This document shows positions 1-35,677 of a stretch of 35,677 bases of DNA, one piece after another. Within the stretch, counting starts at the first letter, position 1. Every line of letters begins with the position of its first letter. The translations under genes and the position numbers were made by a program. The notes under the pieces were generated by a model. That model was not told the DNA's origin. It saw nothing but the letters and a program-made list of their open reading frames with translations, and did not search any database. Origin of the DNA: an uncultured Bacilli bacterium (GTDB lineage: Bacteria; Bacillota_I; Bacilli_A; RF39; UBA660); contig CALVQO010000003.1 of assembly GCA_944358145.1 (NCBI GenBank), positions 1-35,677 on the forward strand, given 5' to 3'.

Positions 1-1235
1 TTTTTTTGTCTATCAGCATATTTTTTAGAATAATAAATCATTTGTTTTTGATAGATTAAATAGTTAACATTTCTTTTACCATCTTTTTTAATTTGTACTT
101 TTTTGGCATAAACTCTGGATTTGTGTTTAAATATAGCAGGCTTATCTTCATAACCTATGATTTTTCCTTCTTCATCTTTTATTGCCTCTTTATAGGTTAC
201 CAAATTACCGACCTCATCATATATTTCATCATAAATAAAATCATCTTGTTTTAAAGCCCATTCTTTAAATTCTTTATCGGCACCGAGTATACTTTGACCA
301 TAAACGTAACCATCATGATTGGAATGATCATCATCATTTTTCCCTGCGATAAATACAGTATTATCACTGGTATTTTGACCTCTATCTGCGACAATAATAG
401 TTCTATCAATACCAAATTTAGCTTTGGTCTTTTTTAGTGTTGGTCTCATTTGTAATTTTTCTGATTCATTCCCTGGGAACAAATCATAATACATAGGTAA
501 TCCATTTTTATCCATTAATAATCCCATTTGAACAATAGGGGGTTTCCTATGTTCTTTGCTTGGGCCTCTTTTTCTCATACCTTTTTTAACTATTTCACCT
601 TTATCATTCATTTCATCTTCATCGTTATAAGATATCTCAAAATAATAATTAGTAGTATCATAATAAGTGATCGAAGTATCACGATTATACTTATCTTTTG
701 TATTACTCCATAATGAAATAAGTAAATCGTTTTTATAAGTTGAAAAATAATCTAGTGAACGATACATATCTTGTAAAGAGAAATCAAATTTTTCAAAGAA
801 AATATCTTTATTGTTATAAGTTGATAATTTACTATTGGGATATAAAATACGAGAATAAATTAATAATTCAAAAATATCATTTAAAGAAAAATCAATTTTT
901 AGATTTTTTTGTTTTTGCTTTAAGAATTCAGGAATATTTAGTTCATTATAAATTATTTTTAAAATAACATAGCCAAGATTTTTAGTACAAGAATTTTCAT
1001 TAATAGTTTTAGTTTTTAGATTTTTAATAACTAATTCATTAGTTTCTTCGTTATTCCTTTGTTTAGCAATTTTCTTAAAATGAGAGATGGGATCATCATA
1101 TTGCTTTTTTAAATCATCTAACCATCCAATGTTTTCGATAGTTTTTTGTTTAACTTTGCCAGATTCATCACGATAGCCTTGGACAAAGGATAAGAAAGTT
1201 TTGCCACTTCTAGTTGGAGAAATTTTTAAAAACAT
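1..1235 (-). mobile_element. IS1634-type (IS4 superfamily) transposase, C-terminal part beyond window
   Basis: Reading leftwards from ATG at 1235, the frame stays open to the window edge (411 codons), so the 3' end is missing. A ribosome binding site AAAGGTAG lies about 7 nt upstream. The N-terminus (MFLKISPTRSGKTFLSFVQG) followed by GYRDESGKVKQKTIENIGWL and YDDPISHF is the usual start of the IS1634 family. The DDE core is visible: YYDTTNYYFEI carries the first Asp at about residue 195, then KEHRKPPIVQMGLL, LFPGNESE, and IIVADRG carries the second Asp. The third catalytic residue (Glu) should lie near or beyond the left edge. The protein would cut and paste its own element. The right end of the element probably lies between 1361 and 1385, just before miaB coding sequence resumes. 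The left inverted repeat is not visible, so activity cannot be judged. Confidence 0.88.
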
Positions 1236-1260
1236 ATAATCACTACCTTTATATAATTCT

Positions 1261-1290
1261 ATTATACCATAGGTGCATTATGGTGCACAA
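1261..1290 (-). promoter_or_regulatory. Transposase promoter with overlapping palindromes
   Basis: On the minus strand TTGTGC (1290-1285) and TATAAT (1266-1261) are 18 nt apart, 26 nt upstream of the transposase start. Two interleaved inverted repeats overlap it: CCATA/TATGG (1267-1271 and 1279-1283) and GTGCA/TGCAC (1273-1277 and 1284-1288). They could be an operator; this is inferred from position only. Confidence 0.45.
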
Positions 1291-1385
1291 CATAAAAATG
1301 AATAAAACTTGACAAAATAAAACCTAGGCACTATCTAGGCAAAATTATATTTCTCAAAAAGTGTAACTGTCAAACTTCGGTATAC

Positions 1386-1520
1386 GGATATACAAAAACA
1401 ATGAAGTTAGTAAATGTAAGTGATGCTGAAAATGACATAGGAAAGTTAATCCAAGTACACATCACAGATGCCAAAAGTTTTAGTTTGGATGGTAAAAAAG
1501 AAATATTTGCAAAAAATTAA
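1386..1520 (+). pseudogene. miaB: miaB 3' remnant (TRAM domain end)
   Basis: The plus strand holds an open frame of 44 codons with no start codon, beginning GYTKTMKLVNV and continuing IGKLIQVHITDAKSFSLDG before TAA at 1518-1520. This matches the end of the TRAM domain of MiaB, the radical-SAM enzyme that adds a methylthio group to i6A37 in tRNA. The rest of the gene is replaced upstream by the end of the insertion sequence, so the element appears to have inserted into miaB, with the 5' part presumably left of the window. The MiaA gene, which makes the MiaB substrate, lies 1.8 kb downstream. The identification rests on a short segment, but the order and spacing of residues fit the family closely. 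Confidence 0.72.
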
Positions 1521-1531
1521 GCAAAAAGTAC

Positions 1532-1560
1532 TTGTTAGAATGATAAAAATATCTTATAAT
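1532..1560 (+). promoter_or_regulatory. Promoter of the first secreted paralog
   Basis: TTGTTA (1532-1537) and TATAAT (1555-1560) with 17 nt between, 25 nt upstream of the ATG at 1586. Confidence 0.7.
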
Positions 1561-1585
1561 TATAAATAGTAAAATAGGTGATAAT

Positions 1586-2182
1586 ATGAGAAGTGGTTAT
1601 AAAGTTACATTAGGTATTTTAACAATAATGATTTTAGTAACAATTACTATTGGAACAAGTTATTCCTACTATTCTATAGCAAGTGAACAAACAGATCCCA
1701 ATGAACTAGCTACTACATGTTTTGATATCAGTTATAGTGAGGGAAGTAATGGCTCAATTAACTTAGCTACAACTTATCCCATGAATGAAACTAATGCTTT
1801 ATCAAGATTAACTCCATATGAGTTTACTATTACGAATACATGTAGCACAGGAGCAGACATTAATTATGCTGTTACCCTAAATACCTTAACTAATCCAGCA
1901 TCAACGCTACCTTTATCTACATTAAGATATAAGTTAAATCAAACTAGTCCAACATCCATTACGGGAACAAGTGGCCTACTTGGTAGTGCTAGTGTATATG
2001 ATTTAAATGCGAGTATTAAATCTGATGAAGGAATTGATACAAGTTATAGTTTAGCAACAGGCTCTTTAGCCCCAGGAAGCAGTGTAACTTACAATTTATA
2101 TTTATGGATAGATGAAAACGCTACTAACGATGTCATGAATGACACATTTACTGGTAGAGTACTAGTTTATAGTTATATGTAA
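1586..2182 (+). CDS. Secreted/anchored beta-rich surface protein, paralog A
   Basis: 198 residues. The start ATG has AGGTGATAAT upstream. Residues about 8-30 form a hydrophobic N-terminal segment ending near TSYSYYS, which reads as a signal anchor or an uncleaved or SipW-like signal peptide. The remainder is Thr/Ser/Asn-rich, with two cysteines in similar places to its neighbour (CFDISYSEGSN and FTITNTC), as expected for an extracellular beta-sandwich. Near the end YLWIDENATNDVM is shared with the next gene. The overall plan resembles TasA/camelysin-like or pilin-like exported proteins, but I do not recognise a named family. It has its own promoter and terminator and so is a single-gene unit. 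The function is unknown; attachment or matrix formation is only a guess. Confidence 0.75.
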   Translation: MRSGYKVTLGILTIMILVTITIGTSYSYYSIASEQTDPNELATTCFDISYSEGSNGSINLATTYPMNETNALSRLTPYEFTITNTCSTGADINYAVTLNTLTNPASTLPLSTLRYKLNQTSPTSITGTSGLLGSASVYDLNASIKSDEGIDTSYSLATGSLAPGSSVTYNLYLWIDENATNDVMNDTFTGRVLVYSYM

Positions 2183-2204
2183 CTTCCAAATTGGAAGTTT
2201 TTTA
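2181..2204 (+). terminator. Rho-independent terminator
   Basis: AACTTCC / GGAAGTT stem (7 bp) with AAATT loop, followed by TTTT, directly after the stop of the first secreted paralog. Confidence 0.75.
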
Positions 2205-2214
2205 AATTTAATAC

Positions 2215-2243
2215 TTTTCAAAATTACAAAAATACTATATAAT
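2215..2243 (+). promoter_or_regulatory. Promoter of the second secreted paralog
   Basis: TTTTCA (2215-2220) and TATAAT (2238-2243), 17 nt apart. The -10 box overlaps the ATG at 2242, which argues against that ATG being the translation start. Confidence 0.6.
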
Positions 2244-2271
2244 GTATTATAGTGAGATAGTGGTGATAAAA

Positions 2272-2847
2272 TTGAACAACAAAAAATACATTGCCTTGTT
2301 AATTTCAACCATAGTGATAGTAGTTATTGCAACCATTGCCGTAACCTATGCCTATTTATCTTTTAATAGTTCCCAAACAGGGACAAATACCGTATCAACT
2401 GGATGTTTTGATGTAAGTTTTACAGAAGGTAGTAATTCAATATCAATGAATAGAAATGGAAATTATGCTTATCCAATAAGTAATGAAAAAGCTTTAAGCG
2501 ATTTAGATCCATATATTTTTACCGTAACTAACAATTGTGCAACTCCATCTGAATATCAAGTAATATTAAACATTCTATCATCAACAGATGAAGACATACT
2601 TTCCTATATTAACTATTCTATTGATGGAAATACTGTAAATAAATTATCCAACCTAACACCAACAACACCTCCAAGTGGAGCATCATCAAATACAACATCT
2701 TCATATATCATAGATACAGGTTCATTAGCTGGAATAAATGCTTCCCAAACTTACGAATTAAGAATGTGGATTGATGAAAGTGCAGGCAATGGCATTATGG
2801 GAAGTTCTTTAGAAGCTGAAGTAATGGTATATAGTGTAGCAGGGTAA
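2272..2847 (+). CDS. Secreted/anchored beta-rich surface protein, paralog B
   Basis: 191 residues if started at TTG 2272. That start has GGTGAT 5 nt upstream and gives a proper N-terminus (MNNKKYIALLISTIVIVV). The ATG at 2242 sits inside the -10 box. After a membrane segment (residues about 6-28) the protein repeats the plan of the upstream gene: CFDVSFTEGSN, LSDLDPYIFTVTNNC, then LRMWIDESAGNGIM near the end. The two proteins are clearly paralogs from a tandem duplication, although diverged. The middle has a Thr/Pro/Ser stretch. Export to the cell surface is well supported by composition and the hydrophobic N-terminus; the role is unknown. Confidence 0.73.
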   Translation: MNNKKYIALLISTIVIVVIATIAVTYAYLSFNSSQTGTNTVSTGCFDVSFTEGSNSISMNRNGNYAYPISNEKALSDLDPYIFTVTNNCATPSEYQVILNILSSTDEDILSYINYSIDGNTVNKLSNLTPTTPPSGASSNTTSSYIIDTGSLAGINASQTYELRMWIDESAGNGIMGSSLEAEVMVYSVAG

Positions 2848-2862
2848 GAAATTACCTTTTTT
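2843..2862 (+). terminator. Rho-independent terminator overlapping the stop codon
   Basis: GGTAA-GAAA-TTACC stem-loop followed by six T. The left arm contains the TAA stop of the second secreted paralog. Confidence 0.65.
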
Positions 2863-2907
2863 AAATGCTTTAAATATGATAAAATAGTAGTAGAAGTCGG
2901 AGGTAGT

Positions 2908-3306
2908 ATGAAAAAAAATATAAGTGAATTTAAAAAATTTATTGCCAGAGGAAATGTTATTGATTTAGCAGTAGGTGTGATCATTGGTGGTGCTTTCTCA
3001 TCTATTGTAACTAGTTTAGTAGAAAATATTTTAACGCCAATACTAGGTTTAGTTTTAGGAGGAGTAGATTTTTCTAATTTATCCATTACTTTTAGAGATA
3101 CCACTATTGGATATGGAGCTTTTATTCAAAGTATTATTGATTTTTTAATTATTGCTATTTGTATTTTTGCTATAATTAAATTTATTAATAAAATAACCCA
3201 CATCGGAAAAAAAGAAGAAGAAAAAGCCAAACCAAAGAAAAGCGATGAAGTATTATTATTAGAAGAAATTAGAGATTTATTAAAAGAGAAGAATGGTGAC
3301 TTATGA
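2908..3306 (+). CDS. mscL: Large-conductance mechanosensitive channel MscL
   Basis: 132 residues, the usual size for MscL. It forms a homopentameric pore in the cytoplasmic membrane that opens under extreme tension and releases solutes during hypo-osmotic shock. The N-terminal amphipathic helix and first membrane helix are diagnostic: FKKFIARGNVIDLAVGVIIG then AFSSIVTSLVENILTPILG (residues about 9-47). A second membrane helix lies at about 71-95 (IIDFLIIAICIFAIIKFI), followed by a charged cytoplasmic helical bundle tail (LLEEIRDLLKE). The start ATG has GGAGG upstream. The stop overlaps miaA by 4 nt (ATGA), so mscL heads the mscL-miaA-cca-dnaD-nth operon. Confidence 0.96.
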   Translation: MKKNISEFKKFIARGNVIDLAVGVIIGGAFSSIVTSLVENILTPILGLVLGGVDFSNLSITFRDTTIGYGAFIQSIIDFLIIAICIFAIIKFINKITHIGKKEEEKAKPKKSDEVLLLEEIRDLLKEKNGDL

Positions 3307-4154
3307 TTTTAGCAATAGTTGGACCAACAGGGGTAGGGAAAACTAGACTAAGTATAGAACTAGCCAAAAAATATAATGCAATCATTATCAATTGTGATGC
3401 CATGCAAGTATATATTGGTATGGATATTGGTACAGCAAAGATAAAAGAAAGTGAAAAAGAAGGGATTCCTCATAATTTATTAGATATAAAAGAGGTAAGT
3501 GATAATTATACTGTTTATGATTACCAAAAAGATGCAAGAAAATTACTAGAAGAGTACAAAGATAGAAACATCATCTTTGTTGGAGGCACAGGGCTTTATT
3601 TAAAATCAGCTTTATATAACTATGAATTTAAAGAAAGTGATCAAACAACAAATACTTACGAAGAATTTAGTAATGATGAATTGTACAAACTAGCCTTAAA
3701 AAAAGATCCAAACATGAACATTCATCAAAATAATCGCAAAAGATTAGTACGTTTTTTAAACAAGGAAACAACCAATTTACCAGCATGTTATCCTTTATAT
3801 GATGCAAAATACATTGGACTTACCTGTGATAGAAGCATACTATATGACAGAATTAATAAACGAGTAGATGAAATGTTTGAAGAAGGCTTATTAGAAGAAG
3901 TAAAAAACTTTTATGATAAAAATATTCATTCCAAAGCGATAAATACAGCGATAGGGTACAAAGAACTATATAAGTATTTTGATGGCGAAATCAGTTTAGA
4001 AGAAGCAAGTGAATTAATTAAGAAAAACTCAAGACACTATGCCAAAAGACAATATACATGGTTTAATAATCAAATGAATATTACTTGGTTTAATGCTGAT
4101 TTTGAAAACTTTAATAAAACAATAGATGAAGTAATAAAATTTATTGAACAATAA
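3303..4154 (+). CDS. miaA: tRNA dimethylallyltransferase MiaA
   Basis: 283 residues. It transfers a dimethylallyl group from DMAPP to N6 of A37 in tRNAs reading UNN codons. The P-loop GPTGVGKT is at residues 7-14. D32 and Q35 (NCDAMQVY) correspond to the conserved DSxQ substrate site. GTAK at 44-47, FVGGTGLYLKSALY near 95, IGYKELYKY near 222 and KRQYTWF near 248 are all family motifs. Translation is coupled to mscL by the ATGA overlap. Its product i6A is the substrate of MiaB, whose gene survives only as a fragment at 1386-1520 in this window, so tRNAs here may carry unthiolated i6A37 unless another miaB copy exists. Confidence 0.96.
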   Translation: MILAIVGPTGVGKTRLSIELAKKYNAIIINCDAMQVYIGMDIGTAKIKESEKEGIPHNLLDIKEVSDNYTVYDYQKDARKLLEEYKDRNIIFVGGTGLYLKSALYNYEFKESDQTTNTYEEFSNDELYKLALKKDPNMNIHQNNRKRLVRFLNKETTNLPACYPLYDAKYIGLTCDRSILYDRINKRVDEMFEEGLLEEVKNFYDKNIHSKAINTAIGYKELYKYFDGEISLEEASELIKKNSRHYAKRQYTWFNNQMNITWFNADFENFNKTIDEVIKFIEQ

Positions 4155-4163
4155 GGTGATTAT

Positions 4164-5258
4164 GTGAATAAAATAATTAAAAATATATTAAATAAAATAG
4201 AAACAGAAGGGTATGAAGCTTATATAGTAGGGGGATATGTCCGTGATTTATTAGTAGGAATATCTAGTTGTGACATCGACATATGTACAAATGCTACCCC
4301 AAAAGAATTAATGTTAATTTTTCCCAATGCATCTTCCAAAAATCTAGGTGGAATAGAATTTAAAGTAAAAGAATATCACATTGAAATTACAACATATCGT
4401 GAAGAAAAAAAATATAAAGATCGTAAACCAATAGAATTCAATTACATTAATAATTTAGTTTTAGATTTACAACGAAGAGATTTTACCATAAATGCCATCT
4501 GTATGAATAGTAAGGGAGAAATTATAGATTTAGTCGGAGGAATTGATGATTTAAGTTCCCTAAAAGTAAAAATGATAGGTGATACTTTCATAAAAATAAA
4601 AGAAGATCCCCTAAGAATGTTAAGAGGAATACGTATAGCAACTATACTTAATTTTAATTTAGATACTACTTTATATAAAGAAATAGAAACAAATAAAGAA
4701 TTAATTTTAACTTTATCTAGTACTAGATTAAAAGAAGAATTAGATAAAATATTATTATCAAAAAATGTAAAAAGAGGATTTAATTTATTAAATGATCTAG
4801 GTATTATTCATTTATTAGGAATCACGAATTGGGAAAATATTGTGCCAGTAAAAAATATTGAAGGAATGTATGCTCAAATCAAAATCAATTATGAATTACC
4901 ATTTACTAAAGTAGAAAAAAATAATATTATCTCTTTAAGAAGAATCATCAACACTGAAGAAATTGATAAACAAACTGTATATAATTATGGCTTATATTTA
5001 TCTCAAGTAGCAGGAGAAATATTAAATATAGATAAAAAAGAAATCAATAAATTATATAAAAATTTACCTATACATGATAAGAAAGAAATGAATATTAAAG
5101 CGAGTGATATAGTAGAAATATTAAATATAGATTATTCTAAAGTAATAAGTACAATAATGAAAGATATTGAAATTTTAATTATAAATGGTGAATTAAGAAA
5201 TAAACAAAGTGATATTGAAAAATATATATTAGATCATAGAAGTGAGTGGTTAAAATGA
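4164..5258 (+). CDS. cca: CCA-adding tRNA nucleotidyltransferase
   Basis: 364 residues, starting at GTG 4164; the ATG two bases earlier would stop at once, and AAGGTGAT precedes. The class II nucleotidyltransferase head shows GGYVRD (23-28), the metal-binding DID of SCDIDICTNA (D37, D39), RRDFTINA (104-111), a GG..DL element and the EDPLRMLRGIR neck motif. The enzyme builds or repairs the 3' CCA end of tRNAs using CTP and ATP without a template. Poly(A) polymerases share this head, but the length and the neighbouring tRNA gene miaA favour CCA addition. The stop TGA overlaps the dnaD ATG. Confidence 0.93.
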   Translation: MNKIIKNILNKIETEGYEAYIVGGYVRDLLVGISSCDIDICTNATPKELMLIFPNASSKNLGGIEFKVKEYHIEITTYREEKKYKDRKPIEFNYINNLVLDLQRRDFTINAICMNSKGEIIDLVGGIDDLSSLKVKMIGDTFIKIKEDPLRMLRGIRIATILNFNLDTTLYKEIETNKELILTLSSTRLKEELDKILLSKNVKRGFNLLNDLGIIHLLGITNWENIVPVKNIEGMYAQIKINYELPFTKVEKNNIISLRRIINTEEIDKQTVYNYGLYLSQVAGEILNIDKKEINKLYKNLPIHDKKEMNIKASDIVEILNIDYSKVISTIMKDIEILIINGELRNKQSDIEKYILDHRSEWLK

Positions 5259-5887
5259 ATTTAGATTATTTTAAATGCCCTAAATATATTACTAACAGTT
5301 TATTTATGAAAAAAGCATTACAATTAAAATTAACATTAGAAGAGTTTCTAATGTTAACTTATTTTGATAATGATTACAATAATTATTTAAACATAGATGA
5401 ATTAAGTAATAATATAGGGATATCATCAGAAAAAGCATATGAAATCTTTACTAATTTATTAAGCAAAAAACTAATTGATATCAAAACAGAAAAAGATATT
5501 GAAGGAAGATTAATTGAAAAAGTTAGTTTAGATAATTTTTATGAAATGATTATAGAAGAAGAAAAAGAAAGTGAAAAAAAGGAAATAAAAACTGACATTT
5601 ATAAAGAGTTTGAAACAGAGTTTGCTAGACCAATTACTAGTATGGAGTATGAGATAATTAATGCTTGGTTATCTCATAATTATAGTGAAGAACTAATTAT
5701 TGGCGCGTTAAAAGAAGCTGTATATAATGGAGTAAGAAACTTAAGATATATTGATAAAATATTATATGAATGGAATAAAAAAGGATTTAAAACAATGCAT
5801 GATGTAAATAATCATTTAGAAAGAAAAGAAGTAAAGAAGGAGGATAGTGAGTTATTTGATTATAACTGGTTAGATGATGAAGAGTGA
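5255..5887 (+). CDS. dnaD: DnaD-like primosome protein
   Basis: 210 residues from ATG 5255, chosen because it overlaps the cca stop as ATGA; an in-frame GTG three codons earlier adds nothing. Residues 1-95 form a winged-helix oligomerisation domain (LTLEEFLMLTYF, LNIDELSNNIGIS). After an acidic linker the C-terminal DnaD helical domain (about 118-195) is recognisable by EFARPITSMEYEIINAWL, IIGALKEAVYNGVRNLRYID and the YIDKILYEW motif. In Bacillus, DnaD works with DnaB and DnaI in loading the replicative helicase at the origin and at restart sites. The adjacency dnaD-nth is a well-known Bacillota gene pair. The final 14 nt overlap the start of nth. Confidence 0.9.
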   Translation: MNLDYFKCPKYITNSLFMKKALQLKLTLEEFLMLTYFDNDYNNYLNIDELSNNIGISSEKAYEIFTNLLSKKLIDIKTEKDIEGRLIEKVSLDNFYEMIIEEEKESEKKEIKTDIYKEFETEFARPITSMEYEIINAWLSHNYSEELIIGALKEAVYNGVRNLRYIDKILYEWNKKGFKTMHDVNNHLERKEVKKEDSELFDYNWLDDEE

Positions 5888-6506
5888 AGATGTAATTAAC
5901 ATATTAGATGAGTATTATCCCGATGCTAGATGTGAACTGAATTACACGAAAGATTATGAATTATTAATTGCAACTGTCCTAAGTGCACAGTGTACAGATA
6001 AAAGGGTAAATCAAGTAACAGAGGTATTATTCCAAAAATATGATTTAGAAAGTCTTAAAGAAGCTGATATAAAAGACATTGAAAATATCATTAGACCTTG
6101 TGGCTCTCATACCAAAAAGGCAAAATATATAAAGACTATAGCAGAAAAACTAATTAATGATTATCATGGCGTTGTCCCTAATAATAGAGAATATTTAGAG
6201 AGCTTGCCTGGAGTAGGTAGAAAGACTTGTAATGTGGTATTATCAAATATTTATGATGTACCTGCAATTGCCGTAGATACCCATGTAGCTAGAGTGTCAA
6301 CTAGGTTAGGACTAGCAAAAGAGGGGAATGATGTATCAGTAATTGAACAAAAACTGATGAAGAAATTTCCCAAAGATAAATGGAGCAGACTACATCATCA
6401 ACTAGTTTTATTTGGAAGATATAACTGTACAGCTAGAAACCCTAAATGTAGTGAATGCTTATTTAAAGATAAATGTAAACATTATAAAAAAATTACTCAT
6501 GAATGA
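5874..6506 (+). CDS. nth: Endonuclease III (DNA glycosylase/AP lyase)
   Basis: 210 residues, the standard Nth length. It removes oxidised pyrimidines and nicks the abasic site in base excision repair. The helix-hairpin-helix is LPGVGRKT (111-118), with the catalytic Lys at 117 and the catalytic Asp in AVDTHVARV (D135). The C-terminal [4Fe-4S] loop is intact: Cys 185, 192, 195 and 201 with spacing 6-2-5. The start lies inside the end of dnaD (14-nt overlap) and the best SD-like AAGGAGG is about 35 nt away, so expression probably depends on coupling to dnaD. It is the last gene of the mscL operon and ends in a bidirectional terminator. Confidence 0.96.
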   Translation: MMKSEDVINILDEYYPDARCELNYTKDYELLIATVLSAQCTDKRVNQVTEVLFQKYDLESLKEADIKDIENIIRPCGSHTKKAKYIKTIAEKLINDYHGVVPNNREYLESLPGVGRKTCNVVLSNIYDVPAIAVDTHVARVSTRLGLAKEGNDVSVIEQKLMKKFPKDKWSRLHHQLVLFGRYNCTARNPKCSECLFKDKCKHYKKITHE

Positions 6507-6515
6507 GTAATTTTT
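6488..6515. terminator. Bidirectional terminator between nth and the convergent operon
   Basis: A stem of 13 bp, AAAAATTACTCAT with ATGAGTAATTTTT, and a 2-nt (effectively 4-6 nt) loop. A and T tracts on both sides serve both strands. Confidence 0.85.
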
Positions 6516-7047
6516 ATTGTGATCGAATATCTTGAGTTTCGAGTAGATCTTCAAATTCTTTAGCAGTATGAATACCATGAGTAGTAGCCAATTCTCCATC
6601 TTTAAAATATAAAATGATAGGAACTTCAGAAATAATACTAGCATCTATTTCTAAAGCATCAGCAATATCTTTTTTATAATTAGTATTAGTATCCTTAAAA
6701 TCAGTAACATTTAAGAAATAAAAACTATTTTGTAAATGATAATCATCAATTAAAGGCTTTAATTCTCTTTCTAAATTATAAACATCTTCATCACTAGTAT
6801 AACTAATATATAAGAAATAATAACTAGGAGTTTCTGATAAAACAGAACTAATTTCATCAATATCAGTCATTTCCAAACTAATGGTATTCGTACTAATTAA
6901 ATAGCTATTATAATATTTCTCTTGTTCTTTAACTGTATCCCATTTATGCAAATATAACGCAAGAAAAATTATGGCTAAAATAATACAAAGTCCAATAAAA
7001 TATTTTTTTAAAGTTTGAGATTTATACTTTATTTTACTACTTGCCAT
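6514..7047 (-). CDS. Membrane-anchored thioredoxin-fold protein lacking CXXC
   Basis: 177 residues from ATG 7047, which has a strong GGAGGG 5 nt upstream; a longer reading from 7074 adds nine residues ahead of the SD and is unlikely. A basic cytoplasmic N-tail precedes one membrane helix (about residues 17-36, YFIGLCIILAIIFLALYLH). The extracytoplasmic part has the thioredoxin layout: YYFLYISYTSDEDVYNLERE, a FYFLNVTDF strand, EIDASIISEVPIILYFKDGE with the cis-Pro before the last strand, and a terminal helix. The place of the redox CXXC is taken by TSDEDV, so it should not act as a disulfide oxidoreductase and may be a binding or scaffold protein. It follows ftsK on the same strand with 55 nt between. 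Function unknown. Confidence 0.7.
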   Translation of the reverse strand: MASSKIKYKSQTLKKYFIGLCIILAIIFLALYLHKWDTVKEQEKYYNSYLISTNTISLEMTDIDEISSVLSETPSYYFLYISYTSDEDVYNLERELKPLIDDYHLQNSFYFLNVTDFKDTNTNYKKDIADALEIDASIISEVPIILYFKDGELATTHGIHTAKEFEDLLETQDIRSQ

Positions 7048-7102
7048 AACATCCCTCCAATAATATTTTAACATACAATAATCTTATTTGTAAATCCCAT
7101 TT

Positions 7103-9331
7103 TTATTCTGATTTGTCTTCTAATTTAACTAAAACTTCTCTTGGTTTAGACCCATTAGGAGGACCAACAATACCTCGTTCTTCTAAGAGATCAACTACTC
7201 TAGCAGCTCGGTTATACCCAAGTCTAAATCTTCTTTGAAGTAAACTTGTACTAACTTTACCAGTTTGAATAGCAAATTCTACAATTTCATTATATAGAGG
7301 ATCATCATATTCTTCAGTTTCATTAGGTAGTCCATGAATACCACTACCAGTAGCATCTAAGTTTTGCATTTCTTCACTATAATGAGCAACTTGTTCTTTA
7401 CATACATAATCAATAATTCTCTTAATTTCATCATCAGTAATAAAACATCCTTGAATACGAATAGGAACATTTTCACCCATAGGTAAATATAACATATCAC
7501 CTTTACCAAGTAATTTTTCAGCACCACTCATATCAAGTATAGTTCTAGAATCGATATTAGATGCAACCGCAAAAGCAATACGAGAAGGGATATTTGCTTT
7601 AACAACACCAGTAATAACATCGGTTGATGGCCTTTGGGTTGCAACAATTAAGTGTATTCCTGCAGCACGAGCCATTTGAGTAATTCTCATAATTGAATCT
7701 TCAACTTCTTTGCTTGCTACAAGCATTAAATCAGCAAGTTCATCGATAATAGCAACAATATAAGGCATTTTAGCTACATTAGTATTATTCTTCTGATTTT
7801 CTTTCATAATCCATTCATTATAACCAGCAATATTCTTAACATTAGCATCACTAAACATATCATAACGTTTATCCATTTCTGCCACTAATTTTTGCAGTGC
7901 AATACTAGCTTTCTTAGGATCACTTACAACTGGACATAGAAGGTGAGGAACACCATTATAGTTGGATAATTCAACTTTTTTAGGATCGACTAACATGAGT
8001 TTTACTTCATCAGGTTTATAACGCATCAAAATAGAACATATCATCGTATTTGTACAAACAGATTTACCAGAACCTGTAGAACCAGCAATTAGAAGGTGAG
8101 GCATTTTCGATAAATCAGCAAGCTGTGGTCTACCCATGATATCTTTACCTAAAGCAACCACAATTTTAGCATCACTCATCGCCTTAGATTCATGAGCTAA
8201 AACTTCTTTAAATTTAACAGCACTAATACTTGGATTAGGTATTTCAACACCAATAGTGCTTTTACCAGGAATAGGAGCTTGTATTCTAACGTCTTTTGCA
8301 GCTAGTGCTAAAGCAATTTCTTTATTAATACCAACTATTCTTGATACTTTAGTACCACTCGGTACCTTTACTTCATATTGAGTAACTGCAGGACCAATAT
8401 GGATCTCTACCACTTGACCATTGATTTGGAAGTCTTTAAGTACTCGTTCCAAATTTTCTTTATTACTACGAATAAAATTATTGGATGCAGAATTCTTTTT
8501 AGGAGGAGTTACATCATCTAATAAAGATAAAGGAGGAAGAGTATAATTGCTATTCGCTTCATATATACTTTCTTTATTTGTTTCCAAGTTCTCTTTTTGA
8601 GGTTCTTTCATAGTTTTTAATTCTTCCATACTAGTAATAATAATCTTATCATTTTTCTTTTCTTCAAATTCCTGATCTTCTTCGTACTGATAAACTTCTT
8701 CTTTTTCTGGTTTTTCTTTAGGAGTTGCATTTTTAAGTTTACTAAAGAATGATTTAATCTTATTTACGATATCAGCAAAAGTAATATTAAAGATTAAGAT
8801 AACTGCAAATAAAATTAAAATAACACAAACAATTTTAGTACCAGTAAGTCCAAATAAACTAGATAGACCAATAGAAAATATAGCCCCTAATACACCTCCA
8901 CCAATTTCAATAGAAGTATCTCCACTAGTAAATAAAGCTGTATTAGATCCAATAGTAGAAATTCTAGCCATATACTGATCTATAGTAGACTGAAAAATAT
9001 CACCAGCTCCATCACATTCCCGAATATAACCAAAATGACTTGCTACAAGCAATACAATAATTACTACATAAAATCCTACTAATTTCTGACTCAAGAACTT
9101 AGGCAAACTTCTTTTAATTAACATATAAATTCCAAGACCTAAAATAAAAATTAAAAGAAAAATCCAAGCCCAACCTCCAACCAAGAACATTGCAAATTTC
9201 TTAATAATAGAGCCAACTGGACCAAAACCAAATCCAATAATACCAATTAATATTAGTATAAGACCAGTAAGTTCGACACTAAATCCTACTTTTTCTGTTT
9301 CATCTTTTTTTGTTTTTTTCTTCTTTGCCAT
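7103..9331 (-). CDS. ftsK: DNA translocase FtsK/SpoIIIE
   Basis: 742 residues. A Lys-rich N-terminus leads into several membrane helices (within about 20-190) that tether the protein at the septum, then an acidic linker, the alpha/beta RecA-like motor and the gamma winged-helix domain. Visible motor motifs are HLLIAGSTGSGKSVCTN (Walker A near 415), VKLMLVDPKKVELSNY, PYIVAIIDELADLM (Walker B) and LIVATQRPSTDVITG. The gamma domain at the C-terminus (KVSTSLLQRRFRLGYNRAARVVDLLEE) would read polar KOPS/SRS-type sequences to direct transport. The protein pumps chromosome DNA through the closing septum. The N-terminus begins at ATG 9331 with GGTGAAG upstream. Confidence 0.96.
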   Translation of the reverse strand: MAKKKKTKKDETEKVGFSVELTGLILILIGIIGFGFGPVGSIIKKFAMFLVGGWAWIFLLIFILGLGIYMLIKRSLPKFLSQKLVGFYVVIIVLLVASHFGYIRECDGAGDIFQSTIDQYMARISTIGSNTALFTSGDTSIEIGGGVLGAIFSIGLSSLFGLTGTKIVCVILILFAVILIFNITFADIVNKIKSFFSKLKNATPKEKPEKEEVYQYEEDQEFEEKKNDKIIITSMEELKTMKEPQKENLETNKESIYEANSNYTLPPLSLLDDVTPPKKNSASNNFIRSNKENLERVLKDFQINGQVVEIHIGPAVTQYEVKVPSGTKVSRIVGINKEIALALAAKDVRIQAPIPGKSTIGVEIPNPSISAVKFKEVLAHESKAMSDAKIVVALGKDIMGRPQLADLSKMPHLLIAGSTGSGKSVCTNTMICSILMRYKPDEVKLMLVDPKKVELSNYNGVPHLLCPVVSDPKKASIALQKLVAEMDKRYDMFSDANVKNIAGYNEWIMKENQKNNTNVAKMPYIVAIIDELADLMLVASKEVEDSIMRITQMARAAGIHLIVATQRPSTDVITGVVKANIPSRIAFAVASNIDSRTILDMSGAEKLLGKGDMLYLPMGENVPIRIQGCFITDDEIKRIIDYVCKEQVAHYSEEMQNLDATGSGIHGLPNETEEYDDPLYNEIVEFAIQTGKVSTSLLQRRFRLGYNRAARVVDLLEERGIVGPPNGSKPREVLVKLEDKSE

Positions 9332-9348
9332 CTTACTTCACCATAATA

Positions 9349-9378
9349 ATTATAACGTAAAGAAGAGTTTAATGCAAA
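9349..9378 (-). promoter_or_regulatory. ftsK promoter
   Basis: On the minus strand TTGCAT (9378-9373) and TATAAT (9354-9349) are 18 nt apart, ending 17 nt upstream of the ftsK start. Confidence 0.55.
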
Positions 9379-9428
9379 TAAATATTCGCTTAAATGAAAA
9401 GATAAAATGTAAAATAGATAAATTAAGG

Positions 9429-9458
9429 TTGAACTAATCTTAATGATTACTTTATAAT
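9429..9458 (+). promoter_or_regulatory. Promoter of the small GNAT gene
   Basis: TTGAAC (9429-9434), 18-nt spacer, TATAAT (9453-9458), 18 nt before the ATG at 9477. Confidence 0.65.
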
Positions 9459-9476
9459 ACCATTAAGAGGTGTAAA

Positions 9477-9746
9477 ATGATAGAAGTAAATACGAATAAA
9501 ACAATTTATAAAATAGACGACCAAATATTAGGAGAAATAGATTATCCAAGCATTGATGACAAAACAGTAAATATCACTCATACTTTTGTTGATCCATCCT
9601 TAAGAGGACAAGGCATTGCAGATAAACTCATGACTGAAGTATTTAAATATTTAAGTGAGAATAATTTAAAAGTAGTCTGTACATGTTCTTATGCAGCTTC
9701 ATGGCTAGAAAAACACCCAGAATATCAAGATCTTAAAGTTGATTAA
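9477..9746 (+). CDS. Small GNAT-fold N-acetyltransferase-like protein (COG2388 type)
   Basis: 89 residues, the size of the minimal GNAT proteins in COG2388. The core acetyl-CoA signature is THTFVDPSLRGQGIADKLM (about residues 34-53), with the pyrophosphate-binding RGQGIA loop. It is followed by a helix and strand (LKVVCTCSYAASWLEKHPEY), which is typical of this subfamily. AAGAGGTG precedes the ATG. The biological acceptor is unknown. The stop codon lies inside the -35 region of the downstream antitoxin RNA promoter, so the two transcription units are packed without a gap. Confidence 0.85.
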   Translation: MIEVNTNKTIYKIDDQILGEIDYPSIDDKTVNITHTFVDPSLRGQGIADKLMTEVFKYLSENNLKVVCTCSYAASWLEKHPEYQDLKVD

Positions 9747-9767
9747 TAGATGAGTTTATGTTATAAT
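9739..9767 (+). promoter_or_regulatory. Strong extended -10 promoter of the type III antitoxin RNA
   Basis: TTGATT (9739-9744) and TATAAT (9762-9767) are exactly 17 nt apart, with TG at 9759-9760 making an extended -10. Transcription should start near 9774, about 27-34 nt before the repeats. It is one of the best promoters in the window, as expected for an antitoxin RNA that must be made in excess over its toxin. Confidence 0.8.
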
Positions 9768-9800
9768 GTATACACATATGTAATTGATTTACATATATAT

Positions 9801-9917
9801 AAAAAAAGCGGTGAATCCAGCCGTATAAATTGGAACTTAAAAAAGCGGTGAATCCAGCCGATAAATTGGAACTTAAAAAAGCGGTGAATCCAGCCGATAA
9901 ATTGGAACTTAAAAAAG
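9801..9917 (+). repeat. Three tandem 36/37-nt antitoxin repeats
   Basis: Units begin with GCGGTGAATCCAGCCG at 9808, 9845 and 9881, continue with ATAAATTGGAACTT and end in an A-run. Copies 2 and 3 are identical over 36 nt. Copy 1 is 37 nt because of an extra T after GCCG (at 9824). There are no spacers, so this is not a CRISPR array. The 36-nt period equals that reported for the Pectobacterium ToxI repeats. Confidence 0.95.
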
Positions 9918-9919
9918 TA

Positions 9920-9950
9920 GGTTAGAGACTCAACTCTAATCTTTTATTTT
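9920..9950 (+). terminator. Terminator between antitoxin RNA and toxin gene
   Basis: GGTTAGAG / CTCTAATC stem of 8 bp (one G-T pair) with loop ACTCAA and a T-rich tail TTTTATTTT. In type III loci a leaky terminator at this position sets the antitoxin-to-toxin ratio. Confidence 0.82.
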
Positions 9951-9964
9951 GGTAATATTTATAG

Positions 9965-9970
9965 TATAAT
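9965..9970 (+). promoter_or_regulatory. Possible secondary -10 box for toxN
   Basis: TATAAT lies 26 nt before the toxin ATG, with only a poor -35 candidate (TTTTAT at 9942-9947, 17-nt spacer). If used, the toxin would not depend only on read-through of the terminator. Weakly supported. Confidence 0.3.
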
Positions 9971-9995
9971 TTTATTAGATATGGGGGTTCATATA

Positions 9996-10501
9996 ATGAG
10001 AAATTTTAAAATTGTACGTGTAAATTCAGATTACTGTGATTATTTAAGAAAATTTGATTCAAAAGTAAGTTATAATAAAGGATCAAAAAAATTAAGACCA
10101 TTTGTAGGGGTATTATTTAAAATAGATAAGTGGGAATACATTGCTCCGTTATCAAGTCCAAAACCCAAACATAAACTAATGAAAATAGACTTGATTTTTT
10201 TAAAATAAAAAATGGAGAATTAGGAGCAATTAATTTTAATAATATGATTCCTGTTACTAAAAACAATTATACAGAAATAGACTTGTATAATACAAATTTA
10301 GATATAGAAGAAAGAAAATATCAAAAAATGTTAAAAGAACAATTATCATGGTTAAATGCTCATAGTTATCAAATTAAAGATAGATCACATAAACTTTATG
10401 AGCGTTACAAAACTAATAAATTATCAACACAATTAAAAAATAGATGCTGTAATTACCCTTTATTAGAAGAAAAAAGTTTAGAATATGTTAAAGTACATTA
10501 A
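9996..10501 (+). pseudogene. toxN: ToxN/AbiQ-family type III toxin (endoribonuclease), split by a -1 frameshift
   Basis: The start is ATG 9996 with GGGGGT 7-8 nt upstream; the ATG at 9981 overlaps this SD. The first part (to TAA 10206-10208) has DYLRKFDSKVSYNKGSKK, RPFVGVLFKI, YIAPLSSPKPKHKLMK. The second frame, from about 10196, continues KIKNGELGAINFNNMIPV, YQKMLKEQLSWLNAH and ends RCCNYPLLEEKSLEY. Read through a -1 shift at T7 (10195-10201), the product would be 168 residues, about the length of ToxN (171) and AbiQ (172). ToxN is an adenosine-directed RNase that is held inactive by its repeat RNA and kills or arrests phage-infected cells. The split could be a dead gene, a phase-variable T-run or slippage at the T TTT TTA heptamer. 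Apart from the shift all conserved blocks are present. Confidence 0.85.
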
Positions 10502-10580
10502 AAGAAATGTGAAGAGTTAATTTTTTATTTACTTTTAAGGTTCAAAATGCTATGATGTTATAAAAAGAAAAGAGGATATT

Positions 10581-11570
10581 ATGGGATTATTTGATAAATT
10601 TAAAAAAATTTTTGTTAAAAAAGAAGAAAACAAAGAAGATGTAGAAACATATGAAAAAGGACTGGAAAAAACAAGAAAAGAATTTGTAAATGAACTAAGT
10701 ATATTAGGGCATAAATATACTAAAGTTAGTGATGAATATTTTGATGAACTAGAAAGTATTTTAATCATGGCCGATATAGGTGTTAATACGGTCATGGATT
10801 TTATTGATCGCTTAAAGGCAAGAGTAAAAAAAGAAAATATTACCGATACCAAATATTTACAAGAAGTTATTGTTGATGAACTATTTATTATCTATGTTAG
10901 TGGCGAATCTCTAAGTGATAAAATTAATATGAATCCAAATGGACCAACTGTTATTTTAATGGTAGGAGTAAATGGTGTAGGGAAAACTACAACCATAGCT
11001 AAACTTGCTTACAAATACAAAAAAGAGGGCAAAAGTATTATGATGATCGCTGGTGATACCTTTAGAGCAGGAGCCGTACCTCAATTAAAAGAATGGGCAG
11101 AAAAAACAGGTTCATTATTTTATGGCAAAGAAAATACTGATCCAGCAGGAGTAATTTATGATGGACTAGTAAAAGCCAAAGAAGAAAATGTTGATATTGT
11201 TTTAATTGATACAGCAGGACGACTTCAAAATAAAGTAAATCTAATGAAGGAGTTAGAAAAAATAAACAAAGTAATAGAAACTCATATAGAAGGAGCACCA
11301 CAAGAAACATTGCTAGTAATTGATGCTTCAACCGGGCAAAATGGAATTTTACAAGCAGAAGCTTTCAAGGAAATTACCAATATTACAGGTATAGTTTTAA
11401 CTAAATTAGATGGAACAGCTAAAGGTGGTATAGTTTTAGCAATTAAAGAAAGTGTAAATATACCAGTTAAATTCATTGGTTTAGGGGAAAAAATGGAAGA
11501 TTTAAAACCATTTGATATTGAAAACTACATTTATGGATTATTCAAGGATATGATCGATGATGGAAAATAG
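10581..11570 (+). CDS. ftsY: Signal recognition particle receptor FtsY
   Basis: 329 residues. A short Lys/Glu-rich A region (about 1-30), which helps membrane association, precedes the N helical bundle and the SRP-type GTPase G domain. G motifs are GVNGVGKTTTIAKLA (about 130-144), DTFRAGAVPQLKEWA, the DTAGRLQNKVNLMKEL switch (near 209), TKLDGTAKGG (near 273) and the closing FIGLGEKMEDLKPFD. It docks ribosome-nascent chain-SRP complexes at the membrane. AGAGGA precedes the ATG and TATGAT at 10551-10556 is a likely -10. The last 14 nt overlap ylxM. ffh, the usual next gene, is not here. Confidence 0.96.
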   Translation: MGLFDKFKKIFVKKEENKEDVETYEKGLEKTRKEFVNELSILGHKYTKVSDEYFDELESILIMADIGVNTVMDFIDRLKARVKKENITDTKYLQEVIVDELFIIYVSGESLSDKINMNPNGPTVILMVGVNGVGKTTTIAKLAYKYKKEGKSIMMIAGDTFRAGAVPQLKEWAEKTGSLFYGKENTDPAGVIYDGLVKAKEENVDIVLIDTAGRLQNKVNLMKELEKINKVIETHIEGAPQETLLVIDASTGQNGILQAEAFKEITNITGIVLTKLDGTAKGGIVLAIKESVNIPVKFIGLGEKMEDLKPFDIENYIYGLFKDMIDDGK

Positions 11571-11847
11571 AGAATACTTAAATTCCTTATTTGACATTTA
11601 TAAAGAATTATTAACTAGTATAGAACAAGATACTTTTAAAGAATATTATGTTGAAGATTTATCACTTCAAGAAATAGCAGATAATCGTCAAATTTCCAAA
11701 AGTAGTGTTGGCAAAACATTAAAAAGTGCTACAGAAAAATTAGAAGAGTATGAATCTAAATTACACATATTAGAAAAGAACACCAAAATAAAAGAAGCAT
11801 TAATAACCAAAGATTATATAGCAATTGAAGAAATAATAGACATCTAA
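11557..11847 (+). CDS. ylxM: YlxM-family helix-turn-helix protein
   Basis: 96 residues (or 95 from the second Met at 11560). This is a small sigma-70 region 4-like HTH protein: LFDIYKELLTSIEQDTFKEY, YVEDLSLQEIADNRQISKSS, then VGKTLKSATEKLEEYESKL. It matches the YlxM/UPF0122 family, whose genes sit with ftsY and ffh in Bacillota and which is thought to act in or with the SRP pathway. The 14-nt overlap with ftsY supports coupling. In this genome the pair ends in a terminator without ffh, so the SRP operon is split. Confidence 0.9.
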   Translation: MMENREYLNSLFDIYKELLTSIEQDTFKEYYVEDLSLQEIADNRQISKSSVGKTLKSATEKLEEYESKLHILEKNTKIKEALITKDYIAIEEIIDI

Positions 11848-11865
11848 AATCAGATGTCTATTTTA
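11835..11865. terminator. Bidirectional terminator after ylxM
   Basis: AATAGACATCT / AGATGTCTATT stem of 11 bp with a 6-nt loop AAAATC, then TTTA on the plus strand. It separates ylxM from the convergent HTH gene, whose stop lies in the right arm. Confidence 0.8.
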
Positions 11866-12313
11866 TATACTTAGGATAATCAATTTTACCTAAAAGATAA
11901 TCAGCACTAATATGATATTTCTTGCAAAGATCATAAAGGAAAGAGGTAGCAATTAATCTTCTACCTATTTCATAGCCAGAAATTACTGAAAAAGTAGTAT
12001 TTAATTGATTAGCAAGTTTAGTTTGAGTTATTTTATTCTCTTTTCGAAAATCTTTAATTCTTTGACCAGAAAAATTTAAATTAATTCCTGTTTGATATGA
12101 ATTATACTGTACTAAATCGGTAAAACCAAACAAGTAATCAACAGAAGTGTTTAAATAATCAACAAGTTTAATTAAATGTTTAGATGGAATAATTTCATAT
12201 TCTATTTCATAAGCACTATAAGTTTTATTACTAATTTTTAATAATTTAGCCAAGTCAGACTGTTTTATTTCTAATTGCTCTCTTAAGTTTTTTAGCCGCT
12301 CTTTATAATACAT
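11858..12313 (-). CDS. Tandem-HTH XRE-family transcriptional regulator
   Basis: 151 residues from ATG 12313; GGTGAT lies just upstream, and the alternative GTG start falls inside that SD. Two complete XRE/Cro-type helix-turn-helix domains are present. The first runs from about 4 to 60 (LKNLREQLEIKQSDLAKLL, KTYSAYEIEYEIIPSKHL). The second runs from about 83 to 140 (IKDFRKENKITQTKLANQL, FSVISGYEIGRRLIATSFL), and each ends with a VDYLFG or ADYLLG element. No sensor domain is visible. It is divergent from the surface-protein gene at 12465 with 151 nt between the two starts, so that region may hold its operators, but no clear palindrome stood out. Confidence 0.88.
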   Translation of the reverse strand: MYYKERLKNLREQLEIKQSDLAKLLKISNKTYSAYEIEYEIIPSKHLIKLVDYLNTSVDYLFGFTDLVQYNSYQTGINLNFSGQRIKDFRKENKITQTKLANQLNTTFSVISGYEIGRRLIATSFLYDLCKKYHISADYLLGKIDYPKYIK

Positions 12314-12464
12314 GTTTATCACCAAAGATATTTTCTCATTTTTAATTAGCTAAAATATTTTAGTCTATAAATAGCGTAATTTTTCATGACTTTTAATATA
12401 CCAAAGTTTATAATTAATATGTAAGCTAGGAAACTCATCATAGCTTTCGTTAAGGAGAGTAGTT

Positions 12465-13775
12465 ATGGAATTTGAGGTATTAAAAAGAGGACATATTAAA
12501 AGGAATATTATTATTGGAAGTTTTGCAGTACTACTGATTAGTGCAATAATACTTAATTTTACGAGAGCAAAGTATCGAACGACAGCAGAAGTACCCATAG
12601 TAAATGGTACAATAAATTATAGTTTAGCAGACTTAAATATAGTAGCAATAACAGTAGATGGAGAAAGTGTTGATACCATACCTGAAGGTAATTATGAATT
12701 AACAGAGGAAAGTTATTGTACAATAGATGGAGAACAAGACGATAGCATAAAACTTTCTTATGATATGGAAACACAAAAATTAACAGTAAGTCCATTTACA
12801 ACCAAAGGAACAAAGTGCTATTTAGACTTTATTAAAAAGGATTTTGCCAAAGAAACATTAGATAAACTAGATTTAATCGTAACTGAAGGAACTCCAAACT
12901 TTAATAACACGAGTTGTACTAATGGAAGTAATAATGGAGGTAATTGTGGAGAACAAACGGTAGGCTTATATGAAGAAACCACAAGTAAAGGAACAACCTA
13001 TTATTTTAGAGGAGATGTAAATAATAACTATTTAGTTTTTGCAAACAAATATTGGCGAATCATTCGGATTAATGAAGATGGAAGCATCAGAGTGATATAT
13101 AGTGGTGAAAAATCAACAGTAGATAGTGCTGGAAAAGAAACAGTTCTTGCTAATGGCTATAATGATGAAAGCACAGGATATACCCAAATAGGGTCAGGTC
13201 GATATAATAATAATCCTAATCAAAATGAATCTGTTGGATTTACTTATACTGAAGGATTACAACGTCCTACTAATACAAGTAGTGGAACTCCAAGTGTGAT
13301 CAAAGGAATACTAGATACATGGTATAGCAGTAATCTAGAAGCATTTGATGGAATGATTACGAGTGCCCCAGGATTTTGCAATGACAGAGAACTGGCAAGT
13401 GGATATACATGGAGTACTGGTAGTAGTATAGATTATAAATTCTCGGAAAGAGTATATTCAGCAACATTTAGTACACCAACATTAGAATGCTCTAATTCAG
13501 ATGATTTATATCAAACGAAAATCGGCTTAATTACAGCAGATGAAGTAGTTTATGCAGGAGCTGGAAAAGGTAGTAATTATGGTTATTACCTATTTACGGG
13601 AAACAGTTGCTGGACAATAACACCATTGGGTGAAGGATCCGTGACTACTTTTTCAAAATATTTTGGAGACTTTCAAGTAACATTTACCTTTGGCGTACGT
13701 CCTGTTATTAATATCTCATCAAATATAACAATAACCGGTTCAGGAACAATACAAGATCCTTATGTTGTAAATTAA
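12465..13775 (+). CDS. Large secreted/anchored surface protein of unknown function
   Basis: 436 residues, starting at an ATG with AAGGAGAG upstream. A signal anchor lies at about 12-34 (RNIIIGSFAVLLISAIILNF), followed by the AKYRTTAEVPIVNGTINYSL element often seen in exported proteins of this lineage. The rest is extracellular in composition: Thr/Ser/Asn/Gly-rich, with cysteines spaced through the protein (SYCTID, KCYLDF, TSCTNGSNNGGNCG, PGFCND, LECSN, NSCWTI). The middle has YYFRGDVNNNYLVFANKYWR, and the C-terminus ends FGVRPVINISSNITITGSG and IQDPYVVN. That closing module (GVRPVINI ... GTxxxPYVV) recurs in bacterial surface proteins, but I cannot name its function. It has its own upstream region (TATAAT at 12409-12414). 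Confidence 0.72.
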   Translation: MEFEVLKRGHIKRNIIIGSFAVLLISAIILNFTRAKYRTTAEVPIVNGTINYSLADLNIVAITVDGESVDTIPEGNYELTEESYCTIDGEQDDSIKLSYDMETQKLTVSPFTTKGTKCYLDFIKKDFAKETLDKLDLIVTEGTPNFNNTSCTNGSNNGGNCGEQTVGLYEETTSKGTTYYFRGDVNNNYLVFANKYWRIIRINEDGSIRVIYSGEKSTVDSAGKETVLANGYNDESTGYTQIGSGRYNNNPNQNESVGFTYTEGLQRPTNTSSGTPSVIKGILDTWYSSNLEAFDGMITSAPGFCNDRELASGYTWSTGSSIDYKFSERVYSATFSTPTLECSNSDDLYQTKIGLITADEVVYAGAGKGSNYGYYLFTGNSCWTITPLGEGSVTTFSKYFGDFQVTFTFGVRPVINISSNITITGSGTIQDPYVVN

Positions 13776-13796
13776 ATGTAAAATAATTGTATATAT

Positions 13797-13825
13797 TTGC
13801 AACCTTTATCAAAATACTTTATAAT
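13797..13825 (+). promoter_or_regulatory. Promoter of the signal-peptidase-like gene
   Basis: TTGCAA (13797-13802), 17-nt spacer, TATAAT (13820-13825), 17 nt before the ATG at 13843 with AAGGTGAG between. Confidence 0.65.
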
Positions 13826-13842
13826 AAAGATAAGGTGAGTAT

Positions 13843-14400
13843 ATGAAGTCAATATTAAGAGTTATTGTATCAATTTTTAAAACATTAATCGGAATAGTAA
13901 ATATTATTTTGATCTTAGTTATTGTATTAAATATTTTAAATTTTATTTTATTAAAAGTTCAAAAAAGGGACTATACAACTTTTTTAGATTATACATATGT
14001 AATTGTAGAATCTGATGAAGAATATTTAGGATTAGAAGAAAATGATTTTCTTCTTACTGATTTAAGAAAATCAGCCGTAAAAGAAGATTTAATTCTTTAC
14101 CAAGATAATAATAATGTTGAAATAGGTAAAGTATTAGAAATTGGTTCTAAAGATATAATTGTAGAAAGTAAAGGTACTGAAGTTACATTGAATAAAGAGT
14201 CAATTATAGGGACAGTAATAAAAGTAATACCAATTTTAGGAAATATTTTAAATATGATACTAGATTCTACAACATTCTGGATATCTGTATTTATTCTTAT
14301 CTTTACGAGTATTATTCAAACTTTACTAAGTAAAGCTAGCCAAAAATTAACCAAAGAAACTCCAGATTTAGTAAAAATTAGTCAAGAGGATTTACGTTAG
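13843..14400 (+). CDS. Signal peptidase I-like (S26B/SipW-type) membrane protein lacking catalytic residues
   Basis: 185 residues. There is one membrane region near the N-terminus (about 8-40) and a second near the C-terminus (about 142-165, FWISVFILIFTSIIQTLL). The middle follows the S26B fold: YTYVIVESDEEYLGLEENDF occupies the place of the usual VIVK..Y..L..GD segment, then IGKVLEI aligns with the usual HRIVEI, and ESIIGTVIKVIPILGNI is a close match to the closing IIGKVV.IP.IG strand. By this hand alignment the catalytic Ser site (GxSMxP) reads KRDYTT and the catalytic His is missing, so it is probably not a protease. It stands next to a secreted protein, which suggests a role in export or assembly, but that is inference. 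Confidence 0.55.
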   Translation: MKSILRVIVSIFKTLIGIVNIILILVIVLNILNFILLKVQKRDYTTFLDYTYVIVESDEEYLGLEENDFLLTDLRKSAVKEDLILYQDNNNVEIGKVLEIGSKDIIVESKGTEVTLNKESIIGTVIKVIPILGNILNMILDSTTFWISVFILIFTSIIQTLLSKASQKLTKETPDLVKISQEDLR

Positions 14401-14433
14401 GAAAAGTGAAAAAGCAACTTTTCCTTTATTTTT
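14400..14433 (+). terminator. Rho-independent terminator
   Basis: GGAAAAGT / ACTTTTCC stem of 8 bp with a 9-nt loop, followed by TTTATTTTT, starting at the last base of the upstream stop codon. Confidence 0.85.
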
Positions 14434-14486
14434 AATTAATTTTGTAGTAAAATTATAACCTGTGCATTTATAGGAGGGGAAAATAA

Positions 14487-15896
14487 ATGAAAAAAACAAA
14501 GATAATCTGTAGTATTGGACCTGCTACAAACAAAAAAGAAGTATTTAAAAATCTTGCTCATGCTGGAATGAATGTAGCAAGAGTAAACTTTTCACATGCA
14601 ACAATAGAAGAAAGAGAAACAGTTCGTGATTTAGTTTCATGGATTAATGAAGAAGAAAATTTAAATATAGGTTTACTTTATGATACTAAAGGTCCAGAAT
14701 TTAGAAGTGGAGAGGCTGTTGAAGAAGGAATCGAATTAATTCCAGGAAATACAATTCGTGTAGTTAAAGAAAGTGTAATAGGAAATAATGAAAGATTTAG
14801 TGTCAACCATCCAGAAGCTTTAGATAGCCTTAATATTGGAAGTGTAATTCAATTAGAAAATGGACTAATGAAAATTGAAGTAATATCAAAAGAAGAAGAT
14901 GGTGTTACTTGTAAAGTCATTAATGGAGGGTTATTAAAGAGTAAAAAAAGTTTATTTGCACCCGGAGTTAAACTGGATATTCCTTTTATTAGTGAAGAAG
15001 ATAAAGAAGACATTATTTATGCTTGTAGGAATAATGGGGACTTTTTAGCACTATCATTTGTTTCAACAAAAGAAGATGTATTAGAAGCAAGAAAAATTAT
15101 TAATGAGGAAAAAAGTAACATAAAAGTTATTGCTAAAATTGAAAGTAAAACCGGAATTGATAATTTAGATGATATTCTTGAAGTAAGTGATGGTGTTATG
15201 GTAGCACGTGGAGATCTTGGAGAAGAAGTACCAATATCCCTTTTACCAGTTTATCAAAAGTTAATTGTAAGAAAAGCCAGAGAGCATGGTAAATTCTGTA
15301 TAGTAGCAACAGAAATGTTAGAAAGCATGAAAAAGAATTCTAGACCAACTCGTGCTGAAGTTACTGATGTAGCAAATGCTGTACTAGATGGAACAGATGC
15401 AGTCATGTTAAGTGGGGAAACAACTGTAGGTTTATATCCAGTAGAAACCGTAAGTTACATGGCAAGTATTGCTAGTGATGCTGAAGATCATAGTGCTACT
15501 CATTTTGGCTATTTAGGTAAAATTGGCCGTACTGAGTGTATTGCTAAAAGTGCCGTAGACTTAACCAATTATGTTGATGTAAAAGCAATTGTTGCTGAAG
15601 CTATCAGTGGCTATAGTACCCGTATGATTAGTAACTTTAGACCAAATTGTCCAATTCTAGCTACATGTACAACAGCTAGTGTGGCAAGAAGTCTAGCCCT
15701 AAATTATGGTGTTTATACGACATTAGTACCACTAATGGATGATACAGATGAATTAGTAGACTTAGTAAGAGATAAAGCTGTAGACTATTTTAATTTAGAA
15801 AATGGGGATAAAATCATTATTACAGGAGGCTTACCAGCTGTAAATAATGTAAGATTAACAAACTTTTTAAAGATTGAAGAAATTGATAAATTATAA
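14487..15896 (+). CDS. pyk: Pyruvate kinase
   Basis: 469 residues. It converts PEP and ADP to pyruvate and ATP, the last step of glycolysis. The TIM-barrel begins KTKIICSIGPAT, with MNVARVNFSHAT, then LLYDTKGPEFRSG and the B domain (about 70-165). The active-site and metal residues are in VIAKIESKTGIDNLD and VMVARGDLGEEV. The signature ATEMLESM and RPTRAEVTDVANAVLDGTDA with SGETTVGLYPVE follow. The C domain ends at about 468, without the extra PEP-utiliser-like C-terminal domain found in Bacillus pyruvate kinases. The start has GGAGGGGA upstream. It leads into a NUDIX gene 21 nt downstream. Confidence 0.97.
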   Translation: MKKTKIICSIGPATNKKEVFKNLAHAGMNVARVNFSHATIEERETVRDLVSWINEEENLNIGLLYDTKGPEFRSGEAVEEGIELIPGNTIRVVKESVIGNNERFSVNHPEALDSLNIGSVIQLENGLMKIEVISKEEDGVTCKVINGGLLKSKKSLFAPGVKLDIPFISEEDKEDIIYACRNNGDFLALSFVSTKEDVLEARKIINEEKSNIKVIAKIESKTGIDNLDDILEVSDGVMVARGDLGEEVPISLLPVYQKLIVRKAREHGKFCIVATEMLESMKKNSRPTRAEVTDVANAVLDGTDAVMLSGETTVGLYPVETVSYMASIASDAEDHSATHFGYLGKIGRTECIAKSAVDLTNYVDVKAIVAEAISGYSTRMISNFRPNCPILATCTTASVARSLALNYGVYTTLVPLMDDTDELVDLVRDKAVDYFNLENGDKIIITGGLPAVNNVRLTNFLKIEEIDKL

Positions 15897-15917
15897 TATA
15901 ATAATTTAGGTGATACT

Positions 15918-16379
15918 ATGGATATAAATTTTAAAGAAGAAGGTTATACCTTTAATTTACGGGTTGCAGCACTTATTCGTAAGGGAAATAAAATCTTAGT
16001 TGAAAAAAATGATCAAGTAGATTATTATGGTCTAATTGGTGGTAGATGTAAACTAGGAGAAGATAGTATTAGTGCGATAAAAAGGGAGATCAAAGAAGAA
16101 ACAAGTGAAGAAACAGAATATTTAAGAAGTGTAGGAATAATTGAAAATTTCTTTATTTCTCGATACACCAATAGTCCCTATCATGAAATATTAATCATTC
16201 ATGAATTAAAATTTAAAAATCCAGAAGTATATCAACAAGATAAGATAACCAATTTAGAAGAATCGAAAGATGCTAAATTTTATTGGAAAGACATAAATGA
16301 GTTAAAGAAATGTAAACCAGAAATTGCTTTCCAACACTTAAATGACAGTACTTTCTTTCATTTAATTAATAAAGAATAG
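15918..16379 (+). CDS. NUDIX hydrolase
   Basis: 153 residues, AGGTGAT before the ATG. The NUDIX box lies at about residues 43-63: GRCKLGEDSISAIKREIKEE, followed by TSEE. It keeps the REUxEE metal-binding core, but the Gly that normally follows is Ser here. Flanking strands ALIRKGNKILVEK and YHEILIIHELKF fit the fold. These enzymes hydrolyse nucleoside diphosphates linked to a side group; the substrate here cannot be told from sequence. It lies 21 nt after pyk and ends in a terminator, so it may be co-transcribed with pyk. Confidence 0.87.
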   Translation: MDINFKEEGYTFNLRVAALIRKGNKILVEKNDQVDYYGLIGGRCKLGEDSISAIKREIKEETSEETEYLRSVGIIENFFISRYTNSPYHEILIIHELKFKNPEVYQQDKITNLEESKDAKFYWKDINELKKCKPEIAFQHLNDSTFFHLINKE

Positions 16380-16409
16380 ACCGAATTGAATAAATTTGGT
16401 CTTTTTTTT
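16378..16409 (+). terminator. Rho-independent terminator
   Basis: AGACCGAATT / AATTTGGTCT stem (one G-T pair) with a 5-nt loop, then eight T. The left arm overlaps the NUDIX stop codon. Confidence 0.88.
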
Positions 16410-16442
16410 ACATGATTAGAATAGAATGAATTGGAGGCACTT

Positions 16443-18578
16443 ATGTTTAATAACTTTGGATTTATAGGCAGTAAGCTTTTAAAAGATGCAGAATTAGAAA
16501 GAATAAATTTACATCATCCCTATGTAGGAAGTGAACATTTGCTCTTAGCTATCTTAAAAGGAGATAGTGAGTCTAAAAAAATATTAGAAGATGCAGGATT
16601 AACTTACCAGAAATTTAAACAAGAACTAATTGATATTGTAGGTGTTCCGAAAAAAAACATAGACATAAATTTATATACACCATTATTAAAAAGAATTTTA
16701 TCTAATGCACTAAATGATGCTAAAGAAAATAATAAAGGAATAGTTACAGAAAGTCATTTAATTATTGCTATGTTAGATGAAGGAGAAGGAATAGCGATAA
16801 GAATTATGCTTGGTCTAAATATTAATTTAGATGATTTATATGATGAACTTAAAGTAAAGCCACAAGATATTAAAAAGGAAAAATTAGAAATTTTAAATAT
16901 TGGCCGAGTATTAAATGATTTAGTAGATGAATTTGATGAAGTAATTGGAAGAGATAAAGAAATTGACAATATAATAGAAGTCCTCTTACGCAAGAAAAAA
17001 AGTAATCCCTTGCTTATTGGTCCAGCTGGAGTAGGAAAAACTGCTATAGTAGAAGAGTTAGCAAGAAGAATTAGCGCCAAAGAAGTGCCATTTCCTTTAT
17101 TAAATAAAAAAATTATTGAACTTCCTATGGGAGATTTAGTTAGTGGCACAAAATACAGAGGAGAATTTGAAGAAAGACTAACCAAGATAATTAAAGAAGT
17201 AATAAAAAATAAAAATATTATTCTTTTTATTGATGAAGTTCATACTATGGTAAATGCTGGTGGAGCAGAAGGAGCGATAAATGCCAGTGATATTTTAAAG
17301 CCATACTTAGCAAGAGGTGATTTAAAAGTCATTGGTGCAACTACAACCGAAGAATATGAACGTTTTATTGCTAAAGATAAAGCTTTAGAAAGAAGATTTG
17401 AAACAATATTAGTAAATGAACCTACTCTAGAAGAAACAACAGAAATATTAAAAGGATTAAAAGAAAGTTATGAGACTCATCATCATATCAAAATAACAGA
17501 CGAAAACATAGAAGATATTGTATCTTTAGCCAATAAATATCTTTTTAAAAAGAAAAATCCAGATAAAACGATAGATTTATTAGATAGTGTATGTGCATAT
17601 GTAAAAAGAAAAAACATTGTAAAAGCAGAATTAATCGCTTTTGAACATAAATTAAATGAATTAAAAGAGTTAAAAGAAAGATATGTTTTAGATAATGTAT
17701 ATGATAAAGCCCTAGATACATGTTTAAAAATCAATGAAATAGAAGAAAATATTAGTAAGTTAAAAGAAAAGAAAGATGATGGCATAACCAAAGATGATAT
17801 ATTAAAAGTAATAGAAAATAAAAGTAATATTCCTTTATTTATCAATAAAGAAGAATTGATGATAAAAATAAAAAACAAATTATCAAAAGAGATTCTTTAT
17901 GAAGATCAAGCATTAGAAAAAATACTTGAAAATATAAAAGCTTTTTATGAAACAGAAAAGAGTGTAAAGTTATTATTAGTAGGTCCAAGTGGAGTAGGAA
18001 AAACAAGTTCAGTAAAACTACTTAGCAAAATTACAAAGAATAATTTAATTCGCCTAGACATGAGTGAATACAAAGATTCTTCATCAATAAGCAAGTTAAT
18101 TGGAGCCCATCAAGGTTATGTAGGATATGATGACCCCTTTATTTTTAAAGAAGTCAAATACAACCCATATTCTATTATCTTAGTAGATGAATTAGAAAAA
18201 GCACATCCAAGCATAATGAATTTATTTTTACAGATTATGGATGAAGGAATTATACATGATTCCCATGGAGAAGCAATAGATTTTTCTCATACTCTAATTA
18301 TAATGACATCTAATGCTTACAAAAATAATAATGTTGGTTTTATAAATCAAAAAAAAGATTTAACTGAATATTTTAGTGAAGAATTTTTAGGAAGATTTGA
18401 CGACATAATAACATTTAATCCTCTAACCAAAGAACAAGCTTTAGAATATTTAAAAAATAAACTACAAGACGAAAAAATAGATTATGAAAAATTATTAAAA
18501 GATACTTCTTTTGAAAAATATGGATTTAGATATATGAATAAAGTAATTGTAAAATATAAAATGAAAATACAAAGTTAA
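16443..18578 (+). CDS. clpC: ClpC-type AAA+ unfoldase
   Basis: 711 residues from ATG 16443, which has GGAGG 5 nt upstream; a TTG at 16431 lies ahead of that SD and is rejected. An N-terminal Clp_N repeat domain (about 8-140, HPYVGSEHLLLAILKG, VTESHLIIAMLDEGEG) precedes two AAA modules. D1 has GPAGVGKTAIVEELA (near 193) and FIDEVHTMVNAGG (near 262). D2 has GPSGVGKTSSVKLL (near 514) and ILVDELEKAHPSIMNLFLQ (near 578). VGF near 630 (NNVGFINQKK) matches the ClpP-docking loop. The protein is about 100 residues shorter than Bacillus ClpC, with a short middle domain and an unusual C-terminus (YGFRYMNKVIVKYKMK instead of YGARPL...). It likely feeds proteins to ClpP. Confidence 0.88.
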   Translation: MFNNFGFIGSKLLKDAELERINLHHPYVGSEHLLLAILKGDSESKKILEDAGLTYQKFKQELIDIVGVPKKNIDINLYTPLLKRILSNALNDAKENNKGIVTESHLIIAMLDEGEGIAIRIMLGLNINLDDLYDELKVKPQDIKKEKLEILNIGRVLNDLVDEFDEVIGRDKEIDNIIEVLLRKKKSNPLLIGPAGVGKTAIVEELARRISAKEVPFPLLNKKIIELPMGDLVSGTKYRGEFEERLTKIIKEVIKNKNIILFIDEVHTMVNAGGAEGAINASDILKPYLARGDLKVIGATTTEEYERFIAKDKALERRFETILVNEPTLEETTEILKGLKESYETHHHIKITDENIEDIVSLANKYLFKKKNPDKTIDLLDSVCAYVKRKNIVKAELIAFEHKLNELKELKERYVLDNVYDKALDTCLKINEIEENISKLKEKKDDGITKDDILKVIENKSNIPLFINKEELMIKIKNKLSKEILYEDQALEKILENIKAFYETEKSVKLLLVGPSGVGKTSSVKLLSKITKNNLIRLDMSEYKDSSSISKLIGAHQGYVGYDDPFIFKEVKYNPYSIILVDELEKAHPSIMNLFLQIMDEGIIHDSHGEAIDFSHTLIIMTSNAYKNNNVGFINQKKDLTEYFSEEFLGRFDDIITFNPLTKEQALEYLKNKLQDEKIDYEKLLKDTSFEKYGFRYMNKVIVKYKMKIQS

Positions 18579-18579
18579 T

Positions 18580-18600
18580 AAAAAAGACCCAAAAAGGTCT
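18580..18600 (-). terminator. thyA terminator
   Basis: Read on the minus strand: AGACC, loop TTTTTG, GGTCT, then TTTTTT. The first arm overlaps the thyA stop codon. On the plus strand the same stem lacks a good T-run. Confidence 0.7.
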
Positions 18601-19456
18601 ATATTCCCAAATCAAATTTCATTTGGGGATTTTTTTCTTTAATTAATTTTCTTGGATAACCTTCAATTTTAATATCATCTTGCGTAAAATCATAAAAATT
18701 CTCTTTTTCTGGGTTTAACCAAACAGTTGGATTACACTCTACTGGTTCGCGATTTAACATTTCATGAGCTTGATCAATATGACGATCATAGATTTGAATA
18801 TTATTATAAAACCAAGTGAATCTACCTGGAGTATACCCGCAATGCCTAGCAACCAAATAAAGAAAAATCATATATTGAACTTGATTAATACATCCTGCAG
18901 TTAAAAAATCACTACTTCTTTGAAATAAAGACATATCTAAATAATCAATTCCATCACGTCCATGTCGAACATTCCAAACAGTTTGATAGGCACAAGGTTT
19001 TAATCCATGTTCTTCTTTAAAATCGTCAACTTGCCACATATTAATAATATGTCTTCTACCATCAGGATCATTTTTAAGACCATCTAATAAATCTTTTACA
19101 AGAGTATGCCTTCTAACTGTCTCTCCATAACAAGAACCGATAGTTCTATTACCAATATCCCATTCGTCCCACCAAGTAACGCCATATTTATCTCTTAAAA
19201 CATCTAAATTGTTGGATTCGTCTTGATAAATCCATAAAAGTTCACCAATAGCACTTTTAACTGCAATTGGTCTAAGCGTAATAAGTGGGATTTCACCCTT
19301 AGTTAAGTCATAAGTGCACATGCCATGATTAACACTCAAAGTATGTGCAGGTGTTCCATCACTATATTTAGGTCTAGGATTTTTATCTAGACAACCTTCA
19401 TTTAAAATTCTTTCGATAATTTCTTTGGTATATTGATCACCTTTTGTACCTTGCAT
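18599..19456 (-). CDS. thyA: Thymidylate synthase ThyA
   Basis: 285 residues. It methylates dUMP to dTMP with methylene-tetrahydrofolate, yielding dihydrofolate, which the DHFR encoded divergently next door recycles. Motifs: ITLRPIAVKSAIGELLWIYQ, GSCYGETVRRH, DPDGRRHIINMWQ, the catalytic Cys in LKPCAYQTVWNVR (near 156), FQRSSDFLTAGCINQVQYMI and YDRHIDQAHEMLNREP. The segments around the active site differ from the textbook PPCH and LGxPFN forms, so it belongs to a divergent branch, but the dUMP-binding RRH, Cys, QRS-D and Asn positions are kept. GGAGGTAATT precedes the start at 19456. Confidence 0.93.
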   Translation of the reverse strand: MQGTKGDQYTKEIIERILNEGCLDKNPRPKYSDGTPAHTLSVNHGMCTYDLTKGEIPLITLRPIAVKSAIGELLWIYQDESNNLDVLRDKYGVTWWDEWDIGNRTIGSCYGETVRRHTLVKDLLDGLKNDPDGRRHIINMWQVDDFKEEHGLKPCAYQTVWNVRHGRDGIDYLDMSLFQRSSDFLTAGCINQVQYMIFLYLVARHCGYTPGRFTWFYNNIQIYDRHIDQAHEMLNREPVECNPTVWLNPEKENFYDFTQDDIKIEGYPRKLIKEKNPQMKFDLGI

Positions 19457-19474
19457 AATTACCTCCTAATTATT

Positions 19475-19502
19475 ATTATAAAATAATTTAATTAGAAGTC
19501 AA
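19475..19502 (-). promoter_or_regulatory. thyA promoter
   Basis: Minus strand TTGACT (19502-19497), 16-nt spacer, TATAAT (19480-19475), 18 nt upstream of the start codon. Confidence 0.72.
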
Positions 19503-19622
19503 TGAATGATAAAGAAAAAGAATGAGAAAGAAAGAAATTACCGAAAAAATTTAATGTCAATTAGTTTACATTCATTTTTAAAAGAATTTAAAAGGACTTT
19601 AAAAATTTATAATCAAAGTTTA

Positions 19623-19651
19623 TTGACAATAGCACCCATTTTGTGTAAATT
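19623..19651 (+). promoter_or_regulatory. dfrA-tmk promoter
   Basis: TTGACA (19623-19628), 17-nt spacer, TAAATT (19646-19651), 15 nt before the dfrA ATG. It is divergent from thyA. Confidence 0.65.
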
Positions 19652-19666
19652 AAAAATGGTGATAGT

Positions 19667-20149
19667 ATGGTTTTAATAAAAATAATCGCGGCGATAGGAA
19701 AAAATAATGAATTAGGAAAAGATAATGATTTAATTTGGCACTTTAAAGAAGATTTAAAATTTTTCAAAGAAGAAACAACAGGACACAAAATAATAATGGG
19801 ATATAAAACATTTAAATCCTTGCCCAAATTACTCCCAAATCGTACTCATCTTGTATTAACCCATCACAAAATAGAAAATAATGAAGTAATTGTATTCTCT
19901 TGTTTAGAAGAATTATTAAATTATTTAAACGAGCTAAATGAAACAGTTTATGTTATTGGTGGTTCTTCAATTTATCAGCTATTTATTGATAAAGCAAATG
20001 AATTAATATTAACTGAAATTGATGACACAAGAGAAGCTGATACTTATTTTCCAAGATTTGATCCAAAAGATTATAGTGCAGAATTAATAGGTGAGTATAG
20101 CGAAAAAGATATTAATTATAAACGAATTAGATATAAGAGGAGGTCATAA
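19667..20149 (+). CDS. dfrA: Dihydrofolate reductase
   Basis: 160 residues, typical bacterial length. NADPH-dependent reduction of dihydrofolate to tetrahydrofolate, which is required because ThyA oxidises the cofactor. Visible: the start MVLIKIIAAIGKNNELGKDN, the Met20-loop motif LIWHFKEDLKFFKE (acidic Asp at the catalytic position), the NADPH-binding IIMGYKTFKSLPKLLPNR, and VIVFSCLEELLNYL leading to TVYVIGGSSIYQLF. GGTGAT lies just before the ATG. It ends 2 nt before the tmk start, so dfrA and tmk are one operon and together with thyA cover dTMP synthesis. Confidence 0.95.
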   Translation: MVLIKIIAAIGKNNELGKDNDLIWHFKEDLKFFKEETTGHKIIMGYKTFKSLPKLLPNRTHLVLTHHKIENNEVIVFSCLEELLNYLNELNETVYVIGGSSIYQLFIDKANELILTEIDDTREADTYFPRFDPKDYSAELIGEYSEKDINYKRIRYKRRS

Positions 20150-20151
20150 TT

Positions 20152-20844
20152 TTGAAAGGTAAAATTATAGTAATTGAAGGAACTGACTGTTCAGGAAAAG
20201 AAACACAAAGTAAATTATTAGTTGAAAAATTAAGGGCAAGTGGGGAAAAAGTAGCAACCATGTCATTTCCTGTTTATGACTCTCCAACCGGTAGAATTAT
20301 TGGTGCCTGTCTTTTAGGTAAACCAGATATGTGTGAAAAATATTTAAAAGAAAACCATGGATTTTTCCAAGAAGGTGGAGGAGAAGTAGACAGTTTAGCA
20401 GCCTTATGTTACTATGCTGCAGATAGACGTTACAACTTACCAACAATAAAAAAATATCTTGATGAAGGATACACATTAATTTTAGATCGTTATGTAACCA
20501 GTAATCTTGCTCACCGAGGTGGGATGCTTGATACGAAAGAAGAGCGCTTAAAAATGTATCAAAAAATAGATACACTAGAATATGACTTAATGGAACTACC
20601 AAGACCTGATCAAGTAATATTACTTTATATGCCATTTGAATATGCTTATGAATTAAAGCAAAATAGAAAAGAGAAGTTAGACGAAGCAGAAAGAGATGAA
20701 AAATATTTAAAAAGAGGAGAAAATGCTTATTTAGAACTTGCAGAGCTTTATGGTTATGATATTGTAAATTGCGTAAAAGAAAAGAAAATAAGATCAATAG
20801 AAGAAATATCAGAAGACGTTTACAAGTTAGTAAGAAAAAAATAG
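20152..20844 (+). CDS. tmk: Thymidylate (dTMP) kinase
   Basis: 230 residues from TTG 20152, with GAGGAGGT 7 nt upstream. The P-loop is EGTDCSGKETQSKLL (about 9-23). VATMSFPVYDSPTGRIIG and LCYYAADRRYNLPTIKKYL form the thymidine-binding part with the DRYVTSNLAHRGGM (D-R-Y) motif near 120. The lid region has LKQNRKEKLDEAERDEKYLK. It phosphorylates dTMP to dTDP. The sequence is longer in the middle than the E. coli enzyme and belongs to the Cys-containing GTDCSGKETQ variant found in Bacillota and Mollicutes relatives. It sits 2 nt after dfrA. Confidence 0.93.
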   Translation: MKGKIIVIEGTDCSGKETQSKLLVEKLRASGEKVATMSFPVYDSPTGRIIGACLLGKPDMCEKYLKENHGFFQEGGGEVDSLAALCYYAADRRYNLPTIKKYLDEGYTLILDRYVTSNLAHRGGMLDTKEERLKMYQKIDTLEYDLMELPRPDQVILLYMPFEYAYELKQNRKEKLDEAERDEKYLKRGENAYLELAELYGYDIVNCVKEKKIRSIEEISEDVYKLVRKK

Positions 20845-20854
20845 TGGAATCAAT

Positions 20855-20962
20855 ATGAATTTAAGAAAAATGACAAGATTATACCAAAGTACAAGAAAAG
20901 ATGAAAGAGCCTATTTGCAAAAACGATTACTTCAATTAGAAGAAACGCCAAAAAGAAGTTAA
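20855..20962 (+). CDS. Small basic protein, 35 residues, unrecognised
   Basis: A short frame starting at ATG 20855, 10 nt after tmk, reads MNLRKMTRLYQSTRKDERAY then LQKRLLQLEETPKRS and stops at TAA 20960-20962. It is highly charged (Arg/Lys/Glu), and the second half looks helical. Only a weak TGGA lies upstream, but it would be translated behind tmk in the same transcript. The terminator begins inside its last codons, as for several real genes here. No family is recognised; it could be a genuine small operon protein or chance. Confidence 0.45.
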   Translation: MNLRKMTRLYQSTRKDERAYLQKRLLQLEETPKRS

Positions 20963-20987
20963 ATTTTAATAAATAACTTCTTTTTTT
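20953..20987 (+). terminator. Terminator of the dfrA-tmk operon
   Basis: AAGAAGTTA / TAACTTCTT stem of 9 bp with a 12-nt A/T loop, followed by TTTTT. Confidence 0.82.
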
Positions 20988-21021
20988 CATATATTAAAGT
21001 GTAAAGTAAAAGTAAGATTTA

Positions 21022-21049
21022 TTGACAATTAATCAATAGATGATATACT
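21022..21049 (+). promoter_or_regulatory. Promoter of the trans-sulfuration gene operon
   Basis: TTGACA (21022-21027), 16-nt spacer, TATACT (21044-21049), 32 nt before the ATG, with AGGAGG between. Confidence 0.7.
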
Positions 21050-21081
21050 AAAACTAGATAATTGTTTGTTTAGGAGGTTAT

Positions 21082-22260
21082 ATGAAAAATTTTACAAACT
21101 ATAAAGAATATGATAAGAAGGAGAACTTAAAAATTGGTTCAAAAGTAGTTCATGGTGCAGTAGGACATGATCCTTTTACTGGTTCAGTTAGTTTTCCAAT
21201 ATTTCAAACAGCAACTTTTAGATTTAGAGCCTTAGAAGATTCATTTGGTTATGATTATACAAGACTTCAAAATCCAACAGTTGAAGAACTAGAACGTACT
21301 CTAGCCATGCTTGAAAATGGTACTCATGCTCTAGCTCTATCTAGTGGTATGGCCGCTGTAATGTGTGCATTTTCACTGTTAAAAAGAGGTGATCATTTAA
21401 TATCAAGTGATGATATCTACGGAGGAACTTATGAAATTGCTAAAACAGAATTAAAAGAAAGAGGAGTAGAAACAAGCTTTGTTGATTTAAGTGATTTTGA
21501 ATTATTTAAGGAAAGTATCAAAGAGAATACAAAGATGATTTTTATTGAAAGTCCAACAAATCCCACGATGAAAGTAGCAGATATCGCGGAAATTTGCAAA
21601 ATTGCGAAAGAAAAAGGAATTATTGTTGTCGTAGATAATACACTACTTACACCATATTATCAAAAGCCACTTAATTTAGGTGCTGATATTGTCATTCATA
21701 GTGGAACAAAATATTTAGAAGGACACAATGATACCATGGCTGGTTTTGTCATAACCAATAAAGAAGAATACTTTACTCCAATGCGTGCCTTTTTAACTTA
21801 TCAAGGAGCATGTTTAGCCCCATTAAATGCTTGGTTAACCCTAAGAGGAATTAAAACATTAGAAGTACGTATGCAAAGACACAATGAAAATGCTCTAAAA
21901 GTAGCAGAGTTCTTACAAAACCATCCAAAGGTTACCAAAGTATATTATACCGGTCTAAAAGATCATAAAGATTATGCAACAACGATGAAGCAATCAACCG
22001 GTTTTGGTGGATTATTATCTTTTGAAGTAGACACAAAAGAAACAGCACTAAAAGTATTAGAAAAAGTAAACATGATTATTTTTGCTGGTTCTCTAGGTGG
22101 TGTGGAAAGCTTAATTTGTTATCCAGTTGTTGTAACCCATCATGAAGTACCAGAAGAAGAAAGATTAAAATTAGGAATTAATGATCGTTTACTTAGATTA
22201 TCTGTTGGTATTGAAGATGCCGAAGATATTATTAATGATTTAGCCCAAGCATTAGAATAG
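21082..22260 (+). CDS. Cys/Met metabolism PLP enzyme (cystathionine gamma-lyase/synthase family)
   Basis: 392 residues, the family's normal size. Landmarks: KIGSKVVHGAVGHDPFTGSV, FGYDYTRLQNPTVEELERTL (phosphate and substrate arm Tyr-Arg), ALALSSGMAAVMCAFSLL, IFIESPTNPTMKV, VVVDNTLLTPYYQKP (PLP ring Asp) and the Schiff-base lysine K210 in HSGTKYLEGHND. The fold type I enzyme handles cystathionine, homocysteine, O-acyl-homoserine or methionine; the exact reaction cannot be separated by eye. It is followed 10 nt later by dapF in the same operon, so it may be tied to aspartate-family amino acids. AGGAGG lies before the ATG. Confidence 0.9.
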   Translation: MKNFTNYKEYDKKENLKIGSKVVHGAVGHDPFTGSVSFPIFQTATFRFRALEDSFGYDYTRLQNPTVEELERTLAMLENGTHALALSSGMAAVMCAFSLLKRGDHLISSDDIYGGTYEIAKTELKERGVETSFVDLSDFELFKESIKENTKMIFIESPTNPTMKVADIAEICKIAKEKGIIVVVDNTLLTPYYQKPLNLGADIVIHSGTKYLEGHNDTMAGFVITNKEEYFTPMRAFLTYQGACLAPLNAWLTLRGIKTLEVRMQRHNENALKVAEFLQNHPKVTKVYYTGLKDHKDYATTMKQSTGFGGLLSFEVDTKETALKVLEKVNMIIFAGSLGGVESLICYPVVVTHHEVPEEERLKLGINDRLLRLSVGIEDAEDIINDLAQALE

Positions 22261-22270
22261 GAGAGATTTT

Positions 22271-23128
22271 ATGAGATTTACAAAAATGCAAGCATACGGA
22301 AATGACTATGTATACATTGATGCCATAAATCAAAAGTTAGATAATTTAAATGAACTAGCTAAATTTGTATCTAATCGTCATTTTGGTATTGGTAGTGATG
22401 GTATGGTACTAATTTGTCCTAGTGATGTAGCAGATTTTAAAATGCGTATTTTTAATCCTGATGGAACGGAAGCTGAAATGTGTGGAAATGCAATTCGTAG
22501 TGTCGGAAAATATGTATATGATCATAAATTAACCGATAAAACAACATTAAAAATTGAAACTTTAGGTGGAATTAAAACGCTTGATTTAACAGTAGAAAAT
22601 GGTGTAGTAACTAATATTCGTGCCAATATTTCTAAACCAATTTTTGATGCTAAATTAGTACCAGTTAACACAGATAAAGAAAAATTTATTATGGAAAGTG
22701 TTAAAATATTAGATCAAACATTTAAATTAAGTAGTCTTTCATGGGGAAACCCTCACACAGTTTTATTTGTAGATGATGTCATGAATTTCGATGTTGCAAA
22801 ATATGGCCCAGCCATTGAAAATAATAGAGAAGTATTTCCAAACAGAACCAATGTAACCTTTGCTGAAGTAGTAAACAAAAACTACATTAAAATAAGAGAA
22901 TGGGAAAGAGGTACTGGTGAGACTATTGGTTGTGGAACTGGATGTTCTACTGCCGTAGTAATAGCATCTACCCTAGGACTTACCGATAGAAAGTGTGAAG
23001 TTGAACAAATTGGTGGTATTTTAGAAATAGAATATGCAGATAATGGTGAATTATACATGAAGGGTCCAAGTCATTTTGTATTTGAAAGTGAAATTGATGT
23101 TTCTCATATAATAGAAAAAACAAAATGA
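22271..23128 (+). CDS. dapF: Diaminopimelate epimerase
   Basis: 285 residues. It converts LL- to meso-diaminopimelate for peptidoglycan and lysine without a cofactor. Both catalytic cysteines are present: C71 in AEMCGNAIR and C221 in ETIGCGTGCSTAVV. The duplicated fold is visible (MQAYGNDYVYID, RHFGIGSDGMVLI, FNPDGTEAEM; then WGNPHTVLFVDDV, EVFPNRTNVTF and EWERGTGE). It lies 10 nt after the trans-sulfuration gene and overlaps the next gene by 4 nt (ATGA). The MurE at 24071 carries the meso-DAP-selective motif, so these two agree on a meso-DAP wall. Confidence 0.96.
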   Translation: MRFTKMQAYGNDYVYIDAINQKLDNLNELAKFVSNRHFGIGSDGMVLICPSDVADFKMRIFNPDGTEAEMCGNAIRSVGKYVYDHKLTDKTTLKIETLGGIKTLDLTVENGVVTNIRANISKPIFDAKLVPVNTDKEKFIMESVKILDQTFKLSSLSWGNPHTVLFVDDVMNFDVAKYGPAIENNREVFPNRTNVTFAEVVNKNYIKIREWERGTGETIGCGTGCSTAVVIASTLGLTDRKCEVEQIGGILEIEYADNGELYMKGPSHFVFESEIDVSHIIEKTK

Positions 23129-24067
23129 ATTTTATCACTTTAACAAAAGAAAATTTTAATCAATATGCTAATCAAATTGTTGATTTATGTAACGAAGCAG
23201 TTAAATTTAATGAAAACAATGATAAAAAAGGACAATTTTATACAACAACATTTAAAGAACTATTAGAAGAACAAATAAGAAAGAATGAATTTCAGGAAAA
23301 TAATCCAATTAGAAGATATATAACTGATCGTTTATATGAAGAATACAAAAAAATAGGAAAAGTAGAAGATTATACCAAAACAGCGTTTTATGCTCTAGCT
23401 GATATTAACAAAGAAAAGCTAATAAGACTAGCAAGAGACAAAAATCAAGATAAAGACTTAACGGAAAAGATAAAGATTTATGAACTATTTTTACAAGCCC
23501 AAAGTCCAGTTTTTATTTCTTTACCAACAATAAACATCGAAAAATATTTTGAATCTAATATAGATAATGCCATGGAAATAAATACTTACATTGTAAATCC
23601 AACTTATCGTGGTAATGGTCTAGCCAAAATATTACTATATGAAACATTAAAAAGGAAGATGGAAGATTATTTTTTACATACTGACAATGATATTTTATAT
23701 TTAAATACAACTATCCACAATGATAACATTAATTCTCAAAAAATTATTAGTATAATTAAAATGGAAGATTATTTATATATTGAACGAACTAAAGGAATTA
23801 ATAGAAGAGTATATTTTAAAAAAGTATGTAGAGATAATTATCAAGATTTATTACACGAAATGGAAATAGAGTTTAATAGACTACAATTATTATTCCCACA
23901 TATTTGGTATAGATTTAGAACAATTAAGAGAAATAATCAAATTAAAAATAAATGAGTACAATAATGGGTTACAAACTGCTAGAAGCATACAAGAAAAAGA
24001 AACTAAAGAAGCAAAATTAAATAGTTTATTAAAAACTGAATTATTAATAAGAAAAAGGAGTAAATAA
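23125..24067 (+). pseudogene. GNAT-like acetyltransferase, probably frameshifted near its C-terminus
   Basis: The frame from ATG 23125 runs 276 codons to TGA 23953-23955 and contains an acetyl-CoA binding segment, INTYIVNPTYRGNGLAKILL (about 152-171), typical of GNAT enzymes. The N-terminal 140 residues are helical and charged with no known motif. Near 23903 the in-frame tail becomes basic and low quality (HIWYRFRTIKRNNQIKNK). Another frame continues HIFGIDLEQLREIIKLKINE, YNNGLQTARSIQEKETKEAK and stops at TAA 24065-24067, 3 nt before murE. That tail has normal coding character and gives the tight spacing usual in this operon. A 1-nt insertion or 2-nt deletion at about 23900 would explain it. 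The acceptor is unknown; the position between dapF and murE hints at cell-wall or amino acid metabolism. Confidence 0.6.
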
Positions 24068-24070
24068 AAA

Positions 24071-25534
24071 ATGAAAAAATTAAAAGATATTTTAGAAGGA
24101 ATCAATTATTATGTATTAAAAGGAACTATTGATTTAGAAATTAATGATATTAAGTATGATAGCAGAAAAGTTAAAAATCAAGATATATATGTAGCTTTAA
24201 TAGGATATAACAGTGATGGTCATGACTATATTATAGATGCCATAAAAAATGGTGCTAAAGTAATCATAACTTCTAAAATGATAAATGTTGAAGAAGAAGT
24301 AACAGTAATAAAAGTAGATGATACGAGATTAGCTCTAGCTTATTTATCAGCTAATTATTTTGATCATCCAGCATCAAAACTAACGGTTATTGGTGTTACA
24401 GGCACAACAGGTAAAACAACAACGACCCATATGATTAGAGAGATGTTATTAAAAGTAGGAATAAATTGTGGATTAATTGGAAGCATCGGGGTAAAGTATG
24501 AAGATAAAATTATACACACAGACAATACTACACCTGAATCATATGAAGTACATAAATTTTTTAAAGAAATGTTAGATCATGGTATTACTCATGTTGTCAT
24601 GGAAGCATCAAGTCAAGCCTTTAAACTTAATCGTCTAGCTGGCATAATTTTTGATATTGGTGTACTTACTAATGTTACAACCGATCATATAGGACCGGGA
24701 GAACATGAATCACATGAAGAGTATGTAGCATGTAAAAATAAATTATTTTTAAACAGTAAATTAGTAATTAGCAATAGTGATTCTCTTTATTTAAAAGAAG
24801 TATTAAAAGGGGTAGAAGTACCAATAATAACTTATGGCGTAAAAAATGAAGCAGATTTAAAAGTTACTAACATCAATTTAATTAATGAAGCTAATTTTTT
24901 AGGTTCAGAGTTTATTACAGAAGGTTTAATTAATGATACATTTAAAACTTGTATTCCTGGAGAATTTAATGTCTACAATTCCTTATGTTCGCTATTAGTT
25001 TGTGAAGAGTTAGGAATAGATATCAAGAAATCTAAAGAAGCTCTACAAACACTAAAAGTTAGAGGACGTATGGAAATAGCACTAGTAACCCCAAAATATA
25101 AAGTATTAATTGATTATGCTCATACTGAAGATGGCATGAAAGGGCTAGTTAAAACTTTACGTGCTTACAAGCCTAAAAGATTAGTAAGTGTATTTGGTGG
25201 TGGAGGAAATCGTCCAAAAGAAAGAAGATATAGTCTTGGTGAAATTATAGGAGGAGCTAGTGATTTTTGTATTATTACCGAAGATAATCCAAGATTTGAA
25301 GAGTTAAGTAGTATTAATGAAGATATTAAAGTAGGATTAGATAAAGTAGGAGCTAAATATATTGAAATTCCTGATCGTGCTGATGCCATTAAATATGCTT
25401 GTGATAATGCTTTAGAAGGAGATTTAATTCTTTTAGTTGGTAAAGGTCATGAAGAATATCAAGATATAAAAGGTGTAAAACACTATTTTAGTGAACTTGA
25501 TGTAATTAATGAAATAAAAAAAGATTTAAAATAA
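24071..25534 (+). CDS. murE: UDP-MurNAc-tripeptide synthetase MurE (meso-DAP type)
   Basis: 487 residues. It adds the third residue to UDP-MurNAc-L-Ala-D-Glu. ATP-binding GVTGTTGKTTTTHMIREM is near 107-124. The UMAG contacts are HTDNTTPE and VVMEASSQAFKLNRL. LTNVTTDHIGPGEHES is the conserved H-DHH-type region, and GRMEIALV, IDYAHTEDGMKGLV and GGGGNRPKERR follow. The selectivity motif DNPR (405-408, in TEDNPRFEE) indicates meso-diaminopimelate, not lysine. LLVGKGHEEYQD closes the family signature. It is preceded by AAGGAG and ends the operon with a terminator. Confidence 0.96.
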   Translation: MKKLKDILEGINYYVLKGTIDLEINDIKYDSRKVKNQDIYVALIGYNSDGHDYIIDAIKNGAKVIITSKMINVEEEVTVIKVDDTRLALAYLSANYFDHPASKLTVIGVTGTTGKTTTTHMIREMLLKVGINCGLIGSIGVKYEDKIIHTDNTTPESYEVHKFFKEMLDHGITHVVMEASSQAFKLNRLAGIIFDIGVLTNVTTDHIGPGEHESHEEYVACKNKLFLNSKLVISNSDSLYLKEVLKGVEVPIITYGVKNEADLKVTNINLINEANFLGSEFITEGLINDTFKTCIPGEFNVYNSLCSLLVCEELGIDIKKSKEALQTLKVRGRMEIALVTPKYKVLIDYAHTEDGMKGLVKTLRAYKPKRLVSVFGGGGNRPKERRYSLGEIIGGASDFCIITEDNPRFEELSSINEDIKVGLDKVGAKYIEIPDRADAIKYACDNALEGDLILLVGKGHEEYQDIKGVKHYFSELDVINEIKKDLK

Positions 25535-25546
25535 TCTTCTTTTTTT
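25521..25546 (+). terminator. Terminator after murE
   Basis: AAGATT / AATCTT stem of 6 bp with loop TAAAAT, then CTTTTTTT; it overlaps the last murE codons. Confidence 0.7.
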
Positions 25547-25589
25547 ATTAAAAAAATGGTAAAATAATAAAAGGAAAAGAGTGATAATT

Positions 25590-26159
25590 ATGGAAGAAAA
25601 AATTATAGGAAAAATAGCAATTAGTAATAGACATTTACATCTAACAAAGGAAGTTTATGATCAACTTTTTGATGAACCAATAAGTATAAAAAGACCATTA
25701 AATCAAATCGGGGAGTTTGCTTCTTTTCAAACAGTAACCTTAAAAACAGAAAAAGCAGAAATCCCAAATGTAAGACTAATTGGTCCCTTAAGAGCATATA
25801 ATCAAGTAGAAATATCTAGGTCAGATGCTTATCTTTTAGGTTTAAATCCTCCAGTTCGTCAAAGTGGAGACTTAGAAGATAGTGAGACCATTACCGTTGT
25901 TGGGCCTAAAGGAGAAGTAACCTTAAAAGATGCTTGCATTCAAGCCGAAAGACATGTTCACATGAATGAGCAAAAAGCCGAAGAACTAGGATTAAAACAC
26001 GAAGACATGGTTAAGCTAATTGTTGATAATGACAAAGGTGGAGTAATGGAAGCTTTTGTTAAAGTTAGTAGTAATGGTTTCTTTGAAATTCATATTGATA
26101 AAGATGATGCCAATTGTTTTTTACTAAAAACTGGTGATGAGGTAGTAATTGAAAAATAG
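25590..26159 (+). CDS. pduL: Phosphate propanoyl/acetyltransferase PduL
   Basis: 189 residues from ATG 25590; a GTG at 25581 lies within the GAGTGAT SD-like sequence. PduL interconverts acyl-CoA and acyl phosphate and is unrelated to Pta. Conserved zinc and active-site parts are visible: IAISNRHLHLTKEVYDQLF, IGPLRAYNQVEISRSDAYLL, NPPVRQSGDLEDSETITVVG, IQAERHVHMNEQKAEELG. In species without Pta it makes acetyl phosphate, which acetate kinase converts to ATP. No microcompartment genes are near and no encapsulation peptide is obvious. It overlaps dusB by 11 nt. Confidence 0.94.
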   Translation: MEEKIIGKIAISNRHLHLTKEVYDQLFDEPISIKRPLNQIGEFASFQTVTLKTEKAEIPNVRLIGPLRAYNQVEISRSDAYLLGLNPPVRQSGDLEDSETITVVGPKGEVTLKDACIQAERHVHMNEQKAEELGLKHEDMVKLIVDNDKGGVMEAFVKVSSNGFFEIHIDKDDANCFLLKTGDEVVIEK

Positions 26160-27144
26160 CTTTTTCATCAAAGATATAAAGATACCAACTAGACTAGTGT
26201 TAGCTCCTATGGCTGGAATATCTAACACATCTTATCGTAAAATTGTAAAAAAAATGGGAGCAGGCTTAATTTATGCTGAAATGGTTAGTTCCAATGCCTT
26301 AATGTATGGAAATAATAAGACGATGGAATTATTAAAAATGAGTGATGAAGAACGACCTATAGCTCAACAAATATTTGGAAGTGATGTGGATACATTTGTT
26401 GCATCTGCCAAAATAGTAGAAGAAAAAATGCATCCAGATATTATTGACATCAATATGGGTTGTCCTGTACCCAAAGTTGCTCTAAGAGCTCAAGCGGGAA
26501 GTGCTCTATTAAAAAATCCGGAAAAAATAAGAGAAATAGTTAGAGCTGTTGTAAATGCGGTAAAAGTACCAGTTACAGTAAAAATTAGAAGTGGTTGGGA
26601 TGAAGAACACATTAATGCTCCACTAGTTGCTAAAGTTTGTGAGAGTGCAGGAGCAAGTGCTATAGCTATTCATGCTAGAACAAGGCATCAAGGCTACAGT
26701 GGACATGCTAACTGGGATATAATCAAGCAAGTTAAAGAAAGTGTATCAATACCAGTAATAGGTAATGGTGATGTAAAAAGCCCAATTGATGCCAAAAATA
26801 TGCTTGAATATACAGGCTGTGATGCCATCATGATTGGTAGAGCAGCTATAGGAAATCCTTGGATATTTAAAGAATGTCTAGAATACATAGAAAATGGTGT
26901 GCTAATCCCAAAACCAACAGACATAGAAAAAATAGAAATGATAAAATATCATTACCATTTATTAAAAGAAGATAAAAACGAAAAATTAGCTCTATTAGAA
27001 ATAAGAACACATGCTCTAGCATATATAAAAGGAATGAAAAAAAGTAAAGAATACAAAGATTTAATTTGTAAAACAAAAACAGAAAAAGAATTTCTAAATG
27101 TTTTAAATGAATATGAAGAGTTTTTAAAAAATACGGCAGGATAA
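26149..27144 (+). CDS. dusB: tRNA-dihydrouridine synthase (DusB/NifR3 family)
   Basis: 331 residues from TTG 26149, with GAGGTAG just upstream and an 11-nt overlap with pduL. An FMN-dependent TIM-barrel reduces uridine to dihydrouridine in the tRNA D-loop. Motifs: LVLAPMAGISNTSYRKI, AEMVSSNALMYGNNKT, PIAQQIFGSD, DIINMGCPVPKV-type segment with catalytic Cys 105, ALLKNPEKIREIV, VTVKIRSGWDEEH, AIHARTRHQGYSGHANW, PVIGNGDVKSP and CDAIMIGRAAIGNPW. It ends in a hairpin terminator. Confidence 0.95.
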   Translation: MKNSFFIKDIKIPTRLVLAPMAGISNTSYRKIVKKMGAGLIYAEMVSSNALMYGNNKTMELLKMSDEERPIAQQIFGSDVDTFVASAKIVEEKMHPDIIDINMGCPVPKVALRAQAGSALLKNPEKIREIVRAVVNAVKVPVTVKIRSGWDEEHINAPLVAKVCESAGASAIAIHARTRHQGYSGHANWDIIKQVKESVSIPVIGNGDVKSPIDAKNMLEYTGCDAIMIGRAAIGNPWIFKECLEYIENGVLIPKPTDIEKIEMIKYHYHLLKEDKNEKLALLEIRTHALAYIKGMKKSKEYKDLICKTKTEKEFLNVLNEYEEFLKNTAG

Positions 27145-27156
27145 TATCCTGTTTTT
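27137..27156 (+). terminator. Terminator after dusB
   Basis: CAGGAT / ATCCTG stem of 6 bp with a 3-nt loop, then TTTTT. It overlaps the dusB stop. Confidence 0.75.
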
Positions 27157-27277
27157 AATTTACATAAATTTTGCTAGATAAAGTCGTAAAGATTAAAAAT
27201 TGTGCCCATCTAACTTAACGGTTATTTACAAATTATATATGGTATGTTATACAGGGACTAGATGGAGGAATTTTCTC

Positions 27278-27968
27278 ATGAATGAAGAAGCATATTATAA
27301 AGAAATAGAACACTTAATAAAAAGAAATGAAATAAATAAACGAGTAAGAAAATTAGAAGAAAATCAGACACTAGTAACAACATATTGGGAAATAGGAAAG
27401 ATTTTAGTAGAAGCCCAAGGAGGTTCTTCACGTGCCAAGTATGGTAATGAACTAATTAAAAAATGGTCTAAAAAACTTACTGAACTTTATGGTAAAGGAT
27501 ATGATGCAACTAATTTATCTAGATTTAGAAAATTTTATTTATGTTTTCCAATACTTGGGCCAGTGGCCCAAATATCTTGGTCAATTATTTATACCTTACT
27601 TCCAATTAAAGATGAGAATAAGCGCAACTATTATATTAATCGATGTATTAAAGATGATTTATCAATTAGAGATCTTCGTAGAGAAATAAAATCAAATTCA
27701 TATGAAAGATTAATTAATAAGCCTGATAAAATAGATATCATTGTTCCAGAAAAGTATTCTATTACTACAGATATGAAAAATCCAATTATCATTGAAGTAA
27801 ATAAAGAAATTAAATCAGAGAAAGATTTAGAATTAAGTATTTTATCTAATCTATCATATTTTTTTAAACAATTGGGAGAAGGTTTTGTCTTTTAATATAA
27901 AATTAAATTGTTATTTTGTAGAAAGTGAAAATATAATTCCTTTAAATTATAAAATAAAAAATGTCTAA
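27278..27968 (+). pseudogene. DUF1016/YhcG-type nuclease gene with deleted catalytic domain
   Basis: The frame from ATG 27278 (GGAGGA upstream) runs 205 codons to TAA 27893-27895. It matches the N-terminal DUF1016 domain: LVTTYWEIGKILVEAQGGSS, LIKKWSKKLTELYGKGYDAT, LSRFRKFYLCFPI, SWSIIYTLLPIKDENKRNYY and LSIRDLRREIKSNSYERL. The protein stops at QLGEGFVF, where the family's PD-(D/E)XK nuclease domain should begin. In the +1 frame just after, FNIKLNCYFVESENIIPLNY followed by KIKNV to TAA 27966-27968 looks like later parts of the same domain. An internal deletion with a frame change therefore removed the catalytic Asp and Glu/Lys region. The 3' end overlaps the convergent murC stop. An ancestral nuclease, defence or mobile role is inferred; the present product is probably inactive. 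Confidence 0.75.
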
Positions 27969-27981
27969 TTAGACACTTTTT
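27955..27981. terminator. Bidirectional hairpin at the murC end
   Basis: A perfect 14-nt palindrome TGTCTAATTAGACA (27962-27975), with A6 on the left and CTTTTT on the right. It can act as a terminator for both strands and contains the murC stop. Confidence 0.7.
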
Positions 27982-29347
27982 GATTTAAAATTAGTTTTGC
28001 TACTTGATTAACAGGTCCAGCCCCAATAGTTAAGATTAAATCATTAGGTTGTACATGTTCCATTAAATAAAGTGCAATTTTATCATAAGTAGGAATATGA
28101 ATAACATTAGGATTTTCTTTTTGAATTAATTTTACCAAATCATCTTCCTTAACATTCCAAATGTTTGTTTCTCTAGCTGGATAAATATCACAAATAATAA
28201 CGTGATCAAATTTACTTAAAATATTAGCAAATTCTTGTAAATGTTCAAAAGTTCTACTATAAGTATGAGACTGAAAAACAGCCCAAGTCTCATGATGTTT
28301 AATAGATTTACTAGAATCATAAGTGGAAGCAATTTCAGTTGGATGATGAGCAAAATCATCAAATACATGAGCACCATTATATTCACCCAAATATTCAAAT
28401 CGCCTTCCTACACCATGAAATTCTTTTAATGCTTTTTTTACTACTTCAAGATCAATATGATAATTAATACTCATTGCTATTGTAGCTAAAGCATTTAATA
28501 CATTATGTCTACCCAAAACACCTAATGTAAAAGTATCCAAATATTCATGATTAAAATAAACATCGAAAGTAGGGAACCCTAATTCTGAATAACAAATATT
28601 TTTAGCCATTAAATTAGCATCATGTTGAATACCATAAGTAAGTAAATGATCATGATTTAAAGTTAAATCATCAATATTTTCATCATCAATATTAACAACT
28701 AAAAAACCATTTTTAGGTAACAAATCAATATATTTTTGAAAAGATTTTTTAGTATTTTCAACAGTTTTAAAATAATCTAAATGATCATCATCAATATTCA
28801 ATATAATTTCACTAGTAGGATGAAAATGCAAGAAAGAATCTACATACTCACAAGCTTCTAAAATAAAATACTTTTTTCCACCAATATAATAATTACCATG
28901 AATTTTCTGTAAAGAAGCCCCAATATTAATTGTTGGATTAAGACCCGCTTCTAAAAAGACAGAAGCCACCATACTAGTAGTAGTACTTTTTCCATGAGTT
29001 CCACTAATACAAATTAAATTTTCATATTGTTTAGTATATTCTCCTAAAAATACAGCTCTTTCAACAGCTTCAATACCATGACTTCTAGCATAAGATAGTT
29101 CAACATCATCATCATGTATAGCAGCAGTATAAATTACTAAGTCTGCATTTTGAATCAATTCCACTTGATGACCAATTACAACCTTTATTCCAATACTTTC
29201 CAAATATTTAGTATGTTCTGATTCTTGCATATCACTACCAGTAACATTCTTTCCATCATGCTTTAACATAGCAGCTATAGCATACATACTAGCCCCACCA
29301 ATACCAATTAAATGTATATTTTGATATTCTTTTATTTCTTTTTTCAT
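27965..29347 (-). CDS. murC: UDP-MurNAc-L-alanine ligase MurC
   Basis: 460 residues from ATG 29347, which has GAGGTGA 5 nt upstream; the GTG at 29356 lies in that SD. It joins L-Ala to UDP-MurNAc with ATP. Motifs: NIHLIGIGGASMYAIAAML (UDP-binding), LICISGTHGKSTTTSM (P-loop), FILEACEYVDSFLHFHP, ILNIDDDHLDYFKTVEN, GVLGRHNVLNALATIAM, GVGRRFEYLG and VFDDFAHHPTEI. FQSHTYSRTFEHLQEF also fits the family. The Mur-ligase central GTHGKST and the HN..NAL element rule out MurE/F assignment, and DFAHHP is typical of MurC. It is monocistronic here, unlike murE. Confidence 0.96.
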   Translation of the reverse strand: MKKEIKEYQNIHLIGIGGASMYAIAAMLKHDGKNVTGSDMQESEHTKYLESIGIKVVIGHQVELIQNADLVIYTAAIHDDDVELSYARSHGIEAVERAVFLGEYTKQYENLICISGTHGKSTTTSMVASVFLEAGLNPTINIGASLQKIHGNYYIGGKKYFILEACEYVDSFLHFHPTSEIILNIDDDHLDYFKTVENTKKSFQKYIDLLPKNGFLVVNIDDENIDDLTLNHDHLLTYGIQHDANLMAKNICYSELGFPTFDVYFNHEYLDTFTLGVLGRHNVLNALATIAMSINYHIDLEVVKKALKEFHGVGRRFEYLGEYNGAHVFDDFAHHPTEIASTYDSSKSIKHHETWAVFQSHTYSRTFEHLQEFANILSKFDHVIICDIYPARETNIWNVKEDDLVKLIQKENPNVIHIPTYDKIALYLMEHVQPNDLILTIGAGPVNQVAKLILNQKVSN

Positions 29348-29431
29348 CTGCTTCACCTCATAACTTTATTATATTATATACTCGAAAATATGGTTTAAGC
29401 AATAAAAATTCTTTTTTTTTATGTAAAACAA

Positions 29432-29440
29432 TGTTATAAT
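29432..29440 (+). promoter_or_regulatory. Extended -10 promoter of the T4SS-like operon
   Basis: TGTTATAAT, 51 nt before the ATG at 29492, with only a T-rich -35 area. Confidence 0.5.
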
Positions 29441-29491
29441 TAAATTGGTTAATTTTAAATAATAATTTTTAATATATATTGGGAGGAGTTT

Positions 29492-30361
29492 ATGAGAGTT
29501 TTAAAATATTTAGTATTTGCTAATGTTATTTGTTTTGTAGCTCTTTGTAGTGCAAATGCAGCATCATGTACATATAAATATAATAATTATACTTATGAAT
29601 GTAATGTTACAACAAACTCATTAAGTTGTGATTTTCTATATAATAATAATTTAAGTAAAGATGCCATTAATACAAGTAATTTAAACATGACATTAAGTGA
29701 AGATGATTTTATTAATAGTGATGGTGAAGTAGACTGTAATGAGGTTAGAAATTTATACTTTGATCAAAATATAAATAATCGTTCTATTCAAATAATTTAT
29801 GATATTAGAAGTGATAATAATAATTGTCCAATTCATACACAAAGATATAATGCAAGACCTGGAGATTTTCTTACAGAAACAAATGGATGTGTAACTTATT
29901 CATTAAGCAATTCTTCTAATGATGATAGCAATGGAAATACATCTGATGAAGATGGAGGATTTAATCCTGGATCAGGGACAGGTACAGGATCTGGTAATAC
30001 AGGTGATGGTGAATTTAACACTGAAAATTTTTGCAGTGGATCAGTTCAAGGAGTATTTACAACTATAGGTTGGGTATTTTTCATTGCTAAAATTTTAATA
30101 CCTATAGTATTAATTATATTTGGAAGTATAGATTTTGGAAGAGCAATAATAGCAAATAAAGACGATGAAATTAAGAAATCTGCTAAATCATTAGTTATGC
30201 GTGCTGTAGCAGGAGTAATTATTTTCTTCATTCCAACTCTATTAAATTTTGTTGTTGAAATTATCGGTGGAGATGATTTATATAATGGCACATTTGCCAC
30301 TTGTACTCACTGTATGTTAGAACCAACAGATTCTAGTTGTAGAAAGTTAATAGGTGATTAA
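29492..30361 (+). CDS. Secreted membrane protein with VirB2/TrbC-like two-helix tail
   Basis: 289 residues; GGAGG lies 5 nt before the ATG. A signal peptide (about 1-23, ending ALCSANAAS) precedes an Asn/Cys-rich extracellular part (about 24-150). A Gly/Ser linker (NPGSGTGTGSGNTGDGEF) follows, then two hydrophobic helices. The first is GWVFFIAKILIPIVLIIFGS (about 195-214); after FGRAIIANKDDEIKKSAKSL comes the second, MRAVAGVIIFFIPTLLNFVV. Two helices joined by a short charged cytoplasmic loop are the layout of type IV secretion pilins of the VirB2/TrbC class, here with a large added ectodomain and a Cys-containing tail. The next protein shares this tail. It heads a four-gene operon; similarity is by architecture only. 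Confidence 0.65.
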   Translation: MRVLKYLVFANVICFVALCSANAASCTYKYNNYTYECNVTTNSLSCDFLYNNNLSKDAINTSNLNMTLSEDDFINSDGEVDCNEVRNLYFDQNINNRSIQIIYDIRSDNNNCPIHTQRYNARPGDFLTETNGCVTYSLSNSSNDDSNGNTSDEDGGFNPGSGTGTGSGNTGDGEFNTENFCSGSVQGVFTTIGWVFFIAKILIPIVLIIFGSIDFGRAIIANKDDEIKKSAKSLVMRAVAGVIIFFIPTLLNFVVEIIGGDDLYNGTFATCTHCMLEPTDSSCRKLIGD

Positions 30362-30362
30362 G

Positions 30363-31568
30363 ATGAAAAAATATATAATTTTAGCAATATTATTATTCAG
30401 TTTTAATTTAACAAATGTACATGCTACACCTATAGAAGATGAATGTATAGAAAATGGAACTTGTGAAGTTTTATGTAATTATGAAACAATTGTAAGTAAT
30501 GGCAAAAATAATGGCCAATGGAGACGAAATTTAACTATTTATTATGCTTTTGACGAAGGCTTATATATTAAATATCAGTCACCTACTGGTCAAGAAGTAC
30601 GAGAATATTCTAAAGGACCATATCCATCATTTAGTTATACACTCTCTAATGCCGGAGGATTTAACGTTTATTGGGGAATAGACTATACACCAGAGATAAG
30701 TAATTTTTCATGTCCAACAAATGGCTATATCGATACAAATGGCTTTAATGGTGGAAATGAAATTTGCTTTGACAATGATGGTGTAACTTGTAAAGAGGAA
30801 TACAGTAATTTTGCAACTTCATTTGGATTTGATCATAATTTTATTTCACAAAAAAAAGATTATGATTTTGAAGAACAAATAGCGAATTACAAAAACTGGA
30901 TATTTGGCGATATAAAAGAAGATATTTCAAACGGTACATTTAAAAATGAAGAAGAAATATATGATAAGATAGTAAAAGACTTCCAAGAAAATTTTTTGAG
31001 TGGCAATACATTACCAGCTTTCATGGCTAATTCTAAAGCCTTCCAAGATATATATAATAGTATCATAGAAGAATTTGAAGAAACAAAGCAAGAAGCTTTA
31101 GATGACGCAAAACAAGATGTCGCTGATGGAAATAAAACTCAAGAAGAATATGATGAAATAGCTAATAATTGGGAAAATTTAGATAGTGAAAAGTTAGAAG
31201 AAGAAGCCCAAAAAGCACTTGATACTATTCAACGAGAAAGTATTGAAAGTACATTAGAGTGGGAAGCTGACACTTGCAGCAGTTTTTTAGGCGATAAAAA
31301 TGATAGTAACGATCCGGCTTACTATTTGAATTTTATATTCAATTTATTGAAATATATTGCTATAGTTATATTATTTGTATTTTCTATAATAGAATTTGGA
31401 AAAGCCGTTATCTCAAATGATAATGATGCTTTAAAAAAAGCTGTACAAAAAACAATAAAAAGATTAGTAATATGTATTGTAATATTTTTCTTGCCTCAAT
31501 TAATTAATTTTATTATGGAACTTTTAGGAGTAATAGAAGATCCAACTTGTGGAATAGGGGTGAGATAA
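30363..31568 (+). CDS. Secreted membrane protein with coiled coil and VirB2-like tail
   Basis: 401 residues from ATG 30363; GGTGATTAAG precedes it, and the stop of the upstream gene overlaps that SD. A signal peptide (about 1-22, LLFSFNLTNVHA) is followed by a Cys-containing beta-rich domain (about 25-150) and an acidic helical or coiled region (about 165-300: IEEFEETKQEALDDAKQDVA, EKLEEEAQKALDTIQRESIE). Two membrane helices close the protein: FNLLKYIAIVILFVFSIIEF, a charged loop AVISNDNDALKKAVQKTIKR, and LVICIVIFFLPQLINFIMEL. This tail matches that of the preceding protein, so the two are divergent duplicates of one membrane module with different outer domains. It lies 1 nt before the VirB6-like gene. 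Function unknown. Confidence 0.65.
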   Translation: MKKYIILAILLFSFNLTNVHATPIEDECIENGTCEVLCNYETIVSNGKNNGQWRRNLTIYYAFDEGLYIKYQSPTGQEVREYSKGPYPSFSYTLSNAGGFNVYWGIDYTPEISNFSCPTNGYIDTNGFNGGNEICFDNDGVTCKEEYSNFATSFGFDHNFISQKKDYDFEEQIANYKNWIFGDIKEDISNGTFKNEEEIYDKIVKDFQENFLSGNTLPAFMANSKAFQDIYNSIIEEFEETKQEALDDAKQDVADGNKTQEEYDEIANNWENLDSEKLEEEAQKALDTIQRESIESTLEWEADTCSSFLGDKNDSNDPAYYLNFIFNLLKYIAIVILFVFSIIEFGKAVISNDNDALKKAVQKTIKRLVICIVIFFLPQLINFIMELLGVIEDPTCGIGVR

Positions 31569-31569
31569 T

Positions 31570-33720
31570 ATGTTTGAAGAAATCTTAAATGTTATTCAAA
31601 CGGGAATATTTTGGCTTTTGTTAAAAATTGATGGTATTGTTTACACTTTTATCGACTGGGTATATCAAATAATTTTGTTATTAGCTAATGGAAACATACT
31701 AACTAATAGGGAATTTTTAAATGAATTGATAAACAGAATGTATATCGTAGTTGGAGTTATAGTTTTATTTTTAGTAGCTTATTCATTAATTAGAAGTATG
31801 GTTAATCCTGATGATGCATTAAAAGGAAAGGAATCACCAGCTAAAGTTATTCAAAATGTTATTATATCTGTTGTACTAATAGCTATTACACCTTATGTAT
31901 TTGACTTTGCAATGCGCTTTCAAACAGCTTTATTACAACAAAACACAATTGGAAAAATAATTTTAGGCGAGGGAAGTGGAGACATATCTTCAGAAGAGAC
32001 AATTAATGAAGGTGGCTTTACAATTGCTATAGATGTTTTTCAAGCTTTTTTTCAACCAAACACCAGAATAGGTTATTGTACTGGAATTGAGTCAATAGAT
32101 GCAAACTATCCAGACTGTAAACCTTTAAATAATGTTACAATAGGAACTTATACTAGCTACTATGATTGGTGGGATACAGAAGTTATCCAAAATAAAAACT
32201 TGTTTGCAATTGCTCAAGCATCTCATTTAGTAGCAGATGAAAGCATATCATACACATTTTTAATTTCTACAGCAGCTGGAGTCTTTGTATTGTATGTATT
32301 GGCATTATATTGTATTGAAATAGCAATAAGATTAGTAAAGCTGGCATTTTACCAACTAATTGCACCACTCCCAATTTTAACTAGAATAGTGCCAAAAGAT
32401 GATGTAAAAAAAATGTTTGATAATTGGATAAAAGCAACATTATCAACCTACCTTGAAGTATTTGTAAGACTAGGAATATTATTTTTTGCAATTTTTATAA
32501 TCAGGCTTATAATAGACAATTTTATGAGCATATTTAATGTTTTAGGAGAAAATTGGGGTAATGTAAATCCTGTCTTAGTTTTAATTGCTCAAGTGTTAGT
32601 TATTGTTGGAATCTTCCTATTTGTAAAACAGGCTCCTCAAATTATTAAAGATATTACAGGTCTTGATGGTGGAAAATATGGCAAAGCATTAATCAAAGGT
32701 GCTGGAATGATAGCTGCTTCTATTGGTGGAGGAACAACAGCAACAATAAGAAGTTTTGTTAGTGATAAAGATAAACCTTTACCTCAAAGACTCGGCCGAG
32801 CATTTACAGCAGGATTAAGTGGAACTACAAAAGGATTACATCAAGGAAGCAAAATTGATAAATTTGGTGATATGCCAAAAGCCGCGGGAACAGCATCCTC
32901 TAACGCTCTTAGTGGAAGAGCAAGAAGAGAAGCTGCAGGTGGTTGGAAAGGTTATTTTGGAGCTCAAAAAGATACATTATTATCAAAGGGAAAAAATTGG
33001 CTAAATGTTGATAATAATGATCGAGTACAAGAATTTGCTGGGAATTTAGATAAAGATATTAGCCAATCTCAAGGAGTATATAAAAAGAGTCAAGACTATA
33101 TTGATGCCAAAGCATTACAAACTAAGCTAAAAAATAGTATTAAAGATTATGACCAAGCATGGAATAATATTTTACTAGAAGCACAAAATGATGAAAGAAC
33201 AAAAGACCCAACGAAGGAAGGATATATTTCTGCGGAAGAGTTAGCTCAACAAAACTTTATTCAACGCTTTGGAAAATCAATAGATGCAATGCATATTGAG
33301 TTAAATGCTGCTAATAATACTGTTGAAGGAATTAAAATCAATGAATCAAGGAAAAAAGCAACCTCTGTTGCTGCTGGAGCAAGAGATTTTGTCTTCCAGC
33401 TCCAACGTTTTTCTGATTTGAAATTTGACGTTCAAGATGCAATAAAAATAAAATTGCAAAAGGATCCAAATGAAGCTCAACGACTAATTAATGCATATAA
33501 TAATTACAGCAAATTTAATGATGATCCTGAAAAATTATATGAACAAATAACATTAGACTTACAAAGTAAAGATGATACTATGGTAAAGAAAGCATTAGAT
33601 TATATAGATGCTTTAGACATGGCTAAGAACTATGCATTAGACTTGCAAAGTACTGCTGCTTTCAAAGAAACAGTATTTAAAGCAAAAGTTAAAGATACTT
33701 CTGGAGATAAAAAGAAATAA
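31570..33720 (+). CDS. VirB6/TrbL-like polytopic membrane protein
   Basis: 716 residues. The first ~370 residues contain several membrane helices (YIVVGVIVLFLVAYSLIRSM, VIQNVIISVVLIAITPYVF, YTFLISTAAGVFVLYVLALY, LGILFFAIFIIRLIID, VLVLIAQVLVIVGIFLFVKQ), with an extracellular Cys-containing segment at about 155-215 (GYCTGIESIDANYPDC). This plan fits VirB6/TrbL, the inner-membrane channel subunit of type IV secretion systems. From about 370 the chain is cytosolic: a Gly-rich stretch (SIGGGTTATIRSF), then a long charged helical region to the end. AGGGGTGAGATAAT supplies the SD, and the upstream stop is 1 nt away. No VirB4, VirD4 or relaxase gene is in view. Confidence 0.7.
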   Translation: MFEEILNVIQTGIFWLLLKIDGIVYTFIDWVYQIILLLANGNILTNREFLNELINRMYIVVGVIVLFLVAYSLIRSMVNPDDALKGKESPAKVIQNVIISVVLIAITPYVFDFAMRFQTALLQQNTIGKIILGEGSGDISSEETINEGGFTIAIDVFQAFFQPNTRIGYCTGIESIDANYPDCKPLNNVTIGTYTSYYDWWDTEVIQNKNLFAIAQASHLVADESISYTFLISTAAGVFVLYVLALYCIEIAIRLVKLAFYQLIAPLPILTRIVPKDDVKKMFDNWIKATLSTYLEVFVRLGILFFAIFIIRLIIDNFMSIFNVLGENWGNVNPVLVLIAQVLVIVGIFLFVKQAPQIIKDITGLDGGKYGKALIKGAGMIAASIGGGTTATIRSFVSDKDKPLPQRLGRAFTAGLSGTTKGLHQGSKIDKFGDMPKAAGTASSNALSGRARREAAGGWKGYFGAQKDTLLSKGKNWLNVDNNDRVQEFAGNLDKDISQSQGVYKKSQDYIDAKALQTKLKNSIKDYDQAWNNILLEAQNDERTKDPTKEGYISAEELAQQNFIQRFGKSIDAMHIELNAANNTVEGIKINESRKKATSVAAGARDFVFQLQRFSDLKFDVQDAIKIKLQKDPNEAQRLINAYNNYSKFNDDPEKLYEQITLDLQSKDDTMVKKALDYIDALDMAKNYALDLQSTAAFKETVFKAKVKDTSGDKKK

Positions 33721-34403
33721 TGTTCGGATTTAATGAAGCAAAAAAATCAGTTAATAATTGGACTAAAAACATTAAAGAAAAATACGAAAAAGAACTAACA
33801 ATAATTGATAAAATTATAGAATTAATAAATCAAATATTAAATATTTGGAAAAGTGATTTAGGATATAGAAAATATAATCAAAAAATTTTAATGTTCAAAT
33901 ATCAGTATTTTAACTTTCCTAGCTTTGATTTATTTTATAAAAATTATCTTGAAATAATTAGATCAGAAACTTTAGTAAAGCTTAACAAAAAAGGATATAA
34001 TGATTTTAGCGCCAAATTAGGGATTATAAAGTTTTTATTGAAACAATATAACTATCCAATAACAGAAATAAAAGATTTAAAAGAATTTTTAAACTGTTTA
34101 CAAAAATATCAATTTTTAATTGAACAAAGGGAAAAATATAAAAATAGTTTAATTCTGGAAAATTATTCTTTGATTTACTACAATTGTCTTTCAATAAGCT
34201 CATATCAAAAAAAATATTCGGAACTTTATAAAATTATTGGGAGATATGAAGATATTGATATTATATTAGGACCATATGGTGAGAAGATAAAAAGCGAAGA
34301 TCCTATATCTTTTACATTTATAAGTAGTCTAGAAACACTTTTGATTAATTTGGAAAATGAAAAAGCAATAATCGAACTATCTTATCATTCTAAAAATCGT
34401 TAA
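33720..34403 (+). CDS. Cytosolic helical protein of unknown function
   Basis: 227 residues. The ATG shares its A with the stop of the VirB6-like gene (TAATG), so translation should be coupled to it. No signal or membrane segment is present. The sequence is rich in Lys, Ile, Tyr and Asn and predicted mainly helical (KSVNNWTKNIKEKYEKELTI, YQYFNFPSFDLFYKNYLEII, IKFLLKQYNYPITEIKDLKE). No motif that I recognise. Tight linkage suggests a partner of the membrane complex, perhaps contacting the cytosolic tail of the VirB6-like protein. It is the last gene of the operon. Confidence 0.6.
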   Translation: MFGFNEAKKSVNNWTKNIKEKYEKELTIIDKIIELINQILNIWKSDLGYRKYNQKILMFKYQYFNFPSFDLFYKNYLEIIRSETLVKLNKKGYNDFSAKLGIIKFLLKQYNYPITEIKDLKEFLNCLQKYQFLIEQREKYKNSLILENYSLIYYNCLSISSYQKKYSELYKIIGRYEDIDIILGPYGEKIKSEDPISFTFISSLETLLINLENEKAIIELSYHSKNR

Positions 34404-34449
34404 AATATGACCAAAATTTAGAAGTAGATTTAATATAATTTTTATTTGA

Positions 34450-34608
34450 TATGTTATATACCATTATTTAACAATAAGTGAAGAAGAAAAAGAATTAGAA
34501 CAAGAAGAAGAGGAAGAGTCAAAATGTTTAGATGAATTTCTTTATAAAGAACAAATTTTAAGAATGTATGATTTGAAAGTAGAACTAAAAAAGTTTAAAG
34601 GAAGATAA
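34450..34608 (+). pseudogene. 5'-truncated acidic/basic helical fragment
   Basis: In the 349-nt space between the T4SS-like operon and the Rpn-like gene, a frame open from 34450 to TAA 34606-34608 has no start codon until near its end (ATG 34564). It reads YHYLTISEEEKELEQEEEEE followed by SKCLDEFLYKEQILRMYDLK and VELKKFKGR. The end looks like a real protein end followed by a terminator, so it is probably a 5'-truncated gene. Family not recognised. Confidence 0.4.
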
Positions 34609-34628
34609 ATGATTCTTCTTTTTTCTTT
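34600..34628 (+). terminator. Terminator after the fragment
   Basis: GGAAGA / TCTTCT stem (one G-T pair) with an 8-nt loop TAAATGAT and a T-rich tail. It probably also serves the T4SS-like operon. Confidence 0.6.
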
Positions 34629-34704
34629 ATAATTTATAGCAAAATAAAAGTTTTTTATGTAAATTACAATAAAGAAACAACTTTTTCAAGTGAGTTTCCA
34701 CCGT

Positions 34705-34732
34705 TTGACAATTTTCGACACCTTCTTATGTT
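34705..34732 (+). promoter_or_regulatory. Promoter of the Rpn-like gene
   Basis: TTGACA (34705-34710), 16-nt spacer, TATGTT (34727-34732). Confidence 0.5.
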
Positions 34733-34752
34733 ATGATAGAAGCTAAACTTAA

Positions 34753-35589
34753 ATGAGAGGAGGTGCGAATATAAAAACAGAAACATTTGTTAACCTAACT
34801 AATGACATTCTATTTAAATATGTCTTTAGTCATGAAGAATTGACGTTTGATTTATTAAAATCTTTCTTTAATTATATAGGTATTCCTAAAGAAATAGAAA
34901 GTATACAAGTATTCAAAGATTATTCGATATATGGAACTAACATGGAAGATAAAGTTTTTTATAGTGATATTGTTGCTATATTAGAAGATACGGAATATAT
35001 ATCCATAGAAATGTACACATATTTTAGTAAAGAAGAATATATGAAAAGTGCATCTTATTTATCTAGATTATTTGCTAATCAGTTAAAAAGAGGTGATCTT
35101 TATACAAAAGCCAAAAAAGTGTACAGTATCAACTTTATGACGGGAAATTATTCAGAAGAAAATAAAGACATAGTAAATGATTATGGTTTCATTAGAAAAA
35201 TTGAAACGCCTAGCAAAGACAATGAATTCATTATCATGTACCTGATAAGACTTGATAAAGTCAGCAAAATAGTATACAATAAGAATGAATCAAGATTAGT
35301 AAGGTGGTTAAGACTAATGAAATCAGAAAGTATAGAAGAAATGGAAAGTATAGCGAAAGGAGATAAAACAATGGAACAAGCAATAGAATACGTAGATGCC
35401 TTCTTAAAAGAAGAAGGAACAACATTTCAAGATAAGATAGAGTATGAAAAAGCCAAGTCAGAAGCAAAAGGCCGTGAAGATGACAAAAAAGAAACGGCTA
35501 AGAATATGCTAAATAAAAGTTACTCTATTTCTGAGATAATGGATATCACTGGTTTAAGTCAAACAGAAATTGAAGCATTAAAAAAATAG
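34753..35589 (+). CDS. Rpn/PD-(D/E)XK nuclease-transposase family protein
   Basis: 278 residues from ATG 34753. The N-terminal PD-(D/E)XK fold shows LTNDILFKYVFSHEELTFDL, an acidic residue in YSDIVAILEDTEYISIEMYT (SDI plus E-M-Y, where most relatives have E-M-Q), then KSASYLSRLFANQLKRGDLY and KVYSINFMTG. This is the Rpn/PF12784 family, linked to recombination-promoting nucleases and often carried in many copies in Bacillota. The C-terminal third is a charged helix (FQDKIEYEKAKSEAKGREDD) leading to an HTH-like end, SYSISEIMDITGLSQTEIEA. The only strong SD (AGAGGAGGTG) lies downstream of the ATG, so the real start may be later, possibly a rare ATA at 34771. Catalytic ability is uncertain because of the E-M-Y change. 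Confidence 0.82.
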   Translation: MRGGANIKTETFVNLTNDILFKYVFSHEELTFDLLKSFFNYIGIPKEIESIQVFKDYSIYGTNMEDKVFYSDIVAILEDTEYISIEMYTYFSKEEYMKSASYLSRLFANQLKRGDLYTKAKKVYSINFMTGNYSEENKDIVNDYGFIRKIETPSKDNEFIIMYLIRLDKVSKIVYNKNESRLVRWLRLMKSESIEEMESIAKGDKTMEQAIEYVDAFLKEEGTTFQDKIEYEKAKSEAKGREDDKKETAKNMLNKSYSISEIMDITGLSQTEIEALKK

Positions 35590-35603
35590 TGCTTCTTTTT
35601 TTT
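35572..35603 (+). terminator. Terminator after the Rpn-like gene
   Basis: GAAGCA / TGCTTC stem of 6 bp, loop of 12 nt spanning the stop codon, then TTTTTTTT. Confidence 0.78.
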
Positions 35604-35641
35604 AAAACTAATATTTACTACTATCCCTTTAAAAATAAATA

Positions 35642-35669
35642 TGTTATAATAATTAAGTAAAATTAGGAG
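35642..35669 (+). promoter_or_regulatory. Extended -10 and SD of a gene starting beyond the window
   Basis: TGTTATAAT (35642-35650) is followed by AGGAGG (35664-35669), 8 nt from the window end. A plus-strand gene should start just outside. Confidence 0.6.
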
Positions 35670-35677
35670 GTAGTAGT

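What the first reader, a model, noticed from the sequence alone, without database searches (positions are those of the whole stretch)
29492..34403. Undescribed T4SS-like membrane operon: two VirB2-like proteins with large ectodomains, a VirB6-like channel and a cytosolic partner
Four tightly packed genes (1-nt gaps or TAATG overlaps) encode two proteins ending in the same two-helix hairpin with a charged loop, each with a different exported domain (Asn/Cys-rich with Gly/Ser linker; beta domain plus coiled coil). They are followed by a polytopic protein with a long soluble tail and a soluble helical protein. VirB2 pilins normally lack such ectodomains. No ATPase, coupling protein or relaxase is visible. 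This could be a surface secretion or adhesion machine, or a part of an integrative element.
Basis: inference. Interest (0 to 1): 0.68.

Follow-up and report, generated by a model that had tools for sequence, protein, structure and literature searches.

The report
Core secretion machine of uncultured gut Bacilli
The four genes are one piece of a complete, chromosomally fixed type IV secretion machine found across an uncultured order of small-genome gut bacteria, unusual because its pilus-type proteins carry large, fast-changing outer domains (in some species cell-wall-cutting enzymes), and because only one other single-membrane bacterial group is known to have such pilins.

Summary
The four genes encode two VirB2-like hairpin proteins with exported domains (A, B), a VirB6/TrbL-like channel protein (C) and a soluble protein (D). 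The "missing" parts exist: in most relatives C-D is followed directly by VirB3-like, VirB4-N and VirB4-ATPase genes. The window's contig ends just past D, behind a transposase. A core VirD4 lies elsewhere in the chromosome (contig C21 of the window's own genome). The VirB4 is present in 265 of 288 genomes of the order, 63-94% identical, and forms a clade apart from ICE VirB4s. Relaxase is over cut-off in only 50 of 288. In sister genera one array reads Tad-like genes, 1-7 VirB2 hairpins, VirB6, VirB3, VirB4, VirB1-like, VirD4. VirB4 is the most conserved part (93% within the genus) while the ectodomains have diverged to near background (24-31%). In some genera B-type hairpins carry amidase, NlpC/P60, M15 or C39 domains. 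It is a domesticated, relaxase-less T4SS, most like the Patescibacteria epibiont T4SS. Function (contact-dependent translocation) is inferred. The window's own VirB4 was not recovered (78% complete bin).

The parts
29492..30361 (+). Protein A (289 aa): signal peptide, about 115-aa beta ectodomain, Gly/Ser linker, VirB2-like two-helix hairpin (residues 184-258, DNA 30041-30265), Cys-rich outer tail
   Evidence: Pfam T4SS_pilin 0.011 (below cut-off) and 7.1e-4 in a genome search; hairpin family T4SS_pilin 4.8e-6 best; invariant C181, K200, P204, D214, R237, P248, C271, C274, C283 in alignment A1
30363..31568 (+). Protein B (401 aa): signal peptide, ectodomain, helical stalk (169-297), VirB2-like hairpin (318-387, DNA 31314-31523), short outer tail
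   Evidence: NCBIfam ICE_Mbov_0396_TM 0.001 to the hairpin; homologues next to A and C in the same-genus regions read
31570..33720 (+). Protein C (716 aa): VirB6/TrbL-like polytopic protein (residues 1 to about 375) with a long, highly variable cytosolic tail
   Evidence: NF045889 Mbov_0396 1.3e-6, NF045890 pLS20_p028 2.5e-4; BLAST 2e-7 to ICE TrbL_4 protein L041:18437-19579; in 23 of 24 other same-genus genomes
33720..34403 (+). Protein D (227 aa): soluble helical protein; same position filled in the genus by diverse 174-277 aa soluble proteins; often absent in sister genera
   Evidence: no Pfam/NCBIfam family
27965..29356 (-). Divergent MurC-like gene, the conserved left flank of the operon (followed by dus, pduL/PTAC, murE): chromosomal landmark
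   Evidence: found in 15 of 18 same-genus regions compared; dus and MurC named by eye, murE and PTAC by Pfam
34753..35589 (+). Rpn/PDDEXK_2 transposase-like gene at the contig end, sitting where E-F-G (VirB3, VirB4-N, VirB4) stand in most relatives; not part of the machine
   Evidence: PF12784 6.2e-21; relatives

Best explanation
The operon encodes the pilin (VirB2-like) and channel (VirB6-like) half of a chromosomal, vertically kept type IV secretion system without its own relaxase. Shown: family identities, order-wide conservation, gene linkage, absence of a PF03432 relaxase in most genomes. Inferred mechanism: A and B enter the membrane by Sec, with hairpin loops in the cytosol and ectodomains and Cys-rich tails outside. 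VirB3 (E) and VirB4 (F+G) drive their assembly on the VirB6 platform C into a short pilus or wall-spanning conduit. The VirB1-like protein, or in some genera hydrolase domains fused to B-type hairpins, opens the wall. VirD4 feeds substrates, most likely proteins. The variable ectodomains, helped by the linked Tad-like pilus machinery, select and hold neighbouring cells. Identity as a T4SS is near certain (about 0.93); contact-dependent translocation to or from neighbouring cells is the most likely use (about 0.5).
For: VirB4: 3.4e-57 to solved VirB4 4ag5, NF045975 7.9e-103; E, F and G align co-linearly to one mycoplasma ICE VirB4 (positions 2-96, 100-276, 295-891 of 894). Linkage: C within 4.5 kb of VirB4 in 56 of 65 loci, VirD4 within 6.5 kb downstream in 28 of 43, up to 7 hairpin genes. 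Conservation: VirB4 in 265 of 288 order genomes; core clade apart from ICE VirB4s, 99/100. VirD4: a core copy in nearly every genus genome, T4SS-DNA_transf 1.1e-55. VirB1-like: NlpC/P60, CHAP, M23, SpoIID domains. Relaxase over cut-off in 50 of 288. Within the genus: VirB4 93%, MurC 73%, VirB6 membrane part 47%, ectodomains 24-31% identical. Muralytic domains on B-type hairpins. Tad-like genes directly upstream in 22 of 34 loci.
Against: VirB4 and its N-terminal partner F were not found in the window's own assembly, nor VirB4 in G012 and G020; the own bin is 78% complete. No VirB8 was identified. No VirB1-like gene was seen near the operon in the window's genus. A's and B's own Pfam T4SS_pilin matches are below the curated cut-off. 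Relaxases outside PF03432 were not searched. No substrate, pilus or phenotype is known.
Confidence: 0.68

Rival explanations
1. DNA import or exchange machine, like the archaeal Ced system or the H. pylori ComB competence system: VirB6/VirB4-type channel plus a pilus take DNA from neighbours rather than export protein.
For: No relaxase in most genomes; a Tad-like pilus cluster with a VirB11/TadA-family ATPase sits next to the T4SS genes in many genera, as pili cooperate with Ced (PMC12102498); C and A/B alleles look mosaic, so recombination is frequent.
Against: A dedicated VirD4 is conserved, which import systems generally lack (own knowledge); ectodomains with esterase, amidase, M15 and C39 folds do not point to DNA.
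Confidence: 0.15
2. Conjugation machine acting in trans for mobile elements, or with an undetected relaxase.
For: VirD4, VirB4, VirB6 and VirB3 are all conjugation-type, closest to MPF_FATA ICEs; some genomes also carry ICEs with relaxases.
Against: ICE-bearing genomes have their own separate VirB4, VirD4 and VirB6; the core system is fixed at chromosomal sites across an order and kept without signs of mobility.
Confidence: 0.1
3. Surface display or adhesion only: VirB2 hairpins serve as anchors for variable domains and the channel carries nothing.
For: Extreme variation of ectodomains and up to 7 tandem hairpins per locus; enzymes fused to hairpins.
Against: A core VirD4 is kept and an intact VirB4 (Walker A GTSGSGKS, Walker B MMVDEAH in the sequence) is more conserved than the housekeeping genes compared.
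Confidence: 0.1
4. Decaying ICE remnant at a contig end.
For: Transposase next door and missing VirB4 on this contig.
Against: 23 of 24 other same-genus genomes keep C, and the same chromosomal left flank recurs; all four ORFs are intact.
Confidence: 0.02

Closest known systems
T4SS of Patescibacteria/Saccharibacteria (e.g. Southlakia epibionticum; PMC12102498, PMC10633639, PMC12857230)
   Same: Monoderm, chromosomal, near-universal in the lineage, MPF_FATA-like VirB4, VirB2-like pilin arrays (2-11), VirB3/VirB6/VirB1-like/VirD4, mostly no relaxase; reduced genomes
   Different: Here in Bacilli; many pilins carry large N-terminal ectodomains, some muralytic; VirB4 is split in two genes; linked to Tad-like rather than T4P genes; VirB4 trees of the two groups were not compared here
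Mycoplasma ICE T4SS (Mbov_0396 / Mbov_0397 families, NCBIfam)
   Same: Best family matches for C and for E-F-G
   Different: ICE is mobile with VirB3-VirB4 fused in one 894-aa protein; here split in three genes, chromosomal, relaxase-less
Gram-positive conjugative T4SS MPF_FATA (pCF10, Tn916, CD1110 type)
   Same: VirB1-, VirB3-, VirB4-, VirB6-, VirD4-like set
   Different: Those lack VirB2 pilins (PMC12857230, PMC12102498) and carry a relaxase
Streptococcus suis 89K T4SS effector exporter (described in PMC12857230)
   Same: Gram-positive T4SS reported to export a protein
   Different: Island-borne, no VirB2 in its listed core set, one species

Membership tests
Type IV secretion system | VirB4-family ATPase | tested here: met
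   In relatives at the same locus and 265/288 order genomes; not recovered in the window's own 78% complete assembly
Type IV secretion system | VirD4 coupling protein | tested here: met
   Core copy in own genome G000:C21 and in nearly all same-genus genomes
Type IV secretion system | VirB6-like polytopic channel protein | tested here: met
   C
Type IV secretion system | VirB3-like protein | tested here: inconclusive
   E of relatives: TcpE 0.0032 and VirB4_plasma positions 2-96 at 0.022, both weak; position, size and two-TM topology fit
Type IV secretion system | VirB8-like protein | tested here: inconclusive
   One-TM proteins after the VirB1-like gene had no VirB8 match
Conjugative T4SS / ICE | Relaxase linked to the system | tested here: not met
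   PF03432 over cut-off in 50/288 order genomes; in the window's genus hits go with separate ICE-type T4SS genes; other MOB classes not tested
Conjugative T4SS / ICE | Mobile, variable insertion site | tested here: not met
   Conserved chromosomal flanks
VirB2/T4SS_pilin (PF18895) | Signal peptide and two-helix hairpin with cytosolic basic loop | tested here: met
   (topology from charge, not measured)
VirB2/T4SS_pilin (PF18895) | Score over the curated cut-off | tested here: not met
   A 16.3 and B 11.3 bits against 26.6; 29/107 family members match at E up to 0.01, best 4.8e-6
VirB2/T4SS_pilin (PF18895) | Assembles into a pilus | not testable with these tools
   needs imaging
Patescibacteria T4SS clade | VirB4 falls in the Patescibacteria clade | not tested
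   No Patescibacteria VirB4 sequences were fetched; VirB4 relatives named here are MPF_FATA/mycoplasma ICE types

The most novel reading that the evidence does not exclude
An entire order of uncultured, auxotrophic, small-genome gut Bacilli lives by contact with other cells through a linked Tad-T4SS machine. Its VirB2-type pilins display variable and in some genera wall-cutting domains that attach to and open neighbouring bacteria, evolved in parallel to the Patescibacteria epibiont system.
Probability: 0.3. Interest if true: 0.92.

Novelty: new variant of a known kind. Interest (0 to 1): 0.74.

Why it matters
A 2025 review states that VirB2 pilins are not found in Gram-positive T4SSs except in Patescibacteria, and that almost all known Gram-positive T4SSs only move DNA (PMC12857230). 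This is a second monoderm lineage, inside Bacillota and found in animal guts, with VirB2-like arrays, a core relaxase-less T4SS and pilins bearing large ectodomains. It makes testable how uncultured RF39-type bacteria, known for lost biosynthesis (PMC6784871) and a suspected need for scavenged muropeptides (PMC10868615), interact with other cells.

Tried and rejected
ICE remnant: rejected by genus- and order-wide conservation and constant flanks. Own-genome ICE genes (C49 VirB4, C1:61384 VirB6 and PrgI-like) as the missing partners of A-B-C: rejected, since that VirB4 belongs to a separate lineage at 32% identity. Rfam found nothing in the window. Literature search for T4SS in RF39, UBA660 and Caccenecus found no description; preprints and most subscription journals were not covered.
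Full report
What is there. Four intact ORFs, A 29492-30361, B 30363-31568, C 31570-33720 and D 33720-34403, form one operon with 1-nt gaps and a TAATG overlap, and a good ribosome site before A. The window is the whole contig C3 of a 1.2-Mb, 116-contig, 78% complete genome bin. A and B start with signal-peptide-like sequences and end in homologous two-helix hairpins with a basic loop. B has a helical stalk and hairpin, but its beta domain is poorly determined (mean pLDDT 58).

What the proteins are. C matches ICE membrane families Mbov_0396 and pLS20_p028 and is related by BLAST to a TrbL_4 protein of an ICE in the same genome, so it is VirB6/TrbL-like. A and B match Pfam T4SS_pilin only weakly. 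Of 107 members of their hairpin family, 29 match T4SS_pilin (best 4.8e-6) and 3 match T4SS_CagC, so VirB2-like is sound, with the curated cut-off not met by A and B themselves. D has no known family.

The missing half. In same-genus genomes the operon continues with E (about 103 aa, two TM, VirB3-like), F (about 196 aa) and G (594 aa). E, F and G align co-linearly to one mycoplasma ICE VirB4 of 894 aa (positions 2-96, 100-276, 295-891; E's own match is weak at 0.022, F 2.6e-13, G 7.9e-103). G matches solved VirB4 4ag5 at 3.4e-57. In the window a Rpn transposase (34753-35589) and then the contig end stand in that place. In other genomes (G024, G014, G016) E-F-G are also found away from C-D. No F or G was recovered in the window's own bin, whose only VirB4 is a 32%-identical ICE copy. 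VirB4 was also not found in G012 and G020.

VirD4. Nearly every same-genus genome has one core VirD4 of about 720-850 aa, distinct from the roughly 600-aa ICE copies. In this genus it follows uppS and usually a 151-aa one-TM protein; in this genome it is on contig C21.

Spread and history. VirB4 G occurs in 265 of 288 genomes of the order (94 of 102 genera, one family; a few of these have only an ICE-type match), 63-94% identical where the core form is listed. Outside the order only about 35% identical or weaker relatives were seen, apart from one 63% match in a bin with 7% contamination. A tree of 20 core and 7 ICE VirB4s separates the core clade at 99/100, though it has no wider outgroups. 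A PF03432 relaxase is over cut-off in 50 of 288 genomes, and in the window's genus such hits go with separate ICE genes. Other relaxase classes were not searched. Records are titled Bacilli, Tenericutes or Mycoplasma bins, one as Candidatus Caccenecus avistercoris. That this is the GTDB order RF39 is my inference from that name, the genome size and the literature.

The full locus in sister genera. One co-directional array reads: 1-7 hairpin genes, C, sometimes D, E, F, G, then a 370-1326 aa bitopic VirB1-like protein with NlpC/P60, CHAP, M23, muramidase or SpoIID-like domains, a one-TM protein of unknown kind, and VirD4. C lies within 4.5 kb of G in 56 of 65 loci with enough sequence, and VirD4 within 6.5 kb downstream in 28 of 43. 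In 22 of 34 loci Tad-like genes lie directly upstream. In the window's genus this Tad-like cluster is separate (G000:C1). It encodes a VirB11/TadA-family ATPase 88-97% conserved within the genus and ends with a third VirB2 hairpin, 49% identical to A's. The TadB/TadC and TadZ names rest on position and topology, not on Pfam.

Ectodomains. Within the genus median identities are VirB4 93%, F 85%, MurC 73%, Dus 74%, hairpins 55-59%, VirB6 membrane part 47%, A ectodomain 31%, B ectodomain 24%, C tail 24%; the last three are near background. The alleles look mosaic: for the window the nearest A is in G021 (ectodomain 70%) but the nearest C is in G008 (69%, against 49% in G021). Of 162 hairpin proteins in the fetched loci, 96 have at least 100 residues before the hairpin. 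B-type hairpins of several genera carry Amidase_3, NlpC/P60, Peptidase_M15_4, C39 or VgrG3-like muramidase domains. Those loci mostly lack the VirB1-like gene after VirB4 (L113, L115, L118, L124, L127, L130, L135; exceptions L119, L120), which suggests the wall-cutting role moved onto the pilin. A-type hairpins of G004 and G020 carry an alpha/beta hydrolase, and one in L135 carries Big_2 and YkuD-like domains. The window's own ectodomains have no recognised family.

How it most likely works. Shown: parts, linkage, conservation. Inferred: Sec inserts the hairpins with loop inside and ectodomain outside; VirB3/VirB4 and the VirB6 platform assemble them; wall hydrolases make room; VirD4 selects substrates, probably proteins; the variable ectodomains and Tad-like pili choose and hold partner cells. 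The closest known system is the Patescibacteria T4SS: monoderm, chromosomal, relaxase-poor, with VirB2 arrays, and essential for epibiotic growth in Southlakia (PMC12102498, PMC10633639). A 2025 review says VirB2 is otherwise absent from Gram-positive T4SSs (PMC12857230). Order RF39 is reported as having a highly reduced genome with many auxotrophies (PMC6784871) and may need scavenged muropeptides (PMC10868615); none of the RF39 papers I could read mentions a T4SS.

Limits.

Noticed in passing
L042 (G000:C1:3001-23000), 1225-10252: Tad-like operon in the same genome (248- and 1228-aa secreted proteins, DUF5411, RcpC-like, VirB11/TadA-family ATPase, two multi-TM proteins) ending in a 134-aa VirB2-like hairpin protein without a signal peptide.
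   Followed up: partly
window 27200-27895: DUF1016_N (YhcG-type) ORF that stops after the N-terminal domain with almost none of the nuclease domain; relatives have about 310-aa versions, so probably a truncated copy.
   Followed up: no
window 34753-35589: Rpn/PDDEXK_2 recombination-promoting nuclease-like gene at the contig end, at the point where the VirB3-VirB4 module stands in relatives.
   Followed up: partly
L040 (G002:C8:35001-55000), 8181-10703: A second, diverged and solitary VirB6-like gene (840 aa, 31-40% identical to C) beside genes that look like tRNA-modification genes, without pilin neighbours.
   Followed up: no
L030:4860-6149 and L038:11527-12771: VirB2-like hairpin proteins with an alpha/beta hydrolase (PHB-depolymerase-like esterase) after the hairpin.
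   Followed up: partly
L135:374-2833: VirB2-like hairpin protein followed by a Big_2 Ig-like domain and a YkuD-like L,D-transpeptidase domain.
   Followed up: partly
L112 (CANQZY010000049.1): The same VirB4 locus in a bin titled Methanobrevibacter: probably a binning error in the public record.
   Followed up: no
L041 (G000:C1:43101-63034) and L181 (G000:C49): Pieces of a separate ICE-type T4SS in the same genome (TrbL_4 protein, PrgI-like protein, 808-815 aa VirB4, weak relaxase match).
   Followed up: partly
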